From positions 186,001-250,000 of the forward strand of contig NZ_JACDIT010000003.1 of assembly GCF_013839445.1 (NCBI RefSeq): DNA of 64,000 bases, in the 5' to 3' direction. Below the pieces are notes generated by a model that searched no databases, had not been told where the DNA came from, and worked only from the letters and a program-made list of their open reading frames with translations. Origin of the DNA: Chthonobacter albigriseus (GTDB lineage Bacteria; Pseudomonadota; Alphaproteobacteria; Rhizobiales; Pleomorphomonadaceae). Shown piece by piece: positions 1-64,000 of the stretch. Position 1 is the stretch's first letter; the number at the start of each line of letters is the position of its first letter. The position numbers were made by a program, and so were the translations under genes.

Positions 1-207
1 GTCCATCGACAGGCCGTGCAGCGCGTATTCCGGGAACACCACCAGGTCCATCGTGGCAAGGTTCCGCCGCGCCTTGCCCACCATCGCCACGATCTTCGCC
101 GTCTGCGCCGCAAGGTCCGCCGGCGTCACGACCACCGGCAGCTGCAGCTGCACCAGCCCGATGACGACGCCGTTCTCCGACTTGTTCAGTCCGCCGAGCC
201 CGTTCAT
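1..207 (-). CDS. amiF: Formamidase, nitrilase superfamily (5' part, cut by window edge)
   Basis: This hydrolyses formamide to formate and ammonia in the cytoplasm. Only the first 69 codons are inside the window. The N-terminus (MNGLGGLNKS...) and the segment VVFPEYALHG match AmiF and the related aliphatic amidases of the nitrilase superfamily. The Glu at residue 60 falls at the position of the catalytic Glu60 of Helicobacter pylori AmiF; the Lys and Cys of the triad lie beyond the edge. The ATG has GAGGA upstream and begins 11 nt after the stop of the preceding permease gene, so it is the last visible gene of that transporter operon. Close alternative: aliphatic amidase AmiE. Confidence 0.85.
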   Translation of the reverse strand, partial: MNGLGGLNKSENGVVIGLVQLQLPVVVTPADLAAQTAKIVAMVGKARRNLATMDLVVFPEYALHGLSMD

Positions 208-218
208 GGCCGCAATCC

Positions 219-1139
219 TCACTTGGTGATGGAGAGTTCGCCCGGCGCGCCCTTCAGGCTGCGCTTCGGCGAGATGGACAGGATCATGATGACCAGCGTC
301 ATCGCGTAGGGCGCAGCGTTGAAGAAGTGGTAGCCGCGCGTGATGCCGACCGACTGCAGCGCCGGCCCGAGCGCGCCCGCCGCGCCGAACAAAAGCGCTG
401 CGCCGAAGCAGGCGAGCGGGTTCCAGCGCGCGAAGATGACCAGCGCCACCGCCATCAGCCCCTGCCCCGAGGAGAGACCCTCGGTCCAGGAGCCCGGGTA
501 GTAGAGCGACAGGAAGGCCCCGCCGACCCCGGCCAGGAAGCCGCCGGCCGACGTCGCCAGGAAGCGCACCAGGTCCACGTTGATGCCGAGCGCCAGCGCC
601 GCAGGCGCGCTGTCGCCGGTGGTGCGCACGACGAGGCCGATCCGAGTGTTCTTGAACGCCCACCACATCGCGACTGCGAGCGCGATGCCGATCAGGAACA
701 GCGGGTTCACCTCAAGCGCCTTGGCCAGATGCGGATTGTCGGTCCAGAAGCCGAGCTCCACCGACGGCAGCCGCGGCGCGACCGGCTGGATGTAGGCCTT
801 GCCGAAGAAGAACGCGAGGCCGGTGCCGAACAGCATCATGGCGATGCCGATGGCGATGTCGTTGACACCCTTCAGCCGGCAGATCGCGCCGTGCATCGCG
901 CCGAAGGCCATGCCCGCAAAACCCGCGACCAGCACCCCGAGCCACGGGCTCCCCGTCTCGAAGGAAATGGCGTAGGCCGCCATTGCCCCGAACACGAGCG
1001 TACCTTCCAGACCGAGATTGATGCGGCCCGACTTCTCCGTCAGGCACTCGCCGAGCGCCACGAAGAGGAACGGGGTGGAGACGCGGATGGCGCCCGCCAG
1101 CATGGCCAGGAGGACCGTGGAAAGGCCAACGTCTTCCAT
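219..1139 (-). CDS. ABC transporter permease, BMP/nucleoside-type importer (second permease)
   Basis: A 306-residue inner-membrane permease of the BPD_transp_2 family found in BMP/nucleoside and simple-sugar importers. Hydrophobic segments run along the whole length, and the GRINLGLEG motif near residue 40 (EKSGRINLGLEGTLVFG) is typical of YufQ/NupQ-like permeases. It starts 4 nt after the stop of the other permease (1144-2241), so the two are translationally coupled and probably form the channel heterodimer. The partner binding protein is at 2384-3499. The substrate cannot be read from sequence; the formamidase just downstream suggests an amide or other N-containing solute. Confidence 0.85.
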   Translation of the reverse strand: MEDVGLSTVLLAMLAGAIRVSTPFLFVALGECLTEKSGRINLGLEGTLVFGAMAAYAISFETGSPWLGVLVAGFAGMAFGAMHGAICRLKGVNDIAIGIAMMLFGTGLAFFFGKAYIQPVAPRLPSVELGFWTDNPHLAKALEVNPLFLIGIALAVAMWWAFKNTRIGLVVRTTGDSAPAALALGINVDLVRFLATSAGGFLAGVGGAFLSLYYPGSWTEGLSSGQGLMAVALVIFARWNPLACFGAALLFGAAGALGPALQSVGITRGYHFFNAAPYAMTLVIMILSISPKRSLKGAPGELSITK

Positions 1140-1143
1140 GCGA

Positions 1144-2241
1144 TCAGGCTCCCTTCGCCTTGAAGATCTTGAAGCGGCCGTAGAGCGTCTCCGACACGAG
1201 CAGCACCACGAACATCAGCCCCTGCAGCACCAGCACCGTGGCGTCCGGCAGTTCCAGCCGCCGCTGCACCAGCCCGCCCGCCGCCTCTATACCGCCGAGG
1301 AAGATCGCCACCGGCACGATCGCGATCGGATTGTGACGGGCGAGGAACGAGACCAGAATGCCGGTGAAGCCGTAGCCGGCGATCAGCGAGGCGTTCGCCT
1401 TGCCGTGGATCGCCGCCACCTCGTAGAAGCCGGCGAGCCCTGCAAAGGCGCCGGCAAGCGCCGTGGACACCAGGATCAGCTTGCCCACCGGCAGGCCCTG
1501 CGCCATCGCCGCGCGCACATTGCCGCCGGTGATCCGCGCGGCGAAGCCGAAGGTGGTGCGGTTCATCAGCACCCACATCGCCACCGCCGCGATGGTCCCG
1601 GCGACCAGCCCCCAGTGCACGGACGTGCCGGGGATCGGCCCGATCATGTTCTCCGGCCCGATCGGCATGGTCGACGGCTTGTTCGGATCGGACGGGTCGC
1701 GCAGCGCGCCCTCGACGAAGAAGTTCAGGATCGAGATCGCGATATAGGAGAGAAGCAGCGACGAGATCGTCTCGTTGATGCCGCGGTAGTGCCGGAGGTA
1801 CCCGACGAAGCCGATCCACAGCCCGCCGACCAGCATCGACACCAGCGCCATCACCGTCAGCGTGAAGAAGGTCGGCGACCACGACACCATCGGGATCGCC
1901 ACCACGGCGGCCGCGAAACCGCCGAGCACCAGCGCCCCTTCGCCGCCGATCACCACCATACCGAGCCGCGCCGGGATCGCCACGCAGAGCGCCGCCAGGA
2001 TCAGCGGCGACGAGCGCACCAGCGTGTTCTGCCAGGAGAAGCCCGTGCCGAAGCCGCCCTTCCACACCAAGGAGAAGAAGGTGACCGGGTCCTTGCCGAG
2101 CGCAAGGAGGAACAGCGAGAACAGCGCCGCCGAGACGACCAGCGCCAGGAGCGGGATCACCACATACTCGGACGAGCGTCGGATCCGGTCGATCGTCTCG
2201 CCCAAGGCGAAGGACGGCGCGGGAACGGTGGTGTCTGCCAT
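1144..2241 (-). CDS. ABC transporter permease, BMP/nucleoside-type importer (first permease)
   Basis: A 365-residue inner-membrane permease of the YufP/NupP type, with several hydrophobic helices and the family-like segment VVIGGEGALVLGG around residues 95-110. The frame stays open upstream, but the ATG giving MADTTVPAPSF is preceded by AGGAGCC at good spacing and was chosen. It sits 142 nt after the binding-protein gene. In most BMP-type operons the ATPase gene lies between binding protein and permeases; here none does, so the ATPase must be beyond the left edge or elsewhere in the genome. Confidence 0.85.
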   Translation of the reverse strand: MADTTVPAPSFALGETIDRIRRSSEYVVIPLLALVVSAALFSLFLLALGKDPVTFFSLVWKGGFGTGFSWQNTLVRSSPLILAALCVAIPARLGMVVIGGEGALVLGGFAAAVVAIPMVSWSPTFFTLTVMALVSMLVGGLWIGFVGYLRHYRGINETISSLLLSYIAISILNFFVEGALRDPSDPNKPSTMPIGPENMIGPIPGTSVHWGLVAGTIAAVAMWVLMNRTTFGFAARITGGNVRAAMAQGLPVGKLILVSTALAGAFAGLAGFYEVAAIHGKANASLIAGYGFTGILVSFLARHNPIAIVPVAIFLGGIEAAGGLVQRRLELPDATVLVLQGLMFVVLLVSETLYGRFKIFKAKGA

Positions 2242-2383
2242 GCTGGCTCCTGGCTGGGAGGGGCGGACCGATGGCGGCGAGCGGCGCCCGCCGGTCCAGA
2301 CGAGGAAAACGCGAACCGGGCGGCAGGGCGCCGGCGGCGGACGCGTGAATGCGCCTCCGACCGGCACCCGCCGTCCGCCATCA

Positions 2384-3499
2384 TCAGGTGATCGAACCGA
2401 CCACGCCCTCGATCAGGTAGTCCGTCGCGTTCAGCTCGGGCGCGTAGTTGTCGAGGGACGCGCCCTCGGCCACCAGCACCGAGCCGTCCTGCTTCTTGAT
2501 CGGCCCGACGAAGATCGGCTTGCCGGCCTTCACGTCCGCGCGCGCGGCATCGGCCGCGGCAATGGCTTCCGGAGTGGCGCCGGCGCCATAGGGCGTGTTC
2601 TGCACGAAGTCGAGGTCGAAGCCGCCGCCGATGAAGTTCGGCAGCGCCTCGCCCTTGCCGAGCTTGGCGGCGTAGTCCTTGTAGATGGTCTCCCACTTGT
2701 ACTCGGCGCCGGTGATGAAGCCCTTCGGCGCGAGCGGCGCCTGGCTGGCGTTGTGGCCGCAGCTCTTCACGCCGCGCCCTTCCGCCGTCTCGATCACCAC
2801 CTTCGGACCGTCCACATGGCAGGTCAGCACGTCGCATCCGGCATCGATCAGCGCGTTGGCCGCCTCGGCCTCGCGCACCGGCATCGACCACTCGCCGGTG
2901 AAGATCACCTGCACCGTCGCCGCCGGATTCACTTTCTTAACACCCAGCGCGAAGCTGTTGATGTTACGCAGAACCGTGCCGATCGGCTTGGCCGCGACGA
3001 AGCCCAGCTTGTTGGACTTGGTAGAGAGGCCGGCCGCGATGCCGTCCACGTAATGCGCCTGATCCAGCTGGCCGAAATAGGAGCCGGCGTTGGTCGGGTC
3101 CTTGTCGGTCCACAGCGGCGCCGCATGGCGGAACTGAACGTCCGGGAACTTCTTGGCCATGTCCAGGACGAACGGATTGTAGTAGCCGAACGAGGTCGCG
3201 AAGATGAGCTTGGCCCCGTCGAGGCTGATCATCGACTCGATGGACTGCGCGACGGCGATCGTCTCCGGCACGTTCTCCTCTTCCACCACCGTGACGCCCG
3301 GCACTTCCTTCAGTGCGGCGGCGGCCACGGCGTGTGCCTGGTTCCAGCCGAAGTCGTCGCGCGGGCCGACATAGAGGATGCCGATGGTCAGCCCTTCGGC
3401 GCGGGCCGGAACGGCCCCGAGGATGCCCGTGGACAGGCCGATGAGGCCGGCGCCGGACCCCTTCAGGAAAGTGCGGCGATCGAAACGACGATTGATCAT
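2384..3499 (-). CDS. BMP-family periplasmic substrate-binding protein
   Basis: A 371-residue solute-binding protein of the BMP (basic membrane protein/PnrA-like) family. The N-terminus carries a twin-arginine signal (RRTFLKG at residues 8-14, then a hydrophobic stretch ending PARAEG), so it is probably exported folded by Tat. The mature part opens with LTIGILYVGPRDDFGWNQAH, typical of the family, followed by the ligand-binding alpha/beta domains. First gene of the transporter-formamidase operon. PnrA relatives bind nucleosides; others bind different solutes, so the ligand remains open. Confidence 0.88.
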   Translation of the reverse strand: MINRRFDRRTFLKGSGAGLIGLSTGILGAVPARAEGLTIGILYVGPRDDFGWNQAHAVAAAALKEVPGVTVVEEENVPETIAVAQSIESMISLDGAKLIFATSFGYYNPFVLDMAKKFPDVQFRHAAPLWTDKDPTNAGSYFGQLDQAHYVDGIAAGLSTKSNKLGFVAAKPIGTVLRNINSFALGVKKVNPAATVQVIFTGEWSMPVREAEAANALIDAGCDVLTCHVDGPKVVIETAEGRGVKSCGHNASQAPLAPKGFITGAEYKWETIYKDYAAKLGKGEALPNFIGGGFDLDFVQNTPYGAGATPEAIAAADAARADVKAGKPIFVGPIKKQDGSVLVAEGASLDNYAPELNATDYLIEGVVGSIT

Positions 3500-3758
3500 G
3501 GAAAAACGTCCCCCTTTGCGGAACCGTGCCGGATCTGTCGTCCGGCCGCCGCAGAGGAGTTAGCAACGCTCGTGCCACCCCGGATGCTGTTTGCGTGGAA
3601 AAGGGAAAAATCAATCGCGCTAGGTACTTAGGCCTGAGTTCGGCGCTGGGTTGGATGCAGCATCCTGAACCGAGCCGAGCGATTGCATACAATCGCCCCG
3701 CACTTGCCTATTTTATGATCAGCCCGGCGTAGCCCCTGCCCGCATTCCAGGCTCCAAC
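3500..3758 (-). promoter_or_regulatory. Upstream region of the BMP transporter operon, with two palindromes
   Basis: A 259-nt non-coding stretch between cbbY and the binding-protein gene, less GC-rich than its surroundings. It holds two short inverted repeats: GGATGCAGCATCC at 3653-3665 and GATTGCATACAATC at 3681-3694. The second resembles the TTGTATnCAA-like operators of GntR/FadR-type repressors. These are plausible operators for the transporter-formamidase operon, but no regulator gene adjoins them, so this is inference. Confidence 0.4.
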
Positions 3759-4559
3759 TCAGAACAGCGACCGGCCGCCGATCGTCAGCAGGCTGCGCAT
3801 GTCATCGTCGTCGTCGATCCAGCGGCGCAGGGCGTTGACGCTGACCATCCGGTCCTGCTCGCCCGCCCCGGCCAGGTGCTCATAGGGATCGAAGGGGTCG
3901 CCGAGGTGCGACAGCACCGAGAAGGCGCCGGTGAAATCCTGTCGGGCGGTGTAGACGCTAGGAGTCACGACCACGCGAAGCCCGGCAGCCAAGGCCGACT
4001 TCAGCCCGTTGACGGAATCCTCGAACACCACGCAGTTGCGCGCCGGCAGCCCCAGGCGCTCCAGCGCCAGGAGATAGATGTCCGGCGCCGGCTTGCGGTT
4101 CGTGATCTCGTCGCCGCCGACGATCGCGGAGAACATGTCCAGCCCGCGTGTGTCCATGTTGGCCAGGAGAAGCGCCTCGGCATTGGGCACGCTGGTGGTG
4201 GCCGCGAGCGCGAGCTTCAATCCGCGCGCCCGCGCCTCATCGAGCAGCCGCTCCACACCCGGCCGGAATCGCGCCCGCCGATCGTCGATCAGACGGGCGA
4301 ACCGCTGCGTCTTGAACTTGTGCAGGTCGCCGATCCGACCGAGCATTTCTCGTCCGCGCGGTGGATCGTAGGTCTCGATGTAGTGCTGCAGACGTTCCCG
4401 CCCGCCGCTGACCAGCAGGAGCTCCCGGTAGAGCCCCTGGTCCCAGACCCAGGGAAGATCGAACGCCTTGAACGCCTCGTTGAAGGCGGCCCGGTGGACC
4501 TCCTCGGTTTCCGCCAGCGTGCCGTCCACGTCGAAGATCAGCGCCTTCAGGCCACGCAT
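3759..4559 (-). CDS. cbbY: CbbY-type HAD phosphatase
   Basis: A 266-residue haloacid-dehalogenase phosphatase. Motif I is IFDVDGTLAETEEVHRAAFN near residues 8-27, with the catalytic Asp pair DVD; a CbbY-type helical cap follows, then TTS (motif II), the Lys in NRKPAPDIYLLALE (motif III) and VVFEDSVNGLKSA (motif IV). CbbY of the red-type system dephosphorylates xylulose-1,5-bisphosphate, a misfire product that inhibits RuBisCO. It is the last gene of the cbbX-cbbE-cbbZ-cbbY run and overlaps cbbZ by 13 nt. The C-terminus is longer than in some homologues. Confidence 0.85.
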   Translation of the reverse strand: MRGLKALIFDVDGTLAETEEVHRAAFNEAFKAFDLPWVWDQGLYRELLLVSGGRERLQHYIETYDPPRGREMLGRIGDLHKFKTQRFARLIDDRRARFRPGVERLLDEARARGLKLALAATTSVPNAEALLLANMDTRGLDMFSAIVGGDEITNRKPAPDIYLLALERLGLPARNCVVFEDSVNGLKSALAAGLRVVVTPSVYTARQDFTGAFSVLSHLGDPFDPYEHLAGAGEQDRMVSVNALRRWIDDDDDMRSLLTIGGRSLF

Positions 4560-5236
4560 CCCCTGGCCCCCCGCAGGAATGAGAGCGCGCTCGGCAGCTC
4601 GCTGAAGTCGCGGATCACGACGTCGGCGCCGAGATCGCGCACGGGAACGGAAGTATATCCATATTCAACCGCCACGACAGGCATTCCGGCAGCCTTGGCC
4701 GCGTCGACGTCGGACGCGCTGTCGCCGATCATCACCGCAGAGTCGACGCCGACACCGAGAAGCGTGGCCGTCGCGAACAGGAGGTCCGGGTTCGGCTTGC
4801 GCGGCGGTCCGTGATCGCCGCCGACCACCGCCCGGATCGGGCCGGCGAGCCCATACTCGGCCACCATCGCCCGCGAGACATCGGTCGGCTTGTTGGTGCA
4901 GACGCCGAGCAGGTGCCCCTCGCCCGCCAGCATCGCCACCACCTCGGAAACGTAGGGGAAGAGCCGCGTGTCGCGCGTCGCGCGCGGCTCGTAGAGCGAG
5001 AGGTACTCGGCCACACGGTCGGTGAGCGCCGGTCCGGTCAGATCCACGCCGCGACCGGCGAAAGCCCGCTGGACGAGGTTCTCCACGCCCTTGCCGATCA
5101 GCGTGCGCACCACGTCAATGGAGTGGCGCTCCTCGCCGTATTGCTCCAGGATCTCGCCGAGCGCATCCCAGATGTCCGGCAGGCTGTCGACCAGCGTCCC
5201 GTCCAGGTCGAAGATGATTGCCTTCGGCCAGCTCAT
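4547..5236 (-). CDS. cbbZ: Phosphoglycolate phosphatase
   Basis: A 229-residue HAD phosphatase that converts 2-phosphoglycolate, the product of RuBisCO oxygenation, to glycolate. Motif I is IFDLDGTLVDSLPD at residues 8-21, motif II is CTNKPTD, motif III includes RKPNPDLL, and motif IV is MIGDSASDVDAAKAAG, all as in Gph/CbbZ. It overlaps cbbE by 4 nt at its start and cbbY by 13 nt at its end, so the three genes are translated as a unit. The glycerate kinase at 19863-21140 could serve the same glycolate salvage route further on. Confidence 0.9.
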   Translation of the reverse strand: MSWPKAIIFDLDGTLVDSLPDIWDALGEILEQYGEERHSIDVVRTLIGKGVENLVQRAFAGRGVDLTGPALTDRVAEYLSLYEPRATRDTRLFPYVSEVVAMLAGEGHLLGVCTNKPTDVSRAMVAEYGLAGPIRAVVGGDHGPPRKPNPDLLFATATLLGVGVDSAVMIGDSASDVDAAKAAGMPVVAVEYGYTSVPVRDLGADVVIRDFSELPSALSFLRGARGCVA

Positions 5237-5904
5237 GCCCGCTGCGCCTCCGCGGCCGCCCTGAGCGCCGCGATGTTCGACCGGTAGGCGTCCTCGGTGC
5301 CGCCCTTGAAGACGGCCGTCCCCGCGACGAGCACGTCCGCCCCGGCGGCCACAAGCACGCCGGCGTTCTCCGCCGTCACCCCGCCGTCGATCTCAATGCG
5401 GATCGGCCGGTCACCGATCATAGCCTTCACCCGCCGTACCTTCTCCACCACGGCCGGGATAAAGGCCTGGCCGCCGAACCCGGGGTTCACGGTCATCAGA
5501 AGCACGAGGTCCACCTGGTCGAGGAGGTAGGCGATGCTGTCCTCCGGGGTCCCCGGATTGAGCACCACGCCCGCCTGCTTGCCGAGCCCGCGGATCGCCT
5601 GCAGCGAGCGGTGGACGTGCCGTCCCGCTTCGACATGCACGGAGATCACGTCGGCACCAGCGTCCGCGAAGGCCTGCAGGAACGGGTCGACCGGCTCGAT
5701 CATCAGGTGGACGTCGAAGGTCTTGGCCGTGTGCGGCCGCATCGCCTTGATGATCGGCGGCCCGAAGGTGATGTTCGGCACGAAGTGCCCGTCCATCACG
5801 TCGAGGTGGATCCAGTCGGCGCCGGCCCGCTCGATCGCCCGCAACTCGTCCGCCATCCGCGCGAAGTCGGACGAGAGCATGGAAGGCGCGATCAGCACGG
5901 ACAT
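5233..5904 (-). CDS. cbbE: Ribulose-phosphate 3-epimerase
   Basis: A 223-residue TIM-barrel epimerase interconverting ribulose-5-phosphate and xylulose-5-phosphate in the Calvin and pentose-phosphate pathways. The diagnostic segments are IAPSMLSSDFARM at the N-terminus, WIHLDVMDGHFVPNITFGP (metal-binding His and catalytic Asp) near residues 31-49, VNPGFGGQAFIP, and IDGGVT with the second catalytic Asp. Normal length. In the cbb context it regenerates ribulose-5-phosphate for phosphoribulokinase. The ATG overlaps nothing upstream; 90 nt separate it from cbbX. Confidence 0.93.
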   Translation of the reverse strand: MSVLIAPSMLSSDFARMADELRAIERAGADWIHLDVMDGHFVPNITFGPPIIKAMRPHTAKTFDVHLMIEPVDPFLQAFADAGADVISVHVEAGRHVHRSLQAIRGLGKQAGVVLNPGTPEDSIAYLLDQVDLVLLMTVNPGFGGQAFIPAVVEKVRRVKAMIGDRPIRIEIDGGVTAENAGVLVAAGADVLVAGTAVFKGGTEDAYRSNIAALRAAAEAQRA

Positions 5905-5994
5905 GGGAAGCGGCTCCGGAACAGGCTGGCGGACGTTTACACGACGGCGGGAGTCGAGGAAAGGCGGCGTCCGGGCGCAAGCAGCCGAGCGGCA

Positions 5995-6915
5995 CTATCC
6001 GATCCGTCCGCCCTGCGTGATCACCCGGCTGGACAGGATGTCCGCCGCCTCCAGCGTGGAGAGCACCTCGCCGGTCAGAAGTCCGCCCGCCCCGTCGAGC
6101 AGCCGGTTGGCCTGCCGGAGCTTGGCCCGGTCCAGCGCGTTGCGGATCGAGCGGGCGTTGGCGAAATGCGGCTGCGTCCGCCGGGCGGCCACATAGGTCC
6201 GGAACGCTTCCCGCGCCGCGTCCGAGAAGCGGTAGTTCTGGCGGTCGAGGATCCGCTCCGCGATCGCGATCAGCTCCTCGTCGGAATAGTCGGGGAAATC
6301 GATGTGGTGGGCAATCCGCGAGCGAAAGCCCGGGTTGCTGGCGAAGAACGTGTCCATCCGGGGCCCGTAGCCCGCAAGGATCACCACCAGGTCCTCCCGC
6401 TGGTTCTCCATCACCTGGAGCAGGATCTCGATCGCCTCCTGGCCGTAGTCGCGCTCGTTCTCCGGCCGGTGCAGGTAGTAGGCCTCGTCGATGAAGAGAA
6501 CGCCGCCCATCGCCCGCTTCAGCACCTCCTTGGTCTTCGGTGCGGTGTGGCCGACATACTGGCCGACGAGATCGTCACGCGTCACCGAGACGAGGTGACC
6601 CTTCCGGATGTAGCCGAGCTTGTGCATCAAGCTCGCCATCCGGAGCGCCACCGTGGTCTTGCCGGTGCCGGGGTTGCCGGTAAAGCTCATGTGCAGCGTC
6701 GGCGTCTCATGCGCGAGGCCGAGTTCCGACCGTGCCCGCTCCACCAGGAGCAGCGCCGCCGTCTCACGGATCCGCCGCTTCACCGGCTTCAGCCCGATCA
6801 GGTCGGCGTCGAGCTCGGACAGGATCGCCGCCACGCCCGATTCCTCGAAGGCGCGGCGCAGGTCGACGCCGCCCGGGGCTGGTTGGGCTGGGGGCGGATC
6901 CTCGGCGGGCGTCAT
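5995..6915 (-). CDS. cbbX: CbbX, red-type RuBisCO activase
   Basis: A 306-residue AAA+ ATPase that pulls on the C-terminus of the red-type RuBisCO large subunit to release inhibitory sugar phosphates. The Walker A motif GNPGTGKT lies at residues 80-87, Walker B is [12 protein letters not shown], and the pore-loop segment [13 protein letters not shown] is present. The start at 6915 has GGGAG upstream; the longer frame would begin with TTG at 6960. Normally this gene directly follows cbbLS, but here the RuBisCO genes are absent from the window, so its client must be encoded elsewhere in the genome. Confidence 0.92.
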
Positions 6916-7212
6916 GGCGTCGTCGTCTCCCGGACGTACCCTCTGGCGGGGTCGTTCCAAATCGAGTGTGCGCTACCCCGCGCCTTTTGTCCGCGCCGGA
7001 TCCGCGCGGCAGAGCGTCGCCGTCGGCTCGCCCCTTGAACATCGCGCGGACGACACGAAATGAAGGGCAGCGAGTGGTCCGGGCCCCTCTGGCAGCCGAA
7101 ACGCTGCGATGTCGGACACTCCCCGCCCGAGGCGGACCGTGAGGGACCTTCGTTCCGAGTATGCTCCCTTTCGACCGCGGCGGGCGTCGATCCCGGCGAA
7201 AGAGGACCATCG
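6916..7212. promoter_or_regulatory. Divergent intergenic region between cbbX and a small Gly/Tyr-rich gene
   Basis: These 297 nt lie where cbbL-cbbS stand in related clusters. I see no coding remnant of RuBisCO on either strand: no fragment resembling the large-subunit active-site segments or the small subunit. It must contain the cbbX promoter on the minus strand and one for the plus-strand gene at 7213, but no clear -35/-10 pair can be assigned. Confidence 0.4.
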
Positions 7213-7485
7213 ATGCTCAAGGAACTGGCCTATCGTTTCCTGTCGGACAAGCTGCGCGGTGGCCGTGGCTATGGCAGCTCCTACGACAAGAAGATGTGGA
7301 AGAAGCGCGCCAAGTACGACGCCTACCGGCGCGACTGGGGTGACCGCGGCTACGGCCCAGGCCCCTATCGCGACGGCTACGGATCGGGCTACGGCGGCTA
7401 TCAAGACGGCTACCGCCCCCGGTCCAAGGGGCTCAAGGGCATGCTGATGGAAGCCCTGTTCCGCTACTTCTCCCGCCGCCGCTGA
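7213..7485 (+). CDS. Small Gly/Tyr/Arg-rich basic protein, function unknown
   Basis: A 90-residue protein that I do not recognise. It has an N-terminal amphipathic stretch (MLKELAYRFLSDKL), a lysine/arginine-rich section (KKMWKKRAKYDAYRR) and a repetitive middle of GYG/DGYG units between about residues 45 and 70, ending in ALFRYFSRRR. The ATG at 7213 is preceded by AGAGGA; upstream extension of the frame is low in plausibility. It lies on the opposite strand to the cbb genes, in the position where RuBisCO would be expected. Low-complexity, probably surface- or nucleic-acid-associated; no function claimed. Confidence 0.6.
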   Translation: MLKELAYRFLSDKLRGGRGYGSSYDKKMWKKRAKYDAYRRDWGDRGYGPGPYRDGYGSGYGGYQDGYRPRSKGLKGMLMEALFRYFSRRR

Positions 7486-7570
7486 CAGCGATGCGACAAC
7501 GAGAGCGCGGGCCGACCGGCCGCCCCGCGATCCGCCCCCCCAACAGGCCGGAGACCCTCGGGAGGATGAA

Positions 7571-7780
7571 ATGGCACAGCGCGTGAAACCGGATACCTAC
7601 CTGCAGGACCGCGAAAGTGCGGGATGGGACGCCTTCGTTGGGCCGACCCAACTTATGACCGACGATCGCTACCCGCCCATGGTGCTGCCCGCCATGATGA
7701 CGGCCCACGCGATGGCGCTTGCCGCCGAGATGAACGGCCGCTTCATCCGCGCCATGGCCGGCCTGCCCCCGTCGCGGTGA
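7571..7780 (+). CDS. Small protein of unknown function
   Basis: A 69-residue protein with a strong ribosome-binding site (GGGAGGATGAA directly before the ATG). The central part is rich in Met and Ala (VLPAMMTAHAMALAAEMNGRF), probably one amphipathic helix; there is no signal peptide or cysteine. It follows the Gly/Tyr-rich gene by 85 nt and may be cotranscribed. The family is not recognised. The clear translation signal is the main evidence that it is real. Confidence 0.55.
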   Translation: MAQRVKPDTYLQDRESAGWDAFVGPTQLMTDDRYPPMVLPAMMTAHAMALAAEMNGRFIRAMAGLPPSR

Positions 7781-7803
7781 CGGGACAAGCTCCGGAAACG
7801 CAA

Positions 7804-7825
7804 ACGGGCGGCCGAAGCCGCCCGT
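7804..7825 (-). terminator. Hairpin terminator between cbbA and a small plus-strand gene
   Basis: A perfect 9-bp stem ACGGGCGGC/GCCGCCCGT closed by a CGAA tetraloop. Read on the minus strand it is followed by TTTGCGTTT, so it fits as the terminator of cbbA, whose stop is 24 nt away. It may also end the plus-strand transcript arriving from 7571-7780. Since it separates cbbA from cbbX, the Calvin genes appear to form two transcripts. Confidence 0.6.
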
Positions 7826-7849
7826 GGGGAGGGAGCTGTCGCCCGGGCT

Positions 7850-8914
7850 TCAGCCGAACTTCGGGTCCAGGCTGCCGCTCTTGTAGCGCTTGGCCATCTC
7901 AGACAGCGGGATCGGCTTGATCTTCGGCGCGTGGCCGGCGGTGCCGAATTCCTCGAAGCGCTGCTTGCAGAGCTTCGTCATCGCCTCCATCGCCGGCTTC
8001 AGGTACTTGCGCGGGTCGAACTCGCTGGGGTTCTCCGCGAACACCTTGCGGATCGCGCCGGTCAGCGCCATGCGGTTGTCGGTGTCGATGTTGATCTTCC
8101 GCACGCCGTGCTTGATGCCGCGCTGGATCTCTTCCACCGGCACGCCCCAGGTCGGCTTCATCTGCCCGCCGTACTTGTTGATGATCTCCTGCAGATCCTC
8201 CGGCACCGACGACGAGCCGTGCATGACGAGGTGCATGTTCGGCAGACGACGGTGGATCTCCTCGATCACGTTCATCGCCAGCACCGCGCCGTCCGGCTTG
8301 CGGGTGAACTTGTAGGCGCCGTGGCTGGTGCCCATGGCGACGGCCAGCGCGTCCACCTTGGTGTCCTTGACGAACTGCACCGCCTGCTCCGGATCGGTCA
8401 GCAGCTGGTCGTGGCTGAGCACGCCCTCCGCGCCGTGGCCGTCCTCCTTCTCGCCCATGCCGCTCTCCAGCGAGCCGAGCACGCCGATCTCGCCCTCCAC
8501 CGACACGCCGCCCCAATGGGCCATGTCGACCACGCGGCGGGTGATCCCGGCGTTGTAGTCGTAGTCGGCCGGCGTCTTGCCGTCGTCCTTGAGCGACCCG
8601 TCCATCATCACCGAGGTGAAGCCGAACTGGATCGCCGTCACGCAGGTGGCTTCGTTGTTGCCGTGGTCCAGGTGCATGCAGATCGGGATGTCGGGGTACA
8701 CCTCGACCAGGCCGTCGATCAGCTTGGCCAGCACCACGTCGTTGGCGTAGGCGCGCGCGCCGCGGCTCGCCTGGATGATCACCGGCGACTGCGTCTCGGC
8801 CGCGGCGACCATGATCGCCAGCCCCTGCTCCATGTTGTTGATGTTGAACGCCGGCACGCCGTAGCCGTATTCCGCGGCGTGGTCGAGCAGCTGACGTAGG
8901 GTGATGCGGGCCAT
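7850..8914 (-). CDS. cbbA: Fructose-bisphosphate aldolase, class II (Calvin type)
   Basis: A 354-residue metal-dependent aldolase joining dihydroxyacetone phosphate with glyceraldehyde-3-phosphate or erythrose-4-phosphate. Recognisable are the start [22 protein letters not shown], the Zn-ligand segment [10 protein letters not shown] near residues 78-87, the [11 protein letters not shown] block and the C-terminal [11 protein letters not shown]. Length is normal for CbbA/FbaA. The chosen ATG has AAGGA upstream; the longer frame adds an N-terminus unlike the family. It is the last gene of the cbbF-cbbP-cbbA unit; no transketolase (cbbT) intervenes. Confidence 0.93.
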
Positions 8915-9048
8915 GGATCGTCCTTCTCGAAACGGACCCGCTACGCAAGAACCAGGGTCCGATGGTCGGCAACCGGCGGCGCTCTCACGCACCGCAGCAC
9001 GAATGGCGAACTACCTACCGGCTTTTTGTTGCGATCAGAATAAGACCT

Positions 9049-9924
9049 TCAGATCAGTCGGTGTTTGCGCTCGATCAGCCGCATGATCTTCGGTGTCAGG
9101 ATCAGTTGCATGGCAAGTTCCATCTTGTTGCCGGGCACCACGATGGAGTTGGCCCGCGACATGAAGCTGCCGTGGATCATCGAGAGCAGGTATGGAAAAT
9201 CGATGCCGCGCGGGTTCTTGAAGCGGATCACCACCATCGATTCGTCCGGTGTCGGAATCCACCGGGCGATGAACGGGTTGGAGGTGTCCACCGTCGGGAC
9301 GCGCTGGAAGTTGATGTCGGTGTGGGTGAACTGCGGGCAGATGTAGTTCACATAGTCCGGCATCCGCCGGAGGATCGTCTGCGTCACGTCCTCGGTGGAA
9401 TAGCCGCGGGTCTCCTTGTCCCGGTGGATCTTCTGGATCCATTCCAGGTTGATGACTGGCACCACGCCGACCTTGAGGTCCGCATACTGCGCCGTGTTGA
9501 TGGTGTCCGTGATGCAGGCTCCGTGCAGGCCTTCATAGAACAGCACGTCGGTTCCGGCTTCGAAGTCCTCCCAGGGCGTGAAGGTGCCCTGCGGCGCGCC
9601 GATCTGCTCCTCCTCGTGGAAGTCGTGGATGTAACGCCGGGTGCGGCCATGCCCGGTGGCGGCGTAGGTACGGAAAACCTCTTCCAGCTCGTCCAGGAGA
9701 TTGCAGTCCGGACCGAAGTGGCTGAACGTCGGATTGCCCCGTGCCAGTTCCTCCGCCGTCCGGATCTTCATCTCCGTCCGGTCGTAGCGATGGAAGGCGT
9801 CGCCCTCGATATAGGCCGCCTTGATCCCCTCGCGCCGGAAGATCTGCTCGAACGTGTTGCGGACCGACGTCGTGCCGGCTCCGGACGAGCCGGTGACGGC
9901 AATGATCGGGTGGCGCTCAGACAT
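9049..9924 (-). CDS. cbbP: Phosphoribulokinase
   Basis: A 291-residue kinase that phosphorylates ribulose-5-phosphate to ribulose-1,5-bisphosphate, the RuBisCO substrate. This step is specific to the Calvin cycle. The P-loop GSSGAGTT is at residues 12-19; EGDAFHRYDR (catalytic Asp region) and FYEGLHGA (Walker B-like) follow. Length and motifs match the octameric bacterial class. Its presence argues for a functional Calvin cycle even though RuBisCO is not in the window. It lies 55 nt after cbbF. Confidence 0.95.
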   Translation of the reverse strand: MSERHPIIAVTGSSGAGTTSVRNTFEQIFRREGIKAAYIEGDAFHRYDRTEMKIRTAEELARGNPTFSHFGPDCNLLDELEEVFRTYAATGHGRTRRYIHDFHEEEQIGAPQGTFTPWEDFEAGTDVLFYEGLHGACITDTINTAQYADLKVGVVPVINLEWIQKIHRDKETRGYSTEDVTQTILRRMPDYVNYICPQFTHTDINFQRVPTVDTSNPFIARWIPTPDESMVVIRFKNPRGIDFPYLLSMIHGSFMSRANSIVVPGNKMELAMQLILTPKIMRLIERKHRLI

Positions 9925-9979
9925 CCCCCTTCAGGCCCCGTTCCTCTGGCGGCTGTGCGACGCCGCGCTCTGTCTTGAA

Positions 9980-11035
9980 TCAGGCCCTGAACAGGCCGCG
10001 ATAGGCGAACAGCGGCGAATGCGCCCCGAGCGCATCCGGATCCGCCTCGTAGTGCTCGATCCGCAGCACCTCTTGGGCAGCACCGAAGATCAGCCCCGTC
10101 CGCTGGTGCAGGTCCGTCGGCACCAGATCGAGCACGCGCGTGGTGCCGGTGGTCGCCCGTCCGCCCGCCTGCTCGATCAGGTAGGCGATCGGATTGGCTT
10201 CGTAGACGAGCCTGAGCCGGCCGTTGGCGTAGCCCTTGCGCTGGTCGCCGGGGTAGAGGAACACCCCGCCCCGCTGCAGGATGCGGGTGGTCTCCGCCAC
10301 CAGCGAAGCCACCCAGCGCATGTTGAAGTCCTTCTCGCGCGGGCCGTCCGCCCCGGCGAGGCAGTCGTCGACATAGCGGCGGATCCCGCGCGACCAGTGC
10401 CGGTAGTTCGAGGCGTTCACCGCGAACTCGTTGGTCTCCTCCGGGATGTCGGACAGATCGGTGCGCAGGAAGAAGGTGCCGGAGGCCCGGTCCAGCGTGA
10501 ACACCTCCACGCCCTCGCCCACCGAAAACACGATGTCCGTGTGCGGGCCGTAGATCACGTATCCGGCGGCGAGCTGCTTGCTGCCCGGCTGCAGGAACGG
10601 GTTTCCGTCCTCCACCATCGGCAGCACCGAGAAGATGGTGCCGATCGAAACGTTGGTGTCGATGTTGGACGACCCGTCCAACGGATCGGTCGCAACCGCC
10701 ACCAGACCGTTCGGGTTGAGGAGTTCAACCTCCTCCGCCTCTTCCGAGCCGACCGCGGCGATCGCCCCGCCCTTCAGGGCATGGATGACCAGCTCGTGCG
10801 CCTTGACGTCGAGCGCCTTCTGCGCGTCGCCGCCCAAGTTGGCGCCGACGACATCCGCGTGTCCCTTGTCGTGCGGGCCTTGCGCCACCAGCGCCCCGAG
10901 GGCGCGGCCGGCTTCCGCGATGCCTTCCACGGCCCTGGCGACCGCCCGGCGTTGAGGGTCTTCACCCGCCCAGATCTCAAGGTAGGCCCGCAGGCTCCAG
11001 TCCACGGCTCGGTCAGCGGCCCGATCCACGACCAT
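9980..11035 (-). CDS. cbbF: Fructose-1,6-bisphosphatase, class I
   Basis: A 351-residue phosphatase that removes the 1-phosphate of fructose-1,6-bisphosphate (and often of sedoheptulose-1,7-bisphosphate). The metal-binding signature ATDPLDGSSNIDTN is near residues 113-126, followed by YVIYGPHTDIVF and the C-terminal substrate-binding segment EQAGGRATTG. The start at 11035 (MVVDRAADRA) has GAGGAGGG upstream and was preferred to the longer frame, which runs into the regulatory region. First gene of the cbbF-cbbP-cbbA transcript, divergent from cbbR. Confidence 0.93.
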   Translation of the reverse strand: MVVDRAADRAVDWSLRAYLEIWAGEDPQRRAVARAVEGIAEAGRALGALVAQGPHDKGHADVVGANLGGDAQKALDVKAHELVIHALKGGAIAAVGSEEAEEVELLNPNGLVAVATDPLDGSSNIDTNVSIGTIFSVLPMVEDGNPFLQPGSKQLAAGYVIYGPHTDIVFSVGEGVEVFTLDRASGTFFLRTDLSDIPEETNEFAVNASNYRHWSRGIRRYVDDCLAGADGPREKDFNMRWVASLVAETTRILQRGGVFLYPGDQRKGYANGRLRLVYEANPIAYLIEQAGGRATTGTTRVLDLVPTDLHQRTGLIFGAAQEVLRIEHYEADPDALGAHSPLFAYRGLFRA

Positions 11036-11169
11036 GCGTGTTCCCTCCTCGCATCGTGCCCCGAACCGGAGATTGGTCCTTGAAGGCGCTCCTGTCGAGC
11101 TATCGATGCGTCGCAGGTGATGATCGACCACGAAGACATGGCCGCGACAAGACGCCAGGGAAAATTTAA

Positions 11170-11189
11170 TGAAACGAGGTTACACTTCA
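11170..11189. promoter_or_regulatory. Candidate CbbR (LysR-type) binding site
   Basis: In the 208-nt gap between the divergent cbbF and cbbR genes there is an imperfect dyad TGAA-N12-TTCA at 11170-11189 that contains the T-N11-A arrangement (T at 11170, A at 11182) expected for LysR-type regulators. It lies in the most AT-rich part of the gap. CbbR normally binds such a site to activate the cbb operon and regulate itself. The assignment rests on pattern and position only. Confidence 0.4.
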
Positions 11190-11243
11190 AAAAAGCTGAA
11201 AGGGTGACCTGGCCCGAGAAACCGGGCGCCCAGGAGGATCCCC

Positions 11244-12167
11244 ATGCGCCATACCACGCTGAAGCAGCTGCGCTCGCTGGCCGCCGTCATCCGGACCGGC
11301 ACGGTCACCGCTGCATCCAACGAGATGAACGTGACGCCGCCCGCCATCACCGCCCAGGTGAAGGCGCTCGAGGACCTCGTCGGCATCCCCTTGATCGAAC
11401 GCGTCGGTGACCGCTTCAAGCCTACCGCCGCCGGCGAAGAGATCGCCACCACCCTCGCCCGTATCGAAGCGCTTCTGTCCGAATGCGGCGACGCGCTCGC
11501 CGAGCTGAAGGACGCCGGATCCGGGAAGGTGGCGATCGGCGTCGTCTCCACGGCCAAGTACTTCGCGCCCAAGGCCATCGCGGCCTTTCGCCGGGAGCGC
11601 CCGCGCGTCGACATCCGCCTCTTTGTCGGCAACCGCGAGGAGCTGATCCACGCGCTGAAGAACTACGAGATCGACCTCGCCATCATGGGTCGCCCGCCGC
11701 GGGAGTTCGAGGTGGAGGCCAAGAGCATCGGCGACCATCCCCAGGTGATCATCGCCGCGCCCGACCACCCGCTGGCCGACCGGGACGACGAGATCGATCC
11801 GACGGAACTTGCCAACGAAACCTTCCTCGTCCGCGAGGACGGCTCGGGCACGCGCACCTCCTTCGAGGCCTTCATGGTGGACGTCTTCCACCAGCGCCCG
11901 CCCCACGAGATCGAGATGAGCTCCAACGAGACCATCAAGCAGGCCGTCATGGCTGGTCTCGGCATCGCCTTCATCTCCGCCCACACGATCGCGCTCGAGG
12001 TGGAGATCGGCCAGTTGAAGATCCTGAAGGTGAAGGGCCTGCCGATCCGCCGGCAGTGGTTCGTCGTCCGCCGCACCGAGAAGCGCCTGCTGCCCGCCGC
12101 CACCGCGCTCCGCGACTTCTGGATGAACAAGGGCGGCAGTTTCCTGCCGAAGGTTCCGGGGCTCTGA
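11244..12167 (+). CDS. cbbR: CbbR, LysR-family regulator of the Calvin-cycle operon
   Basis: A 307-residue LysR-type regulator. The winged helix-turn-helix is at residues 1-60 (HTTLKQLRSLAAVIRTGTVTA, then TPPAITAQVKALED), followed by a periplasmic-binding-protein-like effector domain. The order, divergent from cbbF, is the standard arrangement for CbbR, which activates cbb transcription in response to metabolites such as RuBP or PEP. AGGAGGATCCCC precedes the ATG. Family membership is certain; the CbbR identity comes from context plus the N-terminal sequence. Confidence 0.88.
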   Translation: MRHTTLKQLRSLAAVIRTGTVTAASNEMNVTPPAITAQVKALEDLVGIPLIERVGDRFKPTAAGEEIATTLARIEALLSECGDALAELKDAGSGKVAIGVVSTAKYFAPKAIAAFRRERPRVDIRLFVGNREELIHALKNYEIDLAIMGRPPREFEVEAKSIGDHPQVIIAAPDHPLADRDDEIDPTELANETFLVREDGSGTRTSFEAFMVDVFHQRPPHEIEMSSNETIKQAVMAGLGIAFISAHTIALEVEIGQLKILKVKGLPIRRQWFVVRRTEKRLLPAATALRDFWMNKGGSFLPKVPGL

Positions 12168-12209
12168 CCACGGCTCCGGCCACCCGCCGGTCCCAGCCAC
12201 CCGCGCGGT

Positions 12210-12782
12210 TCACCACCGCTCGGGCAGCTCCACGGGTTCGCCCGACACGAGATCGATCAGCGCCTTCAGGCTCTTGAACTCGTTGCAGCCGTCGCTGAAC
12301 GCACCGTCGGAGAACGTGAGTTCCACGCGCCGACACTCCATGCGCAGCCGCTCCAGCGTCTCGATCGCCTCCACGAAGCGGCCGGTCTCCACATAGGCCT
12401 CGCCCAGATACTCCAGCGCCGCCCGGTTGTGCGGGTTGAGCTGCAGAGAGCGGCCGTAGGCGAACAGCGATGCTTCGTACTTGCGCATCTTTCGGTGGGC
12501 GAAGCCGAGCCGGGCCCACGCATTGTCGTGGTGCGGGCGCTTGGAGACCACCTGCGCCATGTGCTTGACGACGCCGGCCCAGTCCTCCTTCTCCCACGCC
12601 TCCATCCCGGCGGCGTAGTCCTTGTCGCCGGATGGCGCGCGAGGGCTCATGTCGCCGCTGAAGACGGCGGCGGCGGGCGTCGGCGCGAGCCCCGTGCAGA
12701 CAGCGGCCGTCAGGCCAGCCACCACCGCCAAGGCACGCCAGGCGGCCCTGCCGTCGCGAAGTTTGACATCACTATGCGGCAT
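12210..12782 (-). CDS. Exported tetratricopeptide-repeat protein
   Basis: A 190-residue protein with a Sec-type signal (hydrophobic WRALAVVAGLTAAVCTGLA, cleavage probably after APTPAAA near residue 39) and about three TPR-like helical hairpins (residues ~55-155; e.g. DNAWARLGFAHRKMRKYEAS and NRAALEYLGEAYVETGRFVE). GGAGGGG supports the start at 12782. TPR proteins act as scaffolds for complexes; this one lies near pqq genes, but no partner can be named. It converges with cbbR, 42 nt apart. Confidence 0.75.
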   Translation of the reverse strand: MPHSDVKLRDGRAAWRALAVVAGLTAAVCTGLAPTPAAAVFSGDMSPRAPSGDKDYAAGMEAWEKEDWAGVVKHMAQVVSKRPHHDNAWARLGFAHRKMRKYEASLFAYGRSLQLNPHNRAALEYLGEAYVETGRFVEAIETLERLRMECRRVELTFSDGAFSDGCNEFKSLKALIDLVSGEPVELPERW

Positions 12783-12994
12783 GCCTCGTTCCCCTCCTCG
12801 CGGGTCACGAACATGTCTACGCGTGGGAACTCCTCCCGGATCACGCAATTTCTACTGGGACTGATCCGGTTTCGCGGCGTATCTGTATAAGAACGGGCGA
12901 GCGAAAGCCGTTCACAACGGCACCTTCGTCTAGGCCGGATTGCAGCTCGAGCCGAGAAAAAAACTATAGAAACCTAGATGGACGAGGAAATGAC

Positions 12995-13207
12995 ATGACA
13001 CCTCTCAGTGTCCTACTCTATGTCTGCCTTTTATCGGATCCCAACCAGTGCGAAGAGCGGCGTCTGCCCATCTCCGACGTCGGCAGCATCGGCCAGTGCA
13101 TGTTCTGGGCCCAGACCGCCATCGCGGAGTGGTCGGGAACTCACCCGAAGTACAAGATCATCCGTTGGAAGTGCGGCTACGCCAAACTCGACGAGGAGCC
13201 GATCTGA
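12995..13207 (+). CDS. Small cysteine-containing protein, function unknown
   Basis: A 70-residue protein beginning MTPLSVLLYVCLLSDPNQCE, with a short hydrophobic N-terminus and four cysteines (residues 11, 19, 35 and 59) plus several Trp and Tyr. GAGGAAATGAC precedes the ATG. The pattern suggests a small exported or membrane-near protein stabilised by disulfides, though the hydrophobic stretch is short for a signal peptide. The 212-nt gap upstream is AT-richer (GTATAAG, AAACTATAGAAA), consistent with its own promoter. It faces the end of pqqE; a link to PQQ is not shown. Confidence 0.6.
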   Translation: MTPLSVLLYVCLLSDPNQCEERRLPISDVGSIGQCMFWAQTAIAEWSGTHPKYKIIRWKCGYAKLDEEPI

Positions 13208-13223
13208 GTTGCTGCGAACAGTT

Positions 13224-13260
13224 CGAGCGCGCAACGTCTCCGTTACGCGCTCGTCTTGTC
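13224..13260. terminator. Hairpin between converging small gene and pqqE
   Basis: CGAGCGCG at 13224-13231 pairs with CGCGCTCG at 13246-13253, and AACG with CGTT inside, with one C/A mismatch and a TCTC loop. Downstream on the plus strand is TCTTGTC. It lies between the stop of the small plus-strand gene and the stop of pqqE, so it may serve both directions. Confidence 0.5.
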
Positions 13261-13285
13261 CCCGCCGCCCCTGCCACACGAGCCT

Positions 13286-14410
13286 TTACATGATCCTGTA
13301 TTCGTAGCCGGGGATCTCGCCGGTCTCGCTCTCCGCTTCCACAAGCGTGCGGATCGTCTCGCGGAACGGGCTCTTGTGGCACATCGGATCGGTGGCCGAG
13401 GCATCGCCGGCGTAGGCCATAGCCTGGCAGCGGCAGCCGCCGAAGTCCGCCTCCTTGCGCTCGCACGAGCGGCAGGGCTCAGGCATCCAGTCCGTCCCGC
13501 GGTAGGCGTTGAACGACGAGCTCTCGTTCCAGATCCACGCGAGCGGCTTGTCGCGGACCGTTTCGAACGTCAGGTGCGGGATGGTCGCGGCCGCGTGGCA
13601 GGGAAGCACCTTGCCGTTGGGCTCGATGTTGATGCCCACCCGGCCCCATCCGCCCATGCAGGCCTTCGGGTAGATCGAGTGGTGGTCCGGCGGCACGTAG
13701 TCGATCACAAGCAGGCCCTTCAGCCGCTCCCGCTCCTCCATCACCACGCGCGTGCATTCGTCGACCATCGCGCGGGTCGGCACCAGCGCGGCGCGGTTCT
13801 TCACCGCCCAGCCGTGGATCTGCGTGTTGGCGATCTCGATGCGCCGGGCGCCCAGCGTGACGGCAAGCGCGATCGTCTCCCGCGTCTTGTGCAGGTTGCG
13901 CCGGTGCATCACCGCGTTGACCGTCAGCGGCAGGCCTTCCGCCTTGATCCACGCCGCGACCTTCATCTTGTGCTCGAACCCGCCCCGGTAGCCGCCGATC
14001 AGGTCGGCCATCTCGGAATCCGTGCCCTGAAGCGAGAGCTGGACGTGATCGAGCCCGCGCGCGGACAGATCCTTCACGCGCGCCTCGGTGAGGCCCACTC
14101 CCGACGTGATCAGGTTGGTGTAGAGCCCCGCCTCGCGGGCGATGCTGACCAGCTCCTCCAGGTCGCGCCGCGCCGCCGGCTCGCCGCCCGAGAAGTGGAC
14201 ATGCAGCACGCCCATGGCCGCCGCCTGCTTCAGGACGCTCGCCCACTCCTCGGTGGAGAGCTCCTCGTTGCGCTTCACCAGCTCCAACGGGTTGGAGCAA
14301 TAGGGGCACTTCAGCGGACAGCGATGGGTCAGCTCGGCGAGCATGGCCATCGGCGGCGGTACACGCCGTGCGGCCTTCTGCACCTCTTCGGCAACGACGG
14401 GCGCGTTCAT
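13286..14410 (-). CDS. pqqE: PqqA peptide cyclase (radical SAM)
   Basis: A 374-residue radical-SAM enzyme that, with PqqD, joins the Glu and Tyr side chains of PqqA, the first step of PQQ synthesis. The SAM [4Fe-4S] cysteines are C31, C35 and C38 in HRCPLKCPYCSN. A C-terminal SPASM-type region carries further Cys (e.g. PCRSCERKEADFGGCRCQA). Length is normal. The ATG overlaps the pqqD stop by 4 nt, implying translational coupling with its chaperone. It is the last gene of the operon. Confidence 0.96.
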   Translation of the reverse strand: MNAPVVAEEVQKAARRVPPPMAMLAELTHRCPLKCPYCSNPLELVKRNEELSTEEWASVLKQAAAMGVLHVHFSGGEPAARRDLEELVSIAREAGLYTNLITSGVGLTEARVKDLSARGLDHVQLSLQGTDSEMADLIGGYRGGFEHKMKVAAWIKAEGLPLTVNAVMHRRNLHKTRETIALAVTLGARRIEIANTQIHGWAVKNRAALVPTRAMVDECTRVVMEERERLKGLLVIDYVPPDHHSIYPKACMGGWGRVGINIEPNGKVLPCHAAATIPHLTFETVRDKPLAWIWNESSSFNAYRGTDWMPEPCRSCERKEADFGGCRCQAMAYAGDASATDPMCHKSPFRETIRTLVEAESETGEIPGYEYRIM

Positions 14411-14706
14411 GGGCTCACCTCCAGCATCCGCTTGTCCATCAGGTCGACCAGCAGCCGCCGGACGTCACCGGCGATCTGGTCGCGCGGCGCGGCATACTTG
14501 GCCGCGAGGAGATCGACGATCTCGCCGAACGTCCGCGCGCCGTTCGTTTCCGCCAGGATGGCCGCGGCGATCGGGTCCATCCGCACGGCCCGCTCCGGCG
14601 CCAGCAGCATGTGCGTGTTGCGCGCCTCGTCGAAGCGAACGCGCACACCCCGCGGAAGCCGCGGGGTGGCCGTTTCGGGCAGTCTGTCTTCCGGCGTGCC
14701 GGTCAT
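14407..14706 (-). CDS. pqqD: PqqD, PqqA peptide chaperone
   Basis: A 99-residue RRE-domain protein that binds the PqqA precursor and presents it to PqqE. Family segments are HMLLAPERAVRMD near residues 32-44 and the C-terminal winged-helix-like part GEIVDLLAAKYAAPRDQI. The length is normal. It follows pqqC after 51 nt and overlaps pqqE by ATGA. No PqqC-PqqD fusion is present here, unlike in some methylotrophs. Confidence 0.93.
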   Translation of the reverse strand: MTGTPEDRLPETATPRLPRGVRVRFDEARNTHMLLAPERAVRMDPIAAAILAETNGARTFGEIVDLLAAKYAAPRDQIAGDVRRLLVDLMDKRMLEVSP

Positions 14707-14757
14707 GGATCGCCCTCTCCCGGTCCCCTGCGATAAGCGGGGACGCTCGTTGTCCGT

Positions 14758-15513
14758 TCAGGCCGCCGCGCTGAGATCGCGCATCCCCTCGCCCGGCCGC
14801 CACGCGCCCGGCGCCGGCATGCCCTCGACATAGGCCAGCCAAAGCGCGTCGAGCTGCGCCCAGAGCACTTCCGTCTTGAACGTCAAAGCGCCGAGCGCCG
14901 CCTGCTGCTGTTCTACGGTCCGCGCGTTGCGGCGGACGTAATCCAGCGCGAATTGCGCGTCGCGCGGCGCCTGGTCGAGCCGCCGCTTGAAGTAGGCGAC
15001 GACCTTGTCGTTGATGAAGTCGTAGTGGGTCAGCATTCCCGAGATCCGCTCCTCGTGGAGCTTCGGGGCGAACAGCTCGGTCAGCGACGAGGCCACCGCT
15101 TCCAGCAGTGTCTTGTCTCGCACGAAATGGAGGTACGCCTCGGTGGCGAAGCGCGTCGCCGGCAGCGCGCCGCGCCGTGCTGTCACGTAGTCGCGGTCGA
15201 AGCCCAGGCCGTCGGTCAGGACGAGCCAGCGCATGATGCCGCCTTCCTCCCCTTCCAGGCCGTCGTGGTCGGTGATGCGGTGCAGCCATTCCCGGCGCAG
15301 GTCACGATCCTCGCAGCGGGCCATCAGCGCGGCGTCCTTCTGCGGGATGATCGCCTGGTAGCAGTAGCGGTTCAGCGCCCACGCCTGCACCTGCTCCTTG
15401 GTGCACTGGCCGCCGTGCAGCTTTTTGTGGAAGGGGTGGAGGCTGTGATAGCGCTCCGCGCCGATCTGGCGGAGGGCGGCTTCCAGTTCGTCCGGGGTCA
15501 TCAGCTTGGTCAT
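14758..15513 (-). CDS. pqqC: Pyrroloquinoline-quinone synthase
   Basis: A 251-residue cofactor-less oxidase that closes the ring and performs the last eight-electron oxidation giving PQQ. Diagnostic segments include YHSLHPFHKKLHGG near residues 22-35, RYCYQAIIPQKDAALMAR and the His-rich active-site helix region ITDHDG. The ATG at 15513 overlaps the pqqB stop as ATGA, so the longer frame starting inside pqqB was rejected. Length agrees with the family (about 250 residues). Confidence 0.95.
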   Translation of the reverse strand: MTKLMTPDELEAALRQIGAERYHSLHPFHKKLHGGQCTKEQVQAWALNRYCYQAIIPQKDAALMARCEDRDLRREWLHRITDHDGLEGEEGGIMRWLVLTDGLGFDRDYVTARRGALPATRFATEAYLHFVRDKTLLEAVASSLTELFAPKLHEERISGMLTHYDFINDKVVAYFKRRLDQAPRDAQFALDYVRRNARTVEQQQAALGALTFKTEVLWAQLDALWLAYVEGMPAPGAWRPGEGMRDLSAAA

Positions 15514-16457
15514 GGATCGATTTCCATCCCGTCGTAACCGACTTCCCACCCCGCCTCCTCCACCGCCCGTCGCTCGGGCGATCCCTCCCGGAGGGCCGGG
15601 TTGGTGTTGTTGATGTGGACGAAGACCCGGCGCTTGACCGGGATCTCCGCGAAGGCCGCGATGGACCCGTCCGGTCCGCTCATAGCCATGTGCCCCATGC
15701 GCTGGCCGGTCTTGCCGCCGACTCCCTGCGCGATCATCTCGTCGTCCGTGTAGACCGTCCCGTCGAAGAGCACCGCATCGGCGCCGGCAAGCCGCTGGGC
15801 CAGCCGGTCCGTCATGCGGGCACAGCCCGGCACGTAGTAGACCCGGCCGCCGGTTGCGGCCTGCAGTTCCACGCCCACCGTCTGCTCGCCCTCCAGGTCG
15901 GTCGCCACCGTCTCCCCTTCGAGATAGAGCGGCACCTTGCCCGGCACGGGAAACAGCGTCGCCGTGACACCGGCGACCAGCTCGAACGGCGTCTCCAGCC
16001 GGATCGGCTCGAAACGCACAAGGGACCGGTCGAGCGCGCCGAAGATCGGATTGTCGTCGATCACGCGCAGGATCTCGGCAGTCCCCGCGACGCGGAACGC
16101 CTGCTTCTCGCGAAGCCCCAGCAACCCGGTCACGTGGTCGATGTCGCCGTTCGTCACGAGCACCGTGTCGATCGGGGTATCCCGCCCGCCGACGACCTCG
16201 CGGTCGCGCGGATGGAGCTGTGGCGTCCGGATAAGCTGGATGGTGATCTCGGGCGAAGCGTTGAGGATCGCCCAGCGGTCACCGTCGCTGCTGACCGCGA
16301 TCGACGATTGCGTCCGCGGCTTGAGGCTCGGATCCCCGCGTCTTGCGTCCGCGCAGTTCCGGCAGTTGCAGTTCCACTGGGGGAACCCGCCGCCCGCCGC
16401 CGCGCCCAGGACGAGAACGCGAAGCCGGCCAGCGGCTTCGCGCCCTTCACGCATCAT
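15510..16457 (-). CDS. pqqB: PqqB, metallo-beta-lactamase-fold oxygenase of PQQ synthesis
   Basis: A 315-residue metallo-hydrolase-fold protein that hydroxylates the Tyr of the cross-linked Glu-Tyr intermediate. The N-terminus RVLVLGAAAGGGFPQWNCNC is characteristic, as are the spaced Cys residues, DIDHVTGLLG in the metal region and VFVHINNTNP near the C-terminus. Two in-frame ATGs (16457 and 16454) are possible; the first is used. It lies 33 nt after pqqA and overlaps pqqC by 4 nt. Confidence 0.94.
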   Translation of the reverse strand: MMREGREAAGRLRVLVLGAAAGGGFPQWNCNCRNCADARRGDPSLKPRTQSSIAVSSDGDRWAILNASPEITIQLIRTPQLHPRDREVVGGRDTPIDTVLVTNGDIDHVTGLLGLREKQAFRVAGTAEILRVIDDNPIFGALDRSLVRFEPIRLETPFELVAGVTATLFPVPGKVPLYLEGETVATDLEGEQTVGVELQAATGGRVYYVPGCARMTDRLAQRLAGADAVLFDGTVYTDDEMIAQGVGGKTGQRMGHMAMSGPDGSIAAFAEIPVKRRVFVHINNTNPALREGSPERRAVEEAGWEVGYDGMEIDP

Positions 16458-16490
16458 GGGTCTCCGAAGAGGCGCGATGCGTCACGGAAA

Positions 16491-16568
16491 TCAGACTTCC
16501 GGCGGGAAGTACATGTTGATTTCCATGCCGACGCAGAGCTCTTCGATCTTGGGGCAAGTCCAGGCCAT
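16491..16568 (-). CDS. pqqA: PqqA, precursor peptide of PQQ
   Basis: A 25-residue peptide, MAWTCPKIEE...PPEV, that supplies the PQQ backbone. The Glu and Tyr that become PQQ are E16 and Y20 in the invariant EINMY, and V13-G14-M15 precede them as usual. GGAGGAAACT stands immediately before the ATG, giving very strong initiation as expected for a peptide needed in large amounts. It is the first gene of pqqABCDE. The variant Cys at residues 5 and 12 is tolerated in the family. Confidence 0.97.
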   Translation of the reverse strand: MAWTCPKIEELCVGMEINMYFPPEV

Positions 16569-16703
16569 AGTTTCCTCCATCAGATTGGCTGACCAGGGAA
16601 ACTTTCCCGATATCGCACTGCAACAGCAAATTAAATCGTTGTAATGGAGCGGCTGGGTTTCCCACTCCTTACCGTGAAATCCCGTAGATGCCGGGAATTC
16701 GGC

Positions 16704-17513
16704 CTATTCATGCATTTCCAAGTATATGTTCAGCATGGCCCATGCGTCATCCTGACCCGGCAGGACGTAGGCCACGTCCACCGCCGGACGGTGCACCGAG
16801 ATCCCGAATCCGCCCAGCCTTCGCGCCGCAGCAAAAGCCGGCTCGTCCGGAACGTCGTCGCCGACGTGGACGGGAACGCGCCCGGCGAACGGTTCGCTCT
16901 GGAGGAAGGCGGTCAGCGCGTGCCCCTTGTTGGTGTCCTTCGGCACGATGTCGATCGCCACGCGCCCGAGCACGACGGCGAACGCGCCGTCGATCCGAGC
17001 CCGCACGGCGTGGAACAGATCGGCGACAAACCGGTCGCCTTCACTGTAGACCAGCGTCAGTCCGCCGGGCTTCCACTCGATCTCGACCGTCGGGAATCCG
17101 GCCTGCGTCTCCTCCACGACCTTTTCGAACAGCCGCCGTTCGTCCGCCGTCAGCACCGGCATGATCCGCCGTCCGTCCGCGAAGCGCCGGTCGGCGCCCT
17201 GCAGCCCGGCGACAGGCAGTTGCAGCGGCGCGAACAGCGCATCCACGGCCTCGATCGTGCGGCCGGTCAGGATCGCGACGGCGCCGCCTGTCAGATCCTG
17301 GACGGCCTTCAACTGCCCGATCTGGTCGGGGGTGAGTCCCGCCTCCCGGTCGTCGTGCGTTGCGCCGATCAGCGTGCCGTCGACGTCGAGGAAAAGCGCC
17401 AGCCGGTCCGGCGGCGGCAGGGCGGACGCAATGCTGCGGGGGTCGTACAAGGATGCGGCCTTTCGGGGGACGTTTCGCCGGTCGTTGCGCCGGCGTTTGG
17501 GGAAACGCCGCAC
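16704..17513 (-). CDS. otsB: Trehalose-6-phosphate phosphatase
   Basis: A 269-residue HAD phosphatase that converts trehalose-6-phosphate to trehalose. Motif I is LFLDVDGTLIG near residues 40-50; ILTGRTIEAVDALF, GLQGADRR, DTNKGHAL and GDDVPDEPAF follow in the OtsB order. The start is GTG with GGGAG nine bases before it. No otsA trehalose-phosphate synthase adjoins it, so that enzyme must be encoded elsewhere. It ends 135 nt before the pqqA start, a gap that must hold the pqq promoter. Confidence 0.9.
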   Translation of the reverse strand: MRRFPKRRRNDRRNVPRKAASLYDPRSIASALPPPDRLALFLDVDGTLIGATHDDREAGLTPDQIGQLKAVQDLTGGAVAILTGRTIEAVDALFAPLQLPVAGLQGADRRFADGRRIMPVLTADERRLFEKVVEETQAGFPTVEIEWKPGGLTLVYSEGDRFVADLFHAVRARIDGAFAVVLGRVAIDIVPKDTNKGHALTAFLQSEPFAGRVPVHVGDDVPDEPAFAAARRLGGFGISVHRPAVDVAYVLPGQDDAWAMLNIYLEMHE

Positions 17514-17581
17514 ATTTAGCGTCTCCCGGATCCCCCGTCATCCCGCCACAAGCTGCAAAACCGATTGCGCCCAAAGGCCGT

Positions 17582-18736
17582 TCAGGCCGCGCCCTGTCCG
17601 GATCGCTCCGCGATCCACTTGCCGACGTGCGCCAGCGACTGGTTGATGACCTGATCCATGTCCAGGTACTGGTAGGTTCCGCAGCGGCCGATGAAGCTGA
17701 TCGTGGCGAGGTCCTTCGCGCGCTCCTTGTAGAGGTCGTAGCGCGCCTGGAACCGCCCGTCGGCGGTCTTCACCGGATAGTAGCGCTCGAACCCGTTGTC
17801 CTTGTAGTCGCACGGCTCCTCGGCCGTGTAGGTGTATCGCCCCGTCCGCTCCACCAGATGGTGCGGGATGATGTGCCAGGCCGTTTCGCGTGTCAGCGGG
17901 CCGTCGTCGGTGAAGTTGGTCACCGACCAGCCTTGCTCCGGCGCCTCGGTCGCGGTCCGGTGGTGGAAGCGGATCGACCGGTAGGGCAGCTCGCCGTCGA
18001 CATAGTCGAAGTACTCGTCGATCGGCATCGACGTGAAGCAGTGCCCGTAATCCCGCTCCATGCCTTTCTCGTAGCCGACACCGAGGTCCACCGTGATGGC
18101 TTCGTGCGACAGGATCTGGTCGAACAGCGCGGTATAGCCGTCCACCGGCATCATCTGCGTCTGGGTCCGCTCGAAGTAGGTGTCCGTATCGTCGTAGTTG
18201 ATGGGGATGCGCTGGACGACGGAGGCGGCCATGTCCTCCAGCTCCATCAGCCACATCTTGCGGGTATAGGGCCGGAAGAAGAGGTCGGTCAGCGCCGTTC
18301 CGATCCGCGAGTAGAGATACTCGGCCGCGTTCGCCGGATGCGCGATCGGCACGGCGACCGACGCCAGGAACGCCTTTACCTCAGCTTCGGTCTGCAGGTC
18401 CGTCCCGTGCACGATGTTGACCGTCGTCCGGTTGATCGGCAGCGGCGCGGTGGCCCCGTCCGGCAGCCGAACGCGCACCTTGTGCTGGTAGGGCGTGAAC
18501 CGGCCGAAGCGCTTCAGCCAGGCGATCACCGCCTCGTTCTTCGTGTGGAAGAGATGCGGCCCGTAGACGTGTACGCGGATGCCGTTCTCGTCCACCCGGT
18601 CGTAGGCGTTGCCGCCGATGTGCGGGCGCCGGTCGATCACGTGCACGCGGTAGCCGTTCTCGGCCAGTGTGCGTGCATGCACGGCGCCGGCGAACCCGGC
18701 TCCCACGACGAGGATGCGGCGGTTGGTCGGTGTCAT
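17582..18736 (-). CDS. glf: UDP-galactopyranose mutase
   Basis: A 384-residue flavoprotein that converts UDP-galactopyranose to UDP-galactofuranose for surface polysaccharide. It has the FAD-binding start RILVVGAGFAGAVHARTLAE with the GxGxxG pattern, then HIGGNAYD near residue 40, YGPHLFHT, and the C-terminal FIGRCGTYQYLDMDQVI that contacts the flavin. Length is that of bacterial Glf. The glycosyltransferase next to it (18768-19766) points to a small galactofuranose or envelope-glycan locus. Confidence 0.95.
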   Translation of the reverse strand: MTPTNRRILVVGAGFAGAVHARTLAENGYRVHVIDRRPHIGGNAYDRVDENGIRVHVYGPHLFHTKNEAVIAWLKRFGRFTPYQHKVRVRLPDGATAPLPINRTTVNIVHGTDLQTEAEVKAFLASVAVPIAHPANAAEYLYSRIGTALTDLFFRPYTRKMWLMELEDMAASVVQRIPINYDDTDTYFERTQTQMMPVDGYTALFDQILSHEAITVDLGVGYEKGMERDYGHCFTSMPIDEYFDYVDGELPYRSIRFHHRTATEAPEQGWSVTNFTDDGPLTRETAWHIIPHHLVERTGRYTYTAEEPCDYKDNGFERYYPVKTADGRFQARYDLYKERAKDLATISFIGRCGTYQYLDMDQVINQSLAHVGKWIAERSGQGAA

Positions 18737-18767
18737 CGCGGCGCGGGTCCCATCCTCTAGGGTTCGA

Positions 18768-19766
18768 TCAGCTCGAATGCCCGCGGGCGCCGAACAGTTC
18801 CTGGACCTGCAGGCTGAACACCTGCTGCTCCAGGCCGATGCGGCGTCGATAGCGGTCGAAGGCCCGGCTGTGCCGGTCGAACCTGTCGTAGATGTCCTGC
18901 ACCAGCGCCTGGAAAACGCCGAGATCGAACCGGTCCGTGTCGAACTTGTAGCGGCTTTCGATCGGCACGTCCTCGAAATAGGCGGCCGACCCGCGCCGGT
19001 TGGTGATCACGCAGCAGCCGAGCGACGCCGCCTCCCGCGGCATCCGGTCCATCCCCGGATGGGTGCCGAAGTCGACGAAGATCTTCGAGGTGGCCATGGC
19101 CTCGTGCACCTCGCCGGGCGTCATGTCGGCGAGCAGGGTGAAGGTGAACTGCGGGCAGCGTTCGATCACCGCCTGCAGCAGCGCAGCGCCCTTCCTGTTG
19201 TAGAGGATGCGGTTCTCCCGATCCCCAGCCGGGTTGGGATTGACGATCGTGCGGGTGAAGTCCTGGATGAGGTAGCGCTCCGCCACCCCGGCGCGCTCCA
19301 GCCAGCGCGAGGCGTACTCCGACTGGCAGATGTTGAGCACGCCGCGCGAGCGCAGGAAATCCAGCCCGCCGAGCCGTTCGATCGCCGGCACGCCCTGGTC
19401 GAGGCTCAGCCACCAGTAGACGAGCCCCGCCTGTCCGAAGCCGCCGAGGTAGTGCGGCCAGATCTCCGGCGCGACGATCACGGAGCGCGACGCGTCGACG
19501 ATCGCCACGGTGTAGGGCACCTTGTAGCCCCGGTAGTAGTCGTGCACCGGATCCTCGATATCCGGGAAGATCACCACGGTCTCGCCGTTCGCCGCCTGCG
19601 CCGTCCGCACGTCCTCGATGCGCCCCGTGGCGTAGACCATGAACACCCGGTGGCCGAGCGCCATCAGCGCCGCCCCGAGCTGGTGCAGCGCCTCCGGGCC
19701 GCCCGTCATCACGCGCGGCGGACAGATCAGGTAGAAGGTTTGGGCCTGGTCCTCAACGGGAGACAT
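18768..19766 (-). CDS. Glycosyltransferase, GT-B-like
   Basis: A 332-residue cytoplasmic glycosyltransferase. The N-terminus FYLICPPRVMTGGPEALHQL carries the GGPEAL motif seen in a group of envelope glycosyltransferases, and the C-terminal half has the donor-binding-like segment SKIFVDFGTHPGMDRMPREAASLGC. The start at 19766 has CCGGAG upstream; the longer frame was rejected. It lies 31 nt before glf, and the pair may be cotranscribed, suggesting it uses UDP-galactofuranose or acts on the same glycan. Donor and acceptor are not readable from sequence. Confidence 0.75.
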   Translation of the reverse strand: MSPVEDQAQTFYLICPPRVMTGGPEALHQLGAALMALGHRVFMVYATGRIEDVRTAQAANGETVVIFPDIEDPVHDYYRGYKVPYTVAIVDASRSVIVAPEIWPHYLGGFGQAGLVYWWLSLDQGVPAIERLGGLDFLRSRGVLNICQSEYASRWLERAGVAERYLIQDFTRTIVNPNPAGDRENRILYNRKGAALLQAVIERCPQFTFTLLADMTPGEVHEAMATSKIFVDFGTHPGMDRMPREAASLGCCVITNRRGSAAYFEDVPIESRYKFDTDRFDLGVFQALVQDIYDRFDRHSRAFDRYRRRIGLEQQVFSLQVQELFGARGHSS

Positions 19767-19862
19767 GTCTGCTCCGGACCCGTCCGCACAGCGGCGTGCG
19801 GAATCAGGCCGCTCGACGTTAGCGGATTCGCCCTGCCCCCACACGCCCGTTGTCGGGCCGGA

Positions 19863-21140
19863 TCAGGTGATCAGGATCGCCCGGAAGTCGTTGACGTTGG
19901 TCCGCGTCGGACCGGTGATCAGCAGGTCACCAACGCTCTGGAAGGCCGAATAGGCGTCGTTGTTGGACAGGTACGCCTTTGGGTTCGTGCCCTGCGCAAG
20001 CAGCCGGGCCGAGGTCTCCCCGTCGCAGAAGGCGCCGGCGTTGTCCTCCGTCCCATCGATGCCATCGGTGTCGGCCGCGATCGCGGTCACGCCCGGCACG
20101 TTCGCGACCGCAATCGCGAAGGACAGCAGGAACTCTGCGTTCCGCCCGCCCCGGCCGCCCTTGGCCCGCACAGTGACGGTGGTCTCCCCACCCGACAGGA
20201 TCACGCAGGGCTTGGCGAACGGCTGGCCCTTCGCCACCACCTGCTTGACGATCGCCCCATGCACCTCGCCGACGTCGCGCGCCTCGCCCTCGATCGAATC
20301 GGACAGGATGTGCGTGGCGTAGCCGGCCGCGCGTGCCGCCTCCGCCGCCGCCTCCAGCGACATCTGTGCCGCCGCGATCACCACGTGGCGATCGCCAGCG
20401 AAATCCGGATCAGTCGGTTTCGGCGCGTCGGCCTCGGCCGAGTTCAGCCAGGCCATCGCCGCCGCCGGCAGCTCCATCCGATAGCGCTCCACGATGGCGA
20501 GCGCGTCCGCCCGCGTCGTCCCGTCCGGGATCGTCGGGCCGGAGGCGACAAGCGCCGGGTCGTCCCCAGGGATGTCGGACAGTACCAGCGAGATCACCCG
20601 CGCCGGGTGCGCTGCCCGCGCCAACCGCCCGCCCTTGATCAGCGACAGGTGCTTGCGCACGCAGTTCATCTCGTGGATCGAAGCTCCCGAGGCGAGCAGC
20701 ACCTTGTTGACGGCGCGCTTGGCCTCCTTGCCGATCACATCGGGCGGCAGCGACAGAAGCGACGAGCCGCCGCCGGAGATCAGCGCCACCACCTGGTCGT
20801 CTGGACCAAGGTCCTTGACCAGGTCGAAGATCCGCCCCGCCGCCGCCGCGCCCTTCTCGTCCGGCACCGGATGGGCCGCTTCCACGATCTCGATGTCCTC
20901 GCAGGCGTGCGCGTGCCCGTAGCGGGTCACCACGATGCCCTCCAGGCGACCGTATCCGCGCGCCTTCCAGGCCTGCTCGAACGAGGCGGCCATCGCCGCC
21001 GAGGCCTTGCCCGCGCCGACTACGACGGTGCGTCCCTTCACCGGCTCCGGCAGGTGATCGCCGATCACCTTGGCAGGGTCGGCCGCAGCCACGGCGACGT
21101 CGTAGAGGTGCCTCAGGAAGGCGCGGTTGTCGGCAGTCAC
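19863..21140 (-). CDS. Glycerate 2-kinase (MOFRL family)
   Basis: A 425-residue kinase that phosphorylates D-glycerate, normally to 2-phosphoglycerate. Features are VVVGAGKASAAMA in the N-terminal domain near residues 40-52, the phosphate-binding segment ALISGGGSSLLSLPP, and a C-terminal MOFRL domain (GRNAEFLLSFA ... AADTDGIDGTEDNAGA). The GTG start at 21140 has GGGAGGGG upstream and gives the usual family length. It would return glycolate-derived carbon from the cbbZ step, or serve another glycerate route such as the serine cycle. GckA/TtuD is the closest name. Confidence 0.9.
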   Translation of the reverse strand: MTADNRAFLRHLYDVAVAAADPAKVIGDHLPEPVKGRTVVVGAGKASAAMAASFEQAWKARGYGRLEGIVVTRYGHAHACEDIEIVEAAHPVPDEKGAAAAGRIFDLVKDLGPDDQVVALISGGGSSLLSLPPDVIGKEAKRAVNKVLLASGASIHEMNCVRKHLSLIKGGRLARAAHPARVISLVLSDIPGDDPALVASGPTIPDGTTRADALAIVERYRMELPAAAMAWLNSAEADAPKPTDPDFAGDRHVVIAAAQMSLEAAAEAARAAGYATHILSDSIEGEARDVGEVHGAIVKQVVAKGQPFAKPCVILSGGETTVTVRAKGGRGGRNAEFLLSFAIAVANVPGVTAIAADTDGIDGTEDNAGAFCDGETSARLLAQGTNPKAYLSNNDAYSAFQSVGDLLITGPTRTNVNDFRAILIT

Positions 21141-21250
21141 GTGGGGTCCCCTCCCGGTCGATCGGATCGGCATGGCCTATCACATGTAGTCGCCCGCAGG
21201 CGACGCCCGCGTGAAGCGGTCCCCCTGTCGCTGCGACGATCCGCCTGCGG

Positions 21251-21904
21251 TCAGCTCGGCTCCTCGGCCGTCCAGTCGGTGAAGCCGTAGCGGCCCACCA
21301 GCGGAACGAAGGCGACCGCGCCGAGGTCGTCGGTGGAGTACCGATCGTCGTCGCCCCGCGTCAGACGGAGCAGACGGAGGTCGTTGAGCTTCGCACCGAC
21401 CGGGATCACCAGCCGCCCGCCCGGCGCCAGTTGGCGCTTCAGCGTCTCCGGGATCGAAGGCCCGCCCGCCGTCACGATGATCGCATCGAAGGGCGCGGCG
21501 TCCTCCGCCCCCTCCGTCCCGTCACCGGTACGCACCTCCACGTTGGCGAAACCGAGCCGCGCCAGCCGTTCCCGCGCCGCGTCGGCAAGATGCGGCCGCC
21601 GCTCGATGCTGACCACCGACCGGCAGAGCCGCGACAGCACCGCCGCCCCATATCCGGAGCCGGTACCGATCTCCAGCACCTTGTCCTCCGGACCGCAGCG
21701 CGCGGCAGCCGCCATCTCGCCCACGATGAACGGCTGCGAGATGGTCTGTCCCTCCTCGATCGGCAACGCCCGGTCGTCGTAGGCCCGGTCGCGGAGGAAA
21801 TCGGGCACGAAGTCCTCCCGGTCGACCGAGCCCATGGCCGCCAGTACGCGTTCGTCCGCGACACCGCGGGCGCGGAGCAGTTCGATCATGTCGTCCCTGG
21901 TCAT
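21251..21904 (-). CDS. pcm: Protein-L-isoaspartate O-methyltransferase
   Basis: A 217-residue SAM-dependent methyltransferase that repairs isoaspartyl residues in damaged proteins. Family signatures are RAYDDRALPIEEGQTISQP near residues 40-58, the SAM motif VLEIGTGSGYGAAVLSRL near 76-93, and the C-terminal LAPGGRLVIPVG. Length is normal. The usual neighbours surE and nlpD are not present. It lies 33 nt after the DUF6496 gene on the same strand. Confidence 0.92.
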   Translation of the reverse strand: MTRDDMIELLRARGVADERVLAAMGSVDREDFVPDFLRDRAYDDRALPIEEGQTISQPFIVGEMAAAARCGPEDKVLEIGTGSGYGAAVLSRLCRSVVSIERRPHLADAARERLARLGFANVEVRTGDGTEGAEDAAPFDAIIVTAGGPSIPETLKRQLAPGGRLVIPVGAKLNDLRLLRLTRGDDDRYSTDDLGAVAFVPLVGRYGFTDWTAEEPS

Positions 21905-21937
21905 CGGCGGATCCTCGGCTGCCCGGGCCGGCGCCGG

Positions 21938-22315
21938 TCAGCGGCGCAGCGCGCGGGCCAATTCGTCCCGGCTCATCTTGGACCGTCCGGGAATGTCGCG
22001 CTTCCGGGCTTCCGCGTAGAGGTCGGCCTTGGTCGCCTCGCCCGCACCGTCCCCTTTCGGCCGGGACGCTCTCTTGTTCCGCTTCTCGGCCCGGGCGGCC
22101 CGCCCCTTGCGCTCCTTCGCCTTGGTCGACGTCAGCCGTTCCCGGTTTTCCCTGGGGCTCTGCTCGCTGGAAGCACCCGCTTCCGACAAGGCGATGGCGA
22201 TAGCCTGCTTCGGGTTCTTCACCTTGCGGCCGTCGTTGCGCTCCAGGTCGCCGTGCTTGAACGCGCGCATCACACGCTCGACGGTCTCCTTCTGCGGCTC
22301 GGTCTGCTTGGCCAT
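21938..22315 (-). CDS. DUF6496-like protein with Ku-tail-like C-terminus
   Basis: A 125-residue highly basic protein. The N-terminal part (TVERVMRAFKHGDLE, then KVKNPKQAIAIALSEAG) matches the DUF6496 type found in many Proteobacteria. The middle is Lys/Arg-rich. The C-terminus ADLYAEARKRDIPGRSKM is the short motif also found at the C-termini of bacterial Ku and in Rho-N-like domains, which bind DNA or RNA. GGAGGGTGTC precedes the ATG at 22315. It is probably a nucleic-acid-associated stress protein, but function is not established. Confidence 0.7.
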   Translation of the reverse strand: MAKQTEPQKETVERVMRAFKHGDLERNDGRKVKNPKQAIAIALSEAGASSEQSPRENRERLTSTKAKERKGRAARAEKRNKRASRPKGDGAGEATKADLYAEARKRDIPGRSKMSRDELARALRR

Positions 22316-22511
22316 GACACCCTCCGGCATCGTTGTCTGCGCCACCTTGAACGCGCATCCGCCCCTTCCCGTTCAAGCCCGGCCCGATCGCCACCGGACA
22401 GGCTGAAGCGGCAGCCGAGCCATTGTCATTTCTTCGGAACCGCGACTCCGCTCTGTCGTTGTTTCCCAGAGCCCGGCGCCCTGCCGGGTACACCTTCTGG
22501 GAGTTCCATCC

Positions 22512-23162
22512 ATGAAACGCACCCTCATCCGCCTCGTCGCCTGCACGGCCCTCGCCGCACCGTTCCTGGCCGGCCCAGCCCTTGCCCAGGACGCCGCCGG
22601 CCAGTCCGGCGCGGCCACCGTCGGCCAGTCCTCCGGCGCGACCATGCAGGTCGATACGCCGACCTTCCTGCGCATGGCCTCCTCGTCCAACCAGTTCGAG
22701 ATCCTGTCCAGCCGCCTTGCCGAAAAGCAGGCGAGCGACGACGCCGTGAAGCAGTTCGCCACGATGATGATCCAGGACCACACCGACGCCGGCGCTCGCA
22801 TGGCCGAGGTGGTCAAGTCGGCCGGAGCCTCCGCACCCCCGATGACCGAGGACGCGCTGGAGTCGCGCCACAAGGAGATGCTCGACACGCTGGCGCGCGC
22901 CGAGGGCAACTTCGACGAGGCCTATGTCCGCGCCCAGTACCAGGCCCACCAGGAAGCCGTGACGATCTTCTCCGGTTATGCCGAGACCGGCGACAACGCC
23001 GAGATCAAGGCCTTCGCCGAAGAGACGCTGCCCAAACTGCAGCAGCATCTCGCCACCGTGCAGGACCTTCCCGGCGCCCCGGTGAACGCGACCCCGCCGA
23101 CCGGCAGCACGGGCACAGGGACCGGCACCATGCAGCAGGACGGCACCAGCACCCAGCAGTAA
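22512..23162 (+). CDS. Exported DUF4142 protein
   Basis: A 216-residue periplasmic protein with a Sec signal (MKRTLIRLVACTALAAPFLA..., cleavage after ALA-Q near residue 26). Residues ~50-185 form the ferritin-like DUF4142 helical domain, with segments such as NQFEILSSRLAEKQASD and FATMMIQDHTDAGARM. The tail is Gly/Thr/Pro-rich. Family proteins are linked to stress, metal or acid tolerance, but no activity is fixed. It is the first of a plus-strand run with BON and HPF/CSD genes, which also look stress-related. Confidence 0.8.
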   Translation: MKRTLIRLVACTALAAPFLAGPALAQDAAGQSGAATVGQSSGATMQVDTPTFLRMASSSNQFEILSSRLAEKQASDDAVKQFATMMIQDHTDAGARMAEVVKSAGASAPPMTEDALESRHKEMLDTLARAEGNFDEAYVRAQYQAHQEAVTIFSGYAETGDNAEIKAFAEETLPKLQQHLATVQDLPGAPVNATPPTGSTGTGTGTMQQDGTSTQQ

Positions 23163-23265
23163 CGCGGACGCAGCCGGAACACCGGCGCACCGCGCTCGGT
23201 TAGGCACTCTGGAACGGCGGGGCCAAGACCCCGCCGGCATCCCAAGATGACCGATGGAGGACGAC

Positions 23266-24399
23266 ATGGCAGAGGACTGGCGCGACGAACGCTACCGTTC
23301 TGACGATGATCGCGGCCGGCGCGGCGAAGGCCCGCGCGGCGGCAACCCCTTCGAACGCAACGCCCGTGGTGGCCACGGTGGCGAATACGGCGGCGGCAAC
23401 GATCCGTCGCGCGGCGCGCGCGGCGGCAGCTCGGGCGGTGGCGGCTTCGGCAGCGGTCGCGAAACCGGCGACTGGCAGGGCCGCCTCGGCAGCGAGTACG
23501 AGCGCCGCTACAGCGGCGAAGGACGCCGCGGCGCCGGACCCGTGTCCGAGGGGACATGGTCCGACATCGACCGTGATTTCTCCAACGACTGGGGCACCGG
23601 CGTCGGCGACATGTACGGCCGTGAGGCCGGCTACGGCAGCCGCCGCAACCAGCCCGGCTTCCCGAGCTTCGGCCGTGGCCGCCAGCCGGATGTCGGCTAC
23701 GACACCCTGTCCGGCGACGCCTACCAGGATCGGGGCGGACGCGGCTACGGCACCTCTCCCGACTACCAGGGCGGCCGCGGCCGCGACGACTTCCGTGGCC
23801 GCCAGGGCGCTTTCATAGGGCGCGGCGGCTATGCCGGAGAGCCGGTCGACCACTTCGAGCAGCACGGCTCGGGCAGCGGCTACGCCGCCGGCGGACGCCG
23901 TCAGGATGAGGGCTGGTTCGGCGGACCGACCGGCGAGCGCGAACGCCCGAGCTGGCAGGCCGAGGGCCAGCACCGCGGCCGCGGCCCGCGCGACTACAAG
24001 CGCTCCGACGAGCGGATCAAGGAGGACGTGAACGACCGCCTGGCCGACGATCCCTGGATCGACGCGTCCGACATCACCGTGGAGGCCAAGGACGGCGAGA
24101 TCACGCTCAGCGGCACCGTCGACAGCCGCGAGGCCAAGCGCCGCGCCGAGGACTGCGCCGAGGGTGTTTCGGGCGTTCGGCACTGCCAGAACAACCTGCG
24201 CGTCCGCTCCCAGGACATGCGCTACGGCCAATCCGGCGACACCGGCCAGGCCTACGGCAGCCAGAACACCGGCGGCAGCACGCCGGGCGGCAGCGGCATG
24301 GGCGGCACAACCGGCTCCGGCTCCCAGGCCTCCGGCCCGTCCGGCTCCCAGTCGGCCGCCAATGGCGCGCCCGGTCAGACGGGCAACCGCCAGCACTGA
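23266..24399 (+). CDS. BON-domain protein with long low-complexity regions
   Basis: A 377-residue hydrophilic protein. Residues 1 to ~240 are Gly/Arg/Asp/Tyr-rich and probably disordered. A BON domain of about 70 residues follows (SDERIKEDVNDRL ... ITLSGTVDSREAKRRAE), and the last ~60 residues are Gly/Ser/Thr/Gln-rich. No signal peptide is visible, although many BON proteins are envelope-associated. GGAGG five bases before the ATG at 23266 decides the start over the ATG at 23254. Such proteins are often osmotic- or envelope-stress induced. Confidence 0.75.
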   Translation: MAEDWRDERYRSDDDRGRRGEGPRGGNPFERNARGGHGGEYGGGNDPSRGARGGSSGGGGFGSGRETGDWQGRLGSEYERRYSGEGRRGAGPVSEGTWSDIDRDFSNDWGTGVGDMYGREAGYGSRRNQPGFPSFGRGRQPDVGYDTLSGDAYQDRGGRGYGTSPDYQGGRGRDDFRGRQGAFIGRGGYAGEPVDHFEQHGSGSGYAAGGRRQDEGWFGGPTGERERPSWQAEGQHRGRGPRDYKRSDERIKEDVNDRLADDPWIDASDITVEAKDGEITLSGTVDSREAKRRAEDCAEGVSGVRHCQNNLRVRSQDMRYGQSGDTGQAYGSQNTGGSTPGGSGMGGTTGSGSQASGPSGSQSAANGAPGQTGNRQH

Positions 24400-24480
24400 C
24401 GCCAAGCGTCACCGGGGCCGGCGCTCGCCATGCGTCGGCCCCTCTTCTGTTCGACCGAAGACATATGACGGAGTGAGTTG

Positions 24481-25062
24481 ATGGATATCCCGCTGCAGAT
24501 CGCCTTCAAGAACCTCGAAAGCTCGGAGTTCCTGGAACGCCTGATCCGCGAGCGCGTGGAACGGCTCGAACGCTTCCACAAGCACATCGTTGGCTGCCGC
24601 GTGCTGGTCGAGGTGCCCTACCGCGCGCCGGAAGGCGGCAAGGTCCCGATCGGCATCTCCGTCGAGGTCGAAGTGCCCGGCTCCAAGAGCATCGTCGCCA
24701 AGGACCATGAGGAGCGCCACGATTCCAAGAACGACCACACCGCCGTCGTCAACCGCACCTTCGACAAGGTCCAACGCCAATTGGAGGACCATGGTGACAT
24801 CCGTCGCGGCGATGTGAAGGTTCATGCCTCCGACGGCACCGCCGGCCGTATCGTCCGCCTGTTTCCCGACCAGAACTACGGCTTCATCGAGGTCGTCGGC
24901 GCGCCAGACCTCTACTTCACCCGCAACGCCGTCGTCAGCGGCAGCTACGACGAACTGGAAGTCGGCCAGACGGTCCGCGTCACCATCGCCACCGACGAGG
25001 GGCCGATGGGCCCGCAGGCCAGCAGCGTCCGCACCATCGGCCAGGAGGCCGACCTCACCTGA
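24481..25062 (+). CDS. Fusion of a ribosome-hibernation-like (S30AE) domain and a cold-shock domain
   Basis: A 193-residue cytoplasmic protein. Residues 1-~105 resemble the HPF/RaiA S30AE fold (IPLQIAFKNLESSEFLERLIRER, GCRVLVEVPYR). Residues ~120-185 are a cold-shock domain (AGRIVRLFPDQNYGFIEV, then DLYFTRNAV), with the aromatic RNA-binding positions YGFI and LYFT. GGAGTGAG precedes the ATG. It probably binds ribosomes and/or RNA under stress. The usual long-HPF dimerisation tail is replaced by the CSD. Confidence 0.8.
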   Translation: MDIPLQIAFKNLESSEFLERLIRERVERLERFHKHIVGCRVLVEVPYRAPEGGKVPIGISVEVEVPGSKSIVAKDHEERHDSKNDHTAVVNRTFDKVQRQLEDHGDIRRGDVKVHASDGTAGRIVRLFPDQNYGFIEVVGAPDLYFTRNAVVSGSYDELEVGQTVRVTIATDEGPMGPQASSVRTIGQEADLT

Positions 25063-25143
25063 CAGACAGGCCTCGTTAAGACGACACTTGCGGTTCATGG
25101 ACCTGCCGTATCAAGGGGCACGTGACCTTGAAGGGGCAGATCC

Positions 25144-26625
25144 ATGGACACTCCGAGCACCCGCGAAAGCGGTGAGATCGCATCACTGCTTACGGACGTG
25201 GCGGCATTGCGGACCGCTGTACTGTCCGAGGCAAAGGCGTTCCTGGCCGACTGGGATGCTCTCGAATCCGCCGCACCCGGCGTCGAGAATCTCGCGCGCT
25301 ACCTGGCGCTCCGCCACCACGACCTGCGGCCCTTGCAGCGCCGCCTGATGCGGCTCGGACTTTCCTCCCTCGGCCGCCTGGAAAGCCGTGTTCTGGAAAC
25401 GCTGGACGCCGTCGCCGGCGCTCTCTCGGCGCTTGCCGGAGGCGACAAGCCCCCGATCGCGTCCGAAGCCGGTTTCTTCGCTGGCGAAGCCCGCCTTGCG
25501 AGCGCGGGAGACGATCTCTTCGGTCCCCCACCCGCTACCCGACGGACCCGGATCATGGTGACCCTGCCGAGCGAGGCCGCCGGCGATCCGGGACTGGTCA
25601 TCGACCTCGCACGCCGGGGAATGGACGTGGCGCGGATCAACTGCGCCCACGACGGCAGCGTCGCCTGGCTCGCCATGGCGTCGCACGTACGGACCGCGTC
25701 CGAACTTTTCGGCCGCAGGATCACCGTGCTGATGGATATCGCCGGCCCCAAGATCCGCACCGAAGCCGTCGCCACGCCGGACAAGAAGGCGCGGCTTGAA
25801 GCCGGAGCCAGACTTCGCCTCTGCGCCGCCGGCGCACCCCGCGTCGACGCCGATGTCGCCTTCGCGGCCACCGTCTCCCTGCCCGAACTGGTTCTCCGCC
25901 TGTCCGTGGGCGACCGCGTCCTCTACGACGACGGAAAGCTTCAGGCCGTCGCGGAAAGCCTCACGGAAGGCGAGGCCATTCTCCGCGTCGTCCGCACCAA
26001 GACGGGCGGAGCGAAGCTGAAGCCGGAAAAGGGTCTCAATCTGCCCGACACCGCGCTCGGCTTGTCTCCGCTCACGACCAAGGACGAGGCCGACCTCGAC
26101 GCGGTGATCACCTGCGCGGACATGATCGGCTACTCCTTCGTCAGCCGGCCGGAAGATATCGACATGCTTGAAACGGCGCTGGCCCGCCGCGGCGCCGCGG
26201 CGCGGCGGCTGGGTCTCGTCGCCAAGATCGAGCGGCCGGAAGCGATCCGCAACCTGCCGCGCCTGATCGCGCGGGCAGCCGCTGGCCGCCGGCCGTTCGG
26301 CGTCATGATCGCGCGCGGCGACCTTGCGGCCGAGATCGGCTTCGAGCGGCTCGCTGAGATGCAGGAGGAGATTCTCTGGATCTGCGAGGCGGCCCATGTC
26401 CCGGCGATCTGGGCCACCCAGGTGCTGGAGGACCTCGTGAAAACCGGCGTGCCCTCGCGCGGCGAGATGACCGACGCGGCGATGGCGGCCCGCGCCGAAT
26501 GCGTCATGCTCAACAAGGGTCCGGAGATCGGAATGGCCCTGGACGTCCTCGAGACGCTTCTGGCGCGGATGGAAGGACACCTCGCCAAGAAGACCCCGAC
26601 CCTGAGGCCGCTCCGATCCTGGTGA
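25144..26625 (+). CDS. Atypical pyruvate kinase with N-terminal extension
   Basis: A 493-residue pyruvate-kinase-superfamily protein. Residues 1-~130 are an extra helical domain (LARYLALRHHDLRPLQRRL ... LGLSSLGRLES). The barrel follows: MDVARINCAHD (usual NFSHG replaced), MDIAGPKIRT, AKIERPEAIRNL with the catalytic Lys, MIARGDLAAEIGFERL with a metal ligand and AIWATQVLEDLV. It stops after VMLNKGPEIG and lacks the C-terminal regulatory domain. It may make pyruvate and ATP from PEP without allosteric control, or act on a related substrate. Confidence 0.72.
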   Translation: MDTPSTRESGEIASLLTDVAALRTAVLSEAKAFLADWDALESAAPGVENLARYLALRHHDLRPLQRRLMRLGLSSLGRLESRVLETLDAVAGALSALAGGDKPPIASEAGFFAGEARLASAGDDLFGPPPATRRTRIMVTLPSEAAGDPGLVIDLARRGMDVARINCAHDGSVAWLAMASHVRTASELFGRRITVLMDIAGPKIRTEAVATPDKKARLEAGARLRLCAAGAPRVDADVAFAATVSLPELVLRLSVGDRVLYDDGKLQAVAESLTEGEAILRVVRTKTGGAKLKPEKGLNLPDTALGLSPLTTKDEADLDAVITCADMIGYSFVSRPEDIDMLETALARRGAAARRLGLVAKIERPEAIRNLPRLIARAAAGRRPFGVMIARGDLAAEIGFERLAEMQEEILWICEAAHVPAIWATQVLEDLVKTGVPSRGEMTDAAMAARAECVMLNKGPEIGMALDVLETLLARMEGHLAKKTPTLRPLRSW

Positions 26626-26642
26626 ACGAACCGTCCTGAAAC

Positions 26643-26668
26643 CAGCCTTCAACGCCGGCTGAAGGCTG
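26643..26668. terminator. Hairpin between converging pyruvate kinase and glycosyltransferase genes
   Basis: CAGCCTTCA (26643-26651) and TGAAGGCTG (26660-26668) form a 9-bp stem with an 8-nt loop. The hairpin includes the stop codon of the minus-strand glycosyltransferase and lies 18 nt after the pyruvate kinase stop. There is no T-tract, so intrinsic termination is uncertain; it may protect 3' ends or work with Rho. Confidence 0.4.
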
Positions 26669-27833
26669 CCTCCCGGATCCGGGCCGCGACCCGCCGCGAT
26701 GCCTTGCGCATGGCGCCGGTCCGAACGCTGCCCCCCGGCACTTCCATGGCGTTGCCCCGCCACTCGAAGCCGTTGCCGGCGAAGGTGGCGGCGAACAGCG
26801 CCGGCAGCAGGCAGTCACGGGCAAGCATCGCCGCGAATTGGCGGACGGAGACCGACCATCCGGCGCGGAACGCCGCCAGGAGTTCCGCGCCGTACCAGGC
26901 GGCCACATAGATCGCGACGGCTGAGGCAGGCCAGTATCCGAACGCTGCGAGCAGCCCCGCGCCGGCGACGGGCAGCAAGCCCCCGGCCAGGATCTCCGGT
27001 GCGAAGAACGCCGGAAACGATGACTTCCGCAGCCGCGCCCAGCGCACCTGCCGCCGCCAGACGTCACCGAACGAGCGATCGCCAAGCGGCTGCGGGAACG
27101 GCCGGTCGACCAGCCGGACCGCGAGCCCCGCTTGCCGAACGATCTTGGTCGCCGCAGCGTCTTCGGCCACTTCGCCGGCCAGCCGCTCGATGCCGCCCGC
27201 GTGCTCCAGCACCTCCCGGCGCCACAGCATCACCTTGCCCTGCGCGAAGCCGAACCCGAGCGTGTCGGCGGCCAGCTGCCAGCGCGCCTGATAGCTGTTG
27301 AGCCAGGCGCACTCCAACTCCGCGCCCGCGCTCCGGGGCAGCGCGCCCACCGGCGGCGAGCAGACCAGCCCGGTGCCGGGCGTCCAGCGTTCCATCAGTC
27401 GGTCGATAAAATCACGCGGCAAGAGCACGTTGCTGTCCACCATCACGATCCAGGGATGGCGCGCCGCCTTCCAGCCCTTCACGAGGTTGTTGAGCTTGGG
27501 ATTGACGCTCACCCGGTCGTCCCCGACCAGCAGCCGCGCCTGCCGTTCCGGATGCTCTCCGATCAATCGCTCCACGATGGGGATCACCGGGTCGGCGGAC
27601 GACGCGACGCAGAACACGATGTCGACCTCCGGATGGTCGAGCGCGAAGGTCGAGCGCAGCGTCTCCCGAACGAACGGATCGATCCCACAGACCGGCCGCA
27701 GGATGGTGACCGGCGGCTTCTGCCGGACGAGTTCGGTCGGGGCACGTTTGCGCCCTGCCCGCCACGCGGCGATCGCCAGTCCCAGGATGTGCACGGTGAA
27801 TGCGAAGACGCAGAAGCCAGCCAGGTAAGCCAT
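26649..27833 (-). CDS. Ceramide-glucosyltransferase-like glycosyltransferase (GT21/GT2)
   Basis: A 394-residue membrane glycosyltransferase. It starts with a transmembrane helix (YLAGFCVFAFTVHILGLAIA), then the GT2 catalytic domain: PVTILRPVCGIDPF, VNPKLNNLVKGWKAARHPWIVMVDSNV (D-x-x/DXD region) and the acceptor-side QVRWARLRK, the (Q/R)XXRW motif. Two or three C-terminal helices follow. This fits the GT21 family (bacterial ceramide/diacylglycerol glucosyltransferases and HpnI). GAGGA precedes the ATG at 27833. HpnI would need hopanoid genes, which are not here, so a glycolipid synthase is more general. Confidence 0.8.
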   Translation of the reverse strand: MAYLAGFCVFAFTVHILGLAIAAWRAGRKRAPTELVRQKPPVTILRPVCGIDPFVRETLRSTFALDHPEVDIVFCVASSADPVIPIVERLIGEHPERQARLLVGDDRVSVNPKLNNLVKGWKAARHPWIVMVDSNVLLPRDFIDRLMERWTPGTGLVCSPPVGALPRSAGAELECAWLNSYQARWQLAADTLGFGFAQGKVMLWRREVLEHAGGIERLAGEVAEDAAATKIVRQAGLAVRLVDRPFPQPLGDRSFGDVWRRQVRWARLRKSSFPAFFAPEILAGGLLPVAGAGLLAAFGYWPASAVAIYVAAWYGAELLAAFRAGWSVSVRQFAAMLARDCLLPALFAATFAGNGFEWRGNAMEVPGGSVRTGAMRKASRRVAARIREAAFSRR

Positions 27834-28169
27834 GTCGGGATCGTCCTCGGGGTGGGCCGAGGCTCTGCATCTACAGGCGGTTTGTGACACATGGACAACG
27901 ACCGCGCTTCTCGGGTGGTAGAGCCGATGGGATCGCGACCTCCCTCGACCCTCCGCCGTCGACCGCGAACACGGACCGAAGCCCTCGGCGACGCTTTCCG
28001 GTCGACCTCCATGCACCGTAAACTATCGTTTTCATCTATCTTGTTTTCACGTTAACGAGATGTCATCCTCTTGCCGACAAGGGCAGACAGGGCCAGCTTT
28101 CAGGCCGCTGACCAGCCGATCCGTTCCGTTGCGTTCCGCATTTCCGCCATTCGAACTGGAGGTTCACCC
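27834..28169. promoter_or_regulatory. Divergent intergenic region between glycosyltransferase and cysteine hydrolase
   Basis: A 336-nt gap without a convincing gene. Around 28018-28062 the sequence turns AT-rich (AACTATCGTTTTCATCTATC, then TTGTTTTCACGTTAACG), the likeliest place for the promoter of the hydrolase-urease operon and perhaps for the divergent gene. GTTAAC at 28051-28056 is a short palindrome. No riboswitch-like structure is obvious. Confidence 0.35.
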
Positions 28170-28877
28170 ATGCACAAGATCGAGATCGCGCCGGAAGTCC
28201 TCGCTCGCGGCAAGGCCCTGCGCGGCCGCGACCATGTCTTCACCGACATCGACCCCGCGCGCACCGCCCACATCGTCGTCGACCTGCAGGTCGGCTTCAT
28301 GGGGGTCGGCGCACCGGTCGAGGTCCCGGTCGCCCGCGAGATCGTCCCGAACGTCAACGCCATCTCCGCCGCCGTGCGGGAAGCCGGCGGCCTCGTCGTC
28401 TACCTGCGCTACCTCTTTGACCCCTCCGAACCGCTGAAGTGGACCTCCTGGTACTCCAGCATGATCGGACCCGAGGCGCTCGACGGCGTCAGCGTCTCCT
28501 TCACGCCGGGCAACCCGAACTTCGAGCTCTGGTCGGAGCTGGAGGTGCTGCCTGAGGACCTGATCGTCGACAAGACGCGCTTCAGCGGCTTCATACCCGG
28601 CACTTGCCAGCTCCACGACATCCTGACCGCGCGCGGGATCGACACGCTGATCATCACCGGCACGCTGACCAACTGCTGCTGCGAGTCCACCGCCCGCGAC
28701 GCCCAGCAGATGAACTACAAGATCATCTTCGTCGCCGATGGCAACGCGGCCATCACCGACGCCGAGCACAACGCCACGCTCTGCAACATGGCCGCGATCT
28801 TCGCCGACGTGATGACCACCGCCGAAGTGACCGACGTGCTCGCCGCCGCCAAGCCGACGCTTCAGGCCGTCGCCTGA
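28170..28877 (+). CDS. Isochorismatase-like cysteine hydrolase (amidohydrolase)
   Basis: A 235-residue cytoplasmic hydrolase of the isochorismatase-like superfamily. The expected triad is D38 (HIVVDLQVGF), K135 (IVDKTRFSGF) and C170 in TLTNCCCESTARDA, matching the Asp-Lys-Cys of RutB-, biuret- and N-carbamoylsarcosine-type amidases; three consecutive Cys (169-171) are unusual. GGAGG precedes the ATG. It lies 68 nt upstream of ureE on the same strand, so it may release urea, carbamate or ammonia from a ureido or amide compound that feeds urease. The substrate is inferred, not shown. Confidence 0.75.
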   Translation: MHKIEIAPEVLARGKALRGRDHVFTDIDPARTAHIVVDLQVGFMGVGAPVEVPVAREIVPNVNAISAAVREAGGLVVYLRYLFDPSEPLKWTSWYSSMIGPEALDGVSVSFTPGNPNFELWSELEVLPEDLIVDKTRFSGFIPGTCQLHDILTARGIDTLIITGTLTNCCCESTARDAQQMNYKIIFVADGNAAITDAEHNATLCNMAAIFADVMTTAEVTDVLAAAKPTLQAVA

Positions 28878-28945
28878 TTGGCCTCGCGAACCGCCGCCCC
28901 GGCGGCGGTCCATTTCCCGCCGGACTGTTTCACCGGAGGTTTTCC

Positions 28946-29398
28946 ATGCTGCGGCTGCACGGCATTGTCGGCGATCGGCGGGACCACGCGCTGCATCACC
29001 GCCTGCACCACCTGGAGCACCACGACGCGATCGAGTTCCTGTTCGTGCCGGAAGCCGATCTCGGCCGCCGCCGGCTCCGCGCCCTCACCGATCGCGGCAC
29101 CGAATGCGCCGTCTCGCTCGACCGCGACGACGCGCTCTACGACGGCGCCGTCCTCTTCATCGACGACGACCGCGCCGTCGTGGTCCGCGCGGGCGCGCCC
29201 CGCGAACTGCGCCTGCGCCCGCAGGGCACGGAAGGCGCGTTGAAGCTGGGCTTCCTGGCCGGCCACCTCCACTGGCGCGTCCGCTTCGAAGGCACCGACC
29301 TTTGCGTCGTCCTCGACGGTGCCGCCGCCGACTACACCGCGCGCATCGCACCCTTGCTCGACGACGGCATCGTCACGGTGGTCGGCAATGCCAATTGA
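28946..29398 (+). CDS. ureE: Urease accessory protein UreE (nickel chaperone)
   Basis: A 150-residue nickel metallochaperone for urease. The C-terminal part contains LKLGFLAGHLHWRVRFEGTDLCVVLD, which aligns with the conserved metal-binding region (usually ...HLGNRH...). The typical His-rich tail is missing. Instead the N-terminus is His-rich: HALHHRLHHLEHH gives seven His between residues 14 and 26. The end overlaps ureF by 11 nt. The family call rests on this pattern and operon position; the sequence is divergent. Confidence 0.8.
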   Translation: MLRLHGIVGDRRDHALHHRLHHLEHHDAIEFLFVPEADLGRRRLRALTDRGTECAVSLDRDDALYDGAVLFIDDDRAVVVRAGAPRELRLRPQGTEGALKLGFLAGHLHWRVRFEGTDLCVVLDGAAADYTARIAPLLDDGIVTVVGNAN

Positions 29399-30056
29399 AG
29401 CCCTCCTCCTCGCCCTCCAGCACGGCGACAGTGCCTTCCCGTCCGGCGGGTTCGCCTTCTCCTGGGGCCTGGAGGAACTGGTCAACGACGGCTGGATCTC
29501 CGGCGAGGCCGACATCTCCGCCTTTCTCGCCGACCTTCTCGCCAACCGCTGGCACGGCTTCGACCGCGTCGCGCTCGCCCGAGCCCACGAAGCGCCCGAC
29601 CTCGACGCGCTCGCCGGGATCGACCGCGCCGTCGAGATCGCCACATGGGCCGCACCCATGCGGGCCGGATCGCGCCGCGCCGGTCGTGCCCTCCTCGGCG
29701 TCCACGCACGCCTGTCCGGCGGACCGGTCGCCGACTACCGCGCGCTGGTCGATGTCGACGGCGAACTCGGCCACCTCCCCGTGGTCCAGGGCCTGGTTTG
29801 GCGCACGGCCGGTCTCGACCGCAACTCCTCTGAACTGCTCTCCGCCTGGACGATGGCGCAGGGTATCGCCGCAGCCGGCCTCCGCCTCGGCCTGATCGGC
29901 CACCTCTCCGCGCAGACCGTGCTGACCGCCGCCCGCGCCACCATCGCCCGTCTCGCGGCAGTGTCGCCGCCCGCCGATCTCACCGCCTTCACACCCGTCG
30001 CCGACGTCGCGCTCTCGCGCCACGCCCGCCGCGACGCCCGCCTTTTCGCCACCTGA
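29388..30056 (+). CDS. ureF: Urease accessory protein UreF
   Basis: A 222-residue all-helical protein that joins UreD and UreG in the complex that carboxylates the active-site Lys and loads nickel. Family segments are [27 protein letters not shown] near residues 5-31 and [15 protein letters not shown] in the middle. The start lies inside the end of ureE (11-nt overlap), implying coupling. Length is normal. Confidence 0.9.
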
Positions 30057-30090
30057 TCCGATTTTCCCGCTGACCTGGGACGCCTGCCCC

Positions 30091-30783
30091 ATGAACCTGA
30101 CGCCCACCGAACTGGAACGGCTCACCATCTTCACCGCGGCCGAGTTCGCCCGCCGCCACAAGGCGCTCGGCATCCGCCTCTCGCACCCCGAGGCGGTCGC
30201 CCTGATCGCCGACGAGATGCTGCTCGCCGCCCGGCGCGACGTTCCCTACACGGACATCGTGGAGATGGCCGGCAAGCTGCTCACCACCGACGACGTCGAG
30301 CCAGGCGTCGCCGAGATGATCCCGGTGGTCTCCGTCGAAGGAAACTTCGAGGAAGGCACCAAGATGATCGTCGTCTTCGCCCCCATCGCCCCCGGCGACA
30401 AGCCGACCGCCCCCGGCTTCCCCGGCGAGGTGATCACGCCCGACGTCGACATCGAGCTCAACGCCGGGCGCGCGCGGGTCACCGTGGAGGTCGTCAACAC
30501 CGGCGACCGGGACGTCCAGGTCCGCAGCCACGCCCACTTCTTCGAGGTCAACCGGGCGCTGAAATTCGACCGCGCGGCCACCTTCGGCATGCGCGTCGAC
30601 AAGCCGTCCGGCGTTGGCGTCCGCTTCGAACCGGGCATCCCCAAGTCCGTCGACCTCGTCGCCATCGCCGGCGACCGCGTCATGCGCGGCGAGGCCGGCC
30701 TTGTGGAAGGTCCGCTCGACGCCCCCGGCGCCCTCGATGCCGCCCTCGCCAACGCCCGCGCCCGCGGCTACCTCGGCGCCTGA
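30091..30783 (+). CDS. ureAB: Urease gamma-beta fusion subunit
   Basis: A 230-residue fusion of the two small urease subunits. Residues 1-~100 are UreA-like ([48 protein letters not shown]). Residues ~110-215 are UreB-like ([48 protein letters not shown]). Such fusions occur in Helicobacter UreA and in some divergent urease operons, whereas most Proteobacteria have separate genes. It lies 12 nt before ureC. Confidence 0.93.
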
Positions 30784-30795
30784 GGAGACACGTCC

Positions 30796-32502
30796 ATGGT
30801 CATGATCAGCCGCAAGGCCTACGCCGAGATCTACGGCCCCACCAAGGGCGACCTCTTTCGCCTGGGTGATACCGGCCTGATCGCCGAGGTCGAGCACGAC
30901 TACACCGTCTACGGCGACGAGCTCACCACCGGCGCCGGCAAGTCGATGCGCGACGGCGAGGGCTTCCAGACCACCGGCACCTATGCCTCCGGCGCGCTCG
31001 ACATGGTCGTGCACAACGCAACCATCATCGACGCCGTCCTCGGCATCGTGAAGGGCGACATCGGCATCCGCGACGGCCGCATCGTCGGCGTCGGCAAGGC
31101 CGGCAATCCGGACATCATGGCCGGCGTCACCCCCGGCCTCGTCACAGGCCCCAACACCACCTGCGTCCACGGCGACTTCTACATCGTGACCGCCGGCGCG
31201 GTGGAAGGCCACGCCCACTTCCTGTCGCCGCAGCAGTGCGACCATGCGCTCGCCGGCGGCACCACGACGATGATCGGCATGACGCCGGGTCCCCACTTCG
31301 ACACCAGCTGTTCCGGGCCCAACATCATCGGCTCGCTGATCCGCGGCGCCGACGGCTACTGCCTCAACTTCGGCTTCCTCGGCCGCGGCGCGTCCGACCC
31401 GGGCGCGGTGGAGGAGAGCGTCTCCGGCGGCGCCCTCGGGGTGAAGATCCACGAGGACCTCGGGGCAGCCCCCGCCGTGATCGACGGCGCGCTGATCGCC
31501 GCGGATCGCAACGATTTCGCGGTGCATCTCCACACCGACACCATCAACGAGTTCGGCTTCTGCGAGGACACCATGGCGGCCGTCGACGGCCGCACCATCC
31601 ACATGTACCACGTGGAGGGCGCCGGAGGCGGCCACGCGCCGGACCTCCTCAAGGTGAACTCCTGGGCGAACGTCATCCCCTCGTCCACCAACCCCACCAA
31701 CCCCTTCACCGCCTACGCCCTGGAAGAGGGCGTGCCGATGACCATGCTCGCCCACATCATGAACTACCGCCTGCCGGAGGACGTCGCTTTCGCCGAGGCC
31801 CGCATCCGTCCGCAGTCGATGGCGGCGGAAGACTTCCTCCACGACATGGGCGCGATCTCCTGCTTTGCCACCGACACCCAGGGCATGGGCCGGCTGGCCG
31901 AGAACGTCGCCAAGTGCTGGCAGCTCGCCAGCGTCATGAAGGAACGGGTCGGCCGCCTTCCCGAAGAGACCACCGAGCGCGCCGACAACGAGCGCATCAA
32001 GCGCTACATCGCCAAGCTTACGGTCAACCCGGCGATCGCCGTCGGCATCGAAGACCACGTCGGCTCGATCACACCAGGCCGCATCGCCGACCTCGTCCTC
32101 TGGCCGCGCGCCTCCTTCGGCATCAAGCCCTGGATGGTGATCAAGAGCGGCTATGTCGCCTGGTCCGCGATGGGCGACGGCAACGCCAGCCAGATCAACT
32201 CCGAGCCGATCATCCAGCGCCCGATGTGGGGCGCCATGGGCACCGCCAAGCACCACCTCGGCGTCACCTTCGTCTCCAAGCTGGCGATCGAGGCCGGCAC
32301 CCACGCCCGGCTCGGCGTCGCCAAGAAGTTCATGCCGATCAAGAGCGTCCGGTCGCTGCGCAAGTCCGACATGCTGCGCAACACCGCCCTGCCCCGGATC
32401 GAGGTCGATCCGCAAACCTTCGAGGTGCGAGCCGACGGCAAGCTCCTGATGTGCGAGCCCGCCCGCAAGGTGCCCCTCAATCGCCGGTACATGATGCGAT
32501 GA
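30796..32502 (+). CDS. ureC: Urease alpha (catalytic) subunit, divergent type
   Basis: A 568-residue catalytic subunit that hydrolyses urea to ammonia and carbamate. The nickel ligands are present: H139 and H141 (GHAHF), carbamylated K217 with H219 (KIHED), H246 (HLHTD), H272 ([14 protein letters not shown]) and D360 (TDTQGMGR). The mobile-flap Cys319 of classical ureases is Ala ([16 protein letters not shown]), while H320 is kept. KIHEDWG reads KIHEDLG, and the C-terminus NRRYMMR differs from the usual QRYFLF. Catalysis should persist, since C319A in Klebsiella urease is active. ATGA overlap with ureG. Confidence 0.93.
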
Positions 32503-33149
32503 ACGCGCCCGCACTCTCCCCGGCGACGCCCGCCAAGACCGCCCCCGCCGCCCGTGTCGGCATCGGCGGCCCCGTCGGCTCCGGCAAGACGGCGCTCGTC
32601 GAGCGCCTGATCGCAGCTTTCGCCGCCCGCAAGGTGGACCTTGCGGTCATCACCAACGACCTCGTGACCCACGAGGACGCCGAGCGCGTCCGCCGTTCCG
32701 GCCTGATCGATCCGGCGCGCGTGTCGGCGGTGGAGGCCGGCGCCTGCCCGCACACGGTGATCCGTGAAGATCCAACCCTCAACATCGAGGCCGCTGACGA
32801 CCTGGAGCGCCGCTTCCCCGGCGTGGAACTCATCCTGATCGAAAGCGGCGGTGACAACCTCGCCTCCACCTTCTCGCGCGATCTCACGGACTTTTGGATC
32901 TTCGTGATCGACGTCGCAGGCGGCGACGACATCCCGCGCAAACGCGGCCCGGGCGTCCTGAAATGCGACCTCCTGGTCATCAACAAGGCCGACCTCGCCC
33001 CGCACGTCGGCGTCGACCTCGACGGCATGATCGCGGAGGCCCGCAGGGTCCGCGCCGGCCGGCCGGTGATCGTCACCAACTGCCGCCGAAGCGAGGGAAT
33101 CGACGCCGTCGCCGACCACCTGGAACGCGAGGTGCTGTTCCGCACGTGA
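32499..33149 (+). CDS. ureG: Urease accessory GTPase UreG
   Basis: A 216-residue SIMIBI GTPase that drives nickel delivery to urease. The P-loop [14 protein letters not shown] is near residues 22-35. The metal-binding CPH motif ([15 protein letters not shown]), [12 protein letters not shown] (switch) and [12 protein letters not shown] (NKxD) are all present. The start overlaps the ureC stop as ATGA, and the end overlaps ureD. The N-terminal extension of ~20 residues is Pro/Ala-rich and has only one His-free metal-poor stretch. Confidence 0.96.
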
Positions 33150-34024
33150 GCGCCCTGCCCGTCCCCACCGACGAACCGCAACTCGACCTCGTCTTCGGCG
33201 CGCATCCGCTGGCGGGCACCCGGCTGACCCGCCGCCGCACGCGCTACCCCTTCGTCCTGACCAGCGCCTTCCGGCTCGACGACCACCCCGCGGACATGCT
33301 GACCACCATCGTCCAGTCCGCAAGCGGGGCGATCCTCGGCGAAGACCGCCTCGTCCAGCGCATCACGGTCGGAGCGGGCGCGAACGCCCACATCACCACG
33401 CAGGCCGCCATGGCCGTCCACCGCATGCCGGCCGGCATGATCGCCGAGGAGAGCATCGCGATCGACGTGGCCGCCGGTGCGCTCGCCGAATACCTCCCCG
33501 CCCCGCGCATCCTCTTCCCCGATGCGGCCCTCCGCCAGCGCCTGATCCTGACGGTGGACCCCGCCGCCACCGCCGTTGTCGCGGATGGCTTCGTCGCCCA
33601 TGACCCGGACGCGACAAGCGCCGAAGCGGTGGGCGGACTGCCACGCGCGCACCGCCACTTCCGCCTCTACGCCGGCGAGATCGAGATCCGCCGCCCCGAC
33701 GGTGCGCTTCTCGCGGTCGACCGCTTCGAACTCGCCGCACCCGGCAACCGCTTCGGCCGCGCCGCGTCGCTCCGCGCGCACGGCTCGCTGATCGTGGCAA
33801 CGCCCGGCAGCACGGAATCGCACGCCGCCCTGGCTGCCGCCCTGGACGCCTCGCTCCTGGATATCGACTGCCTCGCAGCGGCCACGCTCCTGCCCCGCGG
33901 CGCTGGCGTCGCCCTCCGGATCGCCGCCACCGACGGTGCCCGCCTGCGCGCAGCCACCACCGCCGCCTGGACGGCCGCCCGCCTGATCCTAACCGGATCC
34001 GCCCCGAGCCGACGCCGATACTGA
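33146..34024 (+). CDS. ureD: Urease accessory protein UreD
   Basis: A 292-residue scaffold that binds apo-urease and receives nickel from UreG through UreF. Family features include [12 protein letters not shown] near residues 85-96, [21 protein letters not shown] and the C-terminal [14 protein letters not shown]. The start is GTG at 33146, four nt inside the end of ureG, so translation is coupled. Last gene of the cluster; no urea transporter follows, and the next gene converges. The order E-F-AB-C-G-D with ureD last differs from the common ureDABCEFG. Confidence 0.85.
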
Positions 34025-34162
34025 CCCGGACCAGGATCTTGTTGCCTACTTTGCGGGAGGAGCCAGCACGTCCGCGCCACCCCCTTGCAGAGACGGACCG
34101 ATGGTGCGCTCGCAACTCGAACCGGAGGGCGAAATCACGCCCCCCGGCACGCCCGGATCCGA

Positions 34163-35674
34163 TTACTTTTTGGTCCAATCCCCGTCCTGCTCGAACGCGT
34201 AGGCCGCCTTGAACAGCGACACCTCGTCGAACCACTTGCCGGTCAGCATCAGCCCCACAGGCAACCCGTTGGACATGCCGCAGGGCACCGTCAGCGACGG
34301 CATGCCGGTGCTGTTGTAGGGCGCCGTGTTGCCGAGCATCTCCCACGCCTTCTTCAGGATCACGCTGCGCGGCGCGCCGGGTTCCGGCAGCGCCGGGGCG
34401 ACCATCGGCGTCGTCGGCATCAGGAGGATGTCGTAGTTCTCCATCACCGCCGCGAACTTGGCCTTGAGCGCCCGGCGCGCGTTGATCGCCTTCGCCCAGA
34501 CCTTGCCGCCGTGCATGTCGGCCATCGCCCGCCCGAGCGTCAGGAACACCTTCGCGGTGTCGGGGAACTCGTTGGCGCGGTCCTTCCAGTGCCGGAAGCG
34601 GTCCACCGCGGCGGTCGAGTAGAGACCGTCCACCCCGGTCACCACGCCGTTGCTGTCGAAGATCTGGCGCACGAAGCCCTCCGCCGCCATCGGCATGAAG
34701 AACGCGGCCGCCGCATCGTGCAGCGGCAGCGAGATCTCGGTGACGATCGCCCCCATCTTCCTGTAGAGCTCGGCCGCGGCGAGCACCTTGGCATCCACGG
34801 CCTCCTCCGACTCCGGCCGGCCGAAGCCTTCCTTGACGATCGCGATCCGCATCCCCTTCACGCCGCCGGAAAGGTGCTTGGAATAGGCCGGCGGCTCATA
34901 GGCGGGCTGGCGCATGTCGTAGCCGTCCGGACCGGCGATCACCTCCAGCATCAGGGCGTTGTCGGCCACCGTCCGGGTCATCGGGCCGGTGTGGTCGATC
35001 GTCATGTCGAGGCTCATGATGCCCGTGTAGGGCACCAACCCGTGCGTCGGCTTGAGGCCGACGATGCCGCAGAACGACGCCGGCAGGCGGATCGAGCCGC
35101 CCTGGTCGCCGCCGATCGTCATGTCCACCTCGCCCGCCGCCACTGCGGCCGCGCTGCCGGACGACGAGCCGCCCGCCGAATGGCCGCGCTTCCACGGGTT
35201 GTGGCAGGCGCCGGTCGCGTTCGTATGGCTGGAGCCCGACAGGCAGAAGTATTCGCAGTGCACCTTGCCGGTGATCTCAGCACCGGCATCGAGCAGCCGC
35301 GTCACCACGGTCGCATCCACGTCCGGCACGAAGCCGTCCAGAAAGGTCGACCCGTTCATCATCGGTACGCCGGCGACGAACACGTTGTCCTTCAGCGCCG
35401 CCGTGCGGCCCTTCAGCTTGCCCTCGGGCGCGCCCTTGATCGACGTCTTGCGGTACCAGGAATTGTTGGGATCCTCGGCCGGCCCGGGGCGATAGCCCGG
35501 CGTGCGCGGATACTTGATGGTCGGCATCACCTCGGGCGCGGAGAGCAGCGTGTCCGCCGCCTCGAAGTGCGGCTTCATGTGCACGAGGAAATCCTCGGCG
35601 TCGGCCTCGGTCATGTCGAAGCCCATCGACTTGGCGATGGAGAGAAAGCCGGAAGCGGTCGGCAGGCTGGTCAT
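34163..35674 (-). CDS. Amidase, nitrile-hydratase-associated type
   Basis: A 503-residue amidase-signature enzyme that should hydrolyse carboxamides to acid and ammonia. The catalytic triad is K95 (AALKDNVFV), S170 (HSAGGSSSGS) and S194 (GGDQGGSIRLPAS), and D190 is also present. N-terminal length and spacing agree with the Rhodococcus nitrile-pathway amidases (S195 there). GAGGAG precedes the ATG. No nitrile hydratase is nearby. The following EamA transporter is upstream on the same strand, and the pair may be one transcript. Confidence 0.87.
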   Translation of the reverse strand: MTSLPTASGFLSIAKSMGFDMTEADAEDFLVHMKPHFEAADTLLSAPEVMPTIKYPRTPGYRPGPAEDPNNSWYRKTSIKGAPEGKLKGRTAALKDNVFVAGVPMMNGSTFLDGFVPDVDATVVTRLLDAGAEITGKVHCEYFCLSGSSHTNATGACHNPWKRGHSAGGSSSGSAAAVAAGEVDMTIGGDQGGSIRLPASFCGIVGLKPTHGLVPYTGIMSLDMTIDHTGPMTRTVADNALMLEVIAGPDGYDMRQPAYEPPAYSKHLSGGVKGMRIAIVKEGFGRPESEEAVDAKVLAAAELYRKMGAIVTEISLPLHDAAAAFFMPMAAEGFVRQIFDSNGVVTGVDGLYSTAAVDRFRHWKDRANEFPDTAKVFLTLGRAMADMHGGKVWAKAINARRALKAKFAAVMENYDILLMPTTPMVAPALPEPGAPRSVILKKAWEMLGNTAPYNSTGMPSLTVPCGMSNGLPVGLMLTGKWFDEVSLFKAAYAFEQDGDWTKK

Positions 35675-35738
35675 CGGGATGCTCCTCGTGTCGAGTGACG
35701 GAAGGAACCGCCGCCGGACCACCGGCGACGGGGTCGGG

Positions 35739-36683
35739 TCAAGGCTGGGGAGGCTCGGGTTCCAGGGGTTCGACGGCGTCGATCACGGCGGGCGCGGGGG
35801 CCGGCGCCTTGGCGGTCAGCACCAGGGCGGTCGCGCCGATCACCACGGCGCAGCCGGCCAGCATCATCGCGTCCGGCACCTCGTGGAACCACAGGTAGCC
35901 GATGATCAACCCGCCGAGGAGGTTGGTGTAGTGCAGCGGCGCCAGCCGCGACGCCGGCGCATAGCGCAACGGCAGCACGATCATATACTGGCCGACCGAC
36001 GAGATGATGCCCATCACGAGGAGCAGCACCCACTGCTCCAGCGTCGGCTGCACCCAGGCGAAGGCGAGCGTCGGCAGCGTCATCAGCGACGACATCACCA
36101 TGAACCAGAACACGATCTCCAGGGTGTCGTTGTTCCGCATGAGGGTGCGCTGCTGGAACATCGAGATGGCCCCGGCGAACGCGCCGGCCATGCCGAACAG
36201 CACGCCGATTCCCCCGGAGATGCCTGTCGGCCGGGCGATCAGGAGAACCCCGAGGAAACCCCCGGTCACCGCCATCCAGAGCCTGAGGCTGATCTTTTCG
36301 CGCAGGAATGCCGCCGACATCAGCGCCACCAGCACCGGCAGCAGAAAGAAGATCGCCGTCACCTCCGCCAGCGGCAGCAGCCCGAAGGCGGTGTAGGACA
36401 AGAGCAGCGTCGCCGTCATGAAGATGGCGTGCGACACATGGCTGGCCGCGTGGCGGATCGTCAGCGTCGGCCGCACCCGGTTCATCGCCATCAGCACGCC
36501 CAGCGGCAGCAGCCCGATCAACCCGCGGAAGAACACGATCTGGTTCACCGGGAACACGGCCGCCAGTTCCTTCACCACGGCGTTCATGAAGGCGAAGAGA
36601 ACGATGCCGGCGAGCATGATGGCGATGCCCTTGCGAGCGGCGCGCTCGTCCGGCGCCACCCCGGCCTCAAGGACGGTGGACAT
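35739..36683 (-). CDS. EamA/DMT-family transporter
   Basis: A 314-residue inner-membrane protein with about ten hydrophobic helices arranged as two EamA repeats, ending in a Pro/Ala/Glu-rich cytoplasmic tail (PAPAPAVIDAVEPLEPEP). The second repeat contains PLHYTNLLGGLIIGYLWFHEVP, typical of the family. AAGGAAGTTC precedes the ATG at 36683. Members export amino acids or other metabolites; the substrate is unknown. It sits between an importer operon and an amidase, which hints at export of an amide-derived product. Confidence 0.85.
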   Translation of the reverse strand: MSTVLEAGVAPDERAARKGIAIMLAGIVLFAFMNAVVKELAAVFPVNQIVFFRGLIGLLPLGVLMAMNRVRPTLTIRHAASHVSHAIFMTATLLLSYTAFGLLPLAEVTAIFFLLPVLVALMSAAFLREKISLRLWMAVTGGFLGVLLIARPTGISGGIGVLFGMAGAFAGAISMFQQRTLMRNNDTLEIVFWFMVMSSLMTLPTLAFAWVQPTLEQWVLLLVMGIISSVGQYMIVLPLRYAPASRLAPLHYTNLLGGLIIGYLWFHEVPDAMMLAGCAVVIGATALVLTAKAPAPAPAVIDAVEPLEPEPPQP

Positions 36684-36721
36684 GAACTTCCTTCTTTCTT
36701 GTTTGAGAGCGTTTCCCCCCA

Positions 36722-36743
36722 CCCGCGCCACCGGTGGCGCGGG
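36722..36743 (-). terminator. Perfect 22-bp palindrome at the end of the Dpp-type operon
   Basis: CCCGCGCCACC at 36722-36732 is followed directly by its complement GGTGGCGCGGG. On the minus strand it begins 8 nt after the stop of the ATPase gene at 36752. The stem can only close with a few unpaired central bases and lacks a T-tract, so it is either a stem that slows decay or a Rho-assisted terminator. Confidence 0.4.
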
Positions 36744-36751
36744 CCTCGGCG

Positions 36752-37777
36752 TCAGGCGATCCCCATCTCCATGGCCGGCGTCGTCGCCGCCGTGCGGAAG
36801 CAGCGGCTCATGTGGCCGTTGCCGTGGTCGTTCGGCTCGGGGAACGAGGCCAGACACTCGGGCTGGGCCAGCTTGCAGCGCGGTGCGAAGGAGCATCCGG
36901 GCGCCAGGAAGCGCATGTCCGGCGGGCTTCCCGGGATCGCGTCGATGTCCTGATCGCGGTTCTGCCCGTGCACGGTGGAGGCCATCAGCCCCAGCGTATA
37001 GGGGTGCTTCGGCTTCAGGAGCACGTCCTTCACGCTGCCGTACTCGATGATCCGGCCGGCGTACATCACCGCCACCTTGTCGGCGATCTGCGCCGCAACG
37101 CCGAGGTCGTGCGTGACGAAGATCACGCCCATCCCGAACTGCTCCTGCAGCTTGCGCAGCACGATCAGCACCTGGATCTGCACGGTGGCGTCGAGCGCCG
37201 TGGTGGGCTCGTCGGCCAAGAGCAGCGCCGGCCGGCAGGACAGCGCCACGGCCATCATCGCGCGCTGGCGCAGGCCGCCGGACAGCTCGTGCGGATAGGC
37301 TTTCAGCCGGCGCTCCGGCGACGGAACCTTCACCATCTGCATCAGCTCAAGCGCCCGCTCCATCGCCGCGGCCTTGCTGACACCCTCGTGCCGCATCACC
37401 GTCTCGGCGATCTGGTCGCCGATCGTGTAGACTGGGTCGAGCGCCGTCATCGGCTCCTGGAACACCATGGAGATGACACGGCCGCGCACCGCGTTCATCT
37501 CCTTGTCGGAGAGCGCCATGATGTCGTGGTCGCCCACCCGCATTGACCCGGTGATCCGGGTGCGCTTCTTCGGGTGCAGTTGCATCAGCGAGCGCATCGT
37601 CACGGACTTGCCGGAGCCGGACTCGCCGATGATGCACAGCACCTCACCGGGCATCACGTCGAAGCTGACGCCGTTCACCGCCCGGACGGTCGCTTCGCGG
37701 CTGACGAAGTTGACGTTGAGGTCACGCACCTCCACCAGCGGGCGCTTGGGCGGGGTCGGGTTGTTCGTATCGGCCAT
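36752..37777 (-). CDS. Oligopeptide/dipeptide-type ABC transporter ATPase (DppD-like)
   Basis: A 341-residue ATP-binding protein. Walker A is GESGSGKS near residues 42-49, the signature is LSGGLRQRAMMAVAL, and Walker B is ALLLADEPTTALD, followed by the H-loop VTHDLG. The C-terminal extension has the Cys-rich oligopeptide-transporter segment (PGCSFAPRCKLAQPEC), which often binds an Fe-S cluster. The start at 37777 has GAGG upstream. It is 8 nt after the DppF-like gene, and together they power the permease pair. Confidence 0.92.
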   Translation of the reverse strand: MADTNNPTPPKRPLVEVRDLNVNFVSREATVRAVNGVSFDVMPGEVLCIIGESGSGKSVTMRSLMQLHPKKRTRITGSMRVGDHDIMALSDKEMNAVRGRVISMVFQEPMTALDPVYTIGDQIAETVMRHEGVSKAAAMERALELMQMVKVPSPERRLKAYPHELSGGLRQRAMMAVALSCRPALLLADEPTTALDATVQIQVLIVLRKLQEQFGMGVIFVTHDLGVAAQIADKVAVMYAGRIIEYGSVKDVLLKPKHPYTLGLMASTVHGQNRDQDIDAIPGSPPDMRFLAPGCSFAPRCKLAQPECLASFPEPNDHGNGHMSRCFRTAATTPAMEMGIA

Positions 37778-37785
37778 GGGGCACC

Positions 37786-38919
37786 TCAAAGGGCGGCGGC
37801 GAGCGCGCGCGGAGCGGACGCTTCGACCGGCAGGGACTGGAGGGTGCGGCCGGCCATGCTGTGGCCCGCGACCGGGTTGGTGATGTGGCACGCGGCCACG
37901 TGCTCCGCCGGGTTTTCCGCGGCTTTTCCGAGCTTTGGCGTCTCGCGTTCGCAGATTGCTTCCGCATAGGGGCAGCGTGTGCGGAAGCGGCAGCCGGACG
38001 GCGGATTGATCGGGTTCGGGGGATCGCCGACCAGCGGCGGCGTCTCGATCCGGTGCTCCGGGTCGATCTCCAGCGCCGACTGCAGCAGGGCCCTTGTATA
38101 GGGGTGCTTCGGCGCGTTGTAGATCCGGTCCACCGGCCCGATCTCGACGACCTGGCCGAGATACATCACCAGCACGCGGTCTGAGATGTACTGCACCACG
38201 TGGAGGTCGTGGCTGATGAAGATGTAGGTGAGGTTCAGGTGGCGCTTCAGGTAGCCGAGCAGGTTGAGCACCTGCGCCTCCACCGACTTGTCCAGCGCCG
38301 AAACCGCCTCGTCCAGGATCAGCATGCGCGGATCGAGCGCCAGCGCCCGGGCGATGTTGACGCGCTGCTTCTGACCGCCCGAAAGCTCGTGCGGATAGCG
38401 CCCGCCGAACAGGTCGGGCCGGAGCCCCACCTTCTCCAGCAGCCCGCGCGCCTTGATCTTGGCTTCCGACGTGGCGACACCGTGCACCGTCGGCCCGTAG
38501 GCGATGGAGTCCACCACCGGCAGGCGCGGGTTCAGCGACGAGTAGCTGTCCTGGAACACCATCTGCATGTTCCGGCGCAACTCGCGCAGCGTGATGCCGT
38601 GCGGCTCGTCCACCGGGTCGCCGTCGAACACCAGCGTGCCCTTGTCGCGCGGCATCAGATGCATCAGCAGGCGGGCGAGCGTCGACTTTCCGCAGCCCGA
38701 TTCCCCGACGATACCCAGCGTCTCGCCCTTCATCACCGAGAACGACACGTCGTCCACGGCCTTCACCTCGGCGACCTTGCGGTTGAGCACGCCGCCGCGG
38801 ATCGGGAAGTACTTCTGCAGGTTCTGCACGATCAGGAGCGGCTGGGCCTTGCCGCCGCGGTCGTTGTTGTCGCCCGGCGGGACCGGTTGGAGGTGGCGCT
38901 CTGTGGGTTGCGCGGTCAT
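37786..38919 (-). CDS. Oligopeptide/dipeptide-type ABC transporter ATPase (DppF-like)
   Basis: A 377-residue ATP-binding protein. Walker A is GESGCGKS near residues 79-86; the signature LSGGQKQRVNIARAL and Walker B MLILDEAVSALD follow. The C-terminal Cys motif is SGCRFRTRCPYAEAIC. The frame stays open far upstream through the permease gene, but that extension is out-of-frame permease DNA. The ATG at 38919 lies 14 nt after the DppC-like stop. Confidence 0.92.
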   Translation of the reverse strand: MTAQPTERHLQPVPPGDNNDRGGKAQPLLIVQNLQKYFPIRGGVLNRKVAEVKAVDDVSFSVMKGETLGIVGESGCGKSTLARLLMHLMPRDKGTLVFDGDPVDEPHGITLRELRRNMQMVFQDSYSSLNPRLPVVDSIAYGPTVHGVATSEAKIKARGLLEKVGLRPDLFGGRYPHELSGGQKQRVNIARALALDPRMLILDEAVSALDKSVEAQVLNLLGYLKRHLNLTYIFISHDLHVVQYISDRVLVMYLGQVVEIGPVDRIYNAPKHPYTRALLQSALEIDPEHRIETPPLVGDPPNPINPPSGCRFRTRCPYAEAICERETPKLGKAAENPAEHVAACHITNPVAGHSMAGRTLQSLPVEASAPRALAAAL

Positions 38920-38933
38920 GGCGGTCTCCTCTG

Positions 38934-39830
38934 TCACGCTTTCACGTCCATGGCCTGGCGCAGGCCGTCGCTCACGAGGTTGAAGGCGACCGATGTGACC
39001 AGGATCGCCACGCCCGGCAGGGCGCAGACGAGTGGCTGCACATAGATCGACTGGCGGAGGGTGGAGAGCATCAGGCCCCAGTCCGGGGTCGGCGGCGCGA
39101 CGCCGAGACCGAGGAAGGAGAGGCCGGAGGCGAGCAGGATGGACGCCGACACCAGAGTCGAAGCGTAGACAAGCACCGGCGACATGACATTCACCAGCAC
39201 GTGCCTGAACAGGATGCTGGGCGTCTTCGCCCCGCTCGCCCTGGCGGCGTCGATGAAGTCCATCGTGCGCACCTGGGCCGTTGCCGTCTCCGCCACGCGG
39301 CAGATCGGCGGGATGAGCACGATCGTCAGCGTGATCATCTGGTTGACCATGCCGCTGCCCAGGCTGCCGGAGATCGCGACGGCCAGGAGCACCGACGGGA
39401 ACGCGAAGAACACGTCCATGGTCCGCATGATCGCGGTGTTGGTGCGCCCGCCGGCGAACCCGGCGAGCACGCCGAACAGGCCGCCGATGATCGTGGCGAA
39501 CAGCACCGGCGAGATTCCCATCAGCAGCGACGTGCGGCCGCCCCAGATGATGCGCGAGAGGATGTCGCGCCCCTGCTCGTCCGTGCCGAGAACGAAGTGC
39601 TTGAAACCCGGTGGCTTCAACCGCGACGCCATGCTCGACTTGTTTGGGTCGAACGGGGCGATCCAGGGCGCCAGGATGGCGATCAGGATGATCGCGATGA
39701 TCAGGCCCAGGAAGAACAGTGTCACATAGTCGTAGCGCAGCTTGTTCCACACGTTGCCCCAGTAGCCGCGGACGACAGGCTTCTGCGGGGCTGGGATGAG
39801 GGCGGCGTTTTCGGCCGAGATGTCGGTCAT
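38934..39830 (-). CDS. Oligopeptide/dipeptide-type ABC transporter permease (DppC-like)
   Basis: A 298-residue inner-membrane permease. The N-terminal transmembrane helix (YVTLFFLGLIIAIILIAILAPW) and the periplasmic segment HFVLGTDEQGRDILSRIIWG are standard for DppC/OppC. The EAA-loop region contains ARASGAKTPSILFRHVLVN. It forms a heterodimer with the DppB-like protein. The binding protein at 40901-42505 sets specificity. Confidence 0.92.
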   Translation of the reverse strand: MTDISAENAALIPAPQKPVVRGYWGNVWNKLRYDYVTLFFLGLIIAIILIAILAPWIAPFDPNKSSMASRLKPPGFKHFVLGTDEQGRDILSRIIWGGRTSLLMGISPVLFATIIGGLFGVLAGFAGGRTNTAIMRTMDVFFAFPSVLLAVAISGSLGSGMVNQMITLTIVLIPPICRVAETATAQVRTMDFIDAARASGAKTPSILFRHVLVNVMSPVLVYASTLVSASILLASGLSFLGLGVAPPTPDWGLMLSTLRQSIYVQPLVCALPGVAILVTSVAFNLVSDGLRQAMDVKA

Positions 39831-39848
39831 GGCTCTCTCCCGGGGGCG

Positions 39849-40805
39849 TCAGGTGCGCTTGATGCGCGGATCGACGAGGGTCTGCAGGAGGTCGACGATC
39901 AGGTTGATGAGGACGAAGGCCATCGCCAGCACCAGGATCGTGCCCTGCAGCAGGGGGATGTCGCGGGTCAGGATCGCGGTGTTCAGCACGAACCCGGTTC
40001 CCGGCCAGGTGAAGATCGTCTCCACCAGGATCGATCCGCCCACGAGGTAGCCGAGCTGCAGGCCCAGCATGGCGAGGATCTGCGGCGCCCCGTTCCAGAT
40101 CGCGTGGACGATGATCTGCCATTCGCTGAGGCCCTTGGCCCTGAGCGTCTGGATGAAGTCCTGCCCCAGGATCTCCGCCAAAGTTGAGCGCGTGGTCCGC
40201 ATCAGGATGCCGAGCGGCGTCAGCGTCATCGCGATGATCGGCAGGATGGCGTACTGCAGGCTCTCCCATTCCAGGAAGCTGAAGTCCTCCGATCCGCCCT
40301 CGCCCATGCCCGTCGCGGGCAGCCAGCCGAGGTTGACCGAAAACACGATCACCAGCACCACGCCGAGCCAGAAGGTCGGCACGCTGATGCCAAGAACGGC
40401 GATGGCGGTGGAGAGCCGGTCGGCCCAGCTGCCGACCTTGATGGCGGCGATGATGCCGAGCACCAGCGCGATGCCCATCGCCAGCACCACCGAGATGACG
40501 GCGATGGTGATGGTGTTGCCGAACGCCCGCATCACCTCGTCGATCACCGGCCGGTTGGTCTGGATCGACTTGCCGAGATCGCCGATCAGCGCCTTGCCGA
40601 GCCAGACGACGTATTGCACGGGGATCGGCTCATCCAGGCCGTAGGCCTTCTTGATGGCGATCTTGTCCGCTTCGCTCGCATCCGGCGGCAGCAGGCTCTG
40701 GATGGGATCGCCGGGAGCCAGATAGACGAGGGCGAAGCAGATGATCGTGACGCCGAGCCCGATCGGGATCGTGAGGAACAGACGGCGCGCAACGTAAAGC
40801 CACAT
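39849..40805 (-). CDS. Oligopeptide/dipeptide-type ABC transporter permease (DppB-like)
   Basis: A 318-residue inner-membrane permease beginning MWLYVARRLFLTIPIGLGVT, the classic DppB start, with FALVYLAPGDP, TNRPVIDEV and the EAA-loop segment LRAKGLSEWQIIVHAIWN. About six helices. It lies 95 nt after the binding-protein gene and 18 nt before the DppC-like gene, in the usual A-B-C-F-D-like order. Confidence 0.92.
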   Translation of the reverse strand: MWLYVARRLFLTIPIGLGVTIICFALVYLAPGDPIQSLLPPDASEADKIAIKKAYGLDEPIPVQYVVWLGKALIGDLGKSIQTNRPVIDEVMRAFGNTITIAVISVVLAMGIALVLGIIAAIKVGSWADRLSTAIAVLGISVPTFWLGVVLVIVFSVNLGWLPATGMGEGGSEDFSFLEWESLQYAILPIIAMTLTPLGILMRTTRSTLAEILGQDFIQTLRAKGLSEWQIIVHAIWNGAPQILAMLGLQLGYLVGGSILVETIFTWPGTGFVLNTAILTRDIPLLQGTILVLAMAFVLINLIVDLLQTLVDPRIKRT

Positions 40806-40900
40806 CGAGGAAGCTCCTGATCGGTCGCAAGGTCATCCTGCCGGGCGGGCGGGCAGGCTCCACCCGGGACGCCGGCTGGCGCCCCGGGCGGGAGGATGAA

Positions 40901-42505
40901 TCACTCCACCACTTCGATCGGCGTCAGGTCCTGGAACCAGCTCTGGGCCTGCACGAAGCCCTTCAGCTTCGGCGACAGGGCGCGCGGGTTCAGGTCGTGG
41001 GCGATGAAGATCTCGTAGGCCTGGTCGACCAGCCGCTCGTGCATCTTCTGGATCAGCGCCAGGCGCTTCTCCGCATCGAACTCGTTCAGCGCGGCCTCAC
41101 CGAGGGCGTCCGTCTCCGGGTCGGAGAAGAAGCCCCAGTTCAGGCCGTTCGGCGGCTGGTAGCGGGTCATGGAGTTCTTCATGATCGCCTGAACCGGCTC
41201 GATCGACGACAGGCTGACGTTGACGCCGTGATACTGCGGGAAGGCCTTGGCGCCGCCGAAGTACACGCCGAGCAGCGCGTTCCAGTCGATCGGGTCGAGC
41301 TGCACCTCGAAGCCGACGGCCTCCAGCTGCTCCTTGACCAGTTCGTTCATCGGCAGCGGCTGCATCTGGCCCGAGCCGGAGGTGGAGATCGCGATCGTCA
41401 CCTGGCAGGGCTTGCAGCCGGCTTCCTCGAGCAGCGCCGACGCCTTCTCCGGGTCGTACTCGTACTTGACCGGATTGCCGTAGTAGGTCTGCGACGGGAT
41501 GAACTTGGCATAGCCCTCCATCGCGATGCCCTGCAGCATCTCCACCATCTCCGCGCGATTGATCGCGTAGTTGGCGGCGCGGCGGACGCGGACGTCGTCG
41601 AAGGGAGGCATGTCGACGCGCACCTGGTAGTCCCAGTTGTGCGGGTACGGCACCAGGACGATGTTCATGCCCGCGTCCTTGAGGCGGGGGATCGTGTCGG
41701 GCGACGGCGCCTCCACGAAGTCCACCTGTCCGGCGAGCAGAGCGGCGGCGCGGGTCGTCGCCTCCGGCATTGGCAGCAGCACGAGGCGGTCGTGCTTGGG
41801 TACGCGCTTCGGGTTCCAGTATTCGGCGTTCTTCACCAGTTCCAGGCGCTCGCGCGGAACCACCTTGTCGAACTTGTACGGACCGGTGCCCGACGGCTTC
41901 TTGGCGAATTCGTCGTAGTTGTTGTTCACTGCCTGCATGGCGCACGGCGAGATCTGGAAGTAGCCGGCCAGCTGGTAGGCGATCAGCGAGTCCACGATCT
42001 TCGTCGTCAGCGAGATCGTGTAGTCGTCGATCTTGGCCATCGACTCCACGTTCGAGATCGTCCAGCCCTGCATGGTCTGGTGGCGGACGTTGTGCTGCGG
42101 CGCCTTGTCGTCCTTGATGCGGGCGAAGTTCCAGAGCGCCGCGTCCGCGTTCCAGTCGCAGCCGTCATGGAATTTCACGCCCTGGCGAAGCTTGAAGATC
42201 CAGCGCTTGTGGTCGGCCGGATCGATCTCCCAGCTCTCCGCCAGACCCGGGGTGATGTCGGCGGCCTTCTCCGAGGACGACAGGTCCCAGTTGACCAGGC
42301 TGTCGTAGATCGTGAAGCCGGCGAAGCGGAACCCCTCGTAGCCCTGGTCCGGCGCACCGGTCCAGTCGGGGATGTCCGCTGCCGTCATGGCGACGCGCAC
42401 CTGCGTTTCCGCGGTAGCCTCGCCGGCTCCCAGCGCGAATGTCGTCAGGGCGAGCGTCAGGGCCGTGATCGTCGGCCGGGCTAGGCTTGGTCGGCTACGT
42501 TTCAT
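40901..42505 (-). CDS. Family 5 extracellular solute-binding protein
   Basis: A 534-residue periplasmic binding protein (SBP_bac_5, as in peptide, nickel and glutathione importers). A Sec signal occupies residues 1-~32 (ALTLALTTFALGAGEATA-E). The mature protein has GLAESWEIDPADHKRWIFKL, KFHDGCDWNADA and the C-terminal family pattern. GGAGGTGTTTC precedes the ATG. No lipobox Cys is visible, so it is soluble. With amidase genes on both sides, the cargo may be an amide-bearing compound or small peptide, but this is inference. Confidence 0.9.
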   Translation of the reverse strand: MKRSRPSLARPTITALTLALTTFALGAGEATAETQVRVAMTAADIPDWTGAPDQGYEGFRFAGFTIYDSLVNWDLSSSEKAADITPGLAESWEIDPADHKRWIFKLRQGVKFHDGCDWNADAALWNFARIKDDKAPQHNVRHQTMQGWTISNVESMAKIDDYTISLTTKIVDSLIAYQLAGYFQISPCAMQAVNNNYDEFAKKPSGTGPYKFDKVVPRERLELVKNAEYWNPKRVPKHDRLVLLPMPEATTRAAALLAGQVDFVEAPSPDTIPRLKDAGMNIVLVPYPHNWDYQVRVDMPPFDDVRVRRAANYAINRAEMVEMLQGIAMEGYAKFIPSQTYYGNPVKYEYDPEKASALLEEAGCKPCQVTIAISTSGSGQMQPLPMNELVKEQLEAVGFEVQLDPIDWNALLGVYFGGAKAFPQYHGVNVSLSSIEPVQAIMKNSMTRYQPPNGLNWGFFSDPETDALGEAALNEFDAEKRLALIQKMHERLVDQAYEIFIAHDLNPRALSPKLKGFVQAQSWFQDLTPIEVVE

Positions 42506-42883
42506 GAAACACCTCCGGGAAGCGGTGGGAACGTTTCTTGTCCTGCGGTGGCAACCACCCGGACCCCATCTGCAATCCCGATGCCAACTTCTCGAATTGC
42601 AATCGACCCAGCCGAAAATCGGGCGTTCATCCCGCCAATTTTTTATCTGAAATTTGGAGTTTTTGGCCTCACCAGCCAAAGTTCGTCATGGCGCCGTCAA
42701 TTCAGACCGAAAGCCAGATCGGCTCAAAAACACCAGGAAAAGCCGTTCTCCGGATCTTCAATATCGAACCAAGCTACGCGCTTAGGCAAGGCATGCACAA
42801 ATTTTGCGCTATCTCGGTTATCTGATTTTGGTAATATCCATTACGATAAATTCAGCTAAACCGGATATCCAGAAAGGTGCGAC
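42506..42883. promoter_or_regulatory. Divergent control region between the Dpp-type operon and the amidase operon
   Basis: A 378-nt AT-rich gap between two divergent operons. TTATCTGA followed by TTTGG occurs twice in direct orientation: 42643-42657 (TTATCTGAAATTTGG) and 42818-42831 (TTATCTGATTTTGG). Just after the second copy, GTAAT at 42831 is inverted as ATTAC at 42840-42844. These look like binding sites for a shared regulator of importer and amidases. There is no regulator gene within the gap. Confidence 0.45.
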
Positions 42884-43093
42884 ATGCCCGATAAGGCGTT
42901 CGATCAGGAGATCACGGCGCTGCTTGCGGCGGCAGGTCTGCAGGTTCCGCCCGACTTGGCGGCGGGCGTCTACTCCGAGGCGCGCGACCTGCGCCGCATC
43001 ACCAGCCTCCTGCGCGGGCCTCGCACCGCCGCGGCCGAGCCGTCCAACATCTTCAGCCTCGCCCGCTACGCCCCCGCCGGAGACGCGAAATGA
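42884..43093 (+). CDS. DUF4089/AtzG-like small subunit of an amidase
   Basis: A 69-residue protein of the DUF4089 type: FDQEITALLAAAGLQVPPDL near residues 6-25, then a helix ending FSLARYAPAGDAK. In the cyanuric-acid pathway the small AtzG protein forms a complex with amidase AtzE and is needed for its stability. Here the gene ends in an ATGA overlap with an AtzE-like amidase gene, the same linkage. AAAGG precedes the ATG. It is probably a chaperone-like or GatC-like partner with no catalytic role. Confidence 0.75.
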   Translation: MPDKAFDQEITALLAAAGLQVPPDLAAGVYSEARDLRRITSLLRGPRTAAAEPSNIFSLARYAPAGDAK

Positions 43094-44502
43094 CCGCACT
43101 GAACGAACTCTCCATCGCCGAGGCCGGGCGCAAGCTGCGCGCCGGCGAGATCACCTCCACTGCCCTCACCCAGGCCTCGTTGAGCCGGATCGCGGCGCTG
43201 GAACCGACCCTGGATGCTTTCGTGACCGTCACGCGCGAGCGGGCGCTTGCGGATGCCGTGCGGGCCGACGCCGAACTCGCTGCCGGCGTCGATCGCGGCC
43301 CGCTGCACGGCATCCCCTATGCTTTGAAGGACATCTACGCCACTGCTGGCATCCGAACGACCAATCACTCGCGCCTCTTCGCCGACCAGATCCCGGCGGA
43401 GGACTGCACCGTGGCAGCCAAGTTGGCGACCGGCGGCGGGGTGCTTGTCGGCAAGGCGGGCACTTTCGAGTTCGCCATCGGCGGCCCGAGCTTCGACCTG
43501 ATCACCCCGCCGGCCCGCAATCCGTGGGACACGTCGCGCTCCACCAGCGGCTCTTCGTCCGGCTCGGCGGCCGCGGTCGCTGCCGGCATGGTCCGCCTGG
43601 CCATGGGCTCCGACACCGGGGGCTCGATCCGCGGCCCGGCCGCCCACTGCGGCACCGTCGGGCTCAAGGCCACCTACGGCCGCGTCTCCCGCCGCGGCAT
43701 CTTTCCGCTGTCCTTCACGCTCGACCACGCCGGCCCGCTTACCTGGTCGGTGGAGGATACCGCCCTCACTATGCAGGTGATCGCCGGCCACGACCCGCTG
43801 GACCCGGCAAGCGCCGACGTCCCGGTGCCCGATTTCACCGCAGGCATCGGCCAGGATCTCGCCGGCCTGAAGATCGGCTACGCCCGCTCCTTCTTCGCCG
43901 CCAACCCGATCACCTCGGCGGAGGTGCTGGCGGCCCTCGACAAGGCGGCCGAGACGATCGCCGGCCTCGGCGCCGAGGTGGTCGAAGTCGAACTGCCCAC
44001 CTACGAGCTCTTCGAGGCCTGCGGCCGCGTCATCCTGATCGGGGAGGCCTACGCCATCCACGAGCAGGACCTGAAGTCCCGCCCCTTCGCCTACGGTCGC
44101 TACGCCTACCAGCGCTTCGCCCCGGGTGCCGTCCTCAGCGCGGCCGACATGGTCCAGGCCTTCCGCCTGCGCGCCGAACTCACCTCCATCGTCAACGACC
44201 GCGTGTTCAAGTCCTGCGACGCGATGATCACCGCCTCCGCCCTCACCGAGGCGGCGCCCTTCGCCAACTTCGCGCACGACGTCCAGCGCTGGGTCGGCAT
44301 GTACACGATCCCGTTCAACGTCACGGGCAACCCGGCGCTGAGCCTGCCCACCGGCTTCTCCGCCGGCGGGCTGCCGCTCGGCATGCAGATCGTCGGCAAG
44401 CCCTTCGACGAGGCCACCACGCTGCGTATCGGCGCCGCCTACGAGGCCGCCGCCGGCTGGACGAGCATCCGCCCGACGCTGGAATCCGCCATCGCCGCCT
44501 GA
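43090..44502 (+). CDS. AtzE-like amidase (amidase-signature family)
   Basis: A 470-residue amidase with triad K80 (PYALKDIY), S155 (SGSSSGS) and S179 (SDTGGSIRGPA); spacing is normal. The pairing with a DUF4089 gene is that of AtzE, the 1-carboxybiuret hydrolase, although AtzE-like proteins with other substrates are common in Rhizobiales. No atzD (cyanuric acid hydrolase) or atzF (allophanate hydrolase) is in the window. Alternatives: a GatA-like or ureido/amide hydrolase. It overlaps the small-subunit gene by 4 nt and precedes the next amidase by 33 nt. Confidence 0.8.
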   Translation: MTALNELSIAEAGRKLRAGEITSTALTQASLSRIAALEPTLDAFVTVTRERALADAVRADAELAAGVDRGPLHGIPYALKDIYATAGIRTTNHSRLFADQIPAEDCTVAAKLATGGGVLVGKAGTFEFAIGGPSFDLITPPARNPWDTSRSTSGSSSGSAAAVAAGMVRLAMGSDTGGSIRGPAAHCGTVGLKATYGRVSRRGIFPLSFTLDHAGPLTWSVEDTALTMQVIAGHDPLDPASADVPVPDFTAGIGQDLAGLKIGYARSFFAANPITSAEVLAALDKAAETIAGLGAEVVEVELPTYELFEACGRVILIGEAYAIHEQDLKSRPFAYGRYAYQRFAPGAVLSAADMVQAFRLRAELTSIVNDRVFKSCDAMITASALTEAAPFANFAHDVQRWVGMYTIPFNVTGNPALSLPTGFSAGGLPLGMQIVGKPFDEATTLRIGAAYEAAAGWTSIRPTLESAIAA

Positions 44503-44535
44503 TCGGGCACTTGAAGAGACCGGGGGAAACGAACC

Positions 44536-45939
44536 ATGGAAGACCTGCACTACCAGTCGCTGGTCGACGTCGCTGGCGCCATCCGGCGCCGCGACGTCTC
44601 GCCCGTCGAGGTGACCGGCGCACTCCTCGACCGCATCGAGGCGCTCGACGGCGACCTCAACAGCTACATCACCGTCACCGCCGACATCGCCATGGATCAG
44701 GCCAAAAAGGCCGAGGCCGAGATCATGTCCGGCCGCTATCGCGGCCCGATGCACGGCATTCCGATCGGCATCAAGGATCTCTGCTTCACCAAGGGTGTGA
44801 AGACCACCTTCGGCATGCGCGTGCTGAAGGACTTCGTTCCGAACCACGACGGCACGGTCGCCAAGCGCCTCAACGACGCCGGTGCGGTCATGCTGGGCAA
44901 GCTGCACCTGCACGAAGGCGCCTTCGGCGAGCACCATCGCGACCTCGGCAACCCGCTGAACCCCTGGAACAAGGACTACTGGCCCGGCGGCTCGTCCTCC
45001 GGATCCGGCGTCGCCACCGCCGCCGGCCTCTGCTACGCCTCGATCGGCACCGACACCGGCGGCTCCATCCGCTTCCCCTCGCATGCCTGCGGCGTCACCG
45101 GCGTCAAGGTCACCTGGGGCCGCGTCAGCCGCTACGGCGCCTTCCCGCTGGCCGAAAGCCTCGACACCATCGGCCCGATGGCCCGGTCCGCAGCCGACTG
45201 CGCGGCCATGCTCGGCGCCTTCGCCGGCTACGACCCCAACGACCCGACCAGCCTCACGGCTCCGGTGCCCGACTATCTCGCCGAGATCGACGGCGTCTTC
45301 GGCGCCCGCGGCATGCGCATCGGCGTCGACATGAGCTACATCGGCGAGGGCAACGACGCCGAGACGGTTGCGCTGATCGAAGCCGCCGCCGAGGTGTTCC
45401 AGTCGCTCGGCGCCGAGCTGAAGCCCTTCCGCATGCCGGACGTCACCGCCGTCGCCAACGGCCAGCTCGCCTATTGCCAGGTGGAGTCCGCCACCTTCCA
45501 CGAGGACGCCTACAAGGCCGCCCCCGGCGACTTCGGCAAGCTGCTCGGCGAAGCCGTCGCCGCCGGCCTCGTCTACGACCCCGTGAAATACGCCGGACAC
45601 CAGATCGACCGCGACATCTTCAAGGGCAAGCTCGCCCGCACCTTCCTCGACGTCGACGCGATCATCGTGCCCGTCTTCCCCGGCGTCGGCGTCCGCTACG
45701 ACGAGTTCGACAGCTTCATGGACAACGTGTCGGCCTTCCTGCGCTACACCGGCCCCTTCAACATGGCTGGCACGCCCACGGTCACCCTCCCCTGCGGCTT
45801 CTCCAGCCTCGGCCTTCCCGTCGGCTTCCAGCTCGTCGGCCCGCACCTCTCCGAGGCGAAGCTGCTCCGCGCAGCGCACGCCTACCAGCAGGCGACCGAC
45901 TGGCACCTGAAGCGCCCGCCCATCCCGTTCAACGCCTGA
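44536..45939 (+). CDS. Amidase-signature enzyme, first tandem copy
   Basis: A 467-residue amidase with K80 (IGIKDLCF), S153 (GGSSSGSG) and S177 (TDTGGSIRFPS). It begins MEDLHYQSLVDVAGAI and ends QQATDWHLKRPPIPFNA, which it shares with the next gene. It belongs to a different subgroup from the AtzE-like protein, with the GSSSGSG and GRVSRYG segments. Probably cytoplasmic, third gene of the operon; substrate unknown. Nucleotide identity with 45950-47344 is high in patches. Confidence 0.82.
   Translation: MEDLHYQSLVDVAGAIRRRDVSPVEVTGALLDRIEALDGDLNSYITVTADIAMDQAKKAEAEIMSGRYRGPMHGIPIGIKDLCFTKGVKTTFGMRVLKDFVPNHDGTVAKRLNDAGAVMLGKLHLHEGAFGEHHRDLGNPLNPWNKDYWPGGSSSGSGVATAAGLCYASIGTDTGGSIRFPSHACGVTGVKVTWGRVSRYGAFPLAESLDTIGPMARSAADCAAMLGAFAGYDPNDPTSLTAPVPDYLAEIDGVFGARGMRIGVDMSYIGEGNDAETVALIEAAAEVFQSLGAELKPFRMPDVTAVANGQLAYCQVESATFHEDAYKAAPGDFGKLLGEAVAAGLVYDPVKYAGHQIDRDIFKGKLARTFLDVDAIIVPVFPGVGVRYDEFDSFMDNVSAFLRYTGPFNMAGTPTVTLPCGFSSLGLPVGFQLVGPHLSEAKLLRAAHAYQQATDWHLKRPPIPFNA
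45877..45920 (+). repeat. 44-nt identical repeat in the first tandem amidase
   Basis: This stretch, coding HAYQQATDWHLKRPP, is identical base for base to 47294-47337 in the next amidase. Exact identity over 44 nt between two otherwise diverged genes suggests recent gene conversion or a strongly constrained C-terminus. Confidence 0.8.
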
Positions 45940-45949
45940 GGCCCGCGCC

Positions 45950-47344
45950 ATGACCGACCTCTGCACCCGATCGCTCGCCGAGACCGCCGCCGACATCAAG
46001 TCGGGCGCGCTCTCGCCCGTCGAACTCACCCGCGCCATGCTGGCCCGGATCGAAGCCGTCGATCCCGGCCTCAACAGCTACCTGACCGTCACGCCGGACC
46101 TCGCCCTGAAGCAGGCCGCCAAGGCCGAGGCTGAGATCCGCGCCGGCCAGTACCGCGGCTCCATGCACGGCATTCCGATCGCGCTGAAGGACCTTTGCAA
46201 CACCAAGGGCATCACCACGTCGGCCGGCATGTCGATCCACCGCGGCTTCGTGCCGGAGGCGGACGGCACCATCGTCGGCCGCCTGGCCGCCGCCGGCGCC
46301 GTGCTTCTCGGCAAGCTCCACATGACCGAAGGTGCCACCCTGGAGCACCACCCGGAGTTTCCGCGCCCCACCAATCCGTGGCGTGCCGACCTCTGGACCG
46401 GCGTCTCGTCCTCCGGATCAGGCGTCGCCACCGCCGCCGGCCTCTGCTTTGCCTCGATCGGCTCGGACACAGGCGGCTCGATCCGCTTTCCCTCCGCCAG
46501 CTGCTCGGTCACCGGCCTGAAGCCCACATGGGGCCGCGTCAGCCGCGCCGGCAGCTTCGATCTCGCCGCCTCCTACGACACCCTCGGCCCGATGGCCCGC
46601 TCGGCAGCCGATTGTGCCGCCATGCTCACGGCCATCGCCGGCTGGGACCCGCTCGACGGCACGACGCTCTCCGCGCCCGTGCCCGATTATGAGGCGGCGC
46701 TAGCCGGCGTCTTCGGACTGCGTGGCCTGCGCATCGGCGTCGACTGGGCCTACATCGCGGGCGGCGTCACGGCTGAGGTGCTCGCCGCCACCAAGGCCGC
46801 GGTGGACACGCTCGCCGACCTCGGCGCCGAGATCGTCGACATCGCCTTCCCCGACACCGCCCCTCTCTTCGAGCGGCTGCTCGATGCGCAGCTCGCCGAG
46901 ATCGCCTACGCCCACCGGGAAACCTACCCGTCCAAGGCCGAGCACTATGGCAAGTGGCTGAAGGCCGGTATCGACGGCGGCATCGCCGCCAATCCGCTCA
47001 CCCTCGCCCGCAACGCCTTCGAGCGCGATCGCTACAAGGGCCTCCTCGCCCAGACCTTCGCCGGCGTCGACGCCATCGTGATGGCCGTCAACAAGGCCGG
47101 CACGCCGACCTGGGACGAAGTAACGGACGTGGTGGAAAGCGACATGGCTTCCTTCATGCGCTTCACTGCAGTGTTCAACGCCACCGGCAGCCCGACCGTC
47201 ACGTCCCCCTGCGGCTTCACCGCCGACGGCCGCCCGATCGGGTTCCAGCTGGTCGGCCGGCACCTCTCCGAGGATCTCCTCCTGGCCGCCTCCCACGCCT
47301 ACCAGCAGGCGACCGACTGGCACCTGAAGCGCCCGCCGGTCTGA
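45950..47344 (+). CDS. Amidase-signature enzyme, second tandem copy
   Basis: A 464-residue amidase with K80 (IALKDLCN), S153 (SSSGSG region) and S177 (SDTGGSIRFPS). It follows the previous amidase by only 10 nt and has almost the same C-terminus (YQQATDWHLKRPPV), so the two arose by tandem duplication. Middle regions differ (e.g. DWAYIAGGVTAEVLAATKAAVD), which suggests different amide substrates. It is the last gene before the strong terminator at 47381. Confidence 0.82.
   Translation: MTDLCTRSLAETAADIKSGALSPVELTRAMLARIEAVDPGLNSYLTVTPDLALKQAAKAEAEIRAGQYRGSMHGIPIALKDLCNTKGITTSAGMSIHRGFVPEADGTIVGRLAAAGAVLLGKLHMTEGATLEHHPEFPRPTNPWRADLWTGVSSSGSGVATAAGLCFASIGSDTGGSIRFPSASCSVTGLKPTWGRVSRAGSFDLAASYDTLGPMARSAADCAAMLTAIAGWDPLDGTTLSAPVPDYEAALAGVFGLRGLRIGVDWAYIAGGVTAEVLAATKAAVDTLADLGAEIVDIAFPDTAPLFERLLDAQLAEIAYAHRETYPSKAEHYGKWLKAGIDGGIAANPLTLARNAFERDRYKGLLAQTFAGVDAIVMAVNKAGTPTWDEVTDVVESDMASFMRFTAVFNATGSPTVTSPCGFTADGRPIGFQLVGRHLSEDLLLAASHAYQQATDWHLKRPPV
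47294..47337 (+). repeat. 44-nt identical repeat in the second tandem amidase
   Basis: Second copy of the exact repeat described at 45877-45920. The copies are 1417 nt apart in direct orientation, so recombination between them would remove one amidase gene. Confidence 0.8.
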
Positions 47345-47380
47345 CGCCCGCCCCTGTTCCTGGCTCCCCTGAAACTGGAA

Positions 47381-47412
47381 ACCCCGCTGACGACGTCAGC
47401 GGGGTCTTTTTT
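47381..47412 (+). terminator. Rho-independent terminator of the amidase operon
   Basis: ACCCCGCTGAC (47381-47391) and GTCAGCGGGGT (47395-47405) form a perfect 11-bp stem with a 3-nt loop, followed by C and six T. It lies 36 nt after the last amidase. This is the clearest intrinsic terminator in the window and ends the 42884-47344 operon. The opposite strand lacks a T-tract, so the converging amidase gene relies on other signals. Confidence 0.92.
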
Positions 47413-47482
47413 CGTCCGAATGCGCGGACCCGCGCGTGAGGGCGGCCGGAGCGCTGCCGCCCCGGTCGCCGGTACCGCGGCC

Positions 47483-48868
47483 TCAGAGCACCGGGTTCTT
47501 GGTGTGCCAGTCCGTCACCGTCTGGAAGGTATGCCCGGCCTTCAAGAGCAGCGCCTCCTCGAACGGCCGCCCGATCAGCTGGAAGCCGATCGGAATGCCG
47601 CGGCTGTCGAAGCCGCCCTGCATGATCACGCTCGGGCTGCCGGTGAAGTTGAACACGCCCGTGAACTTGAGGTAGTCGCCGAAGTCGCCCTTCATCACCT
47701 CGTCCCAGCCGGCCAGCGTCGGGATCTTGTAGGGCATCATCGGGCAGATCAGCACGTCGACGATCTCGAACAGCGCCGCCAGGCTGCCCTTGAACTCGTT
47801 GCGGAAGATCTGCGCCTTGCCCAGGCTAAAGGCGTCGACCTTCCGCCCGGTCTCGATGAACCCGGCGAGTTCGGGGCCGTACTCGTCCTTGCGCGACGGA
47901 TAGGTCGCCTCGTGGGCGATCGCGGTCTCAACCGCGCAAAGATCCGTCCACGCCTGCGCCATCCCGGTGGTGTCCGGGAACTTCACCGGCACGATCGTCG
48001 CGCCAAGCGCGATCAGGATGTCGATCGCCTCCTTCAGCACGCCCGCCACCTCCGGGTCGGTGCCGCCGTAGACCCACGTCTCGTCCAGTCCGATCTTCAG
48101 CCCCCGGATCCCGCCGGACAGACCGGAGAGATAGTCCGGCACCGGCACCTTGGCCGCGGTCGGATCGTTGGGATCGGCGCCCGCGATCACACCCAGCACG
48201 GCCGCAGTATCGGCCACGGTCCGCGTCATCGGACCGAGGTGGTCGAGCGACTCCGACAGGTCGCAGACGCCCGCCCGGCTGATCCGCCCCCACGTCGGCT
48301 TCATGCCCGAGAGCCCGCAGGCGCCCGTCGGAAAGCGGATCGAGCCGCCGGTGTCCGAGCCGAGCGAGGCATAGCAGAAGCCCGCCGCTGTGGCCGCACC
48401 GGACCCGGACGACGACGCGCCGGTCCAGTAGTCCGTGTTCCACGGATTGCGCGGCGTCGGCATCTTCGGATGATGCGCGCCGAAGGCGCCCTCGGTCATC
48501 GTCAGCTTGCCCAGCATGATGGCGCCGGCCATCTCCAGCCGCTCCACCGCCGTCGCGTTGCTGTTCGCCATCCGGTTCTTGTGGATGTACATCCCCGCCG
48601 CGGTCGGCGCGTAGGTGGTGTCGCAGAGGTCCTTCACAGCGATCGGCACCCCGTGCAGCGGCCCGCGCCAGAAGCCGGCGGCGATCTCGGCCTCCGCCTT
48701 CTTGGCCTGGCTCATCGCCCGCTCCGGAAGCACGGTGGTATAGCTCTTCAGGCTGCCGTCGTGCGCCTCGATCCGCTTCAGGATCGCCTCGGTCACCTCC
48801 ACCGGCGAGACGGCGCCCGACTTGATCGACTTCGAGACATCCAGAAGGCTCGTGTAGTGCAGGTCCAT
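47483..48868 (-). CDS. Amidase-signature enzyme
   Basis: A 461-residue amidase related to the two tandem copies (start MDLHYTSLLDVSKSIKSG) with K79 (IAVKDLCD), S152 (GASSSGSG) and S176 (SDTGGSIRFPTGA). GGAGGACAGCC precedes the ATG. It is alone on the minus strand, divergent from the AmiC-like gene, so the two may share a control region. Sequence similarity suggests it acts on a similar amide to the tandem amidases. Confidence 0.82.
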   Translation of the reverse strand: MDLHYTSLLDVSKSIKSGAVSPVEVTEAILKRIEAHDGSLKSYTTVLPERAMSQAKKAEAEIAAGFWRGPLHGVPIAVKDLCDTTYAPTAAGMYIHKNRMANSNATAVERLEMAGAIMLGKLTMTEGAFGAHHPKMPTPRNPWNTDYWTGASSSGSGAATAAGFCYASLGSDTGGSIRFPTGACGLSGMKPTWGRISRAGVCDLSESLDHLGPMTRTVADTAAVLGVIAGADPNDPTAAKVPVPDYLSGLSGGIRGLKIGLDETWVYGGTDPEVAGVLKEAIDILIALGATIVPVKFPDTTGMAQAWTDLCAVETAIAHEATYPSRKDEYGPELAGFIETGRKVDAFSLGKAQIFRNEFKGSLAALFEIVDVLICPMMPYKIPTLAGWDEVMKGDFGDYLKFTGVFNFTGSPSVIMQGGFDSRGIPIGFQLIGRPFEEALLLKAGHTFQTVTDWHTKNPVL

Positions 48869-49281
48869 GGCTGTCCTCCAATGGCGCAGACGGGCCAGGC
48901 GGTCACCACGACCACCGGCCTCAGCAGCCGCCTCGGATTTCATTTCACAACGCGTTATTCCATATTTCAAGTTTATTTCGACAGCGCCGGGGCGCGTTTA
49001 TTGGGCAGTTGCCGCCTGCACGGTCGGTGCCGCGGGCGGAGCCGGCTGGCCCGGCCCAGTTTCGCTCGCTTCCACCTGGATATGCCGGCTCCTGGCCATG
49101 CCTGCCCGCGACCTTCTGGCCACCGCGGGCGGCACGGTCTTTGCAAAACGGCCAACGCAGCCCTGCGTGGGGCTTTGCGGGATGAAGCGCGTCAGCATGA
49201 CAACGGCGCGTCCGTTCCAGGGAGGACCGCTCCGCATACCTGGGCCGTAAAAAGCCCGTCCGCGACCGCAGGAGCTGTCGA
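48869..49281. promoter_or_regulatory. Divergent control region between an amidase and an AmiC-like gene
   Basis: A 413-nt gap with no convincing gene. The AT-richer part is about 48937-48990 (TTTCATTTCACAACGCGTTATTCCATATTTC...), containing the 8-bp palindrome AACGCGTT at 48949-48956. This is the likely promoter zone of the minus-strand amidase. The rest is GC-rich without clear structure; AGGAGCTGTCGA just before 49282 is the ribosome-binding site of the AmiC-like gene. Confidence 0.35.
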
Positions 49282-50319
49282 ATGAAGATCGGTGTGCTGA
49301 TCTCGCGAACTGGTCCCGCCGGCATCTGGGGACCATCCTCGGAGGCATGCGCCATTCTGGCTGCAGCGGAGATCAACGCCGCCGGCGGCGTGATGGGCCG
49401 GAACATCGAGTTGACGGTCGCCGATCCCGGCTGGACCGAAACCGAGGCCGTCGGCGTCGCCGCCGACATGGTCGACATCGCCGGGGTCGACGCGGTCGTC
49501 GGCATGCATCCGAGCAACGTCCGTACCGCCATCCGCAACCGCCTCGCCGGCCGGGTGCCCTACTTCTACACGCCCCAGTACGAGGGCGGCGAAGCCGCCC
49601 CGACCACCGTCGCCATCGGCGCCACCGACGGCAGCCTGATGCGCTCCACCCTCCCCTGGTTCGTCGACAACAGGAAAGCGCGCCGCTTCTGCCTGGTCGC
49701 CAACGACTATGTCTGGCCCCAGCGGGCGATGGACACGGCGAGTGCGATCATCAACCGCGCCGGCGGACGGGTGGTGGGCGAGATGCAGATCCCCTTCGGT
49801 GCCGACCACACGGAAAGCATCGACGACATCCGCCGTCTCAAGCCCGACGTGCTGGTCATCTTCCTCTTGGGCGAGGAGCTTGTGCGCTTCAACCGGACCT
49901 TCGGCGAGTCCGGCCTGTCGTCCCACATCCTGCGCTTTGCCCTCGGCTTCGACGAGAACGTGCTCTACGGCATTGGGTCGGAGGCGAGCGAAAACCTTTA
50001 CGGCGCCACCACCTTCGTCTCGTCGGCCCGCACCGCGGAGACCGCCCGGCTGCTGGAGCTCTACCACAGCCTTTATGGCGAGCACGCGCCGCAGGTCTCC
50101 GTCTTCGGCCAGTCCTCCTACGAAGGGATCCATCTCGCCGCCGCGGTGGCGAAGGCCGCCGGCAGCACGGGCCGCCGCGCCGGAGCCGAGTTCCTGGCGC
50201 GCTCTCGCAACCGGGATCGCATCCGCGACCTCATCCCGCCCGCGATCGGCCGCAGCGCGCTTTCGACACACTTCTTCGCCGCCGATGGCCTCGACCTTCA
50301 ACTGTTGAGCACGCGATGA
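49282..50319 (+). CDS. AmiC-like amide-binding protein, cytoplasmic
   Basis: A 345-residue protein of the type I periplasmic-binding fold (urea/amide/branched-chain amino acid group). It starts directly with MKIGVLISRTGPAGIWGPSS, with no signal peptide, as in Pseudomonas AmiC, the cytoplasmic amide sensor of the amidase operon. Segments such as TPQYEGGEAAPTTVAIGATD and QSSYEGIHLAAAVAKA are family-like. AmiC normally controls the antiterminator AmiR; no amiR adjoins here, but a MarR gene follows. It could instead be a transporter component whose start was lost, though no signal-like sequence lies upstream. Confidence 0.75.
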   Translation: MKIGVLISRTGPAGIWGPSSEACAILAAAEINAAGGVMGRNIELTVADPGWTETEAVGVAADMVDIAGVDAVVGMHPSNVRTAIRNRLAGRVPYFYTPQYEGGEAAPTTVAIGATDGSLMRSTLPWFVDNRKARRFCLVANDYVWPQRAMDTASAIINRAGGRVVGEMQIPFGADHTESIDDIRRLKPDVLVIFLLGEELVRFNRTFGESGLSSHILRFALGFDENVLYGIGSEASENLYGATTFVSSARTAETARLLELYHSLYGEHAPQVSVFGQSSYEGIHLAAAVAKAAGSTGRRAGAEFLARSRNRDRIRDLIPPAIGRSALSTHFFAADGLDLQLLSTR

Positions 50320-50628
50320 AGCGGTGCGCCCGCCGTGGCCCGGGAGGTCCGGCGGGAAGGTCAGTGGGTTGCCCTCCATCCACCGGAGAGCCGATGCCCC
50401 ACGACGTCGACCCTTCGACACCGTCGCCCGGAGATATCCGTTACACCGGCGATCCGTGCGCGCCCCTGCATCGGTCGGCACGCTGCAGCTCCATCGTCTA
50501 GACCAAAATACGCACAAGCGAGGAATCGCACGCGTTCCTCTTGCCCTTGTTGCGGCGGAACGCTATTAACCCACCAAGCTGAAAGGATGAAGTTTGGACC
50601 TTTAGGCGTCCGGGGCAGGAGCTTGCGC
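50320..50628 (+). promoter_or_regulatory. Region upstream of the MarR gene
   Basis: A 309-nt gap. GAGGAA at 50520-50525 is inverted as TTCCTC at 50535-50540 with nine bases between, a possible autoregulatory operator. CTATTAACC near 50564 is the least GC-rich point. An alternative MarR start at 50587 lies within it. Confidence 0.35.
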
Positions 50629-51051
50629 ATGGCCGAGAGCCGTTTGAGTGACCAACTCGCCTACATCATCGCGACGGTGAACAAGCAGCTCGAGGACGAA
50701 CTGCAGGAGCGCCTTCGACCGGCCGGCGTGCCCATCGAGCAGTTGCGCATCCTGGAGGTGCTCAACAGCGCCAACGGCCGCCCGATGGGCGAGCTCGCAA
50801 CCAAGGCGCTGATCGAGCCGACCACGCTGACCAAGATCGTCGACCGCATGGTGTCCGACGGGCTCGTCTTCCGTGCGCCCGACCCGTCCGATCGCCGTCG
50901 TGTCCTGATCCGTATCGCCCCCGGCGGTAAGACGCTGTTCCGCCGCCTCGACCGGATCACCACCGCGCAGGAGGAACGTCTCCAGCGCCAGATCCCGGCC
51001 GCCAAGCTCGACGAACTCCGCCGTCTCCTCACCGAGATCATGGAAGGCTGA
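50629..51051 (+). CDS. MarR-family transcriptional regulator
   Basis: A 140-residue winged-helix regulator. The DNA-binding part is LRILEVLNSANGRPMGELATKALIEPTTLTKIVDRM (residues ~40-75), then the wing DPSDRRRVLIRIAPGGK. The ATG at 50629 with AGGAG upstream was chosen; an in-frame ATG at 50587 has its AAGG too close. It probably responds to a small aromatic or amide ligand and may control nearby amidase, FmdA or asparaginase-like genes. The target is inferred from position only. Confidence 0.85.
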   Translation: MAESRLSDQLAYIIATVNKQLEDELQERLRPAGVPIEQLRILEVLNSANGRPMGELATKALIEPTTLTKIVDRMVSDGLVFRAPDPSDRRRVLIRIAPGGKTLFRRLDRITTAQEERLQRQIPAAKLDELRRLLTEIMEG

Positions 51052-51161
51052 CGGCGGCAGGTCCGAGCGTCTCCGAACACGCGCACCTCGCCTTTGAACG
51101 GCCCCGCCCCGGCATCCCGGCGGCGGGGACTTTCGTCCGGCCGCCGCCTCGCAACCCGCCC

Positions 51162-52856
51162 TCAGTGCGTGTCGAACACCGCCTGGTAGCGCGCCACGGC
51201 GGCTCGCGTCGCCGCCTTCTCCGCCTCGGTCGGGTTGGCCGGATCGGCCGCGATCGGCAGGCTGCCGAACTTCAAGAGGCACGCCATCAGCAGCAGCCGC
51301 GCCTTGGTCGCCGTCAGGTTCGAACCGGCGATGAAATACGGGTGCGGATCGGCAAATCCCTCCGGGCTGCCGCGTCCCACGCGCACCGACGGCAGGCCCG
51401 CGAAGATCGCCCGGTGCAGGATTCCCTGCCGCAGCTCCGACGTCGTCGAGCCGTAGGGCACCAATCCCTCCAGCACGAACCCGCCCAGCCGCCCCAGCGA
51501 AAGCTTGTGCGCCACCAAAGCCAGAAGGTCGCCTTCCGCGCCAGGATCGTCGCCGAATTCCTCGGCGGTGTAGCTGCCGTCCTTGGTGATCGAGACCGAC
51601 GGGATCGCGTCGGCCAGCAGCCGGCCGTCGGCGTCCTTCACCGCCACGGTCACCCCCGTCACCACCCCGTCGACCACCTTGGCCGCCGTCACGCTGGTGG
51701 GCAGGCTGGTCAGCTTCACATCAGAAAGGTAGGTGTGCTTGTAGGCCGGCAGGTACATCAGGAACACCGCGCCCGTATGGCTCGCCTGCCCCAGGATGCC
51801 GCCATGCCCGCCCGTTGCCACATAGCCGCCGGGACGCGCGTCCACCTTCATCACCTCGCGCGCGGCGAAGAACTGCTGCTCCTGGATCACCACCATACCC
51901 GCGCGGTTGTGCCCGTTTCCGTCCGCCCAGATGCCGGAGTGGATGTAGCGCACGCTGTCCACGATGTTCGCGGGCCCGTCCGCACTCAGCTGCCCTTGCG
52001 GCCGCTGGGCGGCGTTGCCGCAGATCGGCAGCTTGGTGTCGATCAGGAGGTTGAACCAGTAGGCGGTCTCCTCGATCTGCGGGCTTCCTTGCGTCCAGAT
52101 GATGCCGTCGTAGAGGCCGCTGTCGGCCACCGCCTGAAGGGCGTTGGTGGCCCGCGCCAACGCCGGCCGCGGCGGCGACTGCGCCAGGTGGAACGGCTTG
52201 TAGGCGAAGAAGTCGTGCCCCATACGCTCCGGCGGAATCTCGCCATCGCCCACGTCAGCGCGCTCGGCGGCCGTTAGTCCCTTGGTGAAGCCGCCCGGCG
52301 GCAGGCCACGGTAGAACGACACCTCCGCCATCGACGAGATCACGTTGGCGACGCCGTCCATCGACACCGACAGCCGGTCGATCTCCTCGAAGCTGCGCGA
52401 GCCGTCCGGGAAGAAGCCTTGCCGCGCCAGCGCGCTGCCCGGCGCCACGCACTCTTCCTCCCAAGGCGAGCCGTCCTTCTGCACCGCCATATAGGGCAGC
52501 GGATAGAGCCCATCCGCCGGATCGAGCCGCACCTCGTAGACCGCCTTGTCGTCGGCCGACATCCGCTCGCGGCTGAACACGCCGTCCGCGCCGATATAGC
52601 CGTCCGGCGGCCCGTAGAGATCGGCCGCGTCCTTCTCCAGGGGGTGCGCGCTGAACTGCTCCACGTAGACCGTCGCGGGCGCCGCCAGCCGTTGCGGCCG
52701 CAGCGCGTCGAAGGCGGCCGGCGAGCCGTCCGGGTTGGGCCGCGGGTCGAGCCCGTGGCGAGTCCGCGCCTTGTTGGAGGTCACCAGCGGCGGCGTGTTC
52801 TGGATCGTGGCGGTCGGGCCGGCCACATGCGCGATGCGCACCTTGGGTCTGGTCAT
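51162..52856 (-). CDS. Long asparaginase-like protein with altered motifs
   Basis: A 564-residue protein of the asparaginase fold. The N-terminus (RIAHVAGPTATIQNTP) corresponds to the usual TGGTI block. DGIIWTQGSPQIEETAYWF aligns with the second block (HGTDTLEETA), but the Thr-Asp pair is replaced by Pro-Gln. The third part, PICGNAAQRPQGQLSADGPANI, is well kept. The protein is far longer than typical enzymes (~330), with an extra N-terminal insert (residues ~45-220). It lies 23 nt after fmdA, so probably cotranscribed. Amidohydrolase activity is likely but unproven; the substrate may not be Asn. Confidence 0.7.
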   Translation of the reverse strand: MTRPKVRIAHVAGPTATIQNTPPLVTSNKARTRHGLDPRPNPDGSPAAFDALRPQRLAAPATVYVEQFSAHPLEKDAADLYGPPDGYIGADGVFSRERMSADDKAVYEVRLDPADGLYPLPYMAVQKDGSPWEEECVAPGSALARQGFFPDGSRSFEEIDRLSVSMDGVANVISSMAEVSFYRGLPPGGFTKGLTAAERADVGDGEIPPERMGHDFFAYKPFHLAQSPPRPALARATNALQAVADSGLYDGIIWTQGSPQIEETAYWFNLLIDTKLPICGNAAQRPQGQLSADGPANIVDSVRYIHSGIWADGNGHNRAGMVVIQEQQFFAAREVMKVDARPGGYVATGGHGGILGQASHTGAVFLMYLPAYKHTYLSDVKLTSLPTSVTAAKVVDGVVTGVTVAVKDADGRLLADAIPSVSITKDGSYTAEEFGDDPGAEGDLLALVAHKLSLGRLGGFVLEGLVPYGSTTSELRQGILHRAIFAGLPSVRVGRGSPEGFADPHPYFIAGSNLTATKARLLLMACLLKFGSLPIAADPANPTEAEKAATRAAVARYQAVFDTH

Positions 52857-52879
52857 CGTCGGTGTATCCGGGCTGGCGA

Positions 52880-53821
52880 TCAGGTCGGAATGAGTGATTT
52901 CTCAAGCATCACGTGGATGCCCTTGACGCCGTTCACCGTCTGCGTGACGCGGAGGTCCGCCGCCAGGCTGCAGAGCATGTAGGCGTCCTCCCGGCTGAGG
53001 CTGGATTTCTCGGTGATCAGGCTGATCATGTCGCGCAGCGCGACCTTCGCGCACTCGTCCAGGCTCGGATCCAGGCCCATCGTGATGTAGTGGGTGGACG
53101 ACTCCGCACGCGGCCGGGCCAGGGACATGTCTTCGTGCAGGATGAACTGGAACGTGCCGGTCAGCGCCGTTTCGATCGCCGTCACGTTCACCTCGCCGTC
53201 GCCCTGCGCACCGTGCCCGTCGCCGCAGGAGAACAGGCCGCCCTCGGCGAACACCGGCAGGTAGAGCGTGGTCCCGGCTACCAGTTCCTTGTTGTCCAGG
53301 TTGCCGCCGTAGGGCTGCGGTGGCGCCGAGGAAACCGCCCCCCAGGCCGGCGGCGGCGCCAATCCCATCACGCCGAAGAACGGCTTCAGCGGCAGCTTCA
53401 TCCCCCAGGGCAGCGTGCCGGTCATCGCCTCCGCGTCCAGCGGGATCACGTGGTAGGTCACCTCGTCGAAGTCGTAGGGCAGCGTGCCGAGCGTCGGGAT
53501 GATCACGTTGAAGCCCCAGTCCTGGAACAGCTTCACGTCCAGGATCCGCACCTCCAGCACCATCCCGGGCTTGGCACCCTCGACGTAGACCGGACCCGTC
53601 AGGATGTGCGGCCCGAGCTTGGGCGGCACGTGCTTGTGCACCTCCAGCACCTCGGGCGGAATGTGGAAGCCGCCGTCCGGCGGCAGGTGCTCCGGCGCGC
53701 CGGTCACGGTGTCGATGGTCACCGTGTCGCCGCTCTTGATCCGGATCTTGGGCTCCAGCGCTGCGTCGAAGAAGCCCCAGTGGCAGGTGGACGCGCCGGC
53801 AGCCAGGTGATGGTCGGTCAT
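52880..53821 (-). CDS. fmdA: Acetamidase/formamidase (FmdA/AmdA family)
   Basis: A 313-residue metal-dependent amidase that releases ammonia from formamide or acetamide; unrelated in fold to AmiF at the left edge. Family features are LGPHILTGPVYVEGAKPGM, FFGVMGLAP, LFSCGDGHGAQGDGEVN and the C-terminal RVTQTVNGVKGIHVML. AAGGATC precedes the ATG at 53821. It begins a two-gene operon with the asparaginase-like gene. The window therefore encodes two unrelated formamide-type hydrolases. Confidence 0.9.
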   Translation of the reverse strand: MTDHHLAAGASTCHWGFFDAALEPKIRIKSGDTVTIDTVTGAPEHLPPDGGFHIPPEVLEVHKHVPPKLGPHILTGPVYVEGAKPGMVLEVRILDVKLFQDWGFNVIIPTLGTLPYDFDEVTYHVIPLDAEAMTGTLPWGMKLPLKPFFGVMGLAPPPAWGAVSSAPPQPYGGNLDNKELVAGTTLYLPVFAEGGLFSCGDGHGAQGDGEVNVTAIETALTGTFQFILHEDMSLARPRAESSTHYITMGLDPSLDECAKVALRDMISLITEKSSLSREDAYMLCSLAADLRVTQTVNGVKGIHVMLEKSLIPT

Positions 53822-54186
53822 GTCTGATCCTTCAGGCGCGCACAAACATGCGCCAGCGCGCACGATCGGAACGCAGCCGGTGTTGGCCCGCGTGGGGAGT
53901 GAGGCGATGTGTCGGGATCGCGGAACGGGACGACGCGACGGCCGTGCAGCCGCCTCCCTCGTCCAGACCGGCCCGGCGGCGGCGAAAGCTGGCGCCCGCC
54001 CGGGCATGTCCCCTGGCCCGGTAGCGATCCGGACCGACCGCTGAATGGTGCGATGCGGCACCCACCCTGTCAAGATGAATTAGCTGAATATTCATCCAAT
54101 CCCGAGCCGTCCGGATCGGTTCGTCGCTTCGAACGCGGCTACACGCGACCGGCGCAGCTGCGCCGCGGCCGCTGCGCCGCCCCGCT
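53822..54186. promoter_or_regulatory. Divergent control region upstream of fmdA
   Basis: This 365-nt stretch is without a gene. The AT-rich part has an inverted repeat GATGAAT (54074-54080) with ATTCATC (54090-54096), spaced nine bases, that includes the perfect palindrome TGAATATTCA (54085-54094). It is a plausible operator or part of a promoter for fmdA. The remaining DNA is GC-rich with no recognised site. Confidence 0.4.
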
Positions 54187-54230
54187 CCGTCATCCAACCG
54201 TCACGCTGCCGTCATCTGCGCTTCACGGCG
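54187..54230 (+). promoter_or_regulatory. Tandem PHO box (PhoB-binding site)
   Basis: Three 11-bp direct repeats stand in exact phase: CCGTCATCCAA (54187-54197), CCGTCACGCTG (54198-54208) and CCGTCATCTGC (54209-54219), with a weaker fourth (GCTTCACGGCG, 54220-54230). The 7-bp core C(C/T)GTCA(T/C) every 11 bp is the PhoB half-site pattern. It lies 46-89 nt before the ATG of the secreted phytase-like gene. This strongly suggests induction under phosphate starvation. Confidence 0.8.
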
Positions 54231-54275
54231 GGCGCCGAAGAACGCATGTCTCTTCCTCGCGATCGGAGTTCATCC

Positions 54276-56471
54276 ATGCGATTCCCCCTGGCCGGCGGCC
54301 TCCTGGCAGCACTGCTCGCGTCCACCAGCCTCGGCGCCGAAGCAGCCGAGATGTTCAACCGCGTCTCCAGCTTCGAAACGACGCTGAACCTCTCCGAGGC
54401 CGACCGCGGCTCCGAATCCGTGGCCGAGATCATCAGCGCCACGGAAGACGGGATGACGCTGGTCTACACCGACAGCCCGCAGAAGGGCCTTGGCTTCGTC
54501 GACATCGCCGACCCCTCCGCACCGAAGGCCGGCGGCTTCGTCAAGCTGGAAGGCGAGCCCACGTCCGTGAAGGTCGTCGGCGGCAAGGCACTGGTCGGCG
54601 TCGTCACCTCAGCGTCCAAGACCGCGCCGTCCGGCCACCTCGCGGTGGTCGACATCGCGACGAAGACCGTGGAATCCAATTGCGACCTCGGCGGCCAGCC
54701 CGACTCGGTCGCCGTCGCTCCCGACAAGAGCGTGATGGCCATCGCCATCGAGAACGAGCGCGACGAGGATCTCAACGAGGGCAAGATCCCGCAGCTTCCC
54801 GCCGGCTCTCTGGCGGTGCTCACGCTGAAGGACGGGCTGCCGGACTGCGCGACCCTCAAGCAGGTCGACATGACCGGCCTCGCAGCCGTCGCCGGCGATG
54901 ATCCGGAGCCCGAGTTCGTCTCCATCAACGGCCTCAACGAAGCCGTGGTGACGATCCAAGAGAACAACCATATCGCTATCGTCGACCTCGCCGCCGCCAA
55001 GGTCACCGCCCACTTCTCCGCCGGCGCCGTGGACCTGAAGGACATCGACACCAAGAAGGACGGCCGCATCGACCTTTCCGGCGCCATCGATGGCGCGCTC
55101 CGCGAACCCGATGGTGCGGTCTGGATCGACGACAACCGCTTCGCCACCGCCAACGAGGGCGACTACGAGGGCGGCTCGCGCGGCTTCACCATCTGGAACA
55201 AGAACGGCACGGTCGCCTACGAAGCCGGCGCGTCCCTGGAACACGCCGCCATCGCGATCGGCCACTACAACGACAAGCGCAACAAGAAGGGCATCGAGAT
55301 CGAAGGTGTCGAGGCCGGCACCTACGGCGACGATCGCCTGATCTTCGTAGGGTCAGAGCGCGCGTCCCTCGTCGCCGTCTACAAGGACACCGGCGGGGCG
55401 CCGGAGCTCGTCCAGTTGCTCCCTTCCGGCATCGGCCCCGAGGGTCTCCTCGCCCTGCCCGGCCGCAACCTTTTCGTCACCGCCAACGAGACCGACCTCG
55501 TGGAGGACGGCGGCGTGCGCGCCCATGTCATGATCTACGCCCGCGGCGAAGGACCGGCCTCCTACCCGACCCTCGTGGCGGATAACACCGCAGGCAAGCC
55601 GATCCCCTTCGGCGCGCTTTCCGGCCTTGCCGCAGATACCACGACGGCGGGCAGGCTTTACGCCGTCACCGACAGCGTCTTCGCCGCCGCCCCACGGATC
55701 CTGACGATCGATGCCACCCGGACCCCGGCCGCGATCACCGCCGAGGCGCTCGTGATCCGTGCCGGCGCGCCGGCGGAAAAGCTCGACCTGGAGGGCATCG
55801 CCACCCGCCCGGCCGGCGGCTTCTGGCTTGCCTCCGAGGGACACGTCAAGAACGAGCTCAAGAACCTGCTGCTGAAGGTTGCCGCGGACGGCGCGATCGA
55901 GGAGGAGATCGAACTCCCCGCCGACCTCGTCGCCGGCATGACCAGCAACGGCCTTGAAGGCGTCGCCGTTGTCGGTGATGGGGATGCGGAAACCGTCTGG
56001 CTCGCCGTCCAGCGCGAATGGAAGGGCGACCCCGAAGGCCAGGTGATGCTCCTCGCCTACACCCCCGCCACCAAGGCCTGGGGCGTGGTGCGCTATCCCC
56101 TGGAGAAGGCGGCTGACGGGGCTTGGGTCGGCCTCTCCGAGATCACCGCGGTCGGCGACAAGCTGGTCCTCATCGAGCGCGACAACCAGATCGGCAGCAA
56201 GGCCGCGCTCAAGGTACTTACCGAAGTCTCGCTGGCCGGTCTCCAGCCGGCCCCGGTCGGCGCCACCGACATCCCGCTCGTCGAGAAGCGCATCGTCCGC
56301 GACCTGATCCCCGACCTTGCGGCTACCAACGGCTACATCCTCGACAAGGTCGAGGGCTTCGCGGTCGACCCGGCCGGCGAGGCCTACGTCGTCACCGACA
56401 ACGACGGCACGGACGACTCCTCCGGCGAGACCCTCTTCCTGAAGATCGGCCGGGAATTCGCCGCCCGCTGA
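54276..56471 (+). CDS. Secreted phytase/esterase-like beta-propeller protein
   Basis: A 731-residue exported protein with a Sec signal (MRFPLAGGLLAALLASTSLGAEA, cleavage near residue 23). The N-terminal ~400 residues look like a beta-propeller with choice-of-anchor/LVIVD-type repeats (FVDIADPSAPKAGGF, SGHLAVVDIATKT, ANEGDYEGGSRGFTIW). Residues ~430-725 resemble the 'esterase-like activity of phytase' domain (LDLEGIATRPAGGFWLASEG, NGLEGVAV, AYVVTDNDGTDDSSGET). The start at 54276 has CGGAG. With the PHO box upstream, a phosphate-releasing phosphoesterase is the best guess; the substrate is unknown. Confidence 0.8.
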   Translation: MRFPLAGGLLAALLASTSLGAEAAEMFNRVSSFETTLNLSEADRGSESVAEIISATEDGMTLVYTDSPQKGLGFVDIADPSAPKAGGFVKLEGEPTSVKVVGGKALVGVVTSASKTAPSGHLAVVDIATKTVESNCDLGGQPDSVAVAPDKSVMAIAIENERDEDLNEGKIPQLPAGSLAVLTLKDGLPDCATLKQVDMTGLAAVAGDDPEPEFVSINGLNEAVVTIQENNHIAIVDLAAAKVTAHFSAGAVDLKDIDTKKDGRIDLSGAIDGALREPDGAVWIDDNRFATANEGDYEGGSRGFTIWNKNGTVAYEAGASLEHAAIAIGHYNDKRNKKGIEIEGVEAGTYGDDRLIFVGSERASLVAVYKDTGGAPELVQLLPSGIGPEGLLALPGRNLFVTANETDLVEDGGVRAHVMIYARGEGPASYPTLVADNTAGKPIPFGALSGLAADTTTAGRLYAVTDSVFAAAPRILTIDATRTPAAITAEALVIRAGAPAEKLDLEGIATRPAGGFWLASEGHVKNELKNLLLKVAADGAIEEEIELPADLVAGMTSNGLEGVAVVGDGDAETVWLAVQREWKGDPEGQVMLLAYTPATKAWGVVRYPLEKAADGAWVGLSEITAVGDKLVLIERDNQIGSKAALKVLTEVSLAGLQPAPVGATDIPLVEKRIVRDLIPDLAATNGYILDKVEGFAVDPAGEAYVVTDNDGTDDSSGETLFLKIGREFAAR

Positions 56472-56490
56472 CGTCAGTCGAGGGCAACAG

Positions 56491-56525
56491 AAAAGGGCGG
56501 GTCCGAAACCGGGCCCGCCTTTCTT
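56491..56525. terminator. Bidirectional terminator between phytase-like and reductase genes
   Basis: GGCGGGTCC (56496-56504) pairs with GGGCCCGCC (56511-56519), with one G-T pair and loop GAAACC. TTTCTT follows on the plus strand, and AAAA lies on the other side for the minus-strand gene ending at 56543. It can terminate both converging genes. Confidence 0.85.
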
Positions 56526-56542
56526 CACGTCTGCAGCCGCGT

Positions 56543-57373
56543 TCAGAACGTCGCGGTCATCGGGTTCGGCCCGATCCGCCCGTCGGGGGCATCCAGCGCC
56601 GCGATCCGCGCCAGGTCGTCCTTGTCCAGCGTGAACCCGAACACGTCGAAGTTCTCGCGGATCCGGCTCGGCGTCACCGACTTCGGGATCACCACCAGGC
56701 CGTTGTCGATGTGCCAGCGGATGATTGTCTGCGCCGGCGTCTTGCCGTGCTTCTTTGCGATCTCGCCGATCACCGGATCCGCCAGCAGCTTGCCCTGCCC
56801 CAGCGGGCTCCACGATTCCGTGACGATCCCGCGCTCGGCGTGGGCCCTGCGAAGCGCATGCTGCTGGAAGCGAGGATGGACCTCGATCTGGTTGATCACC
56901 GGCTTGACGCCCGTCTCCTCGATGATCCGGTCCAGGTGCTCCACCTCGAAGTTAGAAACGCCGATCGATCGAACCCGGCCCTCGGCCTGCAGCCGGCCGA
57001 GCGCGCGCCATGTATCCACGAACTGACCACGGCGCGGCGCCGGCCAGTGGATCAGGTAGAGGTCGACGTAAGCGAGGCCGAGCCGCGTCAGGCTGTCGTC
57101 CAGCGCCTTCAGGGTGCTGTCGAACCCCTGGCTGTCGTTCCACACCTTGGTCGTCACGAACACGTCGTCGCGCGGCAGCCCCGCGGCACGAAGACCCTGG
57201 CCGACGCCCTCCTCGTTACCGTAGATCGCGGCCGTGTCGACATGCCGATAACCGGTTGCAAGAGCCGCCTGGACCGCGGCAGCAGCGCCGTCGTTCGGCG
57301 TCTGCCAGACGCCAAGCCCGACCTGCGGGATGCTGTTTCCGTCATGCAGGGAAACGAATGGCTGATCCTTCAC
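56543..57373 (-). CDS. Aldo/keto reductase
   Basis: A 276-residue NADPH-dependent reductase of the AKR5-type (2,5-diketogluconate reductase-like). The catalytic tetrad is present: Asp in HVDTAAIYGNEEGVG, the Tyr in the same segment, Lys in VFVTTKVWN and His in LYLIHWPAP. The start is GTG at 57373 with GGAGAG upstream; longer frames begin in less plausible sequence. It probably detoxifies aldehydes or reduces keto-sugars. Confidence 0.9.
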   Translation of the reverse strand: MKDQPFVSLHDGNSIPQVGLGVWQTPNDGAAAAVQAALATGYRHVDTAAIYGNEEGVGQGLRAAGLPRDDVFVTTKVWNDSQGFDSTLKALDDSLTRLGLAYVDLYLIHWPAPRRGQFVDTWRALGRLQAEGRVRSIGVSNFEVEHLDRIIEETGVKPVINQIEVHPRFQQHALRRAHAERGIVTESWSPLGQGKLLADPVIGEIAKKHGKTPAQTIIRWHIDNGLVVIPKSVTPSRIRENFDVFGFTLDKDDLARIAALDAPDGRIGPNPMTATF

Positions 57374-58278
57374 GAAACTCTCCTTCGGACGATCTGATTG
57401 GCACGCTCGCCGGCAACGCGCTGCACCGGCGCGAGGATAGCCGGCCGCAGGCGCGGGCCGGAAGCGGCATCTGGAAATCGCCCCCGGCAGACGAAGGCAA
57501 AGACCCCGGTCACGCAACCCCTGCCATGCCGCGAGGTTCCGTCGCCCACCGTCCCAAAGAGTGGCCACACCTCCGTTCCTGCTGCGATTGGGTTAGGCTT
57601 CCGCCGGTTCGACCCGGTCTGGTCACCGGTGGCGAGGCAGTCGCAGTGATCACCGGCGAGGTAGAAGAGCATCCCACGGCCCTTGAAGCGCGCCGGGCCC
57701 TTCCACGAAGCGGACCGGACAACCGATGGCGATGTCCAGTTCGTAGGCCGTGCGCAGCGTGATGAAGAACCGGCCCGTTCGGACCATGAGCTTCGCGGCA
57801 TCGTGCAGGTCGAACATCGCCTGGCGACCGGAATAGCCGTTCGGCGGCCAGCATCGGGTTTCCGGCTTAGCGGATGAACGGCCCAAAGTCCGGGGCGGAA
57901 ACGCCGGCGGTCTACGTCCAGTCGTCCCCAGCGACGGGCCGCACACCCCTGTAGTCGGTCTTGCGCGAAACCGCCGCCTCGCCGGATTCTTCCTTCGGCG
58001 ACGACATGCGATCGTTCACGGCTGTCTTGTTCTGCGCAAAGCGACGCGAAACCCTTCCGTCAACGTATAGCGGTGTGTACGATAGTTGTTGTCCGATAGT
58101 TTCTTTTAACGATAGAAGTACATCGCTTTCGGTTTACTGAGGTATGACAAGCGATCACTTCTGCGGCCGGAAACCCATGAAACTCGCCGCAACCGCGGAC
58201 CTTTGCGGCTGAAACGTTAGGCAGCGCCAGGCTTGGCGCCGCTGTCCTTCGCCGGCAAACGGAGGGAGACGGAACAAG
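57374..58278. other. 905-nt stretch without a convincing gene, upstream of a LacI regulator
   Basis: No open frame here has both a good start and a recognisable family. The most protein-like piece is on the minus strand at about 57650-57817 (MFDLHDAAKLMVRTGRFFITL...), which seems to continue in another frame as GRGMLFYLAGDHCDCLATG; this may be a frameshifted remnant. Close to the LacI gene the DNA is AT-rich, with three direct CGATAG repeats at 58080-58085, 58094-58099 and 58110-58115, possible operator half-sites. The rest shows nothing. Confidence 0.5.
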
Positions 58279-59406
58279 TTGTCAGAACGGGTGACGATCG
58301 CGGATGTTGCACGGCGCGCCGGGGTCGCGATCAGCTCGGTGTCGAGCGCGCTTAATGACCGGTCGGGCGTGTCGGAGGAGACCCGTCGGCGCATCCGCCT
58401 AGCGGCCGACGAGCTTGGTTACGTCGCGTCCATCCGCGGCCGCAGTCTCTCGTCGGACAGGGCCTATGCCGTAGGCCTGATCGTCCGGCGTGCGCCCGCC
58501 GCCTTTGATCGCGATTCCCTGCTTCCGGCCTTCGTCGGCGGCGTCCAATCGATGCTCGAAACGCGCGGCTATGTGCTCGTGCTGCTGGGCGGCGCGCCGG
58601 TCGACGACAAGCTGCAGGGGTTTCGCCGGTTGATGGCGGATCGGCGCGTCGATGGCGTCCTGCTCCAGGATATCCGGCACAACGATCCGCGCATACCCGG
58701 GCTCCTCGATATCGGCCTGCCCGCGGTCGGAATCGATGCCCATTCAGACGGTTTTCCGTTCCCCGTGGTTCACCAGGACTGCAATGCCGCGATCCGCACC
58801 CTCGCACGGACGCTCGTCGAGGCCGGCCACGGCCGGATCGCCTATCTGACGGGTCCTCGGCCGCATGTCCGCAGCTGGCGTACGCGCATGCTCTGGCGGG
58901 AAGCGCTGCGCGACTACGGCGTCGTCATAGATCCCGTCGTCGAGGGCGATGGCAGCTTCGAGGACGGCGAGCGGGCCGCGGAACAGCTAATGGCCGGGCG
59001 GGAGCCTCCCACCGCCGTCGTGGCTGCCAGCGACGCCGCCGCGCTGGGTTTCGCCCGCCGCGCAAGGGCGCTCGGCTTCCGCATTCCCCAGGACGTCTCG
59101 ATCGTCGGCTTCGATGGTGTGCCGGCCGGCCGCGTCCTCGACCCGACCCTGACCACGGTGCGGACGTCACCGTTCCTGATCGGCGCGAAGGCGGCGGCAT
59201 TGCTTCTGGAAAGCCTCGGCGAACGGAAGCTGCCGGACGTGCCGCTGCCGCCGGCCGAGATCGAACCCGGCGGCACCATCGGTCCCTCACGCAACCGCGA
59301 ACGACCCGCACCGCCGCCACCGCCGACGGCGCTTGAGTGCGACCCGATCGCCGGCACCCTGAACATGCTGGTGTCCAGGGCTGAAGGCTCGGACACGGCC
59401 TTCTGA
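58279..59406 (+). CDS. LacI-family transcriptional regulator
   Basis: A 375-residue repressor. The N-terminal helix-turn-helix is VTIADVARRAGVAISSVSSALND (residues 5-27), with a hinge ending LSSDRAYAVGLIV, and then a sugar-binding-like effector domain (PVVHQDCNAAIRTLARTLVEAGH, VVAASDAAALGFARRARALG). The start is probably TTG at 58279, with GGAGGGAG upstream; GTG at 58291 is the alternative. Its own target would be an importer, of which only a remnant follows. Confidence 0.88.
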   Translation: MSERVTIADVARRAGVAISSVSSALNDRSGVSEETRRRIRLAADELGYVASIRGRSLSSDRAYAVGLIVRRAPAAFDRDSLLPAFVGGVQSMLETRGYVLVLLGGAPVDDKLQGFRRLMADRRVDGVLLQDIRHNDPRIPGLLDIGLPAVGIDAHSDGFPFPVVHQDCNAAIRTLARTLVEAGHGRIAYLTGPRPHVRSWRTRMLWREALRDYGVVIDPVVEGDGSFEDGERAAEQLMAGREPPTAVVAASDAAALGFARRARALGFRIPQDVSIVGFDGVPAGRVLDPTLTTVRTSPFLIGAKAAALLLESLGERKLPDVPLPPAEIEPGGTIGPSRNRERPAPPPPPTALECDPIAGTLNMLVSRAEGSDTAF

Positions 59407-59580
59407 GCGGTCAACGAGGCGTTCCAGCAACGCCATCCGGGTGTCCGTCTCCGCTACTCGAGCGTCACCCACGATCAATTCATGGAGCTCCGGGCCGCGG
59501 AACCGGCGCACCACCGGCTGGACAACGCTACCGCCATCAAGAGGATCGAGGGTATCTACCGCGTCTTCTGCGCACGGCGG
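59407..59580 (+). pseudogene. Remnant of an extracellular solute-binding protein gene
   Basis: Directly after the LacI stop, in the same frame, the DNA codes AVNEAFQQRHPGVRLRYSSV, which resembles the start of a sugar-binding lipoprotein (F..RHPGV.L.Y..). It continues with HDQFMELRAAEP and then turns into Arg-rich nonsense. No signal peptide or start codon precedes it. It looks like the scar of a deleted ABC importer that the LacI regulator once controlled. Confidence 0.4.
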
Positions 59581-59645
59581 ACGCGAAGATCGGCTTCGCG
59601 CGGCTCGACCGATTCCCGGACAGAACACCGCGCAGGGCCTTTCGA

Positions 59646-60443
59646 TCAGTCGAGGGGCGAGCCGCCGGTCAGGTTGACGACCACGCCCGTTGCGGCGCCG
59701 GCCCGGTCGGAGGCGTAGAAGGCCGCCGCCTCGGCCACGTCGTCCAGCCGGGGCAGGCGCTTCAGGAACGTGCTCGCCTGCGCGCGCCCTTCCAGCATGT
59801 CCTCCAGCCGCGCCCCGGCCTGCTCGGCCATCGGCGCGAAGATCTCCCGCACGTGCGATCGGTCGAGCGTCTCCGGAATGGCGTCCGGCCGGAGGCAGAC
59901 CACCCGCACCCCCTGCCCGCCCAGTTCGGCCGCCAGGATCCGGGAAAACGACTCCACCGCGCTGCATGTCGTGCCGTAGCCAAGGAAACCGGGAAAGGTC
60001 ACCTTCGATCCCGGCGTGGAGATCGTCAGGATCACGCCGCTTCCCTGCGCGCCCATGATCTCGCCCATCACTTTGGCGACGATGAAATGCGCCCGCGTAT
60101 AGGCCTGTAACGGCCGCTCGAACGCCTCCAGCGAAAGCGCCTCGAGCGGTATTCCCTGCACGTGAAGGAAGCCGACCGCGTTGGCCGCGATGTCGATCCG
60201 CCCGGACCGCTCCACGACGCCGCCGGCGTGGGCGCGCACCGCGTCGAGATCGAGCACGTCCACCACGGCCGTCTCCGCCGCGCCCCCCGCCGCGCGGATG
60301 TCAGCCGCCACCGCGTCCAGCTTCGCCTTCGTCCGGCCCGCCAGGAACACCCGCGCGCCCTCCCTGGCGAACGCCCTGGCCATGGCGCCGCCGATCGCTC
60401 CGCCGCCACCGTGGATGACGGCCGTCTTGTCCTTCAGCAACAT
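59646..60443 (-). CDS. SDR-family oxidoreductase with altered active site
   Basis: A 265-residue short-chain dehydrogenase. The nucleotide-binding motif is HGGGGAIGGAMARAF near residues 11-25, and NAVG is near 88-91. The catalytic Ser142 (TISTPG) and Tyr156 are present, but the canonical YxxxK reads YGTTC: position 160 is Cys instead of Lys. The end VVVNLTGGSPLD is normal. It may bind NAD(P) and have low or changed activity. Adjacent genes do not reveal the substrate. Confidence 0.85.
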   Translation of the reverse strand: MLLKDKTAVIHGGGGAIGGAMARAFAREGARVFLAGRTKAKLDAVAADIRAAGGAAETAVVDVLDLDAVRAHAGGVVERSGRIDIAANAVGFLHVQGIPLEALSLEAFERPLQAYTRAHFIVAKVMGEIMGAQGSGVILTISTPGSKVTFPGFLGYGTTCSAVESFSRILAAELGGQGVRVVCLRPDAIPETLDRSHVREIFAPMAEQAGARLEDMLEGRAQASTFLKRLPRLDDVAEAAAFYASDRAGAATGVVVNLTGGSPLD

Positions 60444-60467
60444 GGCGCTGCTCCTCCTCAGGCCGCG

Positions 60468-61028
60468 TCACGCGCGCGGCAGCCGGTCCTCGTAGGCGCG
60501 CTCCAGCGTCGCGAAACGCCGCCAGAAACCATCCGGCGCCCTCTCTTCCAGGACGGCGACCAGGAGATCGAGATGGGTGTGCCATCCCGCCGAGACCATG
60601 ACCCGCATGTCGCGGTTCGCCAGCCGGGTGTGGGTTACCGTCAGCCGCACCTTCGACCCTTCGTCGACAAGGTCGAAGCGCACCTCCGAGGCGTCGTCTC
60701 CGGCTCCCCACGTGTAGGCGAGGACCTCCGTCGGCGCGCAGACGGTGATCACGCCGACCAGGCGGACCTCCCCGCCCGCGTCCGCGAAACGCGCCGGCGG
60801 CGGATCGTCATTGGCGGTGAGTTCGCTGTTGCGGAACACGAGTTCCACGTCGCCGCTGGGTGAAAGCTCGAACGCGCCGGCCGCCAGCCATTTCCGCCTG
60901 AGCTCCGGTTCCGTGAGGTAGCGCCAGATCCGTTCCCGCGGGCCGGGCAGCACCCGCTCGATCCGCACCGTATCGGCGGTCACCTGCCGGCCGAAGCCAC
61001 CCGTCTCGTCACCGTTCACGCTGGTCAT
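60468..61028 (-). CDS. SRPBCC/AHSA1-family protein
   Basis: A 186-residue protein of the Aha1-C/START-like fold. It starts with DTVRIERVLPGPRERIWRYLTEPELRRKWLAAG, the typical N-terminus, and ends WHTHLDLLVAVLEERAP. Such proteins commonly follow an ArsR regulator gene and bind hydrophobic small molecules; function is rarely known. It overlaps the ArsR gene by 20 nt, so the two are coupled. Confidence 0.88.
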   Translation of the reverse strand: MTSVNGDETGGFGRQVTADTVRIERVLPGPRERIWRYLTEPELRRKWLAAGAFELSPSGDVELVFRNSELTANDDPPPARFADAGGEVRLVGVITVCAPTEVLAYTWGAGDDASEVRFDLVDEGSKVRLTVTHTRLANRDMRVMVSAGWHTHLDLLVAVLEERAPDGFWRRFATLERAYEDRLPRA

Positions 61029-61371
61029 CGCCGTGTTCCTTCTCGTCGTTGGCGGTCAGCAGAGCCTCCAGGACATCGAGCCTTTCGGTCCAGAACCGCT
61101 CGAAGTGCCGGATCCATTCCTGCCCGGCGTGCATCGGCATCGCCTCCAGCCGGCAGACATGGGTCCGCCCCCGGATCTCCCGGCGCACCAACCCCGCCTC
61201 CTCCAGAACCTTGACGTGCTTGGACGCCGCGGCCAGCGACATCGGATGCGGCGCGGCGAGATCGCCGACCGTCCGCTCGCCGGCGGAAAGTTGGCGAAGC
61301 ATCGACCGCCGCGTCGGATCGGCCAGGGCATGGAAGACGGCATCGAGCCGGGAGGAGCTTTCTTCAACCAT
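61009..61371 (-). CDS. ArsR-family transcriptional regulator
   Basis: A 120-residue winged-helix repressor. The start is AVFHALADPTRRSMLRQLSAGERTVGDLA, and the recognition helix is MSLAAASKHVKVLEEAG (residues ~41-57). It lacks the CxC metal site of ArsR, so it probably senses a non-metal signal. The ATG at 61371 lies in a 16-bp palindrome and only 7 nt after the -10 box, so the mRNA is probably leaderless and autoregulated. Confidence 0.88.
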   Translation of the reverse strand: MVEESSSRLDAVFHALADPTRRSMLRQLSAGERTVGDLAAPHPMSLAAASKHVKVLEEAGLVRREIRGRTHVCRLEAMPMHAGQEWIRHFERFWTERLDVLEALLTANDEKEHGDDQRER

Positions 61372-61419
61372 GTGGTTGAGAATAGGAGCGGCAATCCTGA
61401 CTGTCAACTACTTGGTTGA
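61364..61419 (-). promoter_or_regulatory. ArsR promoter with two operators
   Basis: On the minus strand TTGACA (61402-61407) and TATTCT (61379-61384) are 17 bp apart, an excellent sigma-70 promoter. Two operators with the motif TCAACCA-N2-TGGTTGA flank it: a perfect one at 61364-61379 over the start codon and a one-mismatch copy at 61404-61419 over the -35. Their centres are 40 bp apart, allowing cooperative or looped binding. The upstream methyltransferase gene ends inside the second site. Confidence 0.85.
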
Positions 61420-61949
61420 ATGTTCCCTCCAGGCGGCGGGCAGGCCTCAACGCAGGTCATCCCGCCGTCCATGGCATCCGCGTGGTTCACCGCCACGACG
61501 GTCCAGCCGGCCCGCTCCAGCCGGTCGCGGATCACCCCGCCCAGGGCGCCGCCCTCCATCCCCGGTTTGTCGTGGACAACGACCAGACGCCCCGCCGGCG
61601 CCAGCCATCTCCCGATCCGGTCGAGCAGTTGCGCGTCCCCGTCGGCGACGAGCCCGACCCGGACGGCGAACACAACGTCGAACGCCGCGTCCGGGAAAAC
61701 CGCGTTCTCGGCCTCGACCGTCACGAAAGACGCCGTCCCGCGAGCGGCATGGACGGCGTTCCGCCGCTCGGCGGCCGCGATGGCCGTCGCCGAGCGGTCG
61801 AGCCCCACATACCGGCCGCCGCCGATGCGGCAGCACACCAGGTCGCCCGCGACGCCCGGGCCGCACCCGATCTCCAGCACCCGGTCGCCCATGCGGGGCG
61901 CGACGCGGTCGACCGCCCACGCGAGCCGGGCACTCGCCGGCCCGGCCAT
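61404..61949 (-). CDS. Class I SAM-dependent methyltransferase
   Basis: A 181-residue methyltransferase. SAM motif I is VLEIGCGPGVAGDLV near residues 24-38; YVGLDRSATAIAAAERRN is motif II, and PAGRLVVVHDKPGM is the post-motif region. Start ATG at 61949 overlaps the DJ-1 gene stop as TGATG. The substrate is not readable. The stop codon lies in the operator of the ArsR gene that follows. Confidence 0.85.
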   Translation of the reverse strand: MAGPASARLAWAVDRVAPRMGDRVLEIGCGPGVAGDLVCCRIGGGRYVGLDRSATAIAAAERRNAVHAARGTASFVTVEAENAVFPDAAFDVVFAVRVGLVADGDAQLLDRIGRWLAPAGRLVVVHDKPGMEGGALGGVIRDRLERAGWTVVAVNHADAMDGGMTCVEACPPPGGNIQPSS

Positions 61950-62530
61950 CACCCGCTCCGGTGCTCGGCGGCGGTAAGCGCCGCGATCTGATCGATCAGG
62001 GGATGTCCGGGCCAGATCAGGCCGATCATCGCCGTTGCGAATGTCGCCGGCGCACTGCCCGGCGCCGTCACGAGGCCGCCGTCCACCACGGCGCGCGGCG
62101 TATCGACATACCGCGCCGCACCGCCGTAGTTGGGCACGTGCTCCGTGAGGTATCCGGCGGCATTGCTGGTGTGCCGGCGCTCGGCGAGCACGCCTGCCCG
62201 CGCCACCGCCAGCGTCCCCCCGCAGATCGCCCCGACCGGAATCCCGGTCGCCAGATCGGCCCGCACCAACCCGCCGATATCGGGCGCATCGGGAGCCTCC
62301 CAGAGGGACGAACCGATGATCACGAGCGCATCGTGGTCGCCGCTCGCAAGATCGGCGAGCGTACCCGCAGGTGTCACCGCCAGTCCGCCCATCGACCGCA
62401 CCGTCGCGCCGCCCGGCGTGACATGGCGGACGTCCCCGCCCGCCCATGTCCTCGCCGCCGCGCCGAACAACCCGATCTCCCAATCGGCGAACGCGTCGAG
62501 GAGCACGACGGCGATCCGTTTCCCAGTCAT
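61949..62530 (-). CDS. DJ-1/PfpI-family protein
   Basis: A 193-residue glutamine-amidotransferase-like protein. It starts MTGKRIAVVLLDAFADWEIG, with the family Glu at residue 18, and has VGAICGGTLAVARAGVL with the nucleophile-elbow Cys near residue 104. Members act as protease-, chaperone- or glyoxalase-like enzymes. GGAGGGAGGC precedes the ATG. It is coupled to the methyltransferase gene. Confidence 0.88.
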   Translation of the reverse strand: MTGKRIAVVLLDAFADWEIGLFGAAARTWAGGDVRHVTPGGATVRSMGGLAVTPAGTLADLASGDHDALVIIGSSLWEAPDAPDIGGLVRADLATGIPVGAICGGTLAVARAGVLAERRHTSNAAGYLTEHVPNYGGAARYVDTPRAVVDGGLVTAPGSAPATFATAMIGLIWPGHPLIDQIAALTAAEHRSG

Positions 62531-62719
62531 GAAAGCCTCCCTCCGCCCCCTCCCCTCTTTATCCCGGCGATCCCCGCCAGCCCCTGTCAGCAATCTTGCT
62601 CCCGCAGTCCGTCATCCCACAAGAACGACCGACGCTCGCCTCCGAACGGGCCATTCCGACAATGGACACCTCCCCGAGGTTGTCACAATAGTTCACTTTT
62701 TGTTCTGATTCCAGGCAAC

Positions 62720-62746
62720 AAAAAAGCCCGGAGAACCGGGCCTTTT
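62720..62746 (-). terminator. Terminator of the tRNA-Lys gene
   Basis: On the minus strand, directly after the CCA end of the tRNA, GCCCGG and CCGGGC form a stem with a 4-nt loop followed by six T (62725-62720). It is a standard intrinsic terminator. Confidence 0.9.
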
Positions 62747-62749
62747 GTG

Positions 62750-62825
<76 letters not shown>

Positions 62826-63189
62826 TACCGCGGTCGGCGACGCTGCCGCCGTCCGTTTGGGATGCCGGGCTTATAGCGGCGGCGGCGGCCGGCCGCAAGC
62901 TCTTTTTCCCGGCTGTTCGGCAGCCATGAAAAGACCGCCAAAACGAGCCTGGGCAAGCGCGGACCCGCGCCCTTTCCCACTACCTAGGCGGGCCATGGAG
63001 GAGTGTCCTTCGGGAGAATCGACCGGACTGACGGAGCGCGCGAAGAGTCCGGCGCCTCTGGGCCGCCAGCTCTCTGTGAGAGCCTCCCACCGGCAGTCAC
63101 CGCCGCGATGGTGACCGCGCCCTAGGCGAACCCGGGCGGACGTCAGCGACCGGGAGACGCTCCCGGTCGCTGTTCTCGACGCAGGCGAC
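62826..63189. other. 364-nt gap between tRNA-Lys and leuA, with several hairpins
   Basis: No protein gene is evident. Four stems follow each other: CCGGACT/AGTCCGG (63023-63029, 63046-63052), GCTCTC/GAGAGC (63069-63074, 63078-63083), GTCACC/GGTGAC (63096-63101, 63110-63115) and a perfect 13-bp stem CAGCGACCGGGAG/CTCCCGGTCGCTG (63144-63172). CCTAGGCG occurs twice (62983-62990, 63121-63128). The last stem is 18 nt from the leuA stop and probably ends leuA. A plus-strand small RNA is possible. Confidence 0.4.
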
Positions 63190-64000
63190 TCACACCGCGG
63201 CGGCTTCCCGCGCGTTCAGCCGGCCGCGGTTGCCGCTGAGCTTGTTCACCGCGCTCACGTAGGCCTTGGCGCTCGCCACCAGCGTATCCGTATCGGCGGC
63301 GCGGCCGGTCACCTGCTTGCCGCCCTCCTCCAGACGCACGGACACCTCCGCCTGTGCGTCGGTGCCCTCGGTCACGGCGCTCACCTGGTAGAGCCGCAGC
63401 GTCGCCTCGTGCGGGATGATCGACTTGATGGCGTTGAACGTGGCGTCGACCGGACCGTCGCCGTTCGACATCTTGGTGATATGCGTGCCGTTCACGTCGA
63501 GCGTGATGGTCGCCATCTGCGGGCCCGCCGTGCCGGCGATCACCGTCAGGGCGATCACCTTCACGCTCTCGCCCGCCGCGCCCATCTCGTCGGAGACCAG
63601 CGCGTCGATGTCCTCGTCGAACACGTGCTTCTTCTTGTCTGCGAGGTCCTTGAAGCGCTTGAAGGCGTCCTCGAAGGCGTTCTCGCCCAGTTCGTAGCCG
63701 AGATCCTTCAGCTTCTCCTTGAAGGCGTGCCGGCCGGAATGCTTGCCCATCACCAGCGACGTCGACTTCACGCCCACGTCCTCCGGCCGCATGATCTCGT
63801 AGGTCTGCGCGTTCTTCAGCATGCCGTCCTGGTGGATGCCGCTCTCGTGGGCGAAGGCGTTCTGGCCGACGATCGCCTTGTTGTACTGCACCGGGAAGGC
63901 CGAGGCGTTGCTCACCATCTTGGAGGCGCGCATCAGCATCGGCGTCTTGATGTCGGTGCGGAAGGGCAGCACGTCGCCGCGCGTGCGGATCGCCATCACC
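63190..64000 (-). CDS. leuA: 2-isopropylmalate synthase (3' part, cut by window edge)
   Basis: The C-terminal ~269 residues of LeuA, which condenses acetyl-CoA with 2-oxoisovalerate as the first step of leucine synthesis. The segment GQNAFAHESGIHQDGMLKN (catalytic-domain end with metal-contact region), GKHSGRHAFKEKL and the regulatory LeuA-dimer domain (ATITLDVNGTHITKMSNGDGPVDATFNAI) are clear. The beginning lies beyond the right edge. The C-terminal domain is complete, so leucine feedback inhibition is expected. Confidence 0.95.
   Translation of the reverse strand, partial: VMAIRTRGDVLPFRTDIKTPMLMRASKMVSNASAFPVQYNKAIVGQNAFAHESGIHQDGMLKNAQTYEIMRPEDVGVKSTSLVMGKHSGRHAFKEKLKDLGYELGENAFEDAFKRFKDLADKKKHVFDEDIDALVSDEMGAAGESVKVIALTVIAGTAGPQMATITLDVNGTHITKMSNGDGPVDATFNAIKSIIPHEATLRLYQVSAVTEGTDAQAEVSVRLEEGGKQVTGRAADTDTLVASAKAYVSAVNKLSGNRGRLNAREAAAV

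Follow-up and report, generated by a model that had tools for sequence, protein, structure and literature searches.

The amidase-signature enzyme A1 and the 69-aa protein SP encoded directly ahead of it most likely represent an enzyme and its structural subunit, because an SP-like neighbor adjoins the A1 relative in 75 of 79 loci (the best 80 of 531 relatives among the matches listed, giving 79 distinct loci) and is in some of them fused to the amidase. SP is a remote relative of AtzG that is missed by Pfam's model, and A1 is not AtzE by curated models. With a probability of roughly 0.6, we propose that the subunit pair acts within a pathway that imports a nitrogen source of the ureide or polyamide type and deamidates it step by step. 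Its genes belong to an island that spans ~28 to 54 kb of the window (the whole stretch of 64,000 nucleotides that was analyzed) and that is larger than the initial annotation had noted (Table 1).

Table 1. Features of the island, with positions in the window
Feature	Position	Strand	Basis
Isochorismatase-family cysteine hydrolase	28170..28877	+	54% to R. tumorigenes cluster gene
UreE (match 28946-29389) and UreF (29388-30056)	28946..30056	+	tblastn, Pleomorphomonas proteins, 70% and 65%
Fused urease gamma-beta subunit (UreAB)	30091..30783	+	PF00547 and PF00699
Divergent second UreC	30796..32502	+	PF00449
UreG (32553-33146) and UreD (33167-34021), aligned stretches	32553..34021	+	90% and 58% to Pleomorphomonas proteins
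A0, fifth amidase, NF005565 (PRK07235) type	34163..35674	-	676 bits, cut-off 545
EamA/DMT-family permease	35739..36683	-	PF00892
Importer ATPase 2	36752..37777	-	Homologues
Importer ATPase 1	37786..38919	-	ABC_tran and oligo_HPY in longer ORF
Importer permease 2	38934..39830	-	ORF; homologues
Importer permease 1	39849..40805	-	ORF; homologues beside SP-A1 elsewhere
SBP of divergent Dpp/Opp-type importer	40901..42505	-	PF00496, 254 bits
SP, AtzG/GatC-like small protein, candidate structural subunit of A1	42884..43093	+	69 aa; profile kinship and adjacency
A1, amidase-signature enzyme, SP's partner, own clade	43090..44502	+	470 aa; PF01425, 338 bits
A2, amidase, separate clade from A1	44536..45939	+	467 aa; PF01425; tree
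A3, amidase, sister of A2	45950..47344	+	464 aa; PF01425; tree
Intrinsic terminator ending SP-A1-A2-A3	47381..47405	+	11-bp stem, 3-nt loop, T-run
A4, fourth amidase, convergent, A2/A3 clade	47483..48868	-	PF01425, 349.6 bits
AmiC/UrtA-like binding protein, candidate cytosolic amide/urea sensor	49282..50319	+	PF13458/PF13433
MarR-family regulator	50629..51051	+	PF01047; present in L126, L211, L209
Divergent 564-aa asparaginase-like protein	51162..52856	-	PF00710, 43.9 bits
FmdA/AmdA-family (acetamidase/formamidase-like) protein	52880..53821	-	PF03069, 100.7 bits

SP and A1 as a remote counterpart of AtzG and its amidase

The operon runs in the order SP-A1-A2-A3, with the SP and A1 genes overlapping by ATGA and gaps of 33 nt between A1 and A2 and 10 nt between A2 and A3. 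The coordinates, strands, lengths, and spacing given in the initial annotation were all confirmed, as were its placement of two further amidases within 43 nt of A1 and its perfect terminator, the 11 pairs of which fold at -21.5 kcal/mol (z -4.55) with 0 of 200 shuffles equally good. A scan for sigma-70 promoters found none. The sequence TTATCTGA is present twice between the SBP and SP genes and occurs in 1 (L126) of 11 loci, where 0.15 would be expected. Because the GC content is 0.676 at 34.1 to 54.1 kb and 0.680 in the rest of the window, it is uninformative on horizontal transfer.

SP had originally been described as a DUF4089 protein, DUF4089 being the former name of PF13318. This label fails as a database assignment because a Pfam and NCBIfam search with SP returned nothing at E ≤ 1; only 3 of 49 SP-type sequences match PF13318 at E ≤ 0.01 (best, 0.006), and the sole PF13318 match of the genome lies elsewhere, away from SP. 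What survives is a distant kinship to AtzG, which was matched in a profile-profile comparison (hhalign) at 92.4% (E 5.1e-7, 55 columns), the maximum over 100 column shuffles being 0.97%. The corresponding match of SP to GatC reached 5 to 10% probability (shuffle maximum, 7.8%), and that of AtzG to GatC 0.22%. The AF2 model of SP (pLDDT 86) is a helical hairpin with a tail. Its first-ranked fold match was 6c62_C both in Foldseek (rank 1 of 30; E 0.59, not significant alone) and in VIA (65/66 residues, rmsd 7.3, at a Z of 4.9, a value which the tool warns may reflect a common arrangement), and GatCAB/transamidosome chains ranked next. When PDB sequences were searched with a 49-row SP profile, the best match had an E of only 0.15 and all names were unrelated, so that no kindred chain emerged. 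A structure model of the natural fusion of amidase and SP in L192, built on an alignment of six rows, had a mean pLDDT of 45.5 and was unusable.

A1, A2, and A3 match the Amidase family PF01425 at 334 to 338 bits (cut-off 27), and the Lys/Ser/Ser motif positions are aligned and present in A0 to A4 and in the genome's AtzE. The top NCBIfam model for A1 is that of the AtzE family, though A1 falls under the cut-offs of both curated versions, NF006631 and TIGR02715 (304.5, cut-off 461; 296.9, cut-off 425.75), and also under that of the GatA model TIGR00132 (300.2, cut-off 481.1). In a tree of 62 selected rows, representing a subset of the loci, A1 belongs to a clade of 31 rows (support, 99/99) that is distinct from the AtzE clade (100/100) and from the GatA clade. 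The operon has no AtzF-type gene, as the initial annotation had stated. Genuine AtzG, AtzE, AtzF, and BiuH genes are located on this contig, beyond the window and ~47 kb upstream of the operon; the only GatC of the genome detected by PF02686 is on contig C18. The proposed AtzG/AtzE-like pair therefore stands as an AtzG-like subunit with its amidase but not as AtzE itself, since A1 scores below both cut-offs and occupies its own clade. The identity of SP-A1 with the cyanuric-acid pair AtzG/AtzE was rejected because that pair sits elsewhere in the genome.

SP-A1 might instead be a paralogous 1-carboxybiuret hydrolase, equivalent to AtzEG, that feeds biuret/allophanate metabolism. The atzG-atzE architecture, the best NCBIfam model of A1, and the presence of BiuH and AtzF in the genome would fit such an enzyme. 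We consider it very unlikely, however, given the AtzE scores and separate clades described above, the bona fide pair already present 47 kb away, an island cysteine hydrolase that scores far under the BiuH and RutB cut-offs, and island amidases that score under the allophanate hydrolase cut-offs. An amidase of locus L211 (24423-25994) that is similar to AtzF by BLAST was not named AtzF because it scores 131 to 151 against allophanate hydrolase cut-offs of 487 to 511.

Distribution of the pair and its relation to the other amidases

The SP gene lies upstream of A1 in 65 of the 75 loci and downstream in 7, and it is fused to A1 in 3; C-terminal amidase-SP fusions occur eight times, and such natural fusions give structural and enzymatic studies a direct starting point. 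Thirty-five sequences from loci collected earlier served to train the SP model, and at least three of the loci scored (L141, L142, and L154) apparently belong to training genomes; 74 of the 75 matches had E < 1e-3 at Z = 100 (L174, 3.6e-3). Controls for adjacency gave 2/79 and 4/57, and two of the four same-strand control matches (L165 and L194) resemble real SPs, the one in L194 lying 261 nt upstream of A1. SP was not found in 4 of the 79 A1 loci (L181, L188, L200, and L201), and a BLAST search of 19 other members of the organism's family (G001-G019) found it in none. Among 13 plasmids with an A1 relative, SP was beside A1 in all six loci examined. The large amidase clade that SP-type proteins would serve was found in Proteobacteria, Actinomycetota, Myxococcota, Cyanobacteriota, and, weakly, Chloroflexota, and the distribution of the cluster is sporadic. 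In two genomes that each carry two SP-A1 pairs, the SP and A1 paralogues cosegregate: same-type SPs are 54 to 58% identical and cross-type ones 27 to 38%, and the A1 enzymes are 69 to 71% versus 55 to 57% identical. Each of the nine genes compared is under purifying selection (dN/dS of 0.13 to 0.23, with dS near saturation). SP and A1 very probably form a complex, in which SP would be a noncatalytic subunit of the GatC/AtzG type, wrapped over A1 and required for the stability or activity of that enzyme.

A complex of several amidases, as the initial annotation had suggested, is a different matter. A2 is 36% identical to A1 and 56% identical to A3, A4 is 50 to 51% identical to A2 and A3, and the tree places A2 to A4 in a clade apart from A1. 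A2-like matches were present in 8 of 100 genomes, including the window's own. Five A2 relatives in other genomes, viewed in contexts of 12 to 20 kb, had no credible SP alongside; the SP-model matches there cover only 18 to 39 residues (best E, 0.0045), lie inside long ORFs, and are without the EP motif. Genome G087 was left out as an A2 context because its match is an A1-type amidase with its own SP, and G021 (L065) lies outside the A2 clade and provides a short locus only. The separate clade and the five relatives without a credible SP thus leave the multi-amidase complex unsupported. That SP serves all three operon amidases in one assembly would be in keeping with the single gene run closed by one terminator and with the order SP-A1-A2-A3, which is kept in L126 and two Rhizobium plasmids. 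Nevertheless, we regard it as highly improbable, since in the 79 A1 loci (the best 80 of 531) SP accompanies A1 and the neighborhood mostly has no gene of the A2 or A3 type, in addition to the evidence from the A2 clade. Two more amidases of the island, A4 and A0, had been overlooked.

Island gene content and a proposed pathway

The divergent importer, previously called Dpp-type, is borne out as Dpp/Opp-type and goes with SP-A1: of the 79 loci (from the best 80 of 531 relatives), 32 have an SBP homologue in the vicinity of A1. The SBP matches the broad family PF00496 but misses the DppA equivalog NF043070 (116, cut-off 1005). Most of the island is also present on two closely similar Rhizobium plasmids, from R. 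tumorigenes and R. rhododendri, although A4, A0, and the EamA permease are missing from the plasmid stretches that were read.

At the far end of the island is a second urease. Its UreC is 51% identical to the genome's other UreC, whose urease is on contig C1, and 70% identical to that of R. tumorigenes. The UreA, UreB, and UreC Pfam domains are matched, and UreC retains the His/Lys/Asp nickel-ligand motifs, read at what we take to be the ligand positions, with an altered flap. Six other records carry a similar urease (L222, G384, G393, G053, G484, and G561); an A0-type amidase is nearby in three of them, along with a 40% identical AmiC-like protein in two of those three, and the remaining three, two of them contigs of only 5.3 kb, have neither. 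The AmiC match of G393 is 27.5% identical and resembles an exported binding protein. The link of the urease to SP-A1 rests on the window and the two closely similar Rhizobium plasmids. Around A1, none of the 79 loci showed a UreC-like gene (best BLAST matches at E ≤ 1e-8, within ~10.5 kb), a count that used a UreC-only urease reference and includes many contigs that end before ~10.5 kb and one (L126) that starts inside the importer genes.

On the other side of the operon, the AmiC-like protein has no obvious signal peptide (judged by eye) and matches AmiC (1pea) at E 1.4e-15, the best solved match being another ligand-binding receptor (8tg1, 3.9e-29). The asparaginase-like protein has 70 to 75% identical homologues in L126, L211, and L209, and the FmdA/AmdA-family protein matches solved acetamidases while scoring far under the FmdA equivalog cut-off. 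Because the island holds a second urease, a cysteine hydrolase, and proteins of the AmiC, FmdA/AmdA, and asparaginase types, of which the two Rhizobium plasmids share the majority, the substrate class suggested earlier, an amide- or biuret-like compound, is plausible and has been strengthened.

On this gene content, the Dpp/Opp-type importer would take up a small compound that is rich in nitrogen and bears several amide or ureido groups, which would be cleaved stepwise by hydrolases of different folds (A1 with SP, A2, A3, A4, A0, and the cysteine hydrolase, asparaginase-like, and FmdA/AmdA-like proteins) under the control of the AmiC-like sensor and the MarR regulator. SP-A1 would contribute a single step to this dedicated pathway. 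A ureide- or polyamide-type nitrogen source is the somewhat favored substrate, and a urea or urea-like end product would be split by the divergent urease; that the product is urea itself is an even bet. The island could alternatively import short amidated or dipeptide-like compounds, such as peptide amides or N-acyl amides, and the urease be an unrelated neighbor. The SBP belongs to the peptide family SBP_bac_5, whose members related to it bind dipeptide, haem, or agrocinopine, and the lack of UreC-like genes in the 79 loci (best 80 of 531) points the same way. This is possible though doubtful, as two other records, closely similar ones, also have the divergent urease within this cluster and similar ureases accompany A0-type amidases in the three further records described above, two of them with the AmiC-like protein. 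A bolder scheme, which we think unlikely, would make SP and its relatives a third, so far unmodeled GatC/AtzG branch for a large amidase clade, the pathway one for slow-release-urea-like or ureide (methylene-urea type) compounds, and the urease an enzyme for a substituted urea rather than urea. Under the favored ureide- or polyamide-type pathway, the island provides a set of genes, those of a divergent second urease among them, on which the catabolism of a nitrogen-rich compound can be tested.

Comparison with known systems

The titles and abstract openings of open-access papers searched, a scope that leaves subscription journals outside, held no description of the SP-A1 pair or the island; one candidate source on GatC (PMC3676327) was discarded, as "GatC" in the portion seen is a company name. 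GatCAB resembles the pair in that its chains and those of the transamidosome rank high in the fold comparison with SP and GatA is homologous to A1, whereas A1 lies below the GatA cut-off and outside the GatA clade and the genome's GatC is on another contig. The AmiC-regulated aliphatic amidase systems likewise have an AmiC-like binding protein beside amidases, but the island pairs this protein with MarR, no AmiR being found in the stretch read around it, and its amidases are of the amidase-signature type. The TrtA-BiuH-AtzF pathway for triuret and biuret, as outlined in PMC7948467, resembles the proposed route in having ureido compounds processed successively by an isochorismatase-fold cysteine hydrolase and amidases; it differs in that the island's cysteine hydrolase is far from BiuH and RutB by score.

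A further close parallel is AtzG-AtzE. According to PMC6219798, AtzG is noncatalytic, AtzE is insoluble without it, and atzG-atzE-atzH clusters without atzD or atzF exist outside cyanuric acid degradation. In those clusters as in the island, an AtzG/AtzE-like pair has ABC transporter genes and genes for further nitrogen-compound hydrolases in its neighborhood; they are set apart, by description, in having AtzH with AtzG/AtzE homologues and other gene surroundings, and SP-A1 falls outside the AtzE clade of its own genome and relatives. As with atzG and atzE, the SP gene is directly upstream of and overlaps an amidase-signature gene, its profile is remotely similar to AtzG, and AtzG is its top, though not significant, fold match; the differences are that SP misses PF13318, that A1 is beyond the AtzE clade and cut-offs, and that the SP operon has two more amidases. 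That a catabolic amidase can recruit a GatC-like subunit is already known from AtzG-AtzE, and SP-A1 would be a second, apparently broader case. Since SP-type subunits go largely undetected by the Pfam and NCBIfam models tried, seemingly single-subunit amidases of the A1 clade may fail when expressed alone.

The small protein and its probable partner amidase

The operon encodes a small protein (SP) followed by three amidases (A1, A2, and A3). Re-examination of the window confirmed the four genes, the overlap, the spacing, and the terminator described in the initial annotation. A1, A2, and A3 are amidase-signature enzymes (PF01425; 334 to 338 bits each), and their Lys/Ser/Ser motifs align with those of this genome's own AtzE, AtzF, and GatA. 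Two further amidases, A4 and A0, had been overlooked.

Coordinates of the features discussed (window numbering unless a contig is named)
Feature	Position	Remarks
Genuine Atz set	~176-185 kb of contig C14	AtzG, AtzE, AtzF, BiuH (locus L006); 1-10 kb beyond the window's left edge
Putative pqqBCDE set	13286-16457	judged by eye
Cysteine hydrolase	28170-28877	
ureE-F-AB-C-G-D	~28.9-34.0 kb	
Divergent second urease	30091-32502	fused gamma-beta subunit; altered flap region
A0	34163-35674	fifth amidase; NF005565, 676 bits versus a cut-off of 545
TTATCTGA, two copies	42643-42650; 42818-42825	between SP and SBP, the importer's binding protein
SP	42884-43093 (+)	69 aa; first gene of the four-gene operon
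A4	47483-48868	fourth amidase, convergent with the operon; 50-51% to A2 and A3
741-aa protein	54246-56471	PF13449 esterase/phytase-like domain

BLAST recovered SP from 4 of 199 related genomes, and a four-row profile recovered it from at least 16 of the 385 class members searched; both counts include its own genome. Around the closest A1 relatives (79 distinct loci among the best 80 of 531 relatives), an SP-like protein was present at 75 loci and absent from 4. It lies upstream at 65, is fused to the C terminus of that amidase at 3, and lies downstream at 7, in 5 of these as a fusion with a second amidase. Control searches returned matches at 2/79 loci on the opposite strand and at 4/57 on the same strand 2.8 to 5.6 kb upstream, two of which resemble real SPs. 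SP was also detected at all six plasmid loci examined (E, 4.4e-7 to 5.1e-19), additional C-terminal amidase-SP fusions occur in other genomes, and SP and A1 co-segregate in two genomes carrying two pairs each. The hosts include Proteobacteria but also Streptomyces, Myxococcus, and, on a plasmid, Planktothrix; one of two Dehalococcoidia gave a weak match and the other none. In a more distant amidase group, three loci (L034, L036, and L037) carry tandem amidase pairs with an SP-like C-terminal domain on each. At L048 (10060-11310), two A1-type amidases flank an M20 protein of the allantoate amidohydrolase/carbamoylase family that exceeds the cut-offs of TIGR01879 and NF006769, an arrangement that hints at N-carbamoyl substrates.

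SP had been called AtzG-like, and this holds as a remote kinship: neither Pfam nor NCBIfam has a model that SP matches at E≤1, but a profile of SP and its unfused homologs matched the profile of true AtzG at 92.4% (E, 5.1e-7) in a profile-profile comparison, versus at most 0.97% for 100 column-shuffled controls. Against the GatC profile, SP scored 5 to 10%, which overlaps the range of the shuffled controls (maximum, 7.8%), and AtzG itself reached just 0.22% against GatC in the same test. Of the 49 members of the SP alignment, the window's SP included, 3 hit the Pfam model of AtzG with E≤0.01. Recognition of the family is patchy, since NCBI labels the Roseomonas marmotae homolog "AtzG-like protein" and that of R. 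tumorigenes "hypothetical protein." The AlphaFold2 model is a helical hairpin (residues 4-16 and 23-43) with an extended tail (pLDDT, 86; pTM, 0.57). Its best Foldseek match among 350,542 PDB chains, not significant alone (E, 0.59), is 6c62_C, which we read as AtzG from its length and the entry title ("An unexpected vestigial protein complex reveals the evolutionary origins of an s-triazine catabolic enzyme"). Nine others among the 30 matches listed, none with a significant E-value, belong to GatCAB, GATA-GATC, or transamidosome structures and are taken to be GatC. A second alignment of the Foldseek matches placed the same chains at ranks 1 to 9 among 13 rows listed, with Z-scores of 4.9 to 3.1 that, by the tool's own warning, may reflect a common arrangement.

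AtzG is non-catalytic and AtzE is insoluble without it (PMC6219798). By analogy, SP most likely keeps A1 in an active state.

A1 and the genuine Atz genes

By the curated models, A1, initially described as "AtzE-like," is not AtzE. Its best NCBIfam models are those of the AtzE family and GatA, yet it scores well under both AtzE cut-offs (304.5 versus 461 and 296.9 versus 425.75) and likewise below that of GatA (300.2 versus 481.1). In a 62-row tree, which separates the main amidase clades but does not settle their branching order, the A1 clade (31 rows; 99/99) is distinct from AtzE (11 rows; 100/100) and GatA (6 rows; 100/100). A2, A3, A4, and their relatives form another clade (100/98; 11 of 12 rows, with L065 outside). 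Each of A1 to A4 groups with its own counterpart in L126, a metagenome-assembled genome labeled Rhizobium sp.; the duplications are therefore older than that split.

A genuine Atz set lies outside the window. Its AtzG (PF13318; 65.8 bits) is located ~47 kb upstream of SP, and AtzE (670.4 versus 461), allophanate hydrolase AtzF (842.7 versus 487), and biuret hydrolase BiuH (422.1 versus 370) all exceed their cut-offs. AtzG is adjoined by a second BiuH-like protein that scores under the cut-off (236 versus 370), and another Dpp-type importer is found further left. SP-A1 is thus no stray fragment of the pathway encoded by this set.

Companion amidases and the surrounding island

The initial annotation had envisaged a multi-amidase complex or a chain acting on a diamide or biuret-like compound. 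The association of an AtzG-like subunit with an amidase is supported, but the sharing of SP across the operon's amidases is unlikely. Eight of 100 related genomes, the window's own among them, have an A2-like match (E≤1e-100); what matched in one of the eight (G087) is an amidase of the A1 type that has an SP of its own. No credible SP was found beside A2 relatives in five 12- to 20-kb contexts (L069 to L073) and six short loci (L060 to L065). The SP-model matches there (best E, 0.0045) were counted as chance because they span only 18 to 39 residues, lie within open reading frames of 327 to 491 codons, and lack the EP motif. These contexts make it less likely that SP serves the whole operon as a shared subunit.

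With the cysteine hydrolase and ure genes, the island extends over ~28 to 54 kb. L126 is collinear with the window over the extent of its contig (importer/SP-A1-A2-A3/A4/AmiC-like/MarR/asparaginase-like/FmdA-like), and the nine proteins compared share 64 to 79% identity, with dN/dS of 0.13 to 0.23 and dS near saturation. TTATCTGA recurs once in L126, within a longer common AT-rich string, and is absent from 10 other loci. Most of the island is present, in rearranged order, on R. tumorigenes pRt932 and an R. rhododendri plasmid: the urease genes, asparaginase-like and acetamidase-like proteins, importer, SP, A1, A2, A3, MarR, AmiC-like protein, and cysteine hydrolase, together with one more amidase of a different type. 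The plasmid stretches read showed no A4, A0, or EamA permease. Here the two plasmids are almost the same (UreC, 98.8%) and therefore represent one independent case. The best-hit tally around the 79 A1 loci gave SBP 32, the ATPases 28 and 27, the permeases 23 and 17, cysteine hydrolase 16, another asparaginase 10, EamA permease 10, FmdA-like protein 8, and UreC 0.

The second urease and the predicted function

Two urease alpha genes are present in the genome. The UreC encoded in the island shares 51% identity with the other, 70% with the R. tumorigenes protein, and 84.7% with one encoded on a Pleomorphomonas plasmid. Its nickel-ligand motifs are kept, at what we take to be the ligand positions. 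The flap reads MLAHIMN, versus MVCHHLD in the genome's other UreC and MICHQLN in R. tumorigenes, and a second difference lies nearby (NEFGF versus a 13-residue stretch versus DSQAMGRV). An A0-type amidase is found near a similar urease in three of six other records (the Pleomorphomonas plasmid, G393, and G053), two of which also encode an AmiC-like protein (40%); the remaining three, two of them 5.3-kb contigs, showed neither.

The co-occurrence of an importer, hydrolases of several folds, a urease, and an AmiC-like protein suggests that the island serves to deamidate a small ureide or polyamide completely. As a lead, the island urease may be compared with methylenediurease, reportedly discovered by Jahns in 1998 (cited in PMC5852125). 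Methylenediurease appears among the nickel enzymes in PMC4186839.
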